This document shows, piece after piece, positions 1 to 44,607 of a stretch of 44,607 nt of DNA (the first letter of the stretch is position 1; every line of letters starts with the position of its first letter). The translations under genes and the position numbers were made by a program. Below the pieces are notes generated by a model that worked only from the letters and a program-made list of their open reading frames with translations, was not told the DNA's origin and made no database searches. The DNA comes from a virus: the IMG/VR virus record IMGVR_UViG_3300038435_000021, positions 1-44,607 of that record; one strand, written 5' to 3'.

Positions 1-96
1 CCACTATTATGCGCCTATCCACCTGGTGCACGCCCACTATTATGCGCCTATCCACCTGGTGCACGCCCACTATTATGCGCCTATCCACCTGGTGCA
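1..96. repeat. 33-bp tandem repeat at the left end, about 3 copies
   Basis: Copies start at 1, 34 and 67; the third stops near 96. Each begins CCACTATTATGCGCC and ends in CACCTGGTGCA. The array is open at position 1, so more copies may lie outside the window. The open frame through it only translates the repeat and is not counted as a gene. There are no unique spacers, so this is not a CRISPR array. Confidence 0.85.
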
Positions 97-98
97 TA

Positions 99-113
99 GT
101 TAAATCATTTAAC
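99..113 (+). repeat. 15-bp near-palindromic genome-wide site, copy 1 (exact)
   Basis: GTTAAATCATTTAAC: two 7-bp arms that are perfect inverted repeats around one central base. It lies directly after the left-end tandem repeat. Strand is given by the central C. Confidence 0.9.
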
Positions 114-348
114 ATCTGGTCCCTGTCACATTTGCGTCATATCGGCAATATATGGACACCATGCAGAATCACAATGCTTTTGCGCCAATATTGGCAGGAT
201 GACAATGGCAGTGTCACATTTGTCACAGTGCTGCTAGGGCGCAGTGTGTGAATGTCCAATGATTCCCATGGTGCGTGCTATCACAATGGCTGGCATATGT
301 CGTGCATTCAGTATCTACCACCATACAGACAGAAAGGACAGACACACC
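114..348. promoter_or_regulatory. Leader region of the first rightward genes with operator-like repeats
   Basis: No gene is seen here. The stretch holds a 12-bp perfect palindrome GCCAATATTGGC (184-195), a direct repeat TGTCACATTTGTCACA (212-227) and a related half site TGTCACATTTG (124-134). These half sites resemble the operator units at 3617-3664. No convincing -35/-10 pair was found, so a promoter is inferred only from position upstream of the first gene. Confidence 0.35.
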
Positions 349-492
349 ATGACACGCATTATCGACCAACTTGGTAACATCATATCCCTGGCCCTTGACG
401 CAACCACTGCGATGCAGTACATCAAGACCCATCGGTTGACTGTTGTCCACGTGCGTCGTGAATCTGGTGTGTCCATCGTCACCGTTCGTTAG
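349..492 (+). CDS. Small hypothetical protein (47 aa)
   Basis: Function not recognised. The start at 349 is chosen over the upstream in-frame ATG at 244 because AAAGGA sits 12 nt before it and the leader ACACACC matches those before the genes at 1228 and 2068. The protein (MTRIIDQLGNIISLAL...) has an amphipathic N-terminal half and a C-terminal half rich in Val, Arg and His (RLTVVHVRRESG). It has no transmembrane segment and is the first gene of the early rightward set. It could be a small host-takeover protein, but nothing in the sequence shows that. Confidence 0.55.
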   Translation: MTRIIDQLGNIISLALDATTAMQYIKTHRLTVVHVRRESGVSIVTVR

Positions 493-620
493 CCATTCAC
501 TGTGGCGCATTGATTGCGCCGTTGCCGTCCAGCTAGGGTTACCGTGCCGCTATACGCCAGACACGACTAGCTATACATCACTCCAGTGTCCTCACTCAAG
601 GACAGAGCCCATGAGGGATA

Positions 621-737
621 GTGCGGTAGGAAGGTTGAGAAGCCTATCGCACGGTGACCAGAACAATATAACACTGGCGTCACCGTGAACACACAGTGCA
701 TTAAGGCCATCCCATGGTGGGAAACATCGTGGGATGG
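621..737 (+). other. Structured non-coding segment with three strong inverted repeats
   Basis: The gap 493-772 holds no supported gene but is rich in potential RNA structure: a 10-bp stem (621-630 with 643-652, one G-U pair), a 9-bp perfect stem CACGGTGAC/GTCACCGTG (650-658 with 679-687) and an 8-bp perfect stem CCATCCCA/TGGGATGG (707-714 with 730-737). The first two share three bases and are mutually exclusive, which could allow switching. There is no U-tract, so simple terminators are unlikely. It may be a leader RNA or processing site for the gene at 773. Confidence 0.45.
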
Positions 738-772
738 ACTGAACGCATTGACCACTATGAAAGGAGTCAATT

Positions 773-949
773 ATGACCCAACGCGAGTTTCTCACGGCAT
801 ACGGCTACATGATCGGGCTTATCTTAAAAGGAGTTGAATTCGCCGTTGCCCACGAGCAGACCGTATGCCATTTTGACCTATCGGACGTCTACAGCCGCAA
901 ATTGATTGCCAGGTACGACCTGGACCAAACCAACCCAAAGGAGGACTAA
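773..949 (+). CDS. Small hypothetical protein (58 aa)
   Basis: Function not recognised. The gene has a strong ribosome binding site (AAAGGAG at 760-766) and ends at 949, where the AAAGGAGG of the next gene overlaps its last codons, so the pair is probably translated as a unit. The protein starts MTQREFLTAYGYMIGL, has a short hydrophobic patch around residues 12-24 that is too weak for a clear membrane segment, and ends in a charged tail (DLDQTNPKED). Confidence 0.7.
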   Translation: MTQREFLTAYGYMIGLILKGVEFAVAHEQTVCHFDLSDVYSRKLIARYDLDQTNPKED

Positions 950-952
950 CCC

Positions 953-1171
953 ATGAGCTACATCTACAGCAACTGGATTCGTGAGGAGGAACCCTATGCC
1001 CTGCCTGACATTGAGGTATGGGAAGAGGATGACGGTTGGTACTGGCAACCCTGCACCCCTGGTTGTCTACCTGAAGGTGATCCATCGGGGCCATTCCCGT
1101 CACGGCGGGTAGCCATCGAGGACATGGTATCCATCTACGGAGACGATACCACACCCATTGAACAAGAATAG
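953..1171 (+). CDS. Small acidic hypothetical protein (72 aa)
   Basis: Function not recognised. The start is fixed by AAAGGAGG at 937-944 and lies 3 bp after the previous stop. The protein is acidic and rich in Trp, Tyr and Pro (EVWEEDDGWYWQPCTP around residues 21-36), with a net negative charge. Small acidic phage early proteins often inhibit or mimic nucleic-acid-binding host factors; that is only a possibility here. Confidence 0.75.
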   Translation: MSYIYSNWIREEEPYALPDIEVWEEDDGWYWQPCTPGCLPEGDPSGPFPSRRVAIEDMVSIYGDDTTPIEQE

Positions 1172-1227
1172 GCTGACACCCTGGCTACCGTGCCTTTACA
1201 CCCATAACCAACAAGGAGTAACACACC

Positions 1228-1542
1228 ATGACCACACTACATATCACCCATGGCCTCAACTACAACAGCCCCACTGACGAAACGATTGACGTAACCTTAA
1301 TCACCCTGTATGGTGAGCCCTTCGCGACTGGGCGCCCTCTGGATGGCCCCCAAGATGTGGGGTATGAGCAAGAGTGGGCTCACCCCTGCACCTTGCGCGA
1401 TGGTCGGGGAGGCTACGCAATGTTTCTATTCGATGACTCTGACCTCACCTATAAAGGAGAGCCCATAGAGCTGGAGTATTACCCATGGGACATTGACCAC
1501 GTGCACCGTATCAAGCTGGTCGAACGGGCAAAGCTTGGGTGA
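1228..1542 (+). CDS. Hypothetical acidic protein (104 aa)
   Basis: Function not recognised. The ribosome binding leader AAGGAGTAACACACC sits directly before the ATG and recurs almost unchanged before the gene at 2068. The composition suggests a soluble beta-rich protein (ETIDVTLITLYGEPF near the N-terminus; GEPIELEYYPWDIDH near the C-terminus). No membrane segment, Cys cluster or known catalytic motif is visible. The hammerhead ribozyme lies 40 bp after its stop codon, so a transcript running into the next gene would be cut between the two. Confidence 0.8.
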   Translation: MTTLHITHGLNYNSPTDETIDVTLITLYGEPFATGRPLDGPQDVGYEQEWAHPCTLRDGRGGYAMFLFDDSDLTYKGEPIELEYYPWDIDHVHRIKLVERAKLG

Positions 1543-1582
1543 TAATCAACCCCACACCTTAGGTTGGTAGCTCAACCCATAA

Positions 1583-1639
1583 GGGCGAAACTCCCCCTTC
1601 ACGGGGGAGTCCACGGGTAAGGCCCGTGCTGATGAGCCC
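1583..1639 (+). ncRNA. Type II hammerhead self-cleaving ribozyme
   Basis: All conserved core elements are present in the permuted order of a type II hammerhead. Stem II is GGGC (1583-1586) with GCCC (1636-1639) and includes the conserved G10.1-C11.1 pair. GAA (1587-1589) is the 12-14 core. Stem III is ACTCCCCC/GGGGGAGT (1590-1597 with 1603-1610), starting with the required A15.1-U16.1 pair. C1611 is the cleavage-site base (H17). Stem I is CACGGG/CCCGTG (1612-1617 with 1623-1628), followed directly by the CTGATGA core (1629-1635). Every stem pairs perfectly. Predicted cleavage is between 1611 and 1612, in the intergenic mRNA between the genes at 1228 and 1660. Cleavage would leave a 5'-OH end capped by stem I upstream of the next gene, and a 3' end closed by stem III. 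Confidence 0.93.
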
Positions 1640-1659
1640 CACACAAGAAAGGAGTCTCT

Positions 1660-2061
1660 ATGCTGACTACTGAAGAGCGAGTATGTTTGCGACAGAAGGC
1701 TATCGCCCGGCAAAAGAAGACACACGAACCATATGAGCTGGCCCTCTTGCGAGAGAGCATTAACCAAGGATACGCATATCCATCCTGGACCATTGATGAC
1801 CTCAGAGAGTACTTCAGCTCTCCCGAGGATGCACCCCTACTCACCCCCGACGACACTGTCCTCGACACCTATCACTATGGGTTGCACCGTATCCCATCGG
1901 GCACGGAGCAATTTGAAAACACCGTGGTTATCCTCTCATCCTTTGAAATGCGCAAGCGCGGGTGGATACGGATCAACGGTATCACGAAAGAATGGGACAT
2001 CCCCCACAATGAAGGCCAGGAAATTGACATTAACGCCTTGTTTGCTGCAGAAAAGGAGTAA
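1660..2061 (+). CDS. Hypothetical protein (133 aa) downstream of the ribozyme
   Basis: Function not recognised. The start is supported by AAAGGAG at 1648-1654. The N-terminal third is basic and helical (ERVCLRQKAIARQKK); the middle is acidic (DDLREYFSSPEDAP); no membrane segment or signal peptide is seen. It is the first gene on the 3' product of hammerhead cleavage, so its mRNA would begin with the stem I hairpin about 48 nt before the ATG. Confidence 0.75.
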   Translation: MLTTEERVCLRQKAIARQKKTHEPYELALLRESINQGYAYPSWTIDDLREYFSSPEDAPLLTPDDTVLDTYHYGLHRIPSGTEQFENTVVILSSFEMRKRGWIRINGITKEWDIPHNEGQEIDINALFAAEKE

Positions 2062-2067
2062 CACACC

Positions 2068-2493
2068 GTGACCACAGCAGACCACATGCTTTACAACGCA
2101 GTGTTTGTTCAATCCGAACTTGACACAGAGAAGGAAATGGCTGCCCTGCTTCGCGATGTCGAGGTTGCGGGCGCAAATGCCAGACACTATGGATTCACGT
2201 ATGACGATGAGTGCGTGAAATTTGTGGTGCGACATCGCGAGACCATTTTTACCGCGCTGGAAGAACTGGGAGAGGAGACGGGTGAGTATCCTGAGGACAT
2301 TGTCATGGGATTTAAGCAGCCTACCGGCTACACTCCAAAGGAAGTGAAACAAGTGCTCTATTGCACGGCGAATAGGGAGCATGAAGGGCACGTACTTGTC
2401 GCTGTTGCCCTCGCATGGTTCAGTTTGGAGCACGTTGCGTGGGTAGTCGGCAACGAAGCCATCACCCGATCGACAGGAGGATATGATGCCTAG
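2068..2493 (+). CDS. Hypothetical protein (141 aa), GTG start
   Basis: Function not recognised. It starts with GTG, preceded by AAAAGGAGTAACACACC, nearly the same leader as for the gene at 1228. The N-terminal two thirds are acidic and probably helical (EKEMAALLRDVEVAGANA; ETIFTALEELGEETGEYPED). A hydrophobic C-terminal stretch (LVAVALAWFSLEHVAWVVG, about residues 111-129) could be a membrane-associated helix. The 3' end overlaps the pentapeptide-repeat gene by a few codons, suggesting coupled translation. Confidence 0.75.
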   Translation: MTTADHMLYNAVFVQSELDTEKEMAALLRDVEVAGANARHYGFTYDDECVKFVVRHRETIFTALEELGEETGEYPEDIVMGFKQPTGYTPKEVKQVLYCTANREHEGHVLVAVALAWFSLEHVAWVVGNEAITRSTGGYDA

Positions 2494-3280
2494 GGTAGAA
2501 ATCAAGGACATAGACGGCAACGCCATGACTACAAAGGCATACAAGTCGTGGAAGGCAGCACTGGGAAGCCGTACAAATTGGGAACGGGCAATGTTGGTAA
2601 ACACTACACTAGATAACCTTGATTTGTCCGGCTACAACTTTGACGGGGCCAACCTATGTGGCACCACCTTTCGCCAAGTAAATTTGCGAGGGGCAACGTT
2701 TCGCAAGGCGAATTTACGGGAGACCGCCTTTGAACAAACCACCATGGCTGGCGCACGGTTTGATCGTGCAATGATGGACAGGGCGGTACTGTACCAGTGT
2801 GGGATACATAGTGCGGTATTTGATCACTGTATGCTTACCAGGGCGACACTAGAAGATCTTTCAACAGATGGACGTACATCGTGGGTAGGTACATATTTTA
2901 GTTACACTATATTGCGTGATATTGTCTTAGGGCGGACGCCCCTTACTGGGTGTGACTTTTGCGAGGCCGATATGGAAGGCGCCATCTTGGTAGGTCCCCA
3001 TGTTATAGATGCTGGTCAAGATGTCCGGGGGTATAGGTTCTTCGCGACACAAAACGAAGACGGGGTTGTGGTTGTCCACGTTGGGTGTCAGCAGTTTGTC
3101 GGCGTGCAAGAGGCTCGCAGCTACAACTATGAACACGAGTATGCCCCGATCTATAAAGAGTGTCTCGCAAAAGTGACGATGATCGCGGCAGGGGCCAAAG
3201 CGCGAGGATGGAAGTTGGAGCCCAAACAAACCAAACAGCCAAGGAAACGGACCAGAGCAGACGCCCATGTATGGTCGTAA
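2486..3280 (+). CDS. Pentapeptide-repeat protein (264 aa)
   Basis: Residues of about 45-170 follow the A(D/N)LXX pattern of pentapeptide-repeat proteins (LDLSGYNFDGANLCG, VNLRGATFRKANLRE, MAGARFDRAMMDRAVL, then a looser run). Such repeats fold as a right-handed quadrilateral beta helix, and some mimic DNA and bind DNA gyrase. The C-terminal part (VRGYRFFA, VGCQQFVGVQEAR) resembles a domain I recall at the end of similar phage proteins. Start 2486 is preferred to the ATG at 2483 because AGGAGG (2475-2480) is then correctly spaced. The far C-terminus is basic (KQPRKRTRAD). Gyrase or DNA mimicry is possible but not shown. Confidence 0.85.
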   Translation: MPRVEIKDIDGNAMTTKAYKSWKAALGSRTNWERAMLVNTTLDNLDLSGYNFDGANLCGTTFRQVNLRGATFRKANLRETAFEQTTMAGARFDRAMMDRAVLYQCGIHSAVFDHCMLTRATLEDLSTDGRTSWVGTYFSYTILRDIVLGRTPLTGCDFCEADMEGAILVGPHVIDAGQDVRGYRFFATQNEDGVVVVHVGCQQFVGVQEARSYNYEHEYAPIYKECLAKVTMIAAGAKARGWKLEPKQTKQPRKRTRADAHVWS

Positions 3281-3377
3281 CAATGGAGAGATGCACTTGC
3301 ACGTGCCCACCTGATTGCCACTATAGCCCAAGTCCGTGACTGGAAACTCAACCCCTAACTCACAAGGAGCATACACC

Positions 3378-3557
3378 ATGATCTTCAAATGTTGCCAACA
3401 AGATGATTGTCTCGTGGTCGAATTTGATGGACCAGTGCGTGAAGTACATGAAGCCATGGCCCGACTCATAAAGAAGCCTACCATCCTGGTCAAAGAGCGG
3501 TCACACACCTCGGGCACTCCCACCCTGTACGTCAAGCTGACCATCGACCGCAATTAA
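3378..3557 (+). CDS. Small hypothetical protein (59 aa)
   Basis: Function not recognised. The start at 3378 has AAGGAG at 3364-3369; an upstream in-frame ATG at 3336 has none. The compact protein begins MIFKCCQQDDCLVVEF and has three Cys near the N-terminus (CCQQDDC), possibly metal-binding. It is last in the first gene cluster, and its TAA stop is built into the degenerate 15-bp site at 3553-3567. Confidence 0.65.
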   Translation: MIFKCCQQDDCLVVEFDGPVREVHEAMARLIKKPTILVKERSHTSGTPTLYVKLTIDRN

Positions 3558-3567
3558 ATCATTTAAC
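3553..3567 (+). repeat. 15-bp genome-wide site, copy 2 (one mismatch)
   Basis: ATTAAATCATTTAAC, differing from the consensus only in the first base. It contains the stop codon of the preceding gene and opens the control region of the ParB-like gene. Confidence 0.75.
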
Positions 3568-3616
3568 ACACAGTGTGTAGGGTGATCGGAGTATATACCC
3601 ACGATGAAAGTATGTA

Positions 3617-3664
3617 TGTCACAATTGTGACGTGTTACAATTGTGACATGTCACAAATGTACCA
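3617..3664. promoter_or_regulatory. Three tandem 16-bp palindromic operators
   Basis: Three units abut exactly: TGTCACAATTGTGACG (3617-3632), TGTTACAATTGTGACA (3633-3648) and a degenerate TGTCACAAATGTACCA (3649-3664). The inferred ideal site TGTCACAATTGTGACA is a perfect 16-bp palindrome, as for a dimeric helix-turn-helix regulator bound once every 1.5 turns. The array lies about 80 bp upstream of the promoter-like element of the ParB-like gene, so it probably activates or represses it. The regulator is unknown; the ParB-like protein itself or a host factor are options. Confidence 0.7.
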
Positions 3665-3720
3665 CTTGGCAAATGCGCCACGATAAGGAGTGAGCCAAGG
3701 GGTAGGTATGGGTTGGAGTG

Positions 3721-3771
3721 AGATCGTGGCTTCTACACCCCTTTGAATAAGAATTTGGGGCATTGTATATG
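3721..3771 (+). promoter_or_regulatory. Promoter of the ParB-like gene, with a 43-bp element shared with the late operon
   Basis: A sigma70-like promoter can be read: TTGAAT (3743-3748), 17-bp spacer, TATATG (3766-3771), 27 bp before the ATG. Positions 3721-3763 recur on the other strand at 42738-42780 with one mismatch, upstream of the late operon. The -35-like hexamer is inside the shared part and the -10 is not. An inverted repeat GGGCAT/ATGCCC (3758-3774) overlaps the -10 and could be an operator. Sharing suggests one activator or sigma factor coordinates both units. Confidence 0.65.
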
Positions 3772-3797
3772 CCCTGTAACCATAGGAGATAGGTCAT

Positions 3798-4778
3798 ATG
3801 TCTATTGCAGCGAGCGTAAAGAAGGCTGAAGGTTTTATTGGGACAGCCACTGTTCTATTATTAGATCCACGTCATATCGAGTTTGATCCACACAACCCAC
3901 GCAAAAAAGTGGGCAACACCCCTGATGACACCGTGTTGAAAGAGCATATTCGCCACGGGGGTCATGTCCCACCGCTCTTGGTGCGTAAAGGGGAGAATGG
4001 CTTTGTCGTGGTAGGGGGTAATCGTCGGTTGTACGCATACAAAGCGCTCATCAGTGAGGGGGTGGAATTCGCGTCGGTCAAGTGTGAGTTGGTCAAAGAA
4101 GAAGATCCTAGCAAGCTGCTCGTGATGGCGCTGACCGACAACGAGGGTAAGCCACTGACCACGATGGAAATTGCCGACACCTACGCCGTGTTGCATGAGC
4201 AAGGTATGAGGGCAAAGGACATTGCAACAGCGGTCAATAAGACCAACGCGCACGTGTCGCAAATGCTACGCATAGCGAAGGCCACCCCTCCACAGAAGAA
4301 GCGTGTCCTCTCTGGTGAGATCACACCAAGTGAGTTGTATAAGATCTTAGTAGCCGAAGACAAAGCGCACGGCGAAGAGCCCACCCCTGTTGCGCCGAAA
4401 GATGAGAAGAATGAAGAGGGTCATACTTCTGAGCAACCCATGGTCACAGAAGACGGTGCAACCACCAACCCAGAAGAGCCGGTCTCCGACGCAGTCACAA
4501 CGGCAATAGACAACGTGGTTAAAGCCAAAGAGACCCGGAAAGCCGCAACCAAAGCGGTAACCAAGGCTGCAAAAGAGGTGGAAGATGAGACCAATGTGAA
4601 GCTGGACGCAGATGACAAGCAAATTGTCAAACTGCTTGAGCGCTATAGTGCCGATGGGTTACTTGCAAAGGCGTCACGTGCGGCTACCGTATGCGCCAAG
4701 TTGTATCCGAACCAGAAAAAGAAATGGCTCAAGATGTCGGAACTCCTTGATGAGTGCACTGAGTTCTTCTCAAAGTGA
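3798..4778 (+). CDS. ParB/Spo0J-family DNA-binding protein (326 aa)
   Basis: The N-terminal ParB-like domain has the family boxes: HIEFDPHNPRK (about 26-36) and VVGGNRRLYAYKAL (71-84), equal to the GERRxRA-type CTP-binding motif. A helix-turn-helix follows (MRAKDIATAVNKTNAHVSQM, 137-156). Residues 190-265 form an acidic, low-complexity Ala/Thr/Glu/Lys linker, and the C-terminal 60 residues form a helical domain that could dimerise. In plasmids and chromosomes ParB binds palindromic parS sites as a CTP-dependent clamp with a ParA ATPase; no ParA is visible here. The gene is flanked by copies of the 15-bp palindrome, which makes it the leading candidate binder of that site (inference). It is the only gene between two control regions. 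Start set by AGGAGA at 3784-3789. Confidence 0.9.
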   Translation: MSIAASVKKAEGFIGTATVLLLDPRHIEFDPHNPRKKVGNTPDDTVLKEHIRHGGHVPPLLVRKGENGFVVVGGNRRLYAYKALISEGVEFASVKCELVKEEDPSKLLVMALTDNEGKPLTTMEIADTYAVLHEQGMRAKDIATAVNKTNAHVSQMLRIAKATPPQKKRVLSGEITPSELYKILVAEDKAHGEEPTPVAPKDEKNEEGHTSEQPMVTEDGATTNPEEPVSDAVTTAIDNVVKAKETRKAATKAVTKAAKEVEDETNVKLDADDKQIVKLLERYSADGLLAKASRAATVCAKLYPNQKKKWLKMSELLDECTEFFSK

Positions 4779-4920
4779 AATCACAAGTGAAACCACACAC
4801 TTGCTGGTTGGCAGGTTGGATGTTACCAGCTCTCTCTATGTAGGGGGTAGGGGGTTGAACACAGTGAGTGTGACGGGATGAATGAGCACGGTGAGCCCGC
4901 TATGTAATTGGTCACTTTCT

Positions 4921-4942
4921 CGGAAGCCATTAAAGGCTTCCG
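4921..4942 (+). terminator. Hairpin terminator downstream of the ParB-like gene
   Basis: CGGAAGCC (4921-4928), loop ATTAAA, GGCTTCCG (4935-4942): a perfect 8-bp GC-rich stem followed by ATCTT. The short T-run makes it a moderate intrinsic terminator. It lies 143 bp after the stop codon, before the control region of the replication operon. Confidence 0.6.
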
Positions 4943-4953
4943 ATCTTAAAACA

Positions 4954-4988
4954 AGTGAACACTTTCAATTGAGTTATTAACAAATGAG
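4954..4988 (+). repeat. 35-bp element shared with 43605-43639, with AGTGAACACTTTCA motif
   Basis: It starts AGTGAACACTTTCA, ends TTATTAACAAATGAG and matches 43605-43639 in the same orientation with about four differences. The motif RGTGANCACTTTCA also occurs at 4996-5009 and more loosely at 4908-4920. The TTATTAACA part is two changes from a DnaA box (TTATCCACA). It is probably a control site for the replication operon or a replication element. No gene is seen anywhere in 4779-5194. Confidence 0.65.
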
Positions 4989-5037
4989 AAGTGAAGGTGA
5001 TCACTTTCATAGTGGACAATGCGCCGATGGTGGGTGA

Positions 5038-5052
5038 GTTAAGTGATTTAAC
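5038..5052 (-). repeat. 15-bp genome-wide site, copy 3 (one mismatch)
   Basis: GTTAAGTGATTTAAC: one arm carries G for A. It lies in the non-coding region upstream of the replication operon, about 50 bp after the 35-bp shared element. Confidence 0.75.
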
Positions 5053-5119
5053 AAAGAGACCCCACTTCGGCTCACCCTCACTTCCCACTTTATCTTTTTA
5101 TCTTTGAACATAATGAACA

Positions 5120-5159
5120 CCGTACGTCGTACACGTGACAACGGAGTATAGACGTACGG
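5120..5159. promoter_or_regulatory. Inverted repeat upstream of the replication operon
   Basis: CCGTACGTC (5120-5128) and GACGTACGG (5151-5159) are perfect inverted repeats 22 bp apart, 35 bp before the start at 5195. Upstream lies a weak -10-like CATAAT (5109-5114) without a good -35. The repeat would form the 5' leader of the operon mRNA or serve as an operator; which is not clear. Confidence 0.45.
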
Positions 5160-5194
5160 ACACCTTTCACGTTGACCAATCAGGAGGTACACAA

Positions 5195-5509
5195 ATGATC
5201 GACACACAAATCCAAGTGCAATCTATACGTGATATTGTCGAACCCGCGGGTGAGGCATCCATTCCTTCGCATGAATGGCGTAGCAAGAAAGACGTAGTGC
5301 TGCATGAGTTAACGCTATTGGGGAAGGGCGAACAAATACGGCTTGCGCTGTTTACCCAGTACCTGAAAACCAAGTATGGTGGGACCACTGAGAGTTGGGC
5401 TAATGTGTGTTATAAAATATTTGCCCATGGCAAGGGAGGCCACTTCGGTATAGACTACCGCAAAAATGATGAAGGGGTATCGTTGGCGCGAACAGGAGGT
5501 GAATGGTGA
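5195..5509 (+). CDS. Hypothetical protein (104 aa), first gene of the replication operon
   Basis: Function not recognised. The start is fixed by AGGAGG at 5182-5187. The protein is soluble, with a helical mid-section (KKDVVLHELTLLGKGEQIRL) and a glycine-rich C-terminal part (FAHGKGGHFGIDYRK) that might be a nucleic-acid or nucleotide contact. It overlaps the next gene, whose start lies inside its last codons, and is the promoter-proximal gene of the operon running to 19472. Confidence 0.75.
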   Translation: MIDTQIQVQSIRDIVEPAGEASIPSHEWRSKKDVVLHELTLLGKGEQIRLALFTQYLKTKYGGTTESWANVCYKIFAHGKGGHFGIDYRKNDEGVSLARTGGEW

Positions 5510-6087
5510 GCACCCATACACGGTCGAAAGAGCAACGTGTACACGCATTGCTTAAAAGCAAAGAGGCCAAAGACAAACGTGCGTATGAGTTGATTCATGG
5601 TCCTACTCAATATGATGCTATTCCAAAGCATGAAGCATTTAACACGGTGGGGTGGTACTATGATCAAGATGAGCAGCGCCATTTCACCACACTCTTGGGC
5701 ACGGAAAGGTGGATGGATATTCAAGAGCGTATGGAGAGGAGTATCCAGTGCGGGGCATACACGATGGCAGACACATCGGGTAATGAGCCGTTACGTTCAA
5801 ATATGGAACAGCAATTGCAACGTATGGAGTTGTTCAACCTTGGCTCTGAATTCAAGACACATTTGTTCTTTGAACTGAGCCATGCTAACTACGCCGTGTA
5901 CGTTGCGTTGCTCCAAAAGATGGAACAAGACAAGATAGAGAATGACATCACAGAGATAGCGCAACGTGAGCGTGAGATGATGTCGCAAGGTGAGCCTGAT
6001 TTACGGGCATTTGTGACCAAGGTAGGAGAGCCGACAATCGGGTTGCCACCGCGAACGAGGAAACCACAATGGTCACGGACACGATAG
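5503..6087 (+). CDS. Hypothetical helical protein (194 aa)
   Basis: Function not recognised. AGGAGGT (5494-5500) precedes an ATG at 5503 and a GTG at 5506; the GTG has the better spacing, so the start is uncertain by one codon. The protein is basic at the N-terminus (RSKEQRVHALLKSKEAKDKR), helical and Glu/Gln-rich in the centre (EQQLQRMELFNLG; MEQDKIENDITEIAQRERE), and ends in a basic tail (PPRTRKPQWSRTR). Position before a protease-like gene and the primase suggests a DNA-metabolism role; no motif confirms it. Confidence 0.7.
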   Translation: MVSTHTRSKEQRVHALLKSKEAKDKRAYELIHGPTQYDAIPKHEAFNTVGWYYDQDEQRHFTTLLGTERWMDIQERMERSIQCGAYTMADTSGNEPLRSNMEQQLQRMELFNLGSEFKTHLFFELSHANYAVYVALLQKMEQDKIENDITEIAQREREMMSQGEPDLRAFVTKVGEPTIGLPPRTRKPQWSRTR

Positions 6088-6578
6088 CCAGCGTGGTCAA
6101 CTTGGCTCGAACAGAGCGGGATAGGTTCAGCGTGTACGTGGCCCCGTTGTCCTCACAAACCAGGATGAGTGAGGCAATGGAGATTATCACACGAGTGTGT
6201 TTGTATGCGCACGTTGTCCCACCCGCTCTCAAATTGTATTGCACCCGACGTTCGTACTACAGCAACTCACAAGGGGGGGTCATTGGGCTCACCCACGATG
6301 CCTGGAACACGCTCCTGTTTCCGAGCAATCTCTACCACGAGATAGCGCACCACATTGCCTATACGCTGTACTCTACAATGACGCATGACAGTACGTTCTA
6401 TGTGACGCTCCTCACTGCATTGGAGAAAGAAAAGATGCTGGAAGAGTATAGGTGGGGATGTGAGTACAAGAGGGGTGTCATCGTAGGACGAAAGCTCAAG
6501 ATGATTCCTCCGGACTTTGACCCTGACCAATTCCCAACTATTGGGCACTACAACCGACACAAAGGAATTGCACTATGA
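6069..6578 (+). CDS. Putative zinc metallopeptidase with HExxH motif (169 aa)
   Basis: Residues 90-94 read HEIAH, the zincin signature, preceded by a hydrophobic stretch. A third ligand could be H106 in the downstream THDSTF, matching the H-x-x-x-F pattern seen in small phage and SprT-like metallopeptidases. Length fits a single zinc-protease domain. The gene starts inside the previous one and its stop overlaps the primase ATG (ATGA), so it is co-translated with replication genes. SprT/Spartan proteins cut DNA-protein crosslinks; a similar role or cleavage of a host protein is possible. Family assignment beyond HExxH is uncertain. Confidence 0.7.
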   Translation: MVTDTIASVVNLARTERDRFSVYVAPLSSQTRMSEAMEIITRVCLYAHVVPPALKLYCTRRSYYSNSQGGVIGLTHDAWNTLLFPSNLYHEIAHHIAYTLYSTMTHDSTFYVTLLTALEKEKMLEEYRWGCEYKRGVIVGRKLKMIPPDFDPDQFPTIGHYNRHKGIAL

Positions 6579-7270
6579 AAACAACATCATTTGTTCCAGA
6601 TGAGATTCAATACCCTGCCCAGCAATCGCGTGTTCTCACGGCAATGGATTTCCCTAGCGGGTACTGGGGCCATAGTGAGCGTTCCGCGTTGGCCTCGTAT
6701 CTTTACGGACATAACACCACGATGGAGAAGACGCGCCACACACCCAACTTGTACCCGACAGAGCGGGGCATTTGTTTCATACTCACTGGGGTGAGTGGTG
6801 CACGTGCATACACAGAACGCCTTATCCCACAGATGGCAGACGGCACGCGATTCTACAACCCAAAGGGCGTGAACATGGGTGATTTCTGTTGGGTTGCGCG
6901 ACACGCAAGTAACCCCATACAGTGGGTGATTACAGAGGGACCAATGGACGCAGCGCGGGCGTATCAGTGTGGGTACAGTGCAATCAGCATCTTGGGTGCC
7001 AACTTCACAGAGGCACGTGCTGATTTAATCAAGCGCATTCTCAGCGAGCAAGTTGGGATGCAAGCTGTGTACATCCCCGATAGTGATGGACCGGGATGTC
7101 GTGCACTGCAGCGGTTGACCAATCACCGTGTGTTCGTGCCCATTATGTTCTTGCCCATGCCGGTCAAGGATTTAAGTGATTTAACTGACCGACAAGCAAA
7201 GGACTTTCTGTCCTGGTCTATGCGCAGCACGTCTCCGTGTACGTACCAGGCCCAAGGTGTAGATCTATGA
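6575..7270 (+). CDS. TOPRIM-domain DNA primase (231 aa)
   Basis: The C-terminal half is a TOPRIM fold: WVITEGPMDAARAY (117-130) supplies the catalytic Glu121 and AVYIPDSDGPG (164-174) the paired Asp169 and Asp171 that bind metal in DnaG-type primases. The N-terminal half may be the RNA-polymerase-like part. There is no zinc-binding domain, so this is a short primase, as expected when the helicase is separate and encoded just downstream. ATGA overlaps join it to both neighbours. A degenerate 15-bp site falls in codons for KDLSDLTD near the C-terminus. Confidence 0.85.
   Translation: MKTTSFVPDEIQYPAQQSRVLTAMDFPSGYWGHSERSALASYLYGHNTTMEKTRHTPNLYPTERGICFILTGVSGARAYTERLIPQMADGTRFYNPKGVNMGDFCWVARHASNPIQWVITEGPMDAARAYQCGYSAISILGANFTEARADLIKRILSEQVGMQAVYIPDSDGPGCRALQRLTNHRVFVPIMFLPMPVKDLSDLTDRQAKDFLSWSMRSTSPCTYQAQGVDL
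7171..7185 (-). repeat. 15-bp genome-wide site, copy 4 (two mismatches)
   Basis: TTTAAGTGATTTAAC, inside the primase gene. It shares the G-for-A arm change with the copy at 5038 and is the most degenerate copy counted. Confidence 0.5.
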
Positions 7271-7506
7271 CTTATAACAGTTTCTGGCGTATTCTTGACA
7301 CACCCAACCCCTCCCCTGGGCTGGAAAGGGCGCAACACCACGCCCGCAACCTCATTGACTTTGTCGAGTGGTTCACGACACTAGACCCAACCGAGGGGAT
7401 ACACGTTCTCGCCGATGAGCTGGGGATGGATGTGAACCAACTGAAAGAGCACTTCTCAAAAGCAGTGCGGCAAGAAGTCGCACGGATAGACCCTGCCTAT
7501 GAATGA
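7267..7506 (+). CDS. Small helix-turn-helix-like protein (79 aa)
   Basis: The start at 7267 overlaps the primase stop (ATGA), and the stop overlaps the helicase start. The C-terminal half (HVLADELGMDVNQLKEHFSK, about 46-65) has the spacing of a helix-turn-helix: A-x3-G at the turn, then a recognition-like helix. Lying between primase and helicase, it could be a helicase loader, a primase-helicase linker or a DNA-binding adaptor. The evidence is positional plus a weak motif. Confidence 0.7.
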   Translation: MTYNSFWRILDTPNPSPGLERAQHHARNLIDFVEWFTTLDPTEGIHVLADELGMDVNQLKEHFSKAVRQEVARIDPAYE

Positions 7507-9628
7507 TTACATAGACTACTTACTGCTACTCTTGAGAGGGGACCTCCCCCCTTCACTCTTTAGTGATAAGCAATTTGTTCGCCTTTCTCCTATTGTTCAG
7601 GCTGTCTTATTGCTCAAGGAGAAGGGCGAAGAACCCCCATATGATGTCGAACGAGTACGCACGATAGCCTGTAAGAAGTTTACCGCGAACAGTGGGCACG
7701 AGAAACTACTTGACCAGGTGAGCGAGGCGACACCTGACAGGGTAGTGTTGGAGGTGGTGCAACAGCGACTCATTATGGAAAAGCTGGTGCAAGAAGCAAC
7801 GGCGCAACTTGCGTCAGGCGCATACAATCCATTGCGGCTAGAACAATACCTGTCTTCGGCGCAAAGCACGGTTGCTCCCTACGTGCATAGTGTCCAGAAA
7901 CCCAATGAGGCAGTAGGCATGGTGGAGTTTCTTACACGCAGTGGGATAATGGAGTTGGACCAAGTGATAGGTGGGTTTGGGGCAGAGCTGTGGATTGTGA
8001 GTGCACGAGTGAAGACTGGGAAAGCGGTTAAGAAAGGAACAAAAGTTCTCACAACCAAAGGGTGGTGCCCTGTAGATAGTCTCATCGCGGGTATGGCTGT
8101 TATTGGAAGTGACGGAAAGCCCACTAAAGTGGTGCATACGGTACAATGGGCTAATCAACAAATGTATGAGCTAGCATTTGACGATGGCGCAATATGTGTG
8201 GTAGGTGAACACCACGATTGGCTTACATCACGACGGGGGTGGCGCGAGTACCAGGTAAGAGAAACCGGATATATGGCCCGCAATCAAGCCAAGACCAAGA
8301 AGAACGGCTACACCCAACGCTGGCGCATACCATGCCCTGCTCCTGTGGAGTTACCCCCTCTACAAACCGCGTTGCCTATACGCCCCGCCCATATGGCAGC
8401 ATTGTTAGCGGATGGTGGGTTTACTGAGAGTATGCTTACGCTTACTATGTTACCTGAAGAGCTTGATACTCTACTGTCTGGGGTTGAACATAGGCGGTCC
8501 CAAAAGCCTAACAATAAAGCCGCAAGTGCTTCTATCTCTTGGAGCCATTCTCTGGGTATAGCCGTAGAGCAATACGGTTTACGAGGTAAACGAAGTCATG
8601 AAAAGTGGATACCCACCCCATACCTAGAGGGAAGTGTTGCTGAGCGAATGGAATTCTTGCAAACGTACATCACTACAGATGGTTGGACAAACCCTAGGGG
8701 GGGTTTTGAGTTATATACAACTAGCCCACAGATGAGGGATGGACTGAGGAGCCTCATACTTTCACTAGGAGGTATGGTAAGTATCCATACGAAAGAAGGG
8801 AGATACAAGAATAGCAAGGGAGATATAGTGCATTGTAAACAAGCATTCACCCTAGGCGGCTATATCCCAGGGGATACCAAGAAAAAGACCTTGGGCCGTA
8901 CCATAGTGAAGTTCAAGAAGCTGAAAGAAAAGCAAACCGCATACTGCATTACAGTGGCAGCAAATGACGGGCTGTTTGTGATGGACGATTATTTACTCAC
9001 ACACAACTCTCATTTCCTCCTAAACGTGACGGCACGTCAACCAGCAACGGTGCGCACGCTCTACATCACCGTGGCAGACTACGGGCAACATGCGATTAAC
9101 TACATCCTCAACACGATTGATCCACGCACGTATCAGACCAAGAGCAAGAGCCTCTTCATTGCAGACATGACGGGGTTTGACGCGACCGTACTCGATGTTG
9201 AGACATGTCTCAAGAAGTACCGACCACGTCTGTGTATTGTCGACCGAGCCGAGAAGCTGAAACCCTTGCGCACGGCTGACACGACACGCATGGGGGTGGG
9301 TGAAACCTTTGATGTGTTGCGCCAGTATGCGCGGAAATACCAGTGCGCCATGATCACTGATGCCCAGTACTCCTCCTATGGTGCCGATTTGGTGCGTCAA
9401 GGGCGGGGCATGAGCAGTGAGTTCATGAGTGAGGACCGGACCCAACGGCAGGGTGTGATGGACGGGTGGATAGGGCTTGAGCGCCTTCATGGCCAAGAGG
9501 GATTGCCTGCCAATGGGTGGAGATTATGGTTAGAAGGGCGGCGACCGGGGAAACTTCCAGACACGGTGATTGTCCCAACCACACAGTACGGCGTCATTAC
9601 TTCGCCAATAGGGGGCCGCAATGGGTAA
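7499..9628 (+). CDS. DnaB-like replicative helicase precursor interrupted by an intein (709 aa)
   Basis: Exteins are residues 1-175 and 504-709, giving a mature protein of 381 aa with a RecA-like motor. Walker A is split by the intein: VSARVKTGK ends the N-extein and SHFLLNV begins the C-extein, restoring a P-loop-like ARVKTGKS. Walker B is RLCIVD in the C-extein, and a helicase-like TDAQYSSYGADLVRQGRG segment follows. The short N-terminal region is helical, as in DnaB-type helicases that bind primase. It follows the TOPRIM primase and overlaps neighbouring genes at both ends. It should unwind the fork and recruit the primase; activity would require protein splicing. Confidence 0.85.
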   Translation: MNDYIDYLLLLLRGDLPPSLFSDKQFVRLSPIVQAVLLLKEKGEEPPYDVERVRTIACKKFTANSGHEKLLDQVSEATPDRVVLEVVQQRLIMEKLVQEATAQLASGAYNPLRLEQYLSSAQSTVAPYVHSVQKPNEAVGMVEFLTRSGIMELDQVIGGFGAELWIVSARVKTGKAVKKGTKVLTTKGWCPVDSLIAGMAVIGSDGKPTKVVHTVQWANQQMYELAFDDGAICVVGEHHDWLTSRRGWREYQVRETGYMARNQAKTKKNGYTQRWRIPCPAPVELPPLQTALPIRPAHMAALLADGGFTESMLTLTMLPEELDTLLSGVEHRRSQKPNNKAASASISWSHSLGIAVEQYGLRGKRSHEKWIPTPYLEGSVAERMEFLQTYITTDGWTNPRGGFELYTTSPQMRDGLRSLILSLGGMVSIHTKEGRYKNSKGDIVHCKQAFTLGGYIPGDTKKKTLGRTIVKFKKLKEKQTAYCITVAANDGLFVMDDYLLTHNSHFLLNVTARQPATVRTLYITVADYGQHAINYILNTIDPRTYQTKSKSLFIADMTGFDATVLDVETCLKKYRPRLCIVDRAEKLKPLRTADTTRMGVGETFDVLRQYARKYQCAMITDAQYSSYGADLVRQGRGMSSEFMSEDRTQRQGVMDGWIGLERLHGQEGLPANGWRLWLEGRRPGKLPDTVIVPTTQYGVITSPIGGRNG
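8024..9007 (+). other. Class 3 intein with LAGLIDADG endonuclease inside the helicase P-loop (328 aa)
   Basis: The element starts with Ala (AVKKGTKVLTTKGWCPV) in place of the usual Cys or Ser, and ends TAYCITVAANDG ... LLTHN before Ser+1. It carries the WCT triad of class 3 inteins: Trp66 (block B, GEHHDWLT), Cys308 (block F, AYCITV) and Thr326 (block G, THN). In that class the block F Cys forms the branched intermediate. Two LAGLIDADG-like segments (MAALLADGGF and FLQTYITTDGW) show a homing endonuclease domain. Insertion is exactly between Lys and Ser of GKS, a known site for intein entry into phage DnaB genes. Confidence 0.88.
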
Positions 9629-10304
9629 AGTGAAAAAAGTGAAATGGGCATGGTTTAAGACGTTGTTCAGAACGCAAGCTGAGCAAATGGAGTATGGGGC
9701 AACGTGGACTCCAGGTCCAACGAACCCACGTTGTGTCAAGTGTGGGTTGTTCAAACAGACATACACACCCTACACATACCCTATCATCAGGGGTCCCACA
9801 GTATTTATGGTTGGCCCTCCCACCCCTGAAGAATCCTATGATGGTGAAATGGGGAGAGGGCGTGAACGGTTAGTGCTCACAAAGTACGTAGTAGATGGTT
9901 TGCTGGACGAACACGAATATAGCATTGTCCCTGCCGTCTTGTGTCGTGCGGCGAAAGGGCCAGTCAAACCCACAACCATACAACTTGCAGCATGTCGCCC
10001 CTTTATTGCCCACTTGTTGCAGCGCATTAAGAGCAAGCAGTCACTCCGCATTATCGCCATGGGTGTGGAAGCAGCAGCGCAAGCACTGCAGCGCGCAGTG
10101 ACCCTGAAGGACTATGTCGGCCACACGGTTATTACTCCGTTGGGTGACATCACAGTGACCTACTCCCCCGGCACGGTGTTAGTACAAGATGCCCAAGAAG
10201 GTGGTCTACGTGTGGGCATGTTGGATGTGATCAAGGCGCACGTGCGCCGGTTTGTCCGGCGTGAACCAGCAAAGGAGTTTCCCCCAATGGAGATATTACC
10301 ATGA
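9621..10304 (+). CDS. Uracil-DNA glycosylase superfamily protein, family 4/5-like (227 aa)
   Basis: An N-terminal CVKC in PRCVKCGLFKQ (about 37-47), a GPPTPEE loop (71-77), an ACRPFIAHLLQ segment (124-134) followed by IIAMGVEA, and SPGTVLVQ near the C-terminus resemble the layout of Fe-S-type uracil-DNA glycosylases. The second Cys pair expected for the 4Fe-4S cluster is not fully clear (C108 and C125 are candidates). Such proteins often sit beside or are fused to phage family A polymerases, as here. It may remove uracil or act as a polymerase partner. It overlaps the helicase by 8 bp. Confidence 0.75.
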   Translation: MGKVKKVKWAWFKTLFRTQAEQMEYGATWTPGPTNPRCVKCGLFKQTYTPYTYPIIRGPTVFMVGPPTPEESYDGEMGRGRERLVLTKYVVDGLLDEHEYSIVPAVLCRAAKGPVKPTTIQLAACRPFIAHLLQRIKSKQSLRIIAMGVEAAAQALQRAVTLKDYVGHTVITPLGDITVTYSPGTVLVQDAQEGGLRVGMLDVIKAHVRRFVRREPAKEFPPMEILP

Positions 10305-10738
10305 CCAAAATGCGAATAGCAGTGATGTGTAGTGGTGTGTATATTGCTGTCCTACTAGTAGCTAGTGGGATTACCACTGTGAGAACATGTCGGCGTGCGG
10401 TAGAGTTCAGCGTGGAGGTGGAAAGATTTGATGAGTTAGTGGCGGAGTTGTACTTCCAGTGCCAGAAGACAAAGGGACAACCAGTTGAATGTGGGCAACT
10501 CCCACAACTTGCCCATAAGTCGTACACGTACCACCAACACCTCAAGGAGGCCCATGCGCAATGCCTAAGCTCAAGCCTGTTGTTACCGTTGATCAAGAAT
10601 GGGACCGAGACACTGGGAGATTCCTTTGTGCCGCGTGGTACACCAAAGGAAAGCTCACCGGCACCAACTCCCTCTCAACCTTCTGTAAAGCAATGGCCGA
10701 TCTCCCCCCTGATGTGGCTATCAGAGGTCACAATGTAG
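10301..10738 (+). CDS. Putative membrane-anchored protein overlapping the DNA polymerase start (145 aa)
   Basis: The ATG overlaps the preceding stop (ATGA). The N-terminus has one clear transmembrane segment (VMCSGVYIAVLLVASGIT, about 8-25), followed by a charged helical region (VEVERFDELVAELYFQ) and three Cys. The last 178 nt overlap the DNA polymerase in another frame and encode a Ser/Pro-rich tail (SSPAPTPSQPS), which looks less protein-like. The polymerase ribosome binding site lies inside this gene. It could be a membrane anchor or an inner-membrane spanin-like protein; no outer-membrane partner is seen. It may be real only in its first 85 codons. Confidence 0.5.
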   Translation: MTKMRIAVMCSGVYIAVLLVASGITTVRTCRRAVEFSVEVERFDELVAELYFQCQKTKGQPVECGQLPQLAHKSYTYHQHLKEAHAQCLSSSLLLPLIKNGTETLGDSFVPRGTPKESSPAPTPSQPSVKQWPISPLMWLSEVTM

Positions 10739-12336
10739 CAAGTGCTGATGTGAGGAAGTGGGTAGAATGGGGCATCCCCCTCCCAGAGCACTTCACTGTA
10801 GAAGATTCCCTCATTGCTGCTAGGTTCTTACATCCTCTCTATCCCGAGAAGAAGCTCGACTTCCTCGCGAAGTTGGAAGGGTACGTTTATGGGGATGTTC
10901 ACGGTGAAGGGAATGTTGAGACCAACTTGTCCGGGTGTGGGAAGTCCGCGTACACAACACACAAACTGTACGAGCTATACAAAGCGCAGGCAGCGAAGCG
11001 TGGGCAGTTAAATCATTTAACTGTGTACAACAAGATTGCGCAAGCGTTTAGTGCACTGGAAGTGGCCGGGCTCAAGGTGGATGTGACCAAGTTGGGTGCG
11101 GCGAGTGACGCAGCGAACAACCGCCTTATGGAGCTGGTCCCTCTTCTCCCAGACCCACACGTCATCACGAACGATGGTATACTGCGCTCATGGTTGGCGA
11201 CTCTCTACTCACCTGAGCAGCTGGAGTTACTCCCTCGTAGCCACAAGAGCGGAGAAGCGCAGATTGGGAAAGAGTACCTCAAGTTGCTCAAGCCCCCGAT
11301 GCCTGAACTTGAGCCGATCATAGAAGCCAGAGAGATACATCGTGCAAAGACGGTGTTCATTGACAACGTACTTGAGAAGGTGAGTGAGTATGGGTTCATC
11401 TTCCCCTCGTACAAGCTGCTCGTTGCCAAGACCCAACGGCGCAGTAGTACCCCCAACATTCAGAACTGGCCTGATGAATACCGGCGCAACGTGATTTCAC
11501 GGTTCAAGGATGGAAAGATTGTCACGTTGGACTTTGCATCACTTGAGGCACGGTGTTTCGCATGGCAAGCGCAGTGTGATGACTTCCTTCACGCAATGAT
11601 GGCAGGCGGCTATGTGGCTGTCGCTAGTCAGTGTTTGGGGATTACGATCAAGGACAAGAAAGACCCCCGGTACAAGCAAGTCAAGAGCACGGTGTTAGCG
11701 GTGACCTACAACATGAGTCCCGGCCTCTTCGCCTTTCGCGAATTTGTCGCCAGTGGGGGCACGGTGCGCATGTCTGTGAGTGATGCTCAGAAACAGTATG
11801 ACATGTTGTTTGATCGGTATCCCGAGATACATGCTGAGATGGAGAGACGCAAAGCCCATGCGTGGAGCACGGGCCACACGATGAGCAGTGTAGGTGTGCC
11901 TCTCCAGGTGCCTCTTCTCCCAGATGATTTGATGCCCGCGAATGATCCACAGTGGGTGAAGCACTACCGCAAGAAGGTGGAGAATTGGGCAATCAATTGG
12001 CCGACACAGCAGCTTGCGTCATACATTACGGGGTGTGCATTGTGGGATGTACAGGATCGTCTTGCCCAAGAACATGGTGGGTGGGGAAGGTATATGGAGC
12101 TGTTGTATGAGAACACGCAGCGCAAACGGGCCATCCACAAAATGATTACCCCTATCAATGAGGTACACGACGCCTTGGGGTGTGACGTCCCCGCAGATAT
12201 GGTCGGTGAAGCACTGGAGATGGTGGACAGTGCAATGTGTGAGGGTGTGACGTTGCAGACTATTTGCCCACAATTTAATGTCTCTATACTGGGAACCGAG
12301 AGTAAGGTAGGGCCTAGTTGGGACGAAGGAGATTAG
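10561..12336 (+). CDS. Family A DNA polymerase with 3'-5' exonuclease domain (591 aa)
   Basis: Exonuclease motif I is TVDQEWD (Asp11, Glu13), motif II RGHNVASAD and motif III around FLHPLYPEKKLDFLA. In the polymerase domain motif A is TLDFASLEARCFAW (Asp324), motif B is KSTVLAVTYNMSPG with Asn where most enzymes have Gly after Tyr, and motif C is EVHDAL (Asp537). Length and layout fit T7- or SPO1-like replicative enzymes without a 5' nuclease. The start at 10561 is supported by AAGGAGG (10544-10550) and by exonuclease motif I lying only 10 residues in. An exact 15-bp site lies within the coding region (11007-11021). It replicates the phage genome with the upstream primase and helicase. Confidence 0.93.
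   Translation: MPKLKPVVTVDQEWDRDTGRFLCAAWYTKGKLTGTNSLSTFCKAMADLPPDVAIRGHNVASADVRKWVEWGIPLPEHFTVEDSLIAARFLHPLYPEKKLDFLAKLEGYVYGDVHGEGNVETNLSGCGKSAYTTHKLYELYKAQAAKRGQLNHLTVYNKIAQAFSALEVAGLKVDVTKLGAASDAANNRLMELVPLLPDPHVITNDGILRSWLATLYSPEQLELLPRSHKSGEAQIGKEYLKLLKPPMPELEPIIEAREIHRAKTVFIDNVLEKVSEYGFIFPSYKLLVAKTQRRSSTPNIQNWPDEYRRNVISRFKDGKIVTLDFASLEARCFAWQAQCDDFLHAMMAGGYVAVASQCLGITIKDKKDPRYKQVKSTVLAVTYNMSPGLFAFREFVASGGTVRMSVSDAQKQYDMLFDRYPEIHAEMERRKAHAWSTGHTMSSVGVPLQVPLLPDDLMPANDPQWVKHYRKKVENWAINWPTQQLASYITGCALWDVQDRLAQEHGGWGRYMELLYENTQRKRAIHKMITPINEVHDALGCDVPADMVGEALEMVDSAMCEGVTLQTICPQFNVSILGTESKVGPSWDEGD
11007..11021 (+). repeat. 15-bp genome-wide site, copy 5 (exact)
   Basis: GTTAAATCATTTAAC within the DNA polymerase gene, read there as Leu-Asn-His-Leu-Thr in the linker between exonuclease and polymerase domains, a place that tolerates a fixed DNA sequence. 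Confidence 0.9.
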
Positions 12337-12337
12337 T

Positions 12338-12628
12338 ATGAAGGATATGACAGGGAAACAAGTAGGCATCGGTGACAAGGTGATTATTGCAAACAAGCAC
12401 ATCACCGGTGGGTTGCAGTTTGGGCTGGTGGTATGGGTGGAAGAAAATGCGGCTCTCGTTGGGGTGCCATACCAGGGGTATAAGTCCACGGTGAGTCAAC
12501 ACATTGTGGTTGAGTTTTCCCAGAATATCTATGTGGTCCCGGCGCTATCGTATACAGCACCTAAAACATATCCGGTTCATTCCAACGATGAGCAAGTGGG
12601 GAGAACATATGCCGCTGTCTCCGTTTGA
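12338..12628 (+). CDS. Hypothetical small beta-rich protein (96 aa)
   Basis: Function not recognised. GAAGGAG precedes the ATG, which follows the polymerase stop by 1 bp. The sequence alternates hydrophobic and polar residues (VGIGDKVIIANKHITG, GLVVWVEENAALVGVPY), suggesting a small beta-barrel such as an SH3- or KOW-like fold. It has no Cys and no membrane segment. The 3' end overlaps the next gene by 20 bp. Confidence 0.7.
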   Translation: MKDMTGKQVGIGDKVIIANKHITGGLQFGLVVWVEENAALVGVPYQGYKSTVSQHIVVEFSQNIYVVPALSYTAPKTYPVHSNDEQVGRTYAAVSV

Positions 12629-12977
12629 GAAACACTGCGTGCTGGAGTACACGAACTATTACGAGCCAACGAGCTTTGGTCATGATGAGTTCCGGCGTGC
12701 TGACATGATTGTGGCGCAACTGCGAGGGCTCGCATTTGAGAAGGTCCCACTCCCACCTCATCACATACTGGGGAGTGCAACAGCCACACCCCCACTACAA
12801 CCACGAATTGAAACACAATGGCGTCTTAAAGGTGTAGGGTACAAACAGAAGCATGCATACCGCAGGGTGGTTGACGATGTGTGTGAGTGGGCACAGTGTG
12901 CTTCAATCGTGGATGCCCTACTCATGATAAAAGAGTTTCAAATGGTGTATCGCAAACGACAACATCAACCGTTCTAA
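12609..12977 (+). CDS. Hypothetical protein (122 aa)
   Basis: Function not recognised. Start 12609 (MPLSPFEKHC) is chosen because GGGGAGA lies just upstream; the open frame extends back to 12504 but there it overlaps the previous gene. The protein has a Pro/His-rich centre (VPLPPHHILGSATATPP) and a helical basic C-terminus (IKEFQMVYRKRQHQPF). It sits between the polymerase and a basic-tailed protein in the replication operon. Confidence 0.65.
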   Translation: MPLSPFEKHCVLEYTNYYEPTSFGHDEFRRADMIVAQLRGLAFEKVPLPPHHILGSATATPPLQPRIETQWRLKGVGYKQKHAYRRVVDDVCEWAQCASIVDALLMIKEFQMVYRKRQHQPF

Positions 12978-12990
12978 GAAAGGAGATCCT

Positions 12991-13506
12991 ATGACGTGGC
13001 CAAGTCAACAACCAAATGGTAATCAAGCTGGGTTTGGAAATCGCGGTGGGAATCAACCGAGTGGGTGGGGCGGTCAGCAGCAACCGAAGAAACAATACCC
13101 TGAGAGCTTCCCGCTAGGTGGGGAGGATGGAAGCGCGGTGTTCATTGGTGATGGTCGTACTCCTGTGGTCACCAAAGGGGTGTTCACGATTCGACAGATG
13201 ATCGCCGTGCTTGAGCACGTTGAATCATTGGGCTTTGAGAAGTGCTCATTGCGTCAGATTCAAATGCGAGACAAGCCACACCTTGCCGTCACCTTGGTCT
13301 GTGGGTATACGGAAGAGCAGGCGCAAGGTGTTCAAGGTAGTGGGCAAGGTGTTCATGGTGGTGGACAACAGTTTGCCCAACGCTATGAGGCTCCAGTTGC
13401 GCCACAAGCCGAGGCAGAGCACACCCCTGCTCCTCCTCGTGCGCCAGCACCCAAGTCTGCACCGAAGAAAACAGCTGCAAAGAAAACAGCCGTGCGTCGT
13501 AAGTAA
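12991..13506 (+). CDS. Putative DNA-associated protein with Gly/Gln-rich head and histone-like tail (171 aa)
   Basis: Three regions are visible: an Asn/Gly/Gln-rich N-terminus (about 1-35, NQAGFGNRGGNQPSGWGG), a folded core (about 45-110; GVFTIRQMIAVLEHVESLG), and a low-complexity C-terminus that becomes Ala/Pro/Lys-rich (APKSAPKKTAAKKTAVRRK), like histone H1 or bacterial histone-like tails. This argues for nucleic-acid binding. It lacks the acidic tip typical of bacterial SSB, so a classic SSB is unlikely, though the operon has no other SSB candidate. An exact 15-bp site starts at the base after its stop codon. AAAGGAG supports the start. Confidence 0.7.
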   Translation: MTWPSQQPNGNQAGFGNRGGNQPSGWGGQQQPKKQYPESFPLGGEDGSAVFIGDGRTPVVTKGVFTIRQMIAVLEHVESLGFEKCSLRQIQMRDKPHLAVTLVCGYTEEQAQGVQGSGQGVHGGGQQFAQRYEAPVAPQAEAEHTPAPPRAPAPKSAPKKTAAKKTAVRRK

Positions 13507-13521
13507 GTTAAATCATTTAAC
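13507..13521 (+). repeat. 15-bp genome-wide site, copy 6 (exact)
   Basis: GTTAAATCATTTAAC begins at the base after the TAA stop of the preceding gene and ends 9 bp before the AAGGAG of the next. Confidence 0.9.
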
Positions 13522-13542
13522 TCACCGCAGAAGGAGTCTCAA

Positions 13543-13887
13543 GTGGTAGACAACATCAAATTGCTCGCACGTATGGCCCACGTTATCCAAAGGACTGTCT
13601 ATGATCTTGGAGGAGAGATTGCCCGGCTATACAAGATAGCGGATCTCATAGGTAAACGAGAGGAGTATGTGACCGACCATGACGCAGCGTTCGATGAAAC
13701 GTTACTCACCTACATCGATGTCATGTCTGTGTTTGATGAGCTGAATGCAGAGAACGGTGAGTATCTGAGTGAAACCTTAGAGAAAGAGTTCACTGCGGTG
13801 TATGAGCCCTGGTACAACGCAGGTGCTGAGGGTTCAGAGGTTGAGACGATCATTTCACAAATGGGAGGCAATTCGTATGGAAATTAA
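13543..13887 (+). CDS. Hypothetical acidic helical protein (114 aa), GTG start, paralogue of next gene
   Basis: Function not recognised. It starts with GTG after AAGGAG (13531-13536). The protein is mostly helical and acidic (GGEIARLYKIADLIGKREEY; ETLLTYIDVMSVFDELNAEN). Its arrangement of helix, acidic turn and DETLLTYIDV parallels the next protein (HDTLHTLLHTVPLFAHI), which suggests a tandem duplication. It overlaps that gene by 11 bp. Confidence 0.7.
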   Translation: MVDNIKLLARMAHVIQRTVYDLGGEIARLYKIADLIGKREEYVTDHDAAFDETLLTYIDVMSVFDELNAENGEYLSETLEKEFTAVYEPWYNAGAEGSEVETIISQMGGNSYGN

Positions 13888-14383
13888 CAATGTGGTACTT
13901 CGCTCAGACATGTACAAGGCGCTCGCCCGCCGTATTGAGTTTCTGTATGAAGAGATCGACGCATTAGAGCGCATTGACGAAGTGCTCGATGATACCATCC
14001 CAGAGTTGGGTGAGTACGATGATAAGGTGCATGACACGTTGCACACTCTTCTCCACACGGTGCCGTTATTTGCTCACATCGATTACCGTGACTACCCGTA
14101 CAACGTGAACGCAGTTGAAGAAGGGGAGGAAGAGGAAGAAGCTGAACCCACCTTTCAGGGTATATCTCGGTCCACATACCGTGAGTGGGAGGGTGTCTCA
14201 CAGAAGAATGAAAATGGCACCGGTGGTGCACTCAACCCGTCCGAAGAAGATGACGACGATGAGACGGCACACAGTGAAGATATACGCTCACTCTGTGAGT
14301 TTCAGTGCAAAGAGGCCCTAGCAGCAGTGGACAATGCAAAGGCAGCGCTGGAAGGAGCCTTGCGTGCGTATAGAGCTAAATGA
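13877..14383 (+). CDS. Hypothetical acidic protein (168 aa), paralogue of previous gene
   Basis: Function not recognised. Start 13877 has GGGAGG upstream and overlaps the previous gene. The N-terminal 70 residues are helical and resemble the gene before (ARRIEFLYEEIDALERIDEV). They are followed by a very acidic linker (EEGEEEEEAEP), a second acidic run (PSEEDDDDETAHSED) and a C-terminal Ala-rich helix (KEALAAVDNAKAALEGALRA). Acidic linkers of this sort suggest DNA mimicry or protein docking. It overlaps the nuclease start. Confidence 0.7.
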   Translation: MEINNVVLRSDMYKALARRIEFLYEEIDALERIDEVLDDTIPELGEYDDKVHDTLHTLLHTVPLFAHIDYRDYPYNVNAVEEGEEEEEAEPTFQGISRSTYREWEGVSQKNENGTGGALNPSEEDDDDETAHSEDIRSLCEFQCKEALAAVDNAKAALEGALRAYRAK

Positions 14384-15152
14384 GGAGCTGAGGGATAAGG
14401 TGCTCAGGGCAGTATCGGCGAGCATGGCCCACGAGACCCCGCGTGATGAGAAAATCCACGCCTCAGACCTCACCAGCCCACTAAAGGCATATTGGCAGCG
14501 CAAACACCCACTTCCTGCAATCCCCTATGAAGTTGGGTTCTGGCTCACTGGGCGTGCGCACCATTACTACCTTGTCTACGCATGCTCGGGAGTGGACGAC
14601 ACACAAGAGGCGTCGTTCTGGTCAGAAGAATTACAGTTGTTGTGGTCACCTGACTTGAATGCGGAGAATGCGGAGTTTAAAACCTCACGGCGATGGACTC
14701 CACCCACCTCTGAGGAAGAGGCAATGGAATCTCTGAAGTACTACCGGGACCAGTGTCTCACGTATGCAGTCGCAAAGGGGGTAAACTATTGGCACCTGAT
14801 TGTGCTCTACTTATCCCCGATGGAGAACGGCACTCGGAAGCTACTTGCCCCATTCCCAGAGGCGTATACGCTCTTCTTCACCGATGAGGAAATTGAGAAC
14901 CATCGTAAGTGGGTTCACTCCACGCGCACTAAGCTAGAGTGGGCACTGGCGCATGATGACCCGAGTCAGCTTGAGTTGTGCACGGACAAGTTCTGTTACC
15001 AGAACCGGGGCCAAGGGCGGGGAAAGCCCGCCTTGATTGAGCCACTCTGTAAGTGGTTCGAGGTGTGCAAACCAAAAGGCAGGTATGACCTATTCATTAA
15101 CCCACCATCGACCATCAAGGAAAAGATGGCGAGAAAGAGAGAAGCGGTATGA
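14364..15152 (+). CDS. RecB/Cas4-like PD-(D/E)XK exonuclease (262 aa)
   Basis: Motifs in order: H66 in GRAHHYYL, Asp97 in WSPDLNAENAEFKTS, Glu104 and Lys106 forming the ExK, and a QxxxY-type YRDQCLTYA (127-135), all typical of the RecB nuclease superfamily. C-terminal cysteines (LCTDKFC, later PLCKWFEVC) could hold a 4Fe-4S cluster as in Cas4 and AddB. The GTG at 14364 is chosen because AAGGAG (14352-14357) is well spaced, although the frame is open from 14334. It probably acts in recombination or end processing with the DEDD exonuclease and resolvase-like nuclease downstream. The stop overlaps the next ATG. Confidence 0.82.
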   Translation: MRIELNEELRDKVLRAVSASMAHETPRDEKIHASDLTSPLKAYWQRKHPLPAIPYEVGFWLTGRAHHYYLVYACSGVDDTQEASFWSEELQLLWSPDLNAENAEFKTSRRWTPPTSEEEAMESLKYYRDQCLTYAVAKGVNYWHLIVLYLSPMENGTRKLLAPFPEAYTLFFTDEEIENHRKWVHSTRTKLEWALAHDDPSQLELCTDKFCYQNRGQGRGKPALIEPLCKWFEVCKPKGRYDLFINPPSTIKEKMARKREAV

Positions 15153-15988
15153 CCATGATTACACGGTTGCTCGTTGCCTTACTCCTGTGTGTTTGGGGGG
15201 CAACCCCCTCGCATGGGCAAACACAAATATGCTACGTAGCCGGAAAGAACCATGTCGCAACGTGGGAGGACAAGTGGCTTCCCGGCATGCCACAACGTGA
15301 CGGGTTCTGGACAAATTCACTGTGCCCCAATTGGGCAGGCAAGTTGCCCGCCAGTGCTAGCACAACTGGGAAGCCACAGTGCTACGCCTCACTTCCGGTG
15401 GCCCCGCTCAATGTGTTCTCGGGATTTGGGAAGTGTCGACAACAAGAGAATGTGCTCACACAAGAGTGCCATTCTGCAGAAGTGTGCCTTGATGCCATGA
15501 AGAATGTGGGCACGGTCAATAATGCGTGCGTCGCAGAGACCAACACGGCAGTAGCAACGTGGGCTTACTCTATTGATTGCTCCAACGTGAGCCGCAAGTG
15601 GCGTGACAACTGGGGCGGCACGTGGTACCTAGACCAAGTGCAGCATCAGCGTGGCGTGTCAGGGTGGATTGACACCTCGACTTCCTACAGCAGCAAGGCC
15701 AAGTGTGGGTGGTGGCGTGTAAGTGGGAGCAAGTACCCTACTGGGTTTGCCGACATGAGCGGAACCTTCTCAGGAACCAAGGTGCCACAGAAGTCCTGCC
15801 TCACAACGGTGCAGATTAATGGCACCGTGGACGCGGACAAGTTGCAAGGCTCCTTCCGCAACAGCAAGGGACTCACCGGCCCATTCAACATGTACTCTAT
15901 TGAACCACCCCCTGGGTTCACGTGGTTCAATTGGAACCCCACCACCCCAGCGACCACATATAGTCGTGCGCCATGGGAGACGAACTAG
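15149..15988 (+). CDS. Secreted Cys-rich protein with signal peptide (279 aa)
   Basis: The N-terminus is a clear Sec signal peptide: MTMITR, a hydrophobic core LLVALLLCVWGA, then a cleavage region PSHGQ near residues 22-24. The exported part has about 12 Cys and many Trp and Tyr (WRDNWGGTWYLDQV; KCGWWRVSGSKYP), like an extracytoplasmic disulfide-bonded protein. Function not recognised; it may act in the periplasm or on the cell surface, for example in superinfection exclusion. It is out of place in a replication operon, yet is translationally coupled (ATGA) to the nuclease upstream. Confidence 0.75.
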   Translation: MTMITRLLVALLLCVWGATPSHGQTQICYVAGKNHVATWEDKWLPGMPQRDGFWTNSLCPNWAGKLPASASTTGKPQCYASLPVAPLNVFSGFGKCRQQENVLTQECHSAEVCLDAMKNVGTVNNACVAETNTAVATWAYSIDCSNVSRKWRDNWGGTWYLDQVQHQRGVSGWIDTSTSYSSKAKCGWWRVSGSKYPTGFADMSGTFSGTKVPQKSCLTTVQINGTVDADKLQGSFRNSKGLTGPFNMYSIEPPPGFTWFNWNPTTPATTYSRAPWETN

Positions 15989-16261
15989 ATGTATTCATAC
16001 TCTGATGATCCAGACTCGATGTACTACAAAGTGGTAGTACCCGTGATGAGCGCTCCGGCGCTTCCTCCTGGGTATGTCATCACAGATGTTGCTCGCCCTG
16101 ACTCACGGCACTACACCGAAGTGATGGCCGCACGGCAGGCCCCACCTCTTTCACACCTTGAGGGCCTCACACTTGCGCTTATGGCAACCGAGGGAAAACG
16201 GTACCCCTCATTCCAGGACCGGGCGCAAGCGATGATTGACCATATAAAGACCCAGTCGTAG
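15989..16261 (+). CDS. Small hypothetical protein (90 aa)
   Basis: Function not recognised. Its ATG follows the previous TAG directly and there is no clear ribosome binding site, so it depends on coupling. The sequence is Tyr/Asp/Pro-rich at the N-terminus (MYSYSDDPDSMYYK) and helical later (SHLEGLTLALMATEGKRYPS). It has no membrane segment. It is followed by a GC-rich hairpin and a 15-bp site. Confidence 0.65.
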   Translation: MYSYSDDPDSMYYKVVVPVMSAPALPPGYVITDVARPDSRHYTEVMAARQAPPLSHLEGLTLALMATEGKRYPSFQDRAQAMIDHIKTQS

Positions 16262-16269
16262 TCGCAACA

Positions 16270-16289
16270 GTGCGCCCTTTCGGGCGCAC
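16270..16289 (+). terminator. GC-rich hairpin after the gene ending at 16261
   Basis: GTGCGCCC, loop TTTC, GGGCGCAC: a perfect 8-bp stem 8 bp after the stop codon. With no U-tract it is more likely an mRNA stability or partial termination structure than a full terminator. The adjoining exact 15-bp site starts 5 bp further on. Confidence 0.55.
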
Positions 16290-16294
16290 GGTGA

Positions 16295-16309
16295 GTTAAA
16301 TCATTTAAC
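16295..16309 (+). repeat. 15-bp genome-wide site, copy 7 (exact)
   Basis: GTTAAATCATTTAAC in the short gap between the hairpin and the exonuclease gene, about 4 bp before that gene's ribosome binding site. Confidence 0.9.
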
Positions 16310-16325
16310 AACGAAGGGAGAATAC

Positions 16326-16949
16326 ATGCGCAAAGTGAAAGGTCCGAAGTCCAAAATACAACGCCTCACGCTAGAGGAAGTGAGTGAGGGGGCATCAGTG
16401 GGGGTGTGGGACCTTGAGTGCACCAGCCTCAATGCGGGGTTCGGCACGGTGTTGTGTTCCGGGCTGGCACCCCTCAGCGCAACAAAAGCCTCTGAGGTGC
16501 AAGTGTGGCGCATTGATGATTTTCACGATGATTCACGCCACTGGTGGAAGGATGGCCCATTGCTCAAGCAAATAGTGAAGGAGTTGAATCAGTATGAGTA
16601 CATCGTGGGGTTCAACACAAAGTGGTACGATGTTGCGTTCCTCGATACGCGCCTTATCAAGTGGGGCATTCAGCGGATGCTGGGCACCATTAAACACGTC
16701 GATGTGTTTCAGTTTGGTCGTAAGCGGTTGAGGGTGAACAATCGATCACAACAAGCACTCATCACTCACCTGCAGTGCGAGCACAACAAAACACCGCTCA
16801 CCCCCCTCATCTGGAGTAAGGCACAATTTGGCAACGTGTCCGCGCTCAATCAAATTGAAGAGCACAACGTGGCTGATGTGCTCTCGTTGGCTGAGGCGAC
16901 ACGCAAGTTGCTCCTTGTGACCAGCATCCCATGGCAGTACATTCGATAG
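16326..16949 (+). CDS. DEDD-type 3'-5' exonuclease / RNase H-like nuclease (207 aa)
   Basis: Motif I is VWDLECTSL with Asp29 and Glu31. Motif II is VGFNTKWYDVAFL, with the Asp after the N-x4-D pattern. Motif III is EEHNVADVLSLAE with the His and Asp of the DEDDh-like group. This resembles the RNase_H_2 family of predicted exonucleases. Single-domain length fits. It likely degrades nucleic acid during replication, recombination or host-DNA turnover. GAAGGGAG precedes the start at 16326. Confidence 0.8.
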   Translation: MRKVKGPKSKIQRLTLEEVSEGASVGVWDLECTSLNAGFGTVLCSGLAPLSATKASEVQVWRIDDFHDDSRHWWKDGPLLKQIVKELNQYEYIVGFNTKWYDVAFLDTRLIKWGIQRMLGTIKHVDVFQFGRKRLRVNNRSQQALITHLQCEHNKTPLTPLIWSKAQFGNVSALNQIEEHNVADVLSLAEATRKLLLVTSIPWQYIR

Positions 16950-16956
16950 GAGAAAT

Positions 16957-17424
16957 ATGACTGTCTATCACAAATACCCTGAAAGTATCTTTGATTCTTT
17001 TGCTGATGTGTTGGTGGTGCCTGTCAACTGCGTAGGGTCAATGGGTAAAGGGTTGGCCCTGGCAGTGAAGCTCCGATACCCGGCTGTGTATGAGGACTAC
17101 CAAGAGCTGTGTGCAACTCAGACTATTTGCCCTGGCAATACAGTGATAACGTACTATCTCCGTCGTGATTACCCCAAGGCGGTTGCGTTTCTTCCGACCA
17201 AAAATGATTGGCGAGAGAAAAGCACCATAGGGTTGGTGGCATCCGGGCTCGTCTCTTTCGCCCAGCGAGTGTATGACGATGTTGACGTTACGAGTGTTGC
17301 TATACCAGCCCTTGGGTGCGGAGCGGGGGGGCTTGTATGGGCTGACGTACAACCTCGCATTGAAGGGTTTGCGGCATTGTGCCCTCATATCACAACACAC
17401 ATTTACCCCCCACCGGGGTGCTAG
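16957..17424 (+). CDS. Macro-domain ADP-ribose-binding protein, DarG-like (155 aa)
   Basis: The macro fold is recognised by VVPVNCVGSMGKGLALAVKL (about 20-39), with the NCVGSMGKG loop typical of the DarG and ALC1-like branch, and PALGCGAGGLVWADV (110-124), the phosphate-binding loop. It is a single macro domain, shorter than full DarG antitoxin. DarG removes ADP-ribose that DarT toxin places on DNA, and DarTG systems defend against phage, so a counter-defence role is plausible. Alternatives are handling of ADP-ribose from other NAD-based defences, or ADP-ribose-1''-phosphate metabolism. Weak AGGAG precedes the ATG. Confidence 0.85.
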   Translation: MTVYHKYPESIFDSFADVLVVPVNCVGSMGKGLALAVKLRYPAVYEDYQELCATQTICPGNTVITYYLRRDYPKAVAFLPTKNDWREKSTIGLVASGLVSFAQRVYDDVDVTSVAIPALGCGAGGLVWADVQPRIEGFAALCPHITTHIYPPPGC

Positions 17425-17435
17425 AAGGAGTACAT

Positions 17436-17510
17436 ATGTTCTTCCTCATTTTATTGTGGTTGCTCATCGTTGTCATTGTGTTCTCTGCTGTGCGGGCGGG
17501 AGATAGATAA
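17436..17510 (+). CDS. Tiny membrane peptide (24 aa)
   Basis: A strong AGAAGGAG lies 5 bp before the ATG, and the stop overlaps the next start as TAATG. The peptide is one hydrophobic helix (FFLILLWLLIVVIVFSAV) with a short polar tail (RAGDR). No function is recognised. Candidates are a small holin-like or membrane-modulating peptide, or a leader peptide that couples translation of the secreted protein behind it. It is below usual gene-calling length, but the ribosome binding site and overlap support it. Confidence 0.6.
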   Translation: MFFLILLWLLIVVIVFSAVRAGDR

Positions 17511-18136
17511 TGTGGTATTTCGTTGTTACTGGGTTGTTCGTGGTACTGTCCGCTCTTCCCACGTGGGCAGTGCCCCTGTACTACTACACTGGCCTCTCTG
17601 ACACACCCCCTACAGCGCACCGTGTAGAAGCCACCCTGCGTATGGAGGCACATCCAACGTGTTACCGGGGGATGTGCCATGCGTTGGTGTGGGCCACGTT
17701 GTGGGACACAGACTCAGGTCAATATGTAGAGGCAGGGGTGGGGTACTCGCCACGGTTCAAATGCTCCCGCAAGAATAGTGTAGCACTGTGGTATGCTACG
17801 CCAGTGGAGTATGCCGGGACACCGGTGGGGTGTGTTCAACGTGGGGAGAAAGTGAGGGTTACGGTGGTCAAACGTGAGAATGAGGGTGTAGTGGTGGGGT
17901 GGGAATGGGGTGGGGCAAAGTTGGAGAAAGTGGTAGAGACCCCAGGGTGGACAACCCAGCCGGGAATAAGCCCGGTCAAGTTGGAAGTGTATTCGCGCTC
18001 TGGCGCGCCTGTGTATCCGGTGTCGGTGGAAGTGGAAGTGGAAGTGAGGTCCCCGGTGAGCGGGGTGCTACAACACACTGCGCCGTATGTGGTGCAACCA
18101 GAGAGTACACTCTCACGGTGGGAGGTGCGACAATGA
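17510..18136 (+). CDS. Secreted protein with signal peptide (208 aa)
   Basis: The N-terminus (YFVVTGLFVVLSALPTWAVP) is a signal peptide with a likely cut after TWA near residue 20. The exported part has four or more Cys (CYRGMCHALVW, FKCSRKN, VGCVQRG) and beta-type segments, ending in a Val/Glu repeat (VSVEVEVEVRSPVSG). Function not recognised. With the product of 15149 it is one of two exported proteins in the replication operon. Start is coupled to the tiny membrane peptide; the stop overlaps the nuclease start (ATGA). Confidence 0.75.
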   Translation: MWYFVVTGLFVVLSALPTWAVPLYYYTGLSDTPPTAHRVEATLRMEAHPTCYRGMCHALVWATLWDTDSGQYVEAGVGYSPRFKCSRKNSVALWYATPVEYAGTPVGCVQRGEKVRVTVVKRENEGVVVGWEWGGAKLEKVVETPGWTTQPGISPVKLEVYSRSGAPVYPVSVEVEVEVRSPVSGVLQHTAPYVVQPESTLSRWEVRQ

Positions 18137-18471
18137 AGGCGCAATCTGCCAAGGCCAAAGGGCGCAAGTTGCAGCAATTTGTGAGGGACACATTGAAGCG
18201 GATTGACCCCGCGTCGTCCTACTACTCACGGGCTATGGGCTCACAAGGAAGTGATGTGTACGGTGGGAAATTAGTGGGGGATGTTTATGTGGAGTGTCGC
18301 AATGTAGCAAACTACGAGTCCCTTAATGCGATTGTGGCAGAGATGAGAAAGGCCAGTAGGGGGTGGTGGTACATCACGAAACGACCGAAACAGCCACCGA
18401 TTGTGGTCCTTCCGTGGGAGGAGTTTGAGAAGCTCCTTGTCCAACGTGAAAGGAACACGGTGGAGAGGTAA
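18133..18471 (+). CDS. Holliday junction resolvase-like PD-(D/E)XK nuclease (112 aa)
   Basis: The layout KAKGRKLQQFVRDTL (about 7-21), SRAMGSQGSDV, KLVGDVYVECRN with the E-C-R at the ExK position, and PPIVVLPWEEFEKLL near the C-terminus matches the small Hjc-like or VRR-NUC-like endonuclease pattern. The usual Lys in ExK appears as Arg, a point to check. It would cleave branched DNA before packaging. GGGAGG lies upstream, and the ATG overlaps the previous stop. Confidence 0.65.
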   Translation: MKAQSAKAKGRKLQQFVRDTLKRIDPASSYYSRAMGSQGSDVYGGKLVGDVYVECRNVANYESLNAIVAEMRKASRGWWYITKRPKQPPIVVLPWEEFEKLLVQRERNTVER

Positions 18472-18474
18472 CAT

Positions 18475-18963
18475 ATGAGTGTATGGTCGGAGTGTTCATT
18501 CTTTAAGAAGAAGTTTATTCTACGCCCTGGTGAGAAGGTCCAGTATCTTGTCCGCTATATCATTGCTCGCACCCCCTGGTTCTCCTTCTACATCCACCAT
18601 TTCCTCGGTGTGGATGTTGGGGAGGAATTACACAACCACCCACGGAACTACATATCCATTGGGCTATCAGGAAGTTACGTAGAAGAGCGGGTGTCCTACA
18701 CAGGGGCCTCACGTGAAGCGTTTAATGCGCCGGTCTACTACACACGGTCCTACTGCGCCCCCTTCATGCGGCGCATTTCATCAACCACGGTACATCGGAT
18801 CACACAAGTGGAAGATTGCTGGACTGTGGTCCTAGGCGGACCAGTGAAACACGAATGGGGCTTCTTTGAACGGGACACGATGGTATACATCCCGGTGCAA
18901 AAGTATCTATCATTTCTTCAAGGAGGGCGTCGTACATGGCAAACAGAGACAGCAAAAGCATAA
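18475..18963 (+). CDS. Cupin-like protein (162 aa)
   Basis: An HNHPRNYISIGLSGSYVEE segment (about 53-71) supplies the HxH and Gly-containing strand of a cupin metal site; VHRITQVEDCWTVVLGGP (about 105-122) supplies the second half, ending in KHEWGFFE. This combination recurs in a phage cupin family of unknown substrate. The metal and reaction cannot be told from sequence. The ATG lies 4 bp after the previous stop, and GGAGAGG precedes it. Confidence 0.7.
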   Translation: MSVWSECSFFKKKFILRPGEKVQYLVRYIIARTPWFSFYIHHFLGVDVGEELHNHPRNYISIGLSGSYVEERVSYTGASREAFNAPVYYTRSYCAPFMRRISSTTVHRITQVEDCWTVVLGGPVKHEWGFFERDTMVYIPVQKYLSFLQGGRRTWQTETAKA

Positions 18964-19472
18964 AGAAGCTGGAATACCACTTACTCCCCTTTGATGTCCT
19001 TGACCACGTGGTGGCCGTACTTATGGATGGCAAGTACCGACCACGCCCGGCCAACGGGGATAAACCCTATGGCGCAAATAACTGGCGCACCCCGCCGTAC
19101 TTCACTCGGGAAGACATCTACAACTCACTACAGCGGCACATAATATCCCTTTTCTTCCACGGTGAGACGTTTGACCCTGACAGCAAAGAGCGACATGCCG
19201 CCCATATCGTGTGCAATGCCATATTCGCCTTGTACTACGACATGTATGACTTGTGGGACAAAGAGCATAGTGAGTTGCTCACCGTGCCCACTAGCACAGA
19301 GAGCCCAGCGGTGACATCCACAGAGGATACACCACCGAGTGAGGAGACCACACCATCTCTTCCTCCCACCATTCTTGCGTATAAAACAGTTGACCCCAGT
19401 GCGCTTGAAGAGTTGCGACAGAAAGTCATGGTGCGGTGGCGAGAGAGTGTAGGTCTTCCACCAACGGAATAG
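18936..19472 (+). CDS. DUF5664 / dATP-dGTP diphosphohydrolase-domain-like protein (178 aa)
   Basis: The pattern YHLLPFDVLDHVVAVLM (14-30), then GANNWR, SLQRHIISLFFHGETFDPDS and HAAHIVCNAIFALYY matches the phage family annotated as dATP/dGTP diphosphohydrolase N-terminal domain (YGxxNW ... RH ... GE..D..SG..H..H..WN). A Thr/Ser/Pro/Glu-rich linker (about 115-145) and a short C-terminal helix follow. It may tune nucleotide pools. It is the last gene of the rightward operon and overlaps the cupin gene by 28 bp. AAGGAGG sets the start. Confidence 0.72.
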   Translation: MANRDSKSIKKLEYHLLPFDVLDHVVAVLMDGKYRPRPANGDKPYGANNWRTPPYFTREDIYNSLQRHIISLFFHGETFDPDSKERHAAHIVCNAIFALYYDMYDLWDKEHSELLTVPTSTESPAVTSTEDTPPSEETTPSLPPTILAYKTVDPSALEELRQKVMVRWRESVGLPPTE

Positions 19473-19478
19473 AGATGA

Positions 19479-19499
19479 GAGGGGGCTATACGCCCCCTC
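19479..19499. terminator. Bidirectional hairpin between the convergent operons
   Basis: GAGGGGGC, loop TATAC, GCCCCCTC: a perfect 8-bp GC-rich stem, 6 bp after the stop of the last rightward gene and 16 bp before the last codon of the leftward operon. As an inverted repeat it works on both strands. No U-tract follows; the adjoining 15-bp site may help stop transcription. Confidence 0.7.
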
Positions 19500-19500
19500 A

Positions 19501-19515
19501 GTTAAATGATTTAAC
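19501..19515 (-). repeat. 15-bp genome-wide site, copy 8 (exact)
   Basis: GTTAAATGATTTAAC directly beside the convergent hairpin, touching the TAG stop of the leftward gene. It marks the meeting point of the two transcription units. Confidence 0.9.
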
Positions 19516-22500
19516 TATTTCCGGTCGTACCCAAACATCTGCCCAATAATGCTTTCGTTCTCACCCCGCCGCACCTTGGACCGCGTCGCCGCAATAAGGT
19601 CACGCTGGTTCCTCACCCCCTTACCTTGGCTCTCTTCCACAGCACGGCGCAATGCAAGTGCATCCTTTGCTTGTGCCGCAATCGAGATGTTGGTACGTGC
19701 TTGGTAGTTGAGCTTCCCCTGGTTCGGCCCAAACCCCACCATAGACAACCCAATCTGTTCAGGTGTGCGCTCACTGCGCAACCTCCCACCAGGACCATAG
19801 GTCCTCCCACCACGTGCAATCTCTGCCACACCTTGGGCAACGTTCATCACACCCCCTCCCACGATGTCCTTCCCCACTGTTGCCCAATCTTGCTCTTCTC
19901 CGCTCATCAATGCTCGCCCTGCATCTATCGCAAGATTCCCAATAGGCCCGGCCATATCGTCCACTCGCATGGGGAGCAACGGCCAGGGTGCGTCGGCTCC
20001 TTGTAACTCCACCCCTGTCATTTCATCAAGAGGCTTCACTTCAGGCAACACAATGCCTTGACTCGCTGCTGCCCCTCGTACCCACGAATAAAGAGGAAGT
20101 CCGGTTGTCCCACTCATGGCAAAGGTTGCCGCAAGTGCAGCAGCAACCCGTGATGTCTCCCCCTTGCGTACCAAGTTGGCAATGTAGTTGCCGTAGTTGA
20201 TGGAAAACGACTTGTACATCATCATATGCGCCGGTATCGGGGTGTTCATAATCTGAGGGCGATATGCAGCAGAGTACAGAAAGTTACTCTCCGTGCTCAC
20301 ATCCACTCCTCTCTTCAGTGCTGCGTGTCCTGTGATCCCGTTAATCTCCGCATTGTGCTTTCCTGCTTGGAATGCAATCACACGGTTGATATTCTCAATC
20401 TTCTGGCCGAACTTTACGGGTAAGGAAGCATCAATAGCTCGCGTGATGCCGGTCTCTCCGGGTGAGTCCTTCCACAGCTGATTGAGCCCCTCAGCAAGTG
20501 CCCCAGCATCAGCCGCTTCTTTGTACGCATTAGGATAGTCCAAGAGCGCCTTCATGATACCCTGACTAAAGGACTCTGTGTCCACGAGAGGCATCAAGGT
20601 GAGGAACGATTGTGAAGCATTGAGCGCATGAAACGCCGGCTTCATTGCCACATTGAGGAGGTAATGAGACGATGTGATTGTCTTCAGTGCCTTGTCCATA
20701 TGGGGCGCAATGCCCTTGGTGAGTGGGCTGCTCTCCAACGTGTCCATAATGCGCTGCATTGCGACTGCACGGCGTGTCCCTGTTTGATCTAGAATGGCAT
20801 TTTGGACAAACCGTGCGGTGGAGTGAATGGCCTTCACATCCCCGCCTTTCTTCATTGCAGCATCCATCCACGCTTTGATAGTGGCGTCACCACTTTCTCG
20901 GAGCCGATCATACACAATCTTCTTTGCCATGTTGTGGACGTAATGCTCACTTGCTTCCTCTATGTTGAGGCCGATACCCTGTGTGCCCTTCTTCTTTTGT
21001 AGCTCAGCAGCAAACACCGAGGTAGGGAGAGGAGTCTCATCTCGGTTGAGGACAAACTTCCAGTTGCGCAGTTTGCTAGCTTCCGCGTCCACAGCTTTCT
21101 GTCCGATCGCAATCTTCTGCTTCAGTATTTCCCTCGATTCCGCATACCGTTGCGCCAATGGCCCATTTGGGGTTTTCTTTGCGAGAGTATCAATAGCCAC
21201 AAGCTGGTCTTTCAACTCATCAAGCTGGGCCTTTTCGGTAAACGTGGATGTGAAGTAGGTGGGTCGGATTGGGGGCAACGTGCCTGCATCCTTGGCAAGT
21301 TTCAATCCCAGTGTGTACATAGGGTCACCCACCTCACGTTGCCATCCGCGAATAGTCCCATATGCCTTGAGCAATTGTGGCACTTCGTCCACAGCCACAC
21401 CATGGCCTTGCAACACGGTGTCGAGATGTGAGACAACTTGTTGTGGGTTTTGTACTGGTCCGTCAAGTTGCTTCAGCGCCATGAACAAGGGCTCATTACG
21501 CTCAAGTGTCTGGAGATACACTTTGTCAACGTCCCCCAGTGGGTTGGCTTTGAAGAAGTCCCGGCTCTTTTGCACAAAGTGTTGCACCATTCCTTTGTGT
21601 GTCTCATCCGCTGCGACCAGCATATCAGCGGTGTGAGTGAGGTGTGGGTCATTGTGTTTGCGAAGAGCATATTGTAGGCGCTGGAATTTGCGAAATACCC
21701 CAGGTCCTACGATCTTTTCACCTGCTTTAAGCAATGGCTGCTGGGTGGCTTCTGGGAGCACTTCCACCATACGACGAAAGGTATCAACATCCTGGTGAAG
21801 GTAGTCTGGGAGACTTTTGAGTGTATCGTCGTTGAACCGCGCCAACTCCTCAGCGAGGGCACCGTCAATGGTCCCCTCAGTTTTCATGCCCTTTGCCACT
21901 TTGCCTTGGTATGTGGTGAGCTGTTGGGGTGTGTTGTTAATCTTCGCAAGCTCTTCATTATTGGTGATACGACTTACTTCAGCCCGTAACCGAAGGAGTT
22001 CTTTCGAATCAGCCACGGGTGTTCCAGCAATACGTGCTGCCTCATCAAGTGCAGTACGTTTCTGAATCTCATGCTGAAGAGCAAGCTTTGTCGCAACTGC
22101 AACGTCTTCCCCGTTGTCCACCTGATACTTTACCACGTCGTAGACCGTCTTATAGGGGGAGTTGGGGGCGTTTACTCGTGTGAAGTTGTAGACCGGTGTG
22201 TTCGTTGCTTCTGCTCGCACCTGCTCTGCATAGGATTGACGGCGCGCCATGATGGCCGTCATAGAGGCGCCTTCCACCTCAACTTGTCCGGGCACTGTGG
22301 GAAGCTCAGGACGTGTGATAGTGGTCGGGGCCAACGTGCGCCCTGCATCACTTGCTGCAATCTTGCCCGATGTGCGCAGTGCGCCACGTGCTGCCCCACC
22401 AGCAACTTGACCGATGACGCTCCCAAAACTGGCACCGACCGTTTCTAGTGCACTCTCCGCATTGAGCAAGGGGCGGTTGAATATCCACGACTCCACTGCC

Positions 22501-22898
22501 TCACCAGCGGCACGCCCAGCAATGCTCCCAGCAATCATCGTTGCGGGGTTGCCCCCGAGTGCACCAAGGGCAGTGCCCGCCACTTGAGCTATGGGTGCGA
22601 TGGCCCGACGTGGGTCAGTGAGCCCCTCAGCAATAGGCTGCAGGACTCCCCGTGCAACGGCCTTTACTGCTGCCACAGGGGCATAGGCGACATCCTTTGC
22701 AATCTCACCCCAGGGCTTTTCCGCCTCTGCCTTGAGTCCTTCTTTTGCGGCACCGTAGAGGAGCCCAGGAAGCTCTGATGCCGCAACGTGAGCCATGGGG
22801 TGGGACTTTTTATCCTCCTCCCCCTCTTCGTCAACTTGTAGAATAGAGGTAGGGATTTCCCTTTTCTTCTTGTTCAAGTACTCTTCCAGTGCACCCAT
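19515..22898 (-). CDS. Large internal virion / ejection-type protein (1127 aa)
   Basis: A very large late protein, last in the late operon, as usual for internal virion proteins of short-tailed phages. The N-terminal 200 residues hold Ala/Gly-rich segments that may insert in membranes (IAQVAGTALGALGGNPATMI; GSVIGQVAGGAARGALR). A long helical charged middle follows. A C-terminal part contains LNVAMKPAFHALNASQSFL and HMMMYKSFSINYGNYIANL, like the large-polyvalent-protein-associated domains found at the ends of such proteins. No transglycosylase motif was seen. It probably travels with the DNA into the cell. AAGGA precedes the ATG. Confidence 0.75.
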   Translation of the reverse strand: MGALEEYLNKKKREIPTSILQVDEEGEEDKKSHPMAHVAASELPGLLYGAAKEGLKAEAEKPWGEIAKDVAYAPVAAVKAVARGVLQPIAEGLTDPRRAIAPIAQVAGTALGALGGNPATMIAGSIAGRAAGEAVESWIFNRPLLNAESALETVGASFGSVIGQVAGGAARGALRTSGKIAASDAGRTLAPTTITRPELPTVPGQVEVEGASMTAIMARRQSYAEQVRAEATNTPVYNFTRVNAPNSPYKTVYDVVKYQVDNGEDVAVATKLALQHEIQKRTALDEAARIAGTPVADSKELLRLRAEVSRITNNEELAKINNTPQQLTTYQGKVAKGMKTEGTIDGALAEELARFNDDTLKSLPDYLHQDVDTFRRMVEVLPEATQQPLLKAGEKIVGPGVFRKFQRLQYALRKHNDPHLTHTADMLVAADETHKGMVQHFVQKSRDFFKANPLGDVDKVYLQTLERNEPLFMALKQLDGPVQNPQQVVSHLDTVLQGHGVAVDEVPQLLKAYGTIRGWQREVGDPMYTLGLKLAKDAGTLPPIRPTYFTSTFTEKAQLDELKDQLVAIDTLAKKTPNGPLAQRYAESREILKQKIAIGQKAVDAEASKLRNWKFVLNRDETPLPTSVFAAELQKKKGTQGIGLNIEEASEHYVHNMAKKIVYDRLRESGDATIKAWMDAAMKKGGDVKAIHSTARFVQNAILDQTGTRRAVAMQRIMDTLESSPLTKGIAPHMDKALKTITSSHYLLNVAMKPAFHALNASQSFLTLMPLVDTESFSQGIMKALLDYPNAYKEAADAGALAEGLNQLWKDSPGETGITRAIDASLPVKFGQKIENINRVIAFQAGKHNAEINGITGHAALKRGVDVSTESNFLYSAAYRPQIMNTPIPAHMMMYKSFSINYGNYIANLVRKGETSRVAAALAATFAMSGTTGLPLYSWVRGAAASQGIVLPEVKPLDEMTGVELQGADAPWPLLPMRVDDMAGPIGNLAIDAGRALMSGEEQDWATVGKDIVGGGVMNVAQGVAEIARGGRTYGPGGRLRSERTPEQIGLSMVGFGPNQGKLNYQARTNISIAAQAKDALALRRAVEESQGKGVRNQRDLIAATRSKVRRGENESIIGQMFGYDRK

Positions 22899-22907
22899 AG
22901 TGGTTCC

Positions 22908-24785
22908 TTACTCCTGACTAGCTCTTCGTGACTCCAGCTTGCGTGCAATCTTGTCGATGAGGTCAAGCTGGTCACGAGTCAATGGTTTGTCCTCTTTCAG
23001 CTTGAGATAGGCTCCAAGTGGGGTGCCCTCAAGTGCTTTGGCAATGCGCCCGTATGTGTCCACCCCTGCCCAATGGTCAGCACGGGCTTTTCTGTCATTG
23101 GCTTCTGCCTTTGCTTTGTAGGCACTAAATAACTCGGAAAGTGCCGACACGGCGCGCTTTGCTGGTGACCCACCTTTCGCCCACAACTCCGCCTCCTCCT
23201 TACGGGGGCGCACCGCCATAACCGCTCGACGCTCTTCCAACGCTGTGGGCATCACCGGCCCCTCTTTGCTGGTGATAGGAAGAGTGCTCACCGTCCCACC
23301 TCTCCCCCCACTTGGTTTCTTGTCCGTAAACCACATCCCAAGCCCCTCAAGTGCCTGCTCAAATGTTGAGGGTCTCCGTACTGACTCTTTCTTTGTCACG
23401 GGAGCCGCACCCCGACCCTGTCTGGTCACGGTGCGTGTCGCCTGTGGTTTAACAATCTGCTCCCACACCGTGCCCTCAGGGATGAGTGACTCACGTTGTA
23501 CCGATGGCTCATCTTGAGTAGGTTGTTCAGAAGTTAAATCATTTAACTTTTGCCCCTGACGCACCCCACCTTGGCTCATCACATCTTGTCTCACCCCACC
23601 TTGTGCTATCCCGCCTTGCGCCACTCCACGTGGTACACTAGGGGTGGGTATCACAGTGGCGCTTGTTCCGAGTGCTGCGTCAATGGTGGACACTGCCCCT
23701 AACGCTTTGGCTCGCTCCTTCTCATACTCATTGCGCATTGTTTGTCGCTGGGGCCATTGGTCATGGGCAAGCTGGGTTGCTTGCGTCCTGGTTGCGCCAA
23801 AGTCTACGCCCTCAAGAGGAGGGCGCATGAGGTTTGTGTTGTTACGAATCTGAGCATTAATGAGGGTATTGTGGATATGCTCAGTGTACTTTTCCAGCTT
23901 GTCGAAAGACGTATCATCCTTCGCCAAGTCCTCCAGTGTTTGTGATAATGTGGCAACCTTTCGTGTTTCCTCATCAAATGAGGTTGGGTCAGTCGATGAG
24001 AGAATCTGCGCACGGGTGACCGGGTCCATTTGTTTCGCACGTGCCGTACGCAAATTGAGTTCCTTCACTTGCTTCCCACGTTGCTCATCTTCTGCCTTGA
24101 GCAAGTCCTCTTGTTCCTTCTTGCTCCGGTCCTTATACCATGCGTCCATCTGATTCAACGTGTGGGCACGGCGTGTTTGCTTCCACACTGCGTCTTCTTG
24201 CGCCTTCGCTGCCTTCCCCGCCGCAATGTACGTATCCCGCCTCTTTGCCGCTACGATCTCAGGACTCACCCCATAGTAGTCGGCAATCTCTTGGTCACGT
24301 ACACCATCCTCATCAAGGTTGGCGCGCTTTGTCTGCCTGAAGGACATCGTGTTGGGATCTACGATAATGTCCTTGCGCAACCCGTCCAGTTGTGGCGCTT
24401 CATTCGCTACAGCCTCCCATGGTTTCCCATAGAAGGACTCATCACGGGCAAGTTGCTGACGTAAGTTGCTCATGCCCTGTGCGGCAAGTTGTCGAGAACT
24501 GCGCAACTGCTGAATGGCATCGCGCCGTGCTTGGGTCTCCTGTGCTGTGGCCGCATTCTGTTTGCGTTCTGCCAGAACTCTCAGTGCGGCCCCAGAGGGG
24601 AGCATGTCGAGGGTCTCAGTGTAGTAGTCCTGCTGGTCTACTTGGCCGGGAATCTGGGAGAGGCGCTCTTGTAATGACAGCTCTACATTACCCTCTTCAT
24701 TTTGCCTCTCCGTGTTGAGGGTGCTCATATCGTCATTATACTTACGTCGTAGGCGTTCCAAGACATCGTCACTCAAGGTAGCCAT
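22908..24785 (-). CDS. Internal virion-type coiled-coil protein (625 aa)
   Basis: Mostly helical and charged: Gln/Arg-rich coiled coil in the first 110 residues (ARRDAIQQLRSSRQLAAQG), further helices, then a short tandem repeat of about 6 residues (GVAQGGIAQGGVRQ) around residues 382-408. The C-terminus is helical (KLKEDKPLTRDQLDLIDKIA). No enzymatic motif was seen. Position between two other internal-virion-type genes suggests a virion core component. Its ATG overlaps the stop of the preceding gene (TAATG). An exact 15-bp site falls in codons for KLNDLTS. Confidence 0.68.
   Translation of the reverse strand: MATLSDDVLERLRRKYNDDMSTLNTERQNEEGNVELSLQERLSQIPGQVDQQDYYTETLDMLPSGAALRVLAERKQNAATAQETQARRDAIQQLRSSRQLAAQGMSNLRQQLARDESFYGKPWEAVANEAPQLDGLRKDIIVDPNTMSFRQTKRANLDEDGVRDQEIADYYGVSPEIVAAKRRDTYIAAGKAAKAQEDAVWKQTRRAHTLNQMDAWYKDRSKKEQEDLLKAEDEQRGKQVKELNLRTARAKQMDPVTRAQILSSTDPTSFDEETRKVATLSQTLEDLAKDDTSFDKLEKYTEHIHNTLINAQIRNNTNLMRPPLEGVDFGATRTQATQLAHDQWPQRQTMRNEYEKERAKALGAVSTIDAALGTSATVIPTPSVPRGVAQGGIAQGGVRQDVMSQGGVRQGQKLNDLTSEQPTQDEPSVQRESLIPEGTVWEQIVKPQATRTVTRQGRGAAPVTKKESVRRPSTFEQALEGLGMWFTDKKPSGGRGGTVSTLPITSKEGPVMPTALEERRAVMAVRPRKEEAELWAKGGSPAKRAVSALSELFSAYKAKAEANDRKARADHWAGVDTYGRIAKALEGTPLGAYLKLKEDKPLTRDQLDLIDKIARKLESRRASQE
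23533..23547 (+). repeat. 15-bp genome-wide site, copy 9 (exact), inside a gene
   Basis: GTTAAATCATTTAAC within the internal virion gene, read on the minus strand as Leu-Asn-Asp-Leu-Thr just after the tandem repeat. Its central base is opposite to most copies relative to transcription. Confidence 0.9.
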
Positions 24786-25378
24786 TAGAACCAGTCTCCT
24801 CTCACAAACCGTTGCTCACCAGGTGAGTACGATGAGGTGTTGGTGGCCGGGGCCTTGTTCAGGTTTGCGGCCATTTGCCGTGTCTCCAGGTCGATGAGGC
24901 GCTGCTTGAGTCGCCGGGCACGTTCATTGTCCTTGGTCATAGAGTTGCGCATGGTCATTTCAGATGAGAGCACGTTGCGTCGGGCATCATGTTCCATTTG
25001 GTCAAGTGCTAGGTCCCCTGCGTCACTGGTGTTTGGGGCACCAAGGATACCACGTGGTGCAATCACATCCACCATGGGATCTTTCCCTTCCAGTGCGTCG
25101 AGCACCGCTTGACCACCCCCAGCTTTTGCTAACTCCTGTTCCTGCATTTCTCCAATGTTGCGCCCAGTGGCAATAAGGGAGTTGGCAGTGCCACTGCCCC
25201 ACAGTGCGTCACCCCACGTGCGCCCACTACCCTGGAGTTGGGCAATACGTTGCGCCTCTTCAAGGCGTTTGCGTAATACATCACGCTGGGCATTGCCCTG
25301 AAGGCGCTGCACATCGTCCCGCATACGTGCGTTACGGTCTGAGGCGAACACATCTTCAGCAAGGTAATTAGTAGCCAC
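24785..25378 (-). CDS. Hypothetical virion-associated protein (197 aa)
   Basis: Function not recognised. The protein is helical and charged with Arg/Gln-rich parts (QRLQGNAQRDVLRKRLEEAQ; RARRLKQRLIDLETRQMA), like small internal or core proteins of podoviruses. It lies between the 330-aa repeat protein and the 625-aa coiled-coil protein and overlaps both, indicating coupled synthesis in fixed ratio. It has no membrane segment. Confidence 0.65.
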   Translation of the reverse strand: MATNYLAEDVFASDRNARMRDDVQRLQGNAQRDVLRKRLEEAQRIAQLQGSGRTWGDALWGSGTANSLIATGRNIGEMQEQELAKAGGGQAVLDALEGKDPMVDVIAPRGILGAPNTSDAGDLALDQMEHDARRNVLSSEMTMRNSMTKDNERARRLKQRLIDLETRQMAANLNKAPATNTSSYSPGEQRFVRGDWF

Positions 25379-26360
25379 GATTCACCATCCCACCTTTCTT
25401 CATGCGCTGCATTGCTTCCCAAATGTCCGGTCTCACGTTGCCCGGATTACGTGGGATTGACTGTGAGGGGAGACCCAGGGCATTAAGTCGTGACCCTATC
25501 CCACTTTCAGGGACCACGCCAATCTCATACCCTTGGATGCTGATAGCCAGCATGTCTTTCAGGCGTTGAAAGTTGGCCTCTTGTTCAGCCAGTGAGAGCT
25601 TCTTTGCAATCTGCTCAATTTGCTGTTGGGCTTGTTGGCTTGAAGTTGCAAATTGTCGGTCTTGTTGTGAACTTGATGTGCCGAACTGTCGGTCTTGTTG
25701 GGCAAGCTGTTTGTTCTGCTGCTCTTGGGTCATAGCAAACTGACGTTCATCACGACCACCAGCTACATCGAACTGACGTTGCGCTTCTTTCAGTTTGGCA
25801 AGGTCAAGGTCGGTGTTCTTCCCAAGCTCCCGCTCGCTCAGAGTGAGTCGGCGCTCATCTAGCCCCCTCTGTGTGTCAATCCCATATCGCGTGATGTCTT
25901 GCCCGCGCTGGGCCGTCGCAGTGTTGGCGTCAAGCTCACGCTGCCCCAAGGCCAGTCGGTCAGCAGCGGTGGCCTTCTCTGTGTCGATGCCATACCGTGT
26001 GATGTCCTGTCCACGTTGGGCAGTCTCATTGCCCATGAGTGCTTTGTCCAGGTCCACCCCGAGTTGTCGCGCCTCACTCCCCAGCTTGAGCGCTAGGTCA
26101 CCTTGCTGTTGGGCAAAGGCACTTGCAGCATCCGACTCAAGCTGTGTGGCAGTGCTCCCCATTGCGCCGGAGAACACCCCTTGTCCACTAGCCACAGCCC
26201 GGCCACGGGCTTGGCCCAGTGCGGCATCCTTGCGCCGGTTGAGTGAGTCCTGGATGGCGCGCAAGGTGGACGCGGCTCCGGGTGAGTTGAGTGGGTTTTG
26301 TGACAATGCAGCAAGCTCTGCTTGCCGCGCCTTCAGTCCGTCAATTGCGCTGGTTGCCAT
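25368..26360 (-). CDS. Repeat-containing helical virion protein (330 aa)
   Basis: A central direct repeat is evident: TAQRGQDITRYGIDT occurs twice, about 37 residues apart, each followed by a leucine/arginine helix (ADRLALGQRELDANT; DERRLTLSERELGKN). Later QDRQFGTSSSQ and QDRQFATSSQQ form a second short repeat. The C-terminus ends PNVRPDIWEAMQRMKKGG-like. Such Gln-rich helical repeats suit a structural core or ejection protein, but no family is recognised. It starts ATG at 26360, coupled to the gene before by a 1-bp overlap. Confidence 0.65.
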   Translation of the reverse strand: MATSAIDGLKARQAELAALSQNPLNSPGAASTLRAIQDSLNRRKDAALGQARGRAVASGQGVFSGAMGSTATQLESDAASAFAQQQGDLALKLGSEARQLGVDLDKALMGNETAQRGQDITRYGIDTEKATAADRLALGQRELDANTATAQRGQDITRYGIDTQRGLDERRLTLSERELGKNTDLDLAKLKEAQRQFDVAGGRDERQFAMTQEQQNKQLAQQDRQFGTSSSQQDRQFATSSQQAQQQIEQIAKKLSLAEQEANFQRLKDMLAISIQGYEIGVVPESGIGSRLNALGLPSQSIPRNPGNVRPDIWEAMQRMKKGGMVNRGY

Positions 26361-26971
26361 TATTGTAACCGTGTCGTCTTTCTGGTGCTCATGGTTTGGT
26401 ATGAGTACCCTATATAGGTAACATCAAAGTCCGAAGACCCATTCACCGTGAACTTGATGTAGAACTGCCGTGCCCTGATGGTCAAGTCTACGTGGCACTG
26501 TGGAAGCAATTGCGTCACTGTGCGTGTCACGGTGTTGGTTGCGTCATCTACATCCGTCAAAGTAATGGTCACAGTGATGCCTGATGATGGTGGGGGTGTC
26601 CGCAGTGACCACTTGATCTCCTGTGTTCGCTTCATGGTTGCGGCCACATTGGTCTCATCCACTGGTGGGAGTGCTGACGTGCACAAGGTGACTGGAAGTG
26701 GGACTCCGTTGTCCGTGTGGATCTTTTCATCCAACCGATAGATAAACCCTGTGTTCCCCACGAGCACCCGGTTTGTGTCCGTCTGAGATTGATACAAGAA
26801 CAGACTGTCAGCATCCAAGCCCCACGTTGACCACCGTGTTGGCACTGGCTTCACATCATCGTGGGCCACTACCGCCACATTGAGAGAGGACACATCTGTA
26901 TTCACGTCAGGTTGGGTGAGCACATCCGTGCCCAAGTCTACACTAAAGAAAAAGCCAGGTATGTTTGCCAT
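26360..26971 (-). CDS. Hypothetical tail-associated beta protein (203 aa)
   Basis: Function not recognised. The protein is rich in Thr, Val and Asp with alternating strands (GITVTITLTDVDDATNTVTR; CHVDLTIRARQFYIKFTVNG), suggesting a beta-sandwich. It begins MANIPGFFFSVDLG and has no signal peptide. It follows the large adhesin-like gene by 3 bp, so it may be a tail-fibre accessory, cap or distal tail piece. Confidence 0.6.
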   Translation of the reverse strand: MANIPGFFFSVDLGTDVLTQPDVNTDVSSLNVAVVAHDDVKPVPTRWSTWGLDADSLFLYQSQTDTNRVLVGNTGFIYRLDEKIHTDNGVPLPVTLCTSALPPVDETNVAATMKRTQEIKWSLRTPPPSSGITVTITLTDVDDATNTVTRTVTQLLPQCHVDLTIRARQFYIKFTVNGSSDFDVTYIGYSYQTMSTRKTTRLQ

Positions 26972-26974
26972 AGG

Positions 26975-29782
26975 TTACAGTGCTGTGAGCACCATCCTTC
27001 CTGTGCCCGTATTCGCTCCCTTGTCATACAACTCAGAGCCTGAGGCCATGGTTTGTACAGTATATCTCCATAAGTACCGGCCCCCATAGAGGACGTACAC
27101 TTGCCCATTCATCACCCCCACCCCTGTCGCCTCTAAGGTGCTCCGGTCACTGTTGGTTGTGGACGCAATAAACGCACCACTTGTGCTGTACCGAGCCACC
27201 GTGCGCGACCCACCACTCACTGCTGTAATCACATACAGCTCTTCACGTACGCTGTCCCACGCAATGGCCGCAATGGTGAGGCCGCTCAAGTTGGTCACGG
27301 TGGTGATGGTACTATACACATTGCCATAGATGTCGATGTCGTAAATACGAATATCACTCGTACTCCCGTCGCATATCCACATACGAGTCGCATCACGAGC
27401 GACCACGTTCTTTGAACCTGTGGTCTGTGTGGGTAGTGTGAAGGCCGTCGTAGTCGCAGCAAGTGAGGCACTGGTGGCCCCTGTGGTCACTAAGGTCACC
27501 GTCTTCACTGCTTGGCTTGCGGAACTGAGGAAGTACACGGTAGTCGGTGTGAGCATGACCATCCTGTCCCATTCACTCGCAGTGCCTGCACTCGACACGG
27601 TGTGTCCGCTCAGCGCTGTGCTAGCGCGGAAGCGCACCGTACTTGCGCCGTCGTTGGTGATGACCACGGTGGCCGCATACGGGAGTGAATATGACAAGTC
27701 TGTGTACGTTTCTCCACCGGTGGCAAGGGTGCCCGAGGTTGCGCCGGTAGCCAGGTCGTAGCCTTGATAGGTGCCCGTCTTGATGTACCGAAACCACCCA
27801 GTGGTCGCTGTTGGGTTGAGGAAGAGTGCCCGCGCATAGTGCTTGCCAGTTAAATCATTTAACGCAGCAGTGATGGTGTAGACCGCTCTCACGTACTTGG
27901 ACTCATAGGCCCCGAGCCCAAAGGCGAGGGGAAGGAGCACCCCCTTGTCATCGTACAGGGTCCAGCGCTCATAGTTGACCGTTGTATCCCCTGCATACCG
28001 TGCTGATGTCACAAGCGGCGCAATCTCCAACGGGGTTGGGGTGTTGTTTCTCACAATCAACGCACGCTCCACCGTGCGGGCACCTGAGAGCTTCTCAGCC
28101 GGGAACGGCACACTGAGAGTAGACTCCGTGGTGGTCTCTGCATTGGTGTCGACATCAACATAGGACACGTTGGCATTCACATATTGCCCTATGGGGTGTG
28201 CCGCATACCAGTCACACGTTGCTGGGCCACCGTTGTCATTCAACGTGATCCACACCCCTTTGCACGTGACCGGAGTGGCGAATGAGAAGGCACTAATGAA
28301 CACCCGCGTATGTGGTGGGGTGTAGGAGGCCCGTAAGGTCCAGGTCCCATTCGTCGGTGCGGTCGTATCATCACTGGTATATACGCTAATCACAGGCGCA
28401 CTGGTCAGAGAGCTGATGGAGCACTTGTAGTCAATGCGTTGAAAGCGCATGGTGTACGGGAAGGTCCATCGTATGCCGTCGACCGTGACCTTGTTACTTC
28501 CCGTGTTGGTCATATCCCCATCCAAGATGAGCGTTTCCGTGGTGGTCATGGCCGCTGTGCTCGGGGATGAGACACCAGTGGTCTTGCGCCACTGTGTGCC
28601 GTCATATGCGGGTGTTTGTCGTAGTGCGGTGATGTCTTCCGCTTGATCAACACCAGCGACTACGAACAAGTTGGACGAAGTGTTCACGTACCCTGGGGCA
28701 CTGGCAGAAAGGTAGTAACTTCCTGGAGTGGTTACTGTGAGGTTGGAGAACGTTGCAACTCCCGCCACTGCTGTTGCGGTCAACGTGCCCGTGAGGGCAC
28801 TAGGGTTGCCCGGCATTGACAGTGTAACTACTCCGGTGAAATTGACATTTGTTGCTTGTGCTGCATTCCGAGCTGTGACCACAATAGAGCCCAGTGCTGA
28901 GCCCGTCGTGTATGAGCTTGACGGGGGCGTAGTGAACGCAAGGTGTGTTTGTGGTGCAGTGTAGGTGGTATCCCCTGTCCATTGTGTAGTCCGCGAATGC
29001 CCTCCTATGACTGCGTCACCTGTCCCTGAGTACCCACTCACGGAGAATGCGTAAAGTCCTGCACTTGTAGTTAGGGGAAATTGATATGTAATAGAACAAC
29101 GGCCATCTACAATGTTAATTGTGTGGCTTGAAGCCGTCGTTGCGCCTATGGTAAATGGCACCGCTGCACCCCCACTGACATTCCTACACGACAACGTAGC
29201 AGTTCCGGTGGTACCAGCAACACGCCCCTGTATGGCCGAAGTCCACAACGACTCTATGTGGACTACCATGGTGTAGTTTGTGGCAAGCTGCATGTACGGC
29301 ACTGGGTGTTCTACAAATTGGAAATACGTACGTTGGGGAATGGGTAAAGCTGGATTGCGCGCGAGAAAGGGTGTCTGAGATGGGTACCCATTAACCGGAG
29401 ACCCGCTCCCTACTGAGTCGGTTGCTGTGGTAACAGTTAATACACAGGTGTTTATGGTAACAGAAAATGTTCTTCCTGATTCAAACACTACGCTAGTGGT
29501 GACATCAGCGAGTGAAGCGTACCTATGTGATGTGATTGTGGCAGAAAGTGTGCCCGTGGCGGAACATTGCACAGGCACGTAGAACCCCCCAAACACCAAG
29601 TAACCTACAACAAAAGAAGTAGGGGGGACTTCTGGCCCAAGAGAGCCAGAAAGGGTGAGGGACATTGAGACTACATAGTCTGTGCTCGTAGGGGCTGTAC
29701 CTGTTAGCGAAAGCTGCAGTGTCGTGGGCGGTGATAGAGGGGGTAGGGTGAGGGGGGTACTCAAGGTGCGGGTAAAGCTCAT
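26975..29782 (-). CDS. Large tail adhesin with Ig-like and propeller-like domains (935 aa)
   Basis: The N-terminal half contains several Thr/Ser-rich beta domains. Residues of about 300-370 match the Ig-like pattern NFTGVVTLSMPGNPSALTGT ... GVATFSNLTVTTPGSYYLSA seen in bacterial invasin-like and phage tail proteins. The C-terminal third has blade-like repeats (IAAIAWDSVREELYVITA; MNGQVYVLYGGRYLWRYTV), like a beta propeller. There is no membrane segment and few Lys. Its place between tail-tubular-like and internal virion genes makes it the best receptor-binding candidate. An exact 15-bp site is read as LNDLT. No enzymatic depolymerase motif is visible. Confidence 0.7.
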   Translation of the reverse strand: MSFTRTLSTPLTLPPLSPPTTLQLSLTGTAPTSTDYVVSMSLTLSGSLGPEVPPTSFVVGYLVFGGFYVPVQCSATGTLSATITSHRYASLADVTTSVVFESGRTFSVTINTCVLTVTTATDSVGSGSPVNGYPSQTPFLARNPALPIPQRTYFQFVEHPVPYMQLATNYTMVVHIESLWTSAIQGRVAGTTGTATLSCRNVSGGAAVPFTIGATTASSHTINIVDGRCSITYQFPLTTSAGLYAFSVSGYSGTGDAVIGGHSRTTQWTGDTTYTAPQTHLAFTTPPSSSYTTGSALGSIVVTARNAAQATNVNFTGVVTLSMPGNPSALTGTLTATAVAGVATFSNLTVTTPGSYYLSASAPGYVNTSSNLFVVAGVDQAEDITALRQTPAYDGTQWRKTTGVSSPSTAAMTTTETLILDGDMTNTGSNKVTVDGIRWTFPYTMRFQRIDYKCSISSLTSAPVISVYTSDDTTAPTNGTWTLRASYTPPHTRVFISAFSFATPVTCKGVWITLNDNGGPATCDWYAAHPIGQYVNANVSYVDVDTNAETTTESTLSVPFPAEKLSGARTVERALIVRNNTPTPLEIAPLVTSARYAGDTTVNYERWTLYDDKGVLLPLAFGLGAYESKYVRAVYTITAALNDLTGKHYARALFLNPTATTGWFRYIKTGTYQGYDLATGATSGTLATGGETYTDLSYSLPYAATVVITNDGASTVRFRASTALSGHTVSSAGTASEWDRMVMLTPTTVYFLSSASQAVKTVTLVTTGATSASLAATTTAFTLPTQTTGSKNVVARDATRMWICDGSTSDIRIYDIDIYGNVYSTITTVTNLSGLTIAAIAWDSVREELYVITAVSGGSRTVARYSTSGAFIASTTNSDRSTLEATGVGVMNGQVYVLYGGRYLWRYTVQTMASGSELYDKGANTGTGRMVLTAL
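27849..27863 (+). repeat. 15-bp genome-wide site, copy 10 (exact), inside the adhesin gene
   Basis: GTTAAATCATTTAAC, read on the minus strand as Leu-Asn-Asp-Leu-Thr within the adhesin. Like the copy at 23533, the central base is reversed relative to most copies. Confidence 0.9.
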
Positions 29783-29783
29783 A

Positions 29784-31148
29784 TTAGGTGGTCACCTTTC
29801 CTTTGCCGACAAATATCCATCGCTTGTTGTCTCTATCAGGGCACGATACCGCACCTTGTGTGAAGTCAAGTTGCTGATACAACCTGTCAATGTCTTGCGA
29901 CACTGGGCGAATGACTAAGTCAGGTTGTGACGGGTTCAGGTCCCGCACGATCTCATACACTCTGTCTTTGGCCGCAAAGAGTACCCGGTTGTCCATAATG
30001 ACCACGCACCCCTGGTTCGCGACACCTAGCCCACTGTAGTCTGCTGCCACCATCAAGGGGGCAATGCGCCTATCCTCAGTGTCGGTGAGGTCGCCCCGCA
30101 CACTCCACACTCCAAACTGTTGAAACACCACCACCCACTCATAAAACGACACAATGGCCGTGATACTTGTGCCCCCGCTATCTGGAAACTTGAGCGCATT
30201 ACTTGCTGCCCAGTTCTCCGGCTTGGGGTAGAGCCCAGCGGTGTCAAGCCCGATGTCACTCCAGTATAACACATTGCTACTGGGCACCACACCGACCAAC
30301 CGGCCTTGGTGTGCGGTGAGCAACTTGAACTTCCCAGGGGGCACCGCGTTAATGCCCAGCGTGGGAATAGGTGTGCCAGCAGTGACAAGAGCGTCGGTCA
30401 AGTTGTCCACAATGGTTGACGCCAGTAACACGGGGGTGGTGTTAATACGGAAGTATGCACTTCCCCCCACCGCTGTTCCATACAGATTCCAGTGCGTCAC
30501 TTGTGGGTCTGTGCCCGGTACGGTGGGTGCACTGAACGTCCCATCTTCAGCAGCATATATCACGCTGCGTACCGACGTGGGCTCACTCTCGACACTCCCC
30601 GTTGCACTACTACTGACCAGCGTGGCCTTGTACAACCGCGTGCCCGTGATACTACCAGCGGCGAGCGAGGGTGCACCGAGTGTGGTAGGCGCCACTACAC
30701 CCATGCGGAAAAGAGCCGTGCCATTGTACTTTACATTCTCATCCGTGCCGTTCACGATGTACAGCATCCCGTTGATATGGACAAACTGACATACTGCCCC
30801 AGTGCGGGTGGTGGTAAACCCGCTCGCTGGGTACGAGGTGCTCAAGTCTACCGGATCACCACCGGTAATGGGGAGCTTCTGCACCTTATCCCCACACACG
30901 ACAATAAGCTCATCCTCAGTGGATGTCTTGAAGATGTTGATCCCATACACTGTGCGCCCGTTGGATGATCCACACTGGACTGCGTTAAGTTGCGTCAGTC
31001 CTGGTCTGGTGCGCACCATACCCGAGTCCACTACCATGTTATGGGCAATGCTCAGGTATTGTGGGGCAAGTGCAGGTGGAGCATTGCGGTTCTGGTAAAT
31101 ACCATAGAACCCTTCACTGAGTTCCCCATACTTTGTTCGTTCAGGCAC
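29784..31148 (-). CDS. Tail tubular / nozzle-like protein (about 454 aa)
   Basis: A beta-rich protein whose early motif VVDSGMVRTRPGLTQL resembles the R-P-G box of podovirus tail tubular protein B or stabilisation proteins. Later blade-like units (LLTAHQGRLVGVVPSSNVLY; FYEWVVVFQQFGVWSVRG; IMDNRVLFAAKDRVYEIV) suggest a propeller, as in the tail nozzle. The frame is open to a TTG at 31160 with no ribosome binding site; the GTG at 31148 has GGAG six bases upstream and is preferred. A 15-bp site lies just upstream, between this gene and the adaptor gene. Confidence 0.75.
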   Translation of the reverse strand: MPERTKYGELSEGFYGIYQNRNAPPALAPQYLSIAHNMVVDSGMVRTRPGLTQLNAVQCGSSNGRTVYGINIFKTSTEDELIVVCGDKVQKLPITGGDPVDLSTSYPASGFTTTRTGAVCQFVHINGMLYIVNGTDENVKYNGTALFRMGVVAPTTLGAPSLAAGSITGTRLYKATLVSSSATGSVESEPTSVRSVIYAAEDGTFSAPTVPGTDPQVTHWNLYGTAVGGSAYFRINTTPVLLASTIVDNLTDALVTAGTPIPTLGINAVPPGKFKLLTAHQGRLVGVVPSSNVLYWSDIGLDTAGLYPKPENWAASNALKFPDSGGTSITAIVSFYEWVVVFQQFGVWSVRGDLTDTEDRRIAPLMVAADYSGLGVANQGCVVIMDNRVLFAAKDRVYEIVRDLNPSQPDLVIRPVSQDIDRLYQQLDFTQGAVSCPDRDNKRWIFVGKGKVTT

Positions 31149-31162
31149 ACTATTCTCCAATT

Positions 31163-31177
31163 GTTAAATGATTTAAC
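31163..31177 (-). repeat. 15-bp genome-wide site, copy 11 (exact)
   Basis: GTTAAATGATTTAAC fills almost the whole gap between the adaptor gene stop (31180) and the next start (31148). Confidence 0.9.
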
Positions 31178-31179
31178 TT

Positions 31180-31905
31180 TTACCAGTCATCCCACGAGTC
31201 AAAGGCGCTCTCCACCAACACTGGGCCTTCGCTCTCGCGAGGGCGATTGAGGCCCATGAGGCGCTTCTCCTCATCAACATACTCTTGTCGTGCGGTGATG
31301 TAGTCATCATGTTTGATAGCCCGAAGGGCGCGGTAGTGGGCATACAGGACTGCAAGGTCCAGCATCCACTCTGCCACACGAGACGGCTCATCCACCAGTG
31401 TGATCTCATCTGGCATAGACACGTATTGCAGGCGCACGTTGAATGATGCTCCAAACACAGGAGCAACGATGAGAGTACGAGTGCCCAAGGTGTAATACAG
31501 GTATGTGCCTGTGTCAGAATTCTGGGCGAGGCGGGAGGCCGTGAGCCATTCTGATGTGGTGGGGCGGGATTGGATGAGCTGCAACCCGTTGTCGAGGTCA
31601 GTTTGTGACGTTGGGCGAAGGCTCACAATCTCCAGACAATCAGGAGGCAACGTGAGTGTTGATCCCCCAGCGGTGGGAAGGAGTGAGGTGGTCGGTGTGT
31701 ACGTTTCCCCACGAATGGTTGACGCACTGTCAGTGCTCAATATGATCCGGTCAAACCAGTGTTGCCGCTGGGCACGTGTGGCATTGACCAACCTGACGAT
31801 ACCCTTGTTGATCCACCGCAAGAGTTTTGTATCACTCCAGTTTTGGGCCACAGGCTCATCAAGATCGTCCCGCACCTCTTCTACAAGGTCTGCTCCTGTT
31901 CGCAT
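31180..31905 (-). CDS. Head-tail adaptor / connector-like protein (241 aa)
   Basis: The N-terminus DLVEEVRDDLDEPVAQNWSD followed by TKLLRWINKGIVRLV is the pattern of short-tailed phage adaptor proteins (P22 gp4-like and tail tubular A-like) that bind below the portal. A beta middle (LTLPPDCLEIVSLRP) and a helical C-terminal part (RVAEWMLDLAVLYAHYRALR) follow. It lies directly before the nozzle-like gene. The family call is by recalled pattern. ATG at 31905 abuts the previous stop. Confidence 0.72.
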   Translation of the reverse strand: MRTGADLVEEVRDDLDEPVAQNWSDTKLLRWINKGIVRLVNATRAQRQHWFDRIILSTDSASTIRGETYTPTTSLLPTAGGSTLTLPPDCLEIVSLRPTSQTDLDNGLQLIQSRPTTSEWLTASRLAQNSDTGTYLYYTLGTRTLIVAPVFGASFNVRLQYVSMPDEITLVDEPSRVAEWMLDLAVLYAHYRALRAIKHDDYITARQEYVDEEKRLMGLNRPRESEGPVLVESAFDSWDDW

Positions 31906-32232
31906 TTACACCTCACACACCAGGAAGACATCTACAGCCCCAGTGGTCTGGGTAGCCCGTACTTGCAAACTCACACCGGTGGGACCGGGAATGGGCACTG
32001 TGGGCACCCCATTCGTCACCGTGGCAAGCACCATATGACGTGCACGATTGGGCACGGGTGAGCCCAGGATGTCCACTGAGAAGGCTGTGCCATACCCAAA
32101 GGCCCGCACGTTGCGCACCCCATTAGGGAGATAAATGAGATCGGAGTCATCACCCGTGGTCAAGTTGTTAATACGAAATGTGCGGATAGGTGAAGCAATA
32201 CCGTCTTCGTTATTCACTATTCGTGTTGCCAT
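31906..32232 (-). CDS. Small virion-associated protein (108 aa)
   Basis: Function not recognised. ATG at 32232 has AGGAG at 32236-32240 and overlaps the stop of the preceding gene (TAATG); a longer open frame to 32310 lacks a ribosome binding site. The sequence is beta-type and Thr/Val-rich (PVPNRARHMVLATVTNG; GVSLQVRATQTTGAVDVFLV), like small decoration or neck proteins. It sits between a trio of related small genes and the adaptor gene. Confidence 0.65.
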   Translation of the reverse strand: MATRIVNNEDGIASPIRTFRINNLTTGDDSDLIYLPNGVRNVRAFGYGTAFSVDILGSPVPNRARHMVLATVTNGVPTVPIPGPTGVSLQVRATQTTGAVDVFLVCEV

Positions 32233-32567
32233 TATCTCCTCATTCCTACTTCTACCGTCACGGTTTGGGCACCACCGAGGGCACTGAGGGTGATACGCAT
32301 GAGCCGACAAATACCCACACCCACTGCACTGAGAGCACTGCTTGTGGATGCATCCGTTACGGTTGCTGCCGTAAACCAGTTGGTGGCATCCTGACTCACT
32401 TCCACCAATGCTGTATACGTTTGTGCAGCAGAGCGTCTGCTCACGGCTGAGCCCAGGGTGTACGGGGGGAGTGGAATCACTTGTGTCACATCAGCAGCAG
32501 CGGTGAAGGTTGCGACAATGTTTGCGCCATTTTGGTCTACGCTTTGGTCTGTAATAGTTGCTGCCAT
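32232..32567 (-). CDS. Small decoration-like protein 1 of 3 paralogues (111 aa)
   Basis: This and the next two genes share a plan: an alternating N-terminal strand region, then Y-T-x-L-V-E-x-S-x-D-x-x-N-W (YTALVEVSQDATNWFTAATV) and a C-terminal R-I-T-x-x-A-x-G-G-A-Q strand pair ending in GMR. Beta-sandwich folds of this size serve as capsid decoration or neck proteins. The function is inferred from size, repetition and position among late genes only. Confidence 0.65.
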   Translation of the reverse strand: MAATITDQSVDQNGANIVATFTAAADVTQVIPLPPYTLGSAVSRRSAAQTYTALVEVSQDATNWFTAATVTDASTSSALSAVGVGICRLMRITLSALGGAQTVTVEVGMRR

Positions 32568-32571
32568 AAGA

Positions 32572-32928
32572 TTATCTGGTTGACCTCATTCCGAAGTTAC
32601 ACGTAATCGTTTGCACACCCCCTTGGGTGGTGAGCTTCCACCGGAAGAACCGCCACGGGGCCAACGCACCCACCACTGAACTTGTGGTAGGGGCCGCTTG
32701 AGTGATATTATGCACGGCGGTAATTGCGGACATATCAGCCAACGGCGATCCTTCAAGGCGCAAGTTGTAGTTTGACGCACCTGAACGCACCGTGTTAATT
32801 GCGTACAGTGGGATAAGGTGCATAGACGGGAGCACAAACACCGGTGACTCATCATTGAGTGTGTTCATTGTGAAGGACCAGTCTAGCGAGTCACGGTTGT
32901 AGTCATACAATGTAAGGATATAGGACAT
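32572..32928 (-). CDS. Small decoration-like protein 2 of 3 paralogues (118 aa)
   Basis: Start 32928 (MSYILTLYDYN) has GGAGG just upstream; the frame is open to 32976 without a ribosome binding site. The C-terminal half (LRLEGSPLADMSAITAVHNI, then FRWKLTTQGGVQTITCNFGM) is clearly related to its neighbours at 32232 and 32930, while the N-terminal half has diverged. Same inferred role as the neighbours. Confidence 0.65.
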   Translation of the reverse strand: MSYILTLYDYNRDSLDWSFTMNTLNDESPVFVLPSMHLIPLYAINTVRSGASNYNLRLEGSPLADMSAITAVHNITQAAPTTSSVVGALAPWRFFRWKLTTQGGVQTITCNFGMRSTR

Positions 32929-32929
32929 A

Positions 32930-33262
32930 TTACCTTCCTCCCCACCCTGTGTTAAGCTCAATGTACGACGCTCCACCTTGTGCTGTGTACCTGAATCGTA
33001 TGAACTTGGCAGGGTGTTGAATCACTGTGCCCACGGATGTTGCGGCATTGGTGTGAGTGAGCACTGTGTACCAGTTTGTGAGATCACTTGAGCCCTCAAC
33101 CAGTACGGTGTAGGTTACTGCGTTCTCCCTTTGGGAGAATGAGCGCATAAGGTATGCCCCTGTAATTTGATAGACATTCGATACATCGTTCAGTGCGCCC
33201 ATGCGAATGGTCACGTGCCCCCCTTCGGGGCCGTCACTATAATCCAACTCCGTCACTGCCAT
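32930..33262 (-). CDS. Small decoration-like protein 3 of 3 paralogues (110 aa)
   Basis: Start 33262 (MAVTELDYSDG) has GAGG upstream and overlaps the preceding gene; the longer frame to 33352 is a shadow of that gene. The shared segment reads YTVLVEGSSDLTNWYTVLTH, then FRYTAQGGASYIELNTGWGG. It forms with the two genes after it a tandem triplication. Discoidin- or Hoc-like surface attachment is possible; no ligand site is visible. Confidence 0.68.
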   Translation of the reverse strand: MAVTELDYSDGPEGGHVTIRMGALNDVSNVYQITGAYLMRSFSQRENAVTYTVLVEGSSDLTNWYTVLTHTNAATSVGTVIQHPAKFIRFRYTAQGGASYIELNTGWGGR

Positions 33263-33776
33263 GCGGCACCTCTTTCGTCGGCACGCCCTGTGCCTCCCTG
33301 GGGATAAACTCAACTTCCCCCAATTCCCTTTTGATTGGCATGTAATACTCACTGGTCATGTTGTACCAGCGGTCACTTTGTGCTTGTGCTTTCGCACGTT
33401 GCGCCTTGTCCTCTTGTTCTTGTACATACTCGGTAAAATACCGAGCCCCACCCCACCGCTCAAGATTGAAGTACTGCAGATTGCTCAGCAACACACTCTC
33501 AATGGGGGTGTGTGGAGGAAGTGCATCAATGGTGATGTACCCGTCGCGTGCTTGCACCCACTCATCCTTGAGCATCCCATTAGGCCAATATGGGGTAATG
33601 GTTGGCTCATACTTGCCCGCACTGTACTTGCGCTCAATGAGCCATCGTGCCTGAAAGGGTGACCATCGTATACGAATGCGCCCTTGGTCAAAGCGGTAGA
33701 GGCGTTGTAGGAAGTGTTTAGAGAAGGAAGCCGGGTCCTGGCTGGTACGTGCCCAACATTCTTTCCATTTTGCCAT
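33237..33776 (-). CDS. Hypothetical late protein (179 aa)
   Basis: Function not recognised. It is rich in Trp, Tyr and Arg (RLYRFDQGRIRIRWSPFQAR; RARDGYITID-like) in the first half, with a charged helical C-terminal half (YVQEQEDKAQRAKAQAQSD). It may be a head completion or minor capsid protein, given its place between capsid and connector genes. Its end overlaps the next gene's start by 26 bp. Confidence 0.65.
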   Translation of the reverse strand: MAKWKECWARTSQDPASFSKHFLQRLYRFDQGRIRIRWSPFQARWLIERKYSAGKYEPTITPYWPNGMLKDEWVQARDGYITIDALPPHTPIESVLLSNLQYFNLERWGGARYFTEYVQEQEDKAQRAKAQAQSDRWYNMTSEYYMPIKRELGEVEFIPREAQGVPTKEVPHGSDGVGL

Positions 33777-33778
33777 AA

Positions 33779-34324
33779 TTACACCTTTACCGCGCCAGCA
33801 ATATGCGCGGTTTCTGAAAAGCCGATTGCGTTATCTGCTGAGCCCTTCTTTGCTAGTGGTCGCGGTTCATTGGGACCGGGGGGTGGGAGTTTGTCCATCT
33901 TGAACACTGCGTGTTGCCCCGGCTCTGGGAGCGGATCTATGTCAGTTGCTACGAGGTCAATGGGGTAATCTTTCACAGGATCACCCGTCAACCCGTCTGT
34001 TGCCATTGGGATACCAAACTCCAGTGAGCCCTTTGGAACGATCCACTCCTTCACGTCTGGAGTGCCAATGTGCAAGTACTGGCCCTTCTTTACCGCATGT
34101 CGGGCAACTCCCTCCTCGAACACGGCAAACTTGTGCCCCTCAATGGTGTAGACTCGTGAGTCCCATTGAAACTCAAATGCCTTCGGTGAGCGGTTGTACA
34201 CCATGACCATACCGGGTGTGTCACTTACTTGTGACTCATTCGCCATATCGGCAAAGACCAACTGCCGCAATTGCGCAAGTTCCTCTTTGGTGAGCTTGTT
34301 TACCAGTGTAGCAATATCTGACAT
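33779..34324 (-). CDS. Hypothetical late protein (181 aa)
   Basis: Function not recognised. Residues 1-30 form a charged helix (IATLVNKLTKEELAQLRQLV). A beta domain follows (FEFQWDSRVYTIEGHKFAVF, QYLHIGTPDVKEWIVPKG) and a Pro-rich tail (KLPPPGPNEPRPLAKKG). It has no membrane segment. Late operon position suggests a structural or assembly role. AAGGAA precedes the ATG. Confidence 0.65.
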   Translation of the reverse strand: MSDIATLVNKLTKEELAQLRQLVFADMANESQVSDTPGMVMVYNRSPKAFEFQWDSRVYTIEGHKFAVFEEGVARHAVKKGQYLHIGTPDVKEWIVPKGSLEFGIPMATDGLTGDPVKDYPIDLVATDIDPLPEPGQHAVFKMDKLPPPGPNEPRPLAKKGSADNAIGFSETAHIAGAVKV

Positions 34325-34333
34325 AGGAATCCT

Positions 34334-34717
34334 TTACTTTGTTAAATGATTTAACTTACTATCAAGCCAGCGCTCGTAGAACGGAAGCACCTTGTGTAGG
34401 GTCACGGTGGAGAGTATCGCAATAAGCCCACTCACCCCCAACACGATGTCACTGTCTGGTTGTATCTCAAGATACCGCACAACGAGTGGGGATGTGAGGA
34501 TGCCCGTGGTTGCAGACACCCCGAACTTCAACGCATATTGGGGCATAGAGGTGGTATCAGTGGGGAGCAGCCCAATTGAGATCACTGCTCCCAGTGCGCT
34601 TCCCACGATACACAGTGCCCGCAAGTGGGCACTGTCCATAATGACCGGGGTCCCTTCCGCTGCAAGGCTTGCGCCGCCTACGAGCAACATGACGCACGCA
34701 ATAATTGCAATTGCCAT
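34334..34717 (-). CDS. Multi-span membrane protein, possible holin (127 aa)
   Basis: Hydrophobic segments near 2-19 (AIAIIACVMLLVGGASLA), 33-50 (LCIVGSALGAVISIGLL), 62-80 and 90-107 (IVLGVSGLIAILSTVTL) give three or four membrane spans with a short basic tail. Size fits class I holins, and the endolysin of this phage has no signal of its own, so a holin is required. The gene is far from the endolysin, which lowers certainty. The C-terminal codons for KLNHLTK are an exact 15-bp site. Confidence 0.6.
   Translation of the reverse strand: MAIAIIACVMLLVGGASLAAEGTPVIMDSAHLRALCIVGSALGAVISIGLLPTDTTSMPQYALKFGVSATTGILTSPLVVRYLEIQPDSDIVLGVSGLIAILSTVTLHKVLPFYERWLDSKLNHLTK
34341..34355 (-). repeat. 15-bp genome-wide site, copy 12 (exact), at a gene end
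   Basis: GTTAAATGATTTAAC lies 4 bp inside the stop codon of the membrane protein gene and encodes its last residues, LNHLT. Confidence 0.9.
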
Positions 34718-34721
34718 GGGC

Positions 34722-35111
34722 TTAGTGGGAGGCGGTCTTGACGTACAACTGACAGGTTACACCCTTCACGTTAGCCGCAGTACCGGCCATGGTGAGGGTC
34801 ACCCGATACGTGTGCCCCGGTAACAGGATGGCACTCTTGTTGCTATCCACTGTGGAGTCACTAAACACCGTGTCAGCAGTATCACACACGGCGCCAGTAA
34901 GGATGGTGTCGCTCGTGGTCACGTTGTACAGGACCGGGGTGAACTTGTCCGTGGTGTCCACTGCATCCGCACTGTACTGGAGTTCGATAATCTGGTACCG
35001 TCGCAGAGGTTTGAAGTAGAAAATACGAGTTGCAGCACCAGTGTCAATGGTCACATTGAGAATGGGCCATACAAGGTGGTCGGCATTATATACGCCACTA
35101 TCAGCGAGCAT
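34722..35111 (-). CDS. Hypothetical structural protein (129 aa)
   Basis: Function not recognised. It is a beta-rich, Thr/Asp/Val-rich protein (DADHLVWP-like start, IIELQYSADAVDTTDKFTPV, HTYRVTLTMAGTAANVKGV). The DAVDTTDKF and late strand pattern parallels the next gene's product (DGTDATDKFAVEV; STIRITVDESGTGTNVVGA), so the pair look like paralogues. Position beside the major capsid gene makes decoration or head-fibre roles likely. It lies 4 bp before the membrane protein gene. Confidence 0.65.
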   Translation of the reverse strand: MLADSGVYNADHLVWPILNVTIDTGAATRIFYFKPLRRYQIIELQYSADAVDTTDKFTPVLYNVTTSDTILTGAVCDTADTVFSDSTVDSNKSAILLPGHTYRVTLTMAGTAANVKGVTCQLYVKTASH

Positions 35112-35124
35112 AAGTTATCCTTTC

Positions 35125-35520
35125 TTATCGTGCGTAGGAGAAGGCGACATCGAATGATGCACCCACAACGTTTGTACCTGTCCCACTCTCATCTACCGTA
35201 ATGCGGATGGTGGACCCAGCGGGGATGGTGTTGTTCAGGGGTGAAGTGGAATCGGCAGTTTCCGTACTAGCAACAGCGTCAGCCGTAGCATTGGCCGCTG
35301 TGGTTGAGATCACCGTGAATCCGGCATCAGATGACCCTTTGCAGGCCACCTCAACAGCAAACTTGTCTGTGGCGTCCGTACCGTCCGCCGCAATATCCGT
35401 GTACTCCCAGGTGAGAGGCACACGGGTGTAGTAATAGAACAGCCGGTCAGCATCGGGGAGTGCTTGAATCGCACCGTGGATGTGCCGGAAGGGGTTATTT
35501 CGACTTTCGCGTGAAGGCAT
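35125..35520 (-). CDS. Hypothetical capsid-adjacent protein (131 aa), paralogue of next gene
   Basis: Function not recognised. A basic N-terminus (PSRESRNNPFRHIHGAIQ) is followed by a beta-rich domain with Thr/Ala runs (STTAANATADAVASTETADS). DATDKF and TGTNVVGASF parallel DTTDKF and TAANVKGVTC in the neighbouring gene. It is the first gene after the major capsid gene and its hairpin, a usual position for a decoration protein. AAAGGAG precedes the ATG. Confidence 0.65.
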   Translation of the reverse strand: MPSRESRNNPFRHIHGAIQALPDADRLFYYYTRVPLTWEYTDIAADGTDATDKFAVEVACKGSSDAGFTVISTTAANATADAVASTETADSTSPLNNTIPAGSTIRITVDESGTGTNVVGASFDVAFSYAR

Positions 35521-35535
35521 AGTCTCCTTTGAAGA

Positions 35536-35556
35536 GCACGGTGAGTATCACCGTGC
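35536..35556. terminator. Hairpin directly after the major capsid gene
   Basis: GCACGGTGA, loop GTA, TCACCGTGC: a perfect 9-bp stem 12 bp beyond the major capsid stop. On the minus strand it could partly terminate transcription or protect the 3' end of the capsid mRNA, raising capsid yield. There is no long U-tract. Confidence 0.6.
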
Positions 35557-35567
35557 CCATGGTCAGA

Positions 35568-36872
35568 TTACGCAACGTGACGACGGATTGCGCTTACTTG
35601 GGTCATGCCCGTGAGCTGCCCGTGTGCGTTGCATTTGTCGGTGGCAAGGTTTTCTGCGCTACGCCAGATGGACTCAAATGCGTCTTGGTCGGTTGAGGTC
35701 CAACGGAGAATGCCGTGCACATCCTCTGCCCATTCACCCGCGATAAGGACATAACGGTCAAGGCGGTTGCGGTTGATAGCCTTCAGCGAGCCAAGGCGGG
35801 CATCCTTATCAACGTGCATCGGCATACCGTTGTAGCTCACCGTCATTCCTTGCGGCTCAAGTCCAAGGTCAAACTGGCCTGGACCCTTAGAGGCTTGGAC
35901 AAACTGGCGCGTGGTGTCGATCGCACTGAGGTACGCCCGGCGCACGCTGTGATGACACAGGAAGTCAGTGATCGGTTCGCCGCTCACCTGGTTAATGGTG
36001 TCCGTGAGCTGTTGGAGTGCAGACAGCGAGAAGGCTGACGCACTAATCACCGTGGCCCCCCACAGTGGGTAGGTGGACCGTGAGACACCTTGGAACGTCG
36101 CAACGAGTGTACCATCATCGATGATACCATCGAGCCCCATGGGCTCGTTGTTATACGAGGTGTCACGGGTGAGGTTTCCAGTGGTCACGCCCAGGTTGGC
36201 CGCACGCACGATGTAGGCATTATCAGGTGCGTCCGCTGCGCTCACTGCCGAGGACAGAGTAATGGTTGCTCCACTATCTGTTTCCGTGGTGATACTGGAC
36301 ACCTGGCGTACTGCGTAGATGGTTGTGCCGTTGGTGATGGCAATAATCATACCGGGCTGAATATAGCGTGAGCCGTATCCATCTGCCGCAATACCACCAG
36401 GGGCGTCAAGGGTGAGGGCCGTAGTGCCACTACCTGCACCATCCACCAGGGCCAGAATACCCGTTCCAGTCCCGTTGACCATCCGGTTACGTTCGTCGGT
36501 CAGGTTGGCAACTAGTCGCGTCATGGCAAACTGGTTGGCACGCGCCCATGCGCCACGACTGGTGCGGGACACCTCCATAGCCTCTTTGGAGAACAGGATA
36601 CGACCACGAATCCACTTGACAGGAATGGACACCTGCACCGAGGTCTCATTTTGGGTATCAGGGAACACACCCAGCGCACCGTGAGCCATGAACGATTGTC
36701 CACGTTCCAGGACAATAGGGTGCTTCACTGCGCTTCCCTGCCACTCATCACTATTGCCTTCACCAAACAGCTTGAGGGCAACCACGTTGTCGTTGACCTG
36801 AGCAGTCATCTCAGGGGCGTACACTTCTTTCAACATCGCCGCATGGGCGATGCTATCATATATACTACTCAA
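35568..36872 (-). CDS. Major capsid protein (434 aa), TTG start
   Basis: Size, position after portal and scaffold, and segments such as RGQSFMAHGALGVFPDTQNE, IPVKWIRGRILFSKEAMEVS and DFLCHHSVRRAYLSAIDTTR fit a HK97-fold major capsid protein. An insertion-like Thr/Gly-rich region lies at about 140-250. The start codon is TTG (TTG AGT AGT ATA), with AAGGAG six bases upstream; no better ATG exists nearby. A TTG start is unusual for the most abundant virion protein. Fold assignment rests on context and general pattern. Confidence 0.82.
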   Translation of the reverse strand: MSSIYDSIAHAAMLKEVYAPEMTAQVNDNVVALKLFGEGNSDEWQGSAVKHPIVLERGQSFMAHGALGVFPDTQNETSVQVSIPVKWIRGRILFSKEAMEVSRTSRGAWARANQFAMTRLVANLTDERNRMVNGTGTGILALVDGAGSGTTALTLDAPGGIAADGYGSRYIQPGMIIAITNGTTIYAVRQVSSITTETDSGATITLSSAVSAADAPDNAYIVRAANLGVTTGNLTRDTSYNNEPMGLDGIIDDGTLVATFQGVSRSTYPLWGATVISASAFSLSALQQLTDTINQVSGEPITDFLCHHSVRRAYLSAIDTTRQFVQASKGPGQFDLGLEPQGMTVSYNGMPMHVDKDARLGSLKAINRNRLDRYVLIAGEWAEDVHGILRWTSTDQDAFESIWRSAENLATDKCNAHGQLTGMTQVSAIRRHVA

Positions 36873-36889
36873 ACACTATCTCCTTGTGC

Positions 36890-37666
36890 TTATTGGGGGA
36901 AAACGAGATCGTAATAATCCTTCGCTATTTCAAAGAACTTTTTGTGAGGTACTACCTTATTGTACTTCTCTTTGTTAACCTCGAATGCCTCCTTTACTGC
37001 CGTGTTATGTCCATCTCTTCCGCTCAGAAACGGCAACGTATTCTTCTTCTGCTTCGGCACATTGAGTGCCTCAAACATGCCTTCCTTCTCCATATCCTTC
37101 AATAACGATTTGACCACCCCCTTGTCTCCGTCTAGGAACTGTTGGAGTGCATCCGCATTGCTGGCAAGCTGGGCATTGACCATTTTGAGCACGGTGTTGA
37201 GGAACTTCTGCCCCTGAGCACTTTCCACTTCCGCACCGAGTGAGCCGGTCACGTACCTGGTGACCTCACGGCGTGATGCCTCTTGGGTGGAGTGCACATC
37301 CGACTTGTGTAACTTCGTCGTGCGCTCTTCCACTTTGTTCGTACGTGTCTCAAGTTCTCCCAGCTTGTCCAGGTCCTTCAAGTTGGGAAAGAGACGAAGA
37401 AGGATCTCTTTGGCCTTTTCATCGTCTTCGCTTCCACTACTATGTGTGGTCGTAGGAGCCGCTGCTTTGGGGGGCGTTGGTGTGCCGCTTTGTGGTGAGG
37501 ACTTGGCAAGGCGCACATAATCTTCAAGCACCTTGTCGAGATCATCGGGCTCAAGCCCAAGTGCCTCAAACCGTGCAAGCCGGTCCTCTCCGCCACTAGT
37601 ACCCTGTCCCCCTTCCTGGGGGGCTTCATATTTGTTAAATGATTTAACTTTTCCTGGTATGAACAT
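36890..37666 (-). CDS. Capsid scaffolding protein (258 aa)
   Basis: A highly charged, helical, low-complexity protein directly before the major capsid gene, the usual place for scaffold. It has a flexible Pro/Thr/Ser region (SGTPTPPKAAAPTTTHSSGS, about 55-75), a coiled-coil-like segment (ELETRTNKVEERTTKLHK) and a basic C-terminal region (PKQKKNTLPFLSGRDGHN) that could bind coat. Its ATG overlaps the portal stop (TAATG). Codons 8-12 (VKSFN) are an exact 15-bp site. Confidence 0.72.
   Translation of the reverse strand: MFIPGKVKSFNKYEAPQEGGQGTSGGEDRLARFEALGLEPDDLDKVLEDYVRLAKSSPQSGTPTPPKAAAPTTTHSSGSEDDEKAKEILLRLFPNLKDLDKLGELETRTNKVEERTTKLHKSDVHSTQEASRREVTRYVTGSLGAEVESAQGQKFLNTVLKMVNAQLASNADALQQFLDGDKGVVKSLLKDMEKEGMFEALNVPKQKKNTLPFLSGRDGHNTAVKEAFEVNKEKYNKVVPHKKFFEIAKDYYDLVFPQ
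37634..37648 (-). repeat. 15-bp genome-wide site, copy 13 (exact), at a gene start
   Basis: GTTAAATGATTTAAC within the first codons of the scaffold gene, read as Val-Lys-Ser-Phe-Asn, a different frame from the LNHLT/LNDLT copies. Confidence 0.9.
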
Positions 37667-39714
37667 TATTGTGTAGCTCCTTGAGATTGTGCGGTCAATT
37701 GTGCCGCCTGTTTCTGAACAATAAAAGCAAGGTGTTCCTGGGCGTGCATCCAGAACACTTGCTGTCGCTCCGGTGGTTGATCCTCAAATGCCTCCTCTTT
37801 CATCTCTTGGGTGTGGAACTGGAAGTGCAACTCATGGCTGTCCCATGGTTTGGTTGTCGGGTCGATCTTGTCATTGTAGAACCGATCATGCTCACGGGCA
37901 ATTTGCATCAAGTCTGCGCTCACTTGGGGGTTCAAATCGTCCATACCATATTGGGTGTAGATACGGTGGCGCATAATGGGGTCTTGCACGTCGAGCAACC
38001 CACCTTGAATGAAGAGGTCAAGTTGTGCCTGTTTCTCCAGTGGCGTCTTGGGTAGGGTGCCACCGACTTCTGTCCATATGTCCACTCCACCCTTGAGATC
38101 AACATCCTTGATCTTTTTCACGGTCCACCCTGCACTTTTCCCAAAGACACGCATGAAACGACCAGTGGGTTGTGAGGTGCGGAATATCTCAAGCATGACC
38201 GTCTGGATTTCACCACTTGCTACGGCAATGTTGGTGAGCACTTGCGATTGCCGTGCTTGTGCCGCTGCTTCCAGCTTCTCGATACCAAACCCAGTCTTGA
38301 CACTTAAGGGGCGCTCACCTCGTGTCAACTCTGGGATGCCTGCGAGTGAGTACATCTCCCGATCAATGCGCTCCAACCACAACACGATGGACTGTGGGAC
38401 CTCACGCCCCTCATCGCGTCGTGGGAAATGCTGGTTCGTGCGCTCAGGGTCAAAGAACAGGACCTGTCCCACGTTGCCCGAAGGATCACTCTCGGTACCA
38501 CGAGGGAGAATCCACACGGGGTTGGCAGTGCGCCCCAGGCACAGCTCACCGAGCCCTTCCACTCGATTGCGCATTCTCTGCTTTTCGATGAGATCGAACA
38601 TTGGAGAACGACCATAACATGAGCCCGGCGTGCGCTCGTACATCATATGCACAATGGGCAGGTACACCTTGCCCTCTTTGCTCACCCACTTGTATGGCTC
38701 TAGTGCGACAATCCGGTCTTGCCCAATCATGGTGGCCCAAAACCCATTTGGAAACTTGCGACACGGCTTGCACCATGCCTCAACCACGTCAACTTGGTCC
38801 ACCGGGGCTTCCTCACCAGTGGGTGCCGCATTGTGCAGGCCCGTGCGAAACCGTGCGTTCAGCTCCGTGCGCCGTAGTTGCGACAACTCATCGGTGATGT
38901 TGTAGGTGTCTCGCACCCATTGGGTAGCTTTACTGTGGATACGCACCACAAGAGGGCTCATATCAAATGATGGAAGGCTGTAGTCAAAGAACAGCTCAAA
39001 AGGATTGACCACTTCCATCGTCATACACCCTTGTGCTTTGAGTTCCTCCACTGGATCACCCTCTGGAGTCTGCTCTTCCATCATGGGAGCGGACACCCCA
39101 CGTTGTGCACACTCCGGGCACTCTGCATCATCTTCGTCGAAAGAAGAGTCTACCTGCTCTGTGTACGTACACGTGCCCCCAAACTTGCTATTCACACAGT
39201 ACAAGGTCTTTTGTGGGAGGAACTTCCCTGCTTCGTCATCAAACCCACTGAGGAAGAACACGTTGCCTGTGTACACCAACCAGGGCGTGGCTTCTGCACG
39301 TCGCTTCTGCCAATTGGTCTCATTCTCGATTGCCTTAATAACGCTGTTAGCAGCAACGGCAGAGCGTAAGTCATCAGCGTTGTTCGTCTGTGGTGCATAG
39401 GTGGTCCTTGGGTCATAGTTGAGAAGGGCAGAAATGAGAGTGGAGCCGCTCTCAGCATACTTGTTTGTTACCGGGCGTGGGAGTCGTTTGCGAATGTTGG
39501 TCTGTGTGAAGGTGCGACGCAACTCGTTGTATGACACCCACTGATGCCCACGTTGAAACAAGATGGAAGTGAACCACTCGCGTTCATACATCATGCGCCC
39601 ACGGCTCACCCGACTGACGAACTCGTTAATGTAGTGAGCTATTTCTTGCTTGTTTTTGGATACCTTGCGGTGGGACTTCTTCATAGTATTCAATACCACT
39701 GAGTTGGAGTTCAT
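37666..39714 (-). CDS. Portal protein (about 682 aa)
   Basis: Size and position after the large terminase fit a short-tailed phage portal. The N-terminal helix region (REWFTSILFQRGHQWVSYNE) with RPVTNKYAESGSTLISALLN is the typical portal start. Further on, PIVHMMYERTPGSCYGRSPM and LAGIPELTRGERPLSVKTGF match the conserved portal core. A four-Cys insert (FGGTCTYTEQVDSSF ... ECPECAQ, about 185-200) looks like a small zinc-binding site, which is unusual. The start at 39714 has AGGAGG 12 bases upstream; ATGs at 39735 and 39684 are alternatives. The start overlaps the small gene 39626-39799. Confidence 0.85.
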   Translation of the reverse strand: MNSNSVVLNTMKKSHRKVSKNKQEIAHYINEFVSRVSRGRMMYEREWFTSILFQRGHQWVSYNELRRTFTQTNIRKRLPRPVTNKYAESGSTLISALLNYDPRTTYAPQTNNADDLRSAVAANSVIKAIENETNWQKRRAEATPWLVYTGNVFFLSGFDDEAGKFLPQKTLYCVNSKFGGTCTYTEQVDSSFDEDDAECPECAQRGVSAPMMEEQTPEGDPVEELKAQGCMTMEVVNPFELFFDYSLPSFDMSPLVVRIHSKATQWVRDTYNITDELSQLRRTELNARFRTGLHNAAPTGEEAPVDQVDVVEAWCKPCRKFPNGFWATMIGQDRIVALEPYKWVSKEGKVYLPIVHMMYERTPGSCYGRSPMFDLIEKQRMRNRVEGLGELCLGRTANPVWILPRGTESDPSGNVGQVLFFDPERTNQHFPRRDEGREVPQSIVLWLERIDREMYSLAGIPELTRGERPLSVKTGFGIEKLEAAAQARQSQVLTNIAVASGEIQTVMLEIFRTSQPTGRFMRVFGKSAGWTVKKIKDVDLKGGVDIWTEVGGTLPKTPLEKQAQLDLFIQGGLLDVQDPIMRHRIYTQYGMDDLNPQVSADLMQIAREHDRFYNDKIDPTTKPWDSHELHFQFHTQEMKEEAFEDQPPERQQVFWMHAQEHLAFIVQKQAAQLTAQSQGATQ

Positions 39715-39799
39715 CCAACGTGAACCCCTCCTCATGTCCTAATGGGAGTTCTTCATACAGATTGATCCAATCTGTGAGTGAGATATTAGTGTCCTTCAT
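39626..39799 (-). CDS. Small acidic protein between terminase and portal (57 aa)
   Basis: Function not recognised. ATG at 39799 overlaps the end of the terminase nuclease gene and the 3' half overlaps the portal start in another frame. The protein is acidic (NLYEELPLGHEEGFTLDELQ), probably helical, with a polar tail. There is no good ribosome binding site, so it would rely on coupling. It could be a spurious overlap frame; it is kept because it bridges the two genes with its own start and stop. Confidence 0.4.
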   Translation of the reverse strand: MKDTNISLTDWINLYEELPLGHEEGFTLDELQLSGIEYYEEVPPQGIQKQARNSSLH

Positions 39800-40490
39800 A
39801 GAATGCGTCCAAGTCGTCTTCTTCGTTGTACCGATGGCGGTCAAGAAGTCTCTCCACTTCCCGCACCTCGCGTTTTGTGTAATCGGGAAGATGCACCAAT
39901 ATGTTGTGGTCAATCAATTTGAGCACTTCTGTCTTATGGGCAGTAAGTTGCTCCTCAGTGGGGGGCACGATCATATCCCCTAGATACGCAAAGGAGTCAA
40001 TCCCGTCATCCCCGTGCTGCATGTCATCATACCAATTGCGAAACATGAGCTGACATCGTGGCTGTATGTCCGCAAGGAAGTATGTATACCCCAACGTGGC
40101 ACGGGAAGAACGAATGCGTGCTGACTTTTTGCGCCCTTTGGGCCGTAACTCAACCAGAGGAAGCGCTATTTTGCGCTTGGTTTCTTCTCTGCGGATGATG
40201 CTCAGCAAATGGGGTGTCTTCTCAATCCCCATTGAGCGTGGTAAGTATGTTTCATTCAACGTGAACAAATGGGCCACAAACTGCTCATCATCAAAGTGGC
40301 GCTCATTGAGTTCCAGAATGAAACGCTCATCTTTGGTGTTCACTGCTGCAACTGACCACCCGCATTTGTCTGTTCGGGAGGTAGCATTTTGCTCCGAAGA
40401 ACCGCCTGAGGGGTCAATAGCGATATACACAAAGGTGTCGAGGAGGTGTATTCTCCCCCCTTCGTAGTTGATATACCTGTTGTAGTTCAT
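39786..40490 (-). CDS. Terminase large subunit, nuclease half (234 aa)
   Basis: The RNase H-like nuclease domain starts soon after the N-terminus: YIAIDPSGG (Asp26), SMGIEKT (Glu90) and GDDGIDSFAYLGD (Asp165) are the three acidic positions of terminase nucleases. In most phages this is the C-terminal half of one large terminase. Here its ATG at 40490 overlaps the stop of the ATPase-half gene (TGATG), with no ribosome binding site, so translation probably reinitiates after termination. It would cut concatemeric DNA during packaging. The last codons overlap a small gene. Confidence 0.85.
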   Translation of the reverse strand: MNYNRYINYEGGRIHLLDTFVYIAIDPSGGSSEQNATSRTDKCGWSVAAVNTKDERFILELNERHFDDEQFVAHLFTLNETYLPRSMGIEKTPHLLSIIRREETKRKIALPLVELRPKGRKKSARIRSSRATLGYTYFLADIQPRCQLMFRNWYDDMQHGDDGIDSFAYLGDMIVPPTEEQLTAHKTEVLKLIDHNILVHLPDYTKREVREVERLLDRHRYNEEDDLDAFYEGH

Positions 40491-41446
40491 CAGTCTGCCC
40501 GTGTAAGGTGGAATGATTTTAGCACCACATCTCTCAATGGGTAGCTGTAGTTGTGATCCCGTGCATGAGGTTGGAGAAGGTACTGGGTGTGCCACGTGTA
40601 TGGCCCTCCCACCTTGATAATCTCCTCGCGCTTCTTGAAAATGGCTTCAAGAGGGAACCGTGAAGGGAATGTAGGCACACCATGTCCATCGACAATAGGC
40701 ACTTTGTACGTCGGCCACAGGGTGCTATACGCACGATTGGGGCCGCTTGCATGGTAAATGGTACCAACCATCACAAGCTGCCCATTCGCCTTGAGCACGG
40801 GCATAAATGCGACCAACCGTTGATTCAATTGGAGCACTAAATCATCGGTGTTGGTATTCGCTTCATTCTCTAAATCATCAATCAGTGCTTTATCAAAGTG
40901 GGCACCTGTAGGGAGGGGAAAGAACCCAAAGGAGGTAACCGTTGCCACCCGTGTGCCGCCTGCATACTTCGCTCTCTTCACATTAAATGCGGTTGTGGTC
41001 CACAGGTCAGACTCCAATAAGGGCTCTTTGAAGCACACATCGGGGTACAAATACTTGAGGGGCGTGCAGTGTTCAAACGTGTCTTTCACCATGATGGTAC
41101 GTTTCTCTGCTCGCTCCAACTTGTCACTCCCCATGCCTACTTCCACGTTGGGATTATTGAGCACCCACTGGACCACCCTGCCCACGGCCACGCTGGTCTT
41201 GAAGGTGTCACGAGACATTAAGATCAACGTGCGTGTTTCTTCCTTCTCAAGTGCTTGACAAAGTCCATAGTGGATGCTCGTTTGGGTCTCCAAGTCTCTC
41301 ATGCCCAAAATGAACTTGCAGAGGAAATAGAGATCGGTGCGCCCGAGCCATCGAAGGGCACCGTACAATTCCTTCTTGTCCGTAATCGAGTTGAGCCAGC
41401 CATATGCGCGGGGGTAGATAGGCCCCACCCAAGAGTTATCGTGCAT
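40490..41446 (-). CDS. Terminase large subunit, ATPase half (318 aa)
   Basis: Walker A is SRDTFKTS (78-85) and Walker B is ALIDDLEN (187-194), typical of the terminase packaging motor; YHASGPNRAYSTLWPTYKV and GGPYTWHTQYLLQP continue the usual post-ATPase pattern. The protein ends at 40490, where a complete terminase would enter its nuclease domain. The ATG at 41446 is chosen; a GTG at 41470 would add eight residues. It overlaps the endolysin by 11 bp. The motor translocates DNA into proheads through the portal and should work with the nuclease half. Confidence 0.87.
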   Translation of the reverse strand: MHDNSWVGPIYPRAYGWLNSITDKKELYGALRWLGRTDLYFLCKFILGMRDLETQTSIHYGLCQALEKEETRTLILMSRDTFKTSVAVGRVVQWVLNNPNVEVGMGSDKLERAEKRTIMVKDTFEHCTPLKYLYPDVCFKEPLLESDLWTTTAFNVKRAKYAGGTRVATVTSFGFFPLPTGAHFDKALIDDLENEANTNTDDLVLQLNQRLVAFMPVLKANGQLVMVGTIYHASGPNRAYSTLWPTYKVPIVDGHGVPTFPSRFPLEAIFKKREEIIKVGGPYTWHTQYLLQPHARDHNYSYPLRDVVLKSFHLTRAD

Positions 41447-41888
41447 ACTCCGCTCTTTCGTAGAGCGCACGCTCCACCGCGCGCCGCCGCACTAAGCCCT
41501 TCAACACCTTCCCGTCACTGTGAACCCACACATCAAACTGTGCTGACGCACGTGGGTCACTCTTGTTCAAGAGCCGCAACATCGTACTGTTCCCAAATGC
41601 TTTCACACCAATGTTGAACACGAGAGACACGAGTGCATCAAATTCATGCTGCTGAGGTGGGATATGAAGCAACCTGTCCACTGCACTCTCCGCCACCGCC
41701 ACATCTTCGACAAACAGTTTGTGCCCTTCTTCTTGGGTCAAGCCGCGTAAGCGGTAGTACGTCAACGTGGACCGAGGAATCACGTGGCCCCACCCTACTG
41801 TCCATTCACCCCCAGGACACAAGTATGGATAAGGAGCCCAACTCTCAAACGATTTAATCAGGGCAATGCCCTTGTCACTTAATTTCAT
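41436..41888 (-). CDS. Endolysin, GH24 lysozyme family (150 aa)
   Basis: The catalytic triad pattern E-x8-C-x5-T is present: Glu15 in SFESW, Cys24 in YPYLCPGG and Thr30 in EWTVGWGH. It matches the D/C variant of T4-like and P21-like phage lysozymes, with Cys in place of Asp. The rest (QQHEFDALVSLVFNIGVKAF) is the usual helical lobe. There is no signal-anchor sequence, so export needs a holin. It lies between the small and large terminase genes, an unusual position, and overlaps both (ATGA with the upstream gene). Confidence 0.9.
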   Translation of the reverse strand: MKLSDKGIALIKSFESWAPYPYLCPGGEWTVGWGHVIPRSTLTYYRLRGLTQEEGHKLFVEDVAVAESAVDRLLHIPPQQHEFDALVSLVFNIGVKAFGNSTMLRLLNKSDPRASAQFDVWVHSDGKVLKGLVRRRAVERALYERAEYAR

Positions 41889-42577
41889 TGTGCCTCTATA
41901 TGGGGTAAGGGGTTTTGCTCAGTTCGTAGGCGCTGTGCCCACGCTTGTTCACGCACCGTGGCAAGTGTGATCTTGTCCAGTTCTTCGAGTTGCGCTTCCC
42001 ACGGTGCGATAGGTTTTTCAACCTCAGGGGTCTTCTTGAACACTACATCGTTAATAAGAGAGATACCCTTGGTGCGCGTGCTCTCAATGGGGCTTTCCAA
42101 CATCGCAAAGATGATTGCTGGGAGGTCAGTTGCTGAGGCCATATGGATGAGACGGTCACGAAGCTTTGTGAGCACTTCTTCTCGTTTCTCATCCTGCTCT
42201 TCAGGGGAACTGATAATCTCCTTGACCTTAATATCACGAAGGATCTTCTTGCTCTTCTCTAGCGCAATCTGCTCCTGCTCAAGGAGCTGTTTTCGCTGCC
42301 CATGGGAGGGCGCACCTTGTTTGGGCTGTCCCTCGCTGTTAAACCCTGGCCCAACGTGTACCCGTGCCGCATTGAGGTCTTTCACTCGGTACAACTTGTG
42401 CTTCCCATGGGTAGCACCTTCTTCTTCGTAATGTTCAATCTTCTTTTGCCCAATGAGTCGGTACAGTGTGGTGCGAGAGACACCTAGGTACATGGCCGCT
42501 GCCTTGGCAGTGAGAAGGGTATCACCGTGGATCACTGGGCTATAACTCGTGTCCATTGCCCTCTTTGGGTTTGCCAT
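41885..42577 (-). CDS. Probable terminase small subunit with HTH domain (230 aa)
   Basis: An N-terminal helix-turn-helix of the MerR/excisionase type is clear: LLTAKAAAMYLGVSRTTLYR (about 21-40), then KHKLYRVKDLNAARV. The middle is a charged coiled coil (QRKQLLEQEQIALEKSKKIL) and the C-terminus is helical (QLEELDKITLATVREQAWAQ). DNA-binding head, helical body and position two genes before the large terminase fit a small terminase that recognises the packaging site. Alternatively it regulates the late operon. It is the first gene after the shared 43-bp element and a 15-bp site. Confidence 0.72.
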   Translation of the reverse strand: MANPKRAMDTSYSPVIHGDTLLTAKAAAMYLGVSRTTLYRLIGQKKIEHYEEEGATHGKHKLYRVKDLNAARVHVGPGFNSEGQPKQGAPSHGQRKQLLEQEQIALEKSKKILRDIKVKEIISSPEEQDEKREEVLTKLRDRLIHMASATDLPAIIFAMLESPIESTRTKGISLINDVVFKKTPEVEKPIAPWEAQLEELDKITLATVREQAWAQRLRTEQNPLPHIEAQ

Positions 42578-42685
42578 AGTGTCTTCTTTCTCTGGTGGAG
42601 TGGGACCACCCGGCTACACATCGGGCGGTCACCATGTACAGACCATTCTGTATCACAGCGATAGAGGCCAGCTCTACCCCACTTT

Positions 42686-42700
42686 GTTAAATGATTTAAC
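42686..42700 (-). repeat. 15-bp genome-wide site, copy 14 (exact)
   Basis: GTTAAATGATTTAAC in the 200-bp gap upstream of the small terminase gene, 38 bp after the shared promoter-like element as read leftward. Confidence 0.9.
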
Positions 42701-42737
42701 TGGAGAGGGGCAAAGTGCCCCAGGGTGGTCAGCCAGG

Positions 42738-42780
42738 ATGCCCTAAATTCTTATTCAAAGGGGTGTAGAAGCCACGATCT
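42738..42780 (-). promoter_or_regulatory. Late-operon control element, inverted copy of 3721-3763
   Basis: On the minus strand this reads the same 43 bp found upstream of the ParB-like gene, with a single change. It contains the -35-like TTGAAT, but the position 17 bp further (TGGCTG) is a poor -10, so late transcription may need an activator or a different start. It begins at the TAG stop of the preceding small gene and lies about 160 bp before the small terminase gene. Confidence 0.65.
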
Positions 42781-43231
42781 ACCGTGAGGGAGGGGCAAGG
42801 TACGCATTGGAAGACGATCGGGGCGTATAGGGCACAAGGTGCGGTTGTCGTTTCTCCCGGTAAGCTGCCAATCTGTCCACTCGCGCTTGCGCATTCTCTC
42901 GCACTGTGCGAGTCACCCATGCCCATGTCTTCTTGGCCTCATCATCGTGGGCCTTTTGTGCCTTGGTGCTACGTGCGCCGTGTGGCCGTGGGTTCTTCAA
43001 CTCAGGGTTGAGCATGGGACCTATGCGTTTGAGCACTTTCACATACTCAGGAAAGAGCAGTTTTACTGTTGCCTCTGAGAGGTGAAGCCTATTGAAGTGG
43101 CTCTGTATTTCGTGCATGGCCGCTGTGAGTTCCTCTGCATGGTGTTCTTGTAGTTCCACCTCAAACCGTGGGTTGGTGACGTACAGTGGGGCTGAAAATA
43201 CTGATTCTTCTTTGTCTATTGCGTCTTGCAT
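42779..43231 (-). CDS. Hypothetical protein (150 aa), first gene of the leftward set
   Basis: Function not recognised. ATG at 43231 has AAAAGGAG at 43239-43246; an upstream in-frame start at 43288 lies in a stem-loop and lacks one. The protein is charged and helical (QEHHAEELTAAMHEIQSHFN; ATVKLLFPEYVKVLKRIG) with a basic second half rich in Arg and Lys (TRTVRENAQARVDRLAAYRE) that could bind DNA. It may be an early leftward regulator or packaging accessory. The shared 43-bp element follows its stop codon. Confidence 0.7.
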   Translation of the reverse strand: MQDAIDKEESVFSAPLYVTNPRFEVELQEHHAEELTAAMHEIQSHFNRLHLSEATVKLLFPEYVKVLKRIGPMLNPELKNPRPHGARSTKAQKAHDDEAKKTWAWVTRTVRENAQARVDRLAAYREKRQPHLVPYTPRSSSNAYLAPPSR

Positions 43232-43281
43232 TGGTGTAGCTCCTTTTGGTTGGTTCGCATTGGACAACTTGAAAATTAGGT

Positions 43282-43365
43282 TGATCAAGTTGGCTCACTC
43301 AGGAAGTGACTCCCTATGAACTGGCCCATAAAAGGACAGTTCATTTGGTGCACTCAACTTGATCA
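43282..43365. promoter_or_regulatory. Nested inverted repeats upstream of the leftward operon
   Basis: Outer arms TGATCAAGTTG (43282-43292) and CAACTTGATCA (43355-43365) are perfect inverted repeats. Inner arms ATGAACTG (43316-43323) and CAGTTCAT (43337-43344) are nested inside. Together they can form a large two-stage stem-loop or two operator pairs just upstream of the first leftward gene. Confidence 0.6.
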
Positions 43366-43379
43366 CTCACTATGTACAA

Positions 43380-43580
43380 GTGACTCACTTACCCTTCACA
43401 AATGAATGTTACAACAAAAATGGGACACTTGTCAAGTGAAAACACTAAGTACTTGATATAAAGAAACAATTAAGAACACTATAAACACTGTTACACAATA
43501 TAGAACAAGAATTATGTACAATATCAAGTACTTATAGACAATTTAACAATTACGGACACTTAGGTTGTTAAATCATTTAA
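43380..43580. other. AT-rich non-coding stretch, candidate replication origin
   Basis: This stretch is much richer in A and T than the rest of the window and has no gene. It contains a 14-bp perfect inverted repeat, TAAGTACTTGATAT (43446-43459) and ATATCAAGTACTTA (43521-43534), and many short ACACTT/AAGTGA motifs. It lies beside a DnaA-box-like TTATCAACA (about 43624-43632) and an exact 15-bp site. Easy melting plus repeats fits a phage origin; this is inference. Confidence 0.45.
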
Positions 43581-43581
43581 C
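43567..43581 (+). repeat. 15-bp genome-wide site, copy 15 (exact)
   Basis: GTTAAATCATTTAAC at the end of the AT-rich stretch, 24 bp before the 35-bp shared element. Confidence 0.9.
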
Positions 43582-43604
43582 AAATGAGTATTGGACATAG
43601 TGAG

Positions 43605-43639
43605 AGTGAGCACTTTCAAATGAGTTATCAACAAATGAA
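43605..43639 (+). repeat. 35-bp element shared with 4954-4988
   Basis: It starts AGTGAGCACTTTCA, contains TTATCAACA (one change from a DnaA box) and ends ACAAATGAA. It matches the left copy in the same orientation with about four differences. It may be a rightward promoter or initiator site facing the low-complexity tract; the first genes would lie beyond the end of the window if the ends join. Confidence 0.65.
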
Positions 43640-44607
43640 ATATAACACACACGAAGTACGGCGCACCTACTTTCACACCGTGGTGTGGCGCTCGAAAAGT
43701 GGTCACGGTGTCACACTTCTTTTCTCGCGTATGACTTACTTATTATTAAAGAAAAGAAAGAAAAGAAGTTGAGCCGATATAGGATGAACACTCACACCGT
43801 GTCCAATGCACTACTACCACCACCATGTAGGAGAGGTATCGCCAAAGTGGTCATGGCGCAATATGTCCACAGTGCTCACCATGGTGCATACCTCAAAGTG
43901 CCCATACCCCCACACCATGGTGCACCCTTGTACAACGTGTGCTCTCACAGTGCCCGTCACACCATGGTCCCACACTTTGCTCACTCACCATGTTCAATGG
44001 GTGCGCCGGGGTGGGTGGGCACCATGCTAGTGATCACCATGGGAGTGAACACTTTGGGGGCACAGTGCGCCCTGTCCCATGCAGGGTGAGATGAGCCATG
44101 GTGCGATAACCACCCTGCGCCCTCATACTTCACGGTGGGTATCTCAAGGTGCGTATGAAGGGTGCGATGAAGTGGGGTGGACACACTTTGAAATATTTGT
44201 GCCAGTGTGTCGTGGTGTGTTATACCGCACCCCCACCCCACCATGGCCCAGGGTCCCTGGCCCACCCCCTCTCACAGTGAGTGACACACCATGGGCCATC
44301 ACTCACTGGGAGTCACTCATCATGCCCATGTCCACGGTGCGCCACTTCGGCCCTCACAGTGCCCATGTTCACGGTGACCATGTTCACGGTGCCCATGTTC
44401 ACGGTGCGCCATCCCACCATGCGCCACGTATCTACAATGTGTATACGATGATCACGGTGTATGATGTGAGGTGAGGTGTTGGTGTGGTGTCCATAGTGGC
44501 TTCACATCGCACTATGGACAATGACGCACTATGACCAATGACACACTATGCCCATGCACTATGGCTACGCACGGTGTCCAATGACACACCTGGACCATGC
44601 ACGGTGA
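43640..44607. repeat. Low-complexity non-coding tract rich in CACGGTG, CCATGG and CACTATG
   Basis: About 0.9 kb without a supported gene. Short words recur throughout: CACGGTG, CACCATG, CCATGGTG, GCCCATG, and near the end CACTATG with CCAATGACAC. Open frames here lack ribosome binding sites and translate to Pro/His/Cys-rich nonsense-like sequence. The final 100 bp resemble the array at 1-96 in words (CACTAT, CACCTGG, GCGC), so the tract probably continues across the ends in a circular or permuted genome. Confidence 0.7.
44361..44405. repeat. 15-bp tandem repeat, three copies
   Basis: Three adjacent units of GCCCATGTTCACGGT (44361-44375, 44376-44390 with GA for GC at the start, 44391-44405). 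A fourth, slightly changed copy lies about 40 bp upstream. Part of the low-complexity right-end tract. Confidence 0.85.

Follow-up and report, generated by a model that had tools for sequence, protein, structure and literature searches.

The question raised by this locus is whether a 117-nt spacer between two small phage genes encodes a self-cleaving ribozyme and, if so, what cleavage there would do to the phage transcript.

Genomic setting of the element

The window is the whole 44,607-base virus record IMGVR_UViG_3300038435_000021 of IMG/VR, which comes from an uncultured phage. We found PHROG matches in the window for a ParB-like protein, a primase, a DNA polymerase, a terminase, a major head protein and head-tail proteins, and no tRNA was found in it. 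Hence, the window derives from a tailed phage.

A run of small same-strand ORFs starts at 322, 773, 953, 1228, 1660, 2068 and 2483, and the element lies between the fourth (1228-1542, 104 aa) and the fifth (1660-2061, 133 aa). Both are on the + strand, as is the ribozyme, and neither has a Pfam or PHROG match. The preliminary description had called this region a polycistronic leader; its place within the run makes the element intercistronic rather than part of a leader. The spacing given there is accurate, as the stop codon at 1540-1542 is 40 nt upstream of the ribozyme and the start codon at 1660 is 20 nt downstream. The downstream gene has the Shine-Dalgarno sequence AAAGGAG (1648-1654, + strand). 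Simple scans, which are weak evidence, found neither a U-tract terminator between the flanking genes nor a sigma-70 promoter-like site in the spacer, and both genes are probably carried on one transcript.

Several repeats lie around the small-gene run. The translation-start regions at 1213-1236 and 2053-2076, 24 nt each and ahead of two different ORFs, are nearly identical (AAGGAGTAACACACC[A/G]TGACCACA). An exact 15-nt repeat, TTAAATCATTTAACA, occurs near the window start (100-114) and again just past the run, ahead of the ParB-like gene (3554-3568). Palindromic TGTCACAATTGTGACG-like sites at 3617-3649, upstream of the ParB-like gene at 3798, and a related site near 212 (212-227) are possible operator or parS-like sites. 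At the extreme contig end (1-99), a 33-nt unit occurs three times in tandem with the third copy at 91%; this repetition could be genuine or could stem from the end of the assembly.

Match, core and stems of the hammerhead

We found that positions 1583-1643 (+ strand) match the Rfam Hammerhead_II covariance model (RF02276) with 38.4 bits against a curated gathering cut-off of 37, a marginal excess of 1.4 bits. The E-value is 2.1e-4 against all Rfam families in 44.6 kb and 5e-8 for Hammerhead_II alone. There was no second Rfam family or other ribozyme in the window at E <= 3, and 14 control genomes had no Hammerhead_II match at E <= 0.001. By RNAfold, the isolated 1583-1643 RNA folds into exactly the hammerhead structure (-32.0 kcal/mol, z -3.2).

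Both direct reading and a script gave the following layout. Along the + strand, the element opens with the 5' arm of stem II, GGGC (1583-1586), and the core GAA (G12 A13 A14; 1587-1589). Stem-loop III (1590-1610) follows, with the A15.1-U16.1 pair (A1590-U1610) at its base and eight Watson-Crick pairs (1590-1597/1603-1610). C17 is at 1611, and the hammerhead consensus places the predicted scission between 1611 and 1612. Stem-loop I (1612-1628) has six Watson-Crick pairs (1612-1617/1623-1628) plus the wobble U1618-G1622, and it leads to the core CUGAUGA (C3-A9, 1629-1635; G5 at 1631, G8 at 1634). The 3' arm of stem II, GCCC, lies with the first tail base at 1636-1640 and forms four pairs (1583-1586/1636-1639). 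Stem II is thus the open stem, stems I and III are loop-closed, and the three stems have no mismatch. The invariant core (CUGAUGA, GAA, A15.1-U16.1 and H at 17) is complete.

The preliminary description had claimed a type II hammerhead at 1583-1639 with the core CTGATGA, GAA, A15.1-U16.1 and C17, three perfectly paired stems with stem II open, and a cut ahead of 1612. The covariance-model score and the coordinates above agree with it on each point and add the extra U-G in stem I. The low margin over the cut-off might point to chance similarity or to two ordinary hairpins, but the family E-value, the control genomes without a match and the presence of every invariant core base make either hardly credible. 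The evidence supports 1583-1639 as a type II hammerhead that is putatively self-cleaving.

Pseudoknot, longer transcripts and the ribosome-binding site

Fast cleavage by hammerheads is helped by a pseudoknot between loop I and the tail. In the window copy this contact reaches 2 bp at most, a possible pairing of CC in 1636-1640 with GG in loop I (1621-1622). Among the survey matches listed (see below), a pseudoknot of at least 3 bp is possible in 92 of 118 members, with a mean of 3.4 compared to 2.9 for shuffled tails.

In longer RNAs (1543-1665, 1543-1720 and 1480-1720), RNAfold, a model that leaves out tertiary contacts and co-transcriptional folding, gave the active fold a probability of 0.001-0.02 and preferred folds that break stem II. 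A candidate switch in the upstream flank, pairing GCUC (1570-1573) with GAGC (1634-1637) and CCC (1576-1578) with GGG (1583-1585), reduces the predicted active fold, but 102 of 500 shuffled upstream flanks had as strong an effect. The switch was therefore rejected, and the competing folds in longer RNAs do not exceed what chance gives.

The element stops 8 nt short of the Shine-Dalgarno sequence, close enough for a ribozyme that gates downstream translation by hiding or freeing the ribosome-binding site. However, predicted accessibility is scarcely altered by cleavage: the mean unpaired probability of the Shine-Dalgarno sequence is 0.52-0.54 in precursor RNAs and 0.57 after cleavage, and that of the AUG is 0.41-0.45 and 0.56, respectively. 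We consider such gating very improbable.

Nearest relatives of the phage

The two nearest phages we found are a 32-kb viral contig (L121; whole contig, L124/L125), whose major capsid protein is 54% and polymerase 39% identical to those of the window, and MW202554, whose major capsid protein is 36% identical. The virion module is common to all three, and the window shares replication genes with the 32-kb contig too. The hammerhead is absent from both relatives; hence, the ribozyme is either no old fixture of this lineage or was lost in both. A 10.4-bit Hammerhead_II match in the 32-kb contig is at chance level and was discarded. Searching with the DNA polymerase turned up no additional relative. 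Neither the downstream ORF nor the ParB-like ORF had homologues among viral contigs, and window 1200-2500 had no DNA similarity to named phages.

Both relatives have repeat-rich regions of their own. In the 32-kb contig, a TAGCTA-rich cluster of direct and inverted repeats (L124, 12885-13065) gives spurious microRNA-family matches on both strands, and in MW202554 an inverted repeat of 73 nt (81%), located among the small genes (L123, 35772-36018), also gives spurious microRNA matches.

Absence from the two relatives would suit a decayed or slow hammerhead, that is, a recent arrival or a remnant with weak cleavage and no influence on expression, as would the score barely above the cut-off, the short pseudoknot and the competing folds in the long transcript. 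However, core changes would be expected of a decaying element; here, all core nucleotides are intact and the stems of eight, six plus a wobble, and four pairs have no mismatch. We regard decay as quite unlikely.

Stem covariation across the phage family

Since the two nearest phages lack the hammerhead and no homologous copy of the locus was found, covariation could be tested across the family only. We ran an exact-core pattern on viral contigs, and the counts cover the matches listed, which are a sample. At least 129 sites in 96 loci have both stems of at least 4 bp, with the window's own copy (L001) counted in. Of 151 distinct phage pattern hits among the matches listed, 111 have stem III positions 3-6 fully paired, and 132 show full pairing at stem I positions 1-4. 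When the 3' arms were swapped between sequences, the mean numbers fully paired fell to 9 (stem III) and 13 (stem I), with maxima of 17 and 23, respectively. Nearly all tested stem positions among the matches listed include G-C, C-G, A-U and U-A pairs. Stem covariation across the phage family is strong. Thus, a lack of stem covariation in relatives, which the preliminary description had named as refuting its reading, is contradicted for the family.

The same pattern in bacterial genomes found 120 stretches, and only 14 of these have both stems. Hence, true members are far commoner among the viral hits.

Position of the family relative to genes

Among the matches listed, we found that the 5' edge of the family sites lies a median of 3-4 nt past the stop codon of the upstream ORF, and that 65% of sites lie at -2 to 5 nt from the stop compared to 5% of 60 terminator-like hairpins from the same loci. 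Limiting the count to a single site for each locus and excluding shared flanks left 88 independent sites among the matches listed; 54 of these are at -2 to 5 nt, compared to 4.5% at random places (binomial p 6e-50), and 13 are at least 40 nt from the stop. A start codon preceded by a Shine-Dalgarno sequence is found 15-40 nt downstream in 86 of 124 sites among the matches listed. The order stop codon, ribozyme, Shine-Dalgarno sequence, start emerges from the survey as a sharp positional rule.

The window copy has the typical spacing downstream, with its Shine-Dalgarno-preceded start 22 nt past CTGATGAGC by the survey's measure, and is among the looser sites upstream, its 40 nt from the stop at 1542 being outside the stop-abutting range of about 5 nt. 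The preliminary reading of an intercistronic cut that separates two mRNAs is supported, as a prediction from sequence, by its fit to the position of the family in phages.

A 5' core strand within 5 nt of the stop, as in that 65% of family sites, lies within the footprint that a ribosome usually covers at termination. This favors a translation-coupled ribozyme, in which the ribosome finishing the upstream gene controls folding, and cleavage reports or is timed by upstream translation. However, the stop in the window, 40 nt off, is outside the footprint, the tight packing may merely mirror compact phage genomes, and anti-ribozyme pairings of the upstream flank are at chance level. We find coupling of this kind unlikely to explain the window copy.

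Arrays of hammerheads

Rfam searches of 95 whole phage records found a match in 86 of them and two or more in 39, with a maximum of 24. This maximum is in record G042 (IMGVR_UViG_3300017605_000570), where bases 8500-18700 (stretch L246) hold 24 type II hammerheads by Rfam over 7.6 kb, or 22 by descriptor. The ribozymes there alternate almost one-for-one with ORFs mostly of 47-119 aa, and for most copies the distance from stop to ribozyme is -1 to 5 nt and from ribozyme to start 14-20 nt. The 21 parsed copies include 17 different sequences for stem III and 21 for stem I, every one of them paired. This divergence with pairing retained suggests that each copy is kept for function. Smaller groups, each of 4 to 10 type II hammerheads and likewise placed between small genes, were seen in five further stretches (L021, L030, L073, L079 and L247) and in records G003, G015 and G051.

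Proposed mechanism

Our preferred reading is intercistronic self-cleavage of the phage transcript into separate hairpin-ended mRNAs, to which we give a probability of roughly 75%. A transcript spanning both genes would fold at the spacer and undergo self-cleavage between C1611 and C1612. This would leave the upstream mRNA ending in the stem III hairpin (-15.2 kcal/mol with C17) and a 2',3'-cyclic phosphate. The downstream mRNA would carry a 5'-OH and open with the stem I hairpin (-9.9 kcal/mol) about 48 nt ahead of its start codon. In this way, one polycistronic RNA could become mRNAs that decay separately, with neither a terminator nor a new promoter required. The type II stem order would leave a closed hairpin on either side of the cut, and these hairpins may protect the new RNA ends; we infer both this protection and cleavage in the cell.

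Self-cleavage is favored by the RF02276 score above the cut-off, the exact core and fold, the same-strand genes, the negative terminator and promoter scans, the position of the family, the arrays, the covariation and the cleavage that Perreault et al. (PMC3088659) saw in comparable arrays. Against it stand the marginal score, the pseudoknot of at most 2 bp, the loose 40-nt gap, the competing folds in long transcripts (no stronger than chance) and the nearest phages without the element.

More tentatively, phage type II hammerheads may form a general system of gene punctuation, with a ribozyme at the stop of each small gene, hairpin-ended single-gene mRNAs as products and the terminating ribosome perhaps timing the cut in the stop-abutting majority. 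The window copy would then count as a member with looser spacing. We consider such a system possible and would not yet favor it. The window copy is one more candidate for a hammerhead role in phages, and the wider arrangement is of more interest than this single copy: the positional rule and the 24-copy array make a role in cutting polycistronic RNA directly testable.

Comparison with known systems

The window element belongs to a kind that, as the preliminary description had noted, is known in phages. It has been known there since 2011, when Perreault et al. (PMC3088659) reported type II hammerheads from nature and suggested a role for them in cutting long transcripts of phages; the idea of intercistronic processing was published then. 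The element resembles these hammerheads (RF02276; PMC3088659) in its core, its stem order with stem II open and stems I and III loop-closed, and its location between phage genes. In contrast, the window copy is single and its pseudoknot has at most 2 bp, whereas the majority of type II hammerheads have a loop I-tail pseudoknot of four or more base pairs (PMC3088659).

The clustered prophage hammerheads of Agrobacterium tumefaciens (ardA), Azorhizobium caulinodans and Clostridium scindens (PMC3088659) likewise border individual genes or short blocks of genes on polycistronic RNA. Tandem arrays comparable to those found here were cleaved in vitro, and the Agrobacterium array also in E. coli (PMC3088659). 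The window differs in having one ribozyme, of predicted activity, and neighboring genes without a known family.

HHphage of the haloviruses HF1 and HF2 is also a hammerhead situated shortly upstream of an early phage gene, and an mRNA 5' end has been mapped to within 3 nt of its cut (PMC3088659). However, its core is changed and its downstream gene is a helicase, whereas the window has a canonical core and genes without a family match. Theta ribozymes of gut phages (PMC10879173) are similarly small self-cleaving ribozymes of tailed phages set precisely beside a gene end, but they have an HDV-like fold and lie next to tRNA genes. As far as a partial literature search shows, the additions made here to the 2011 work are the positional rule with its controls and the array of 24 ribozymes.
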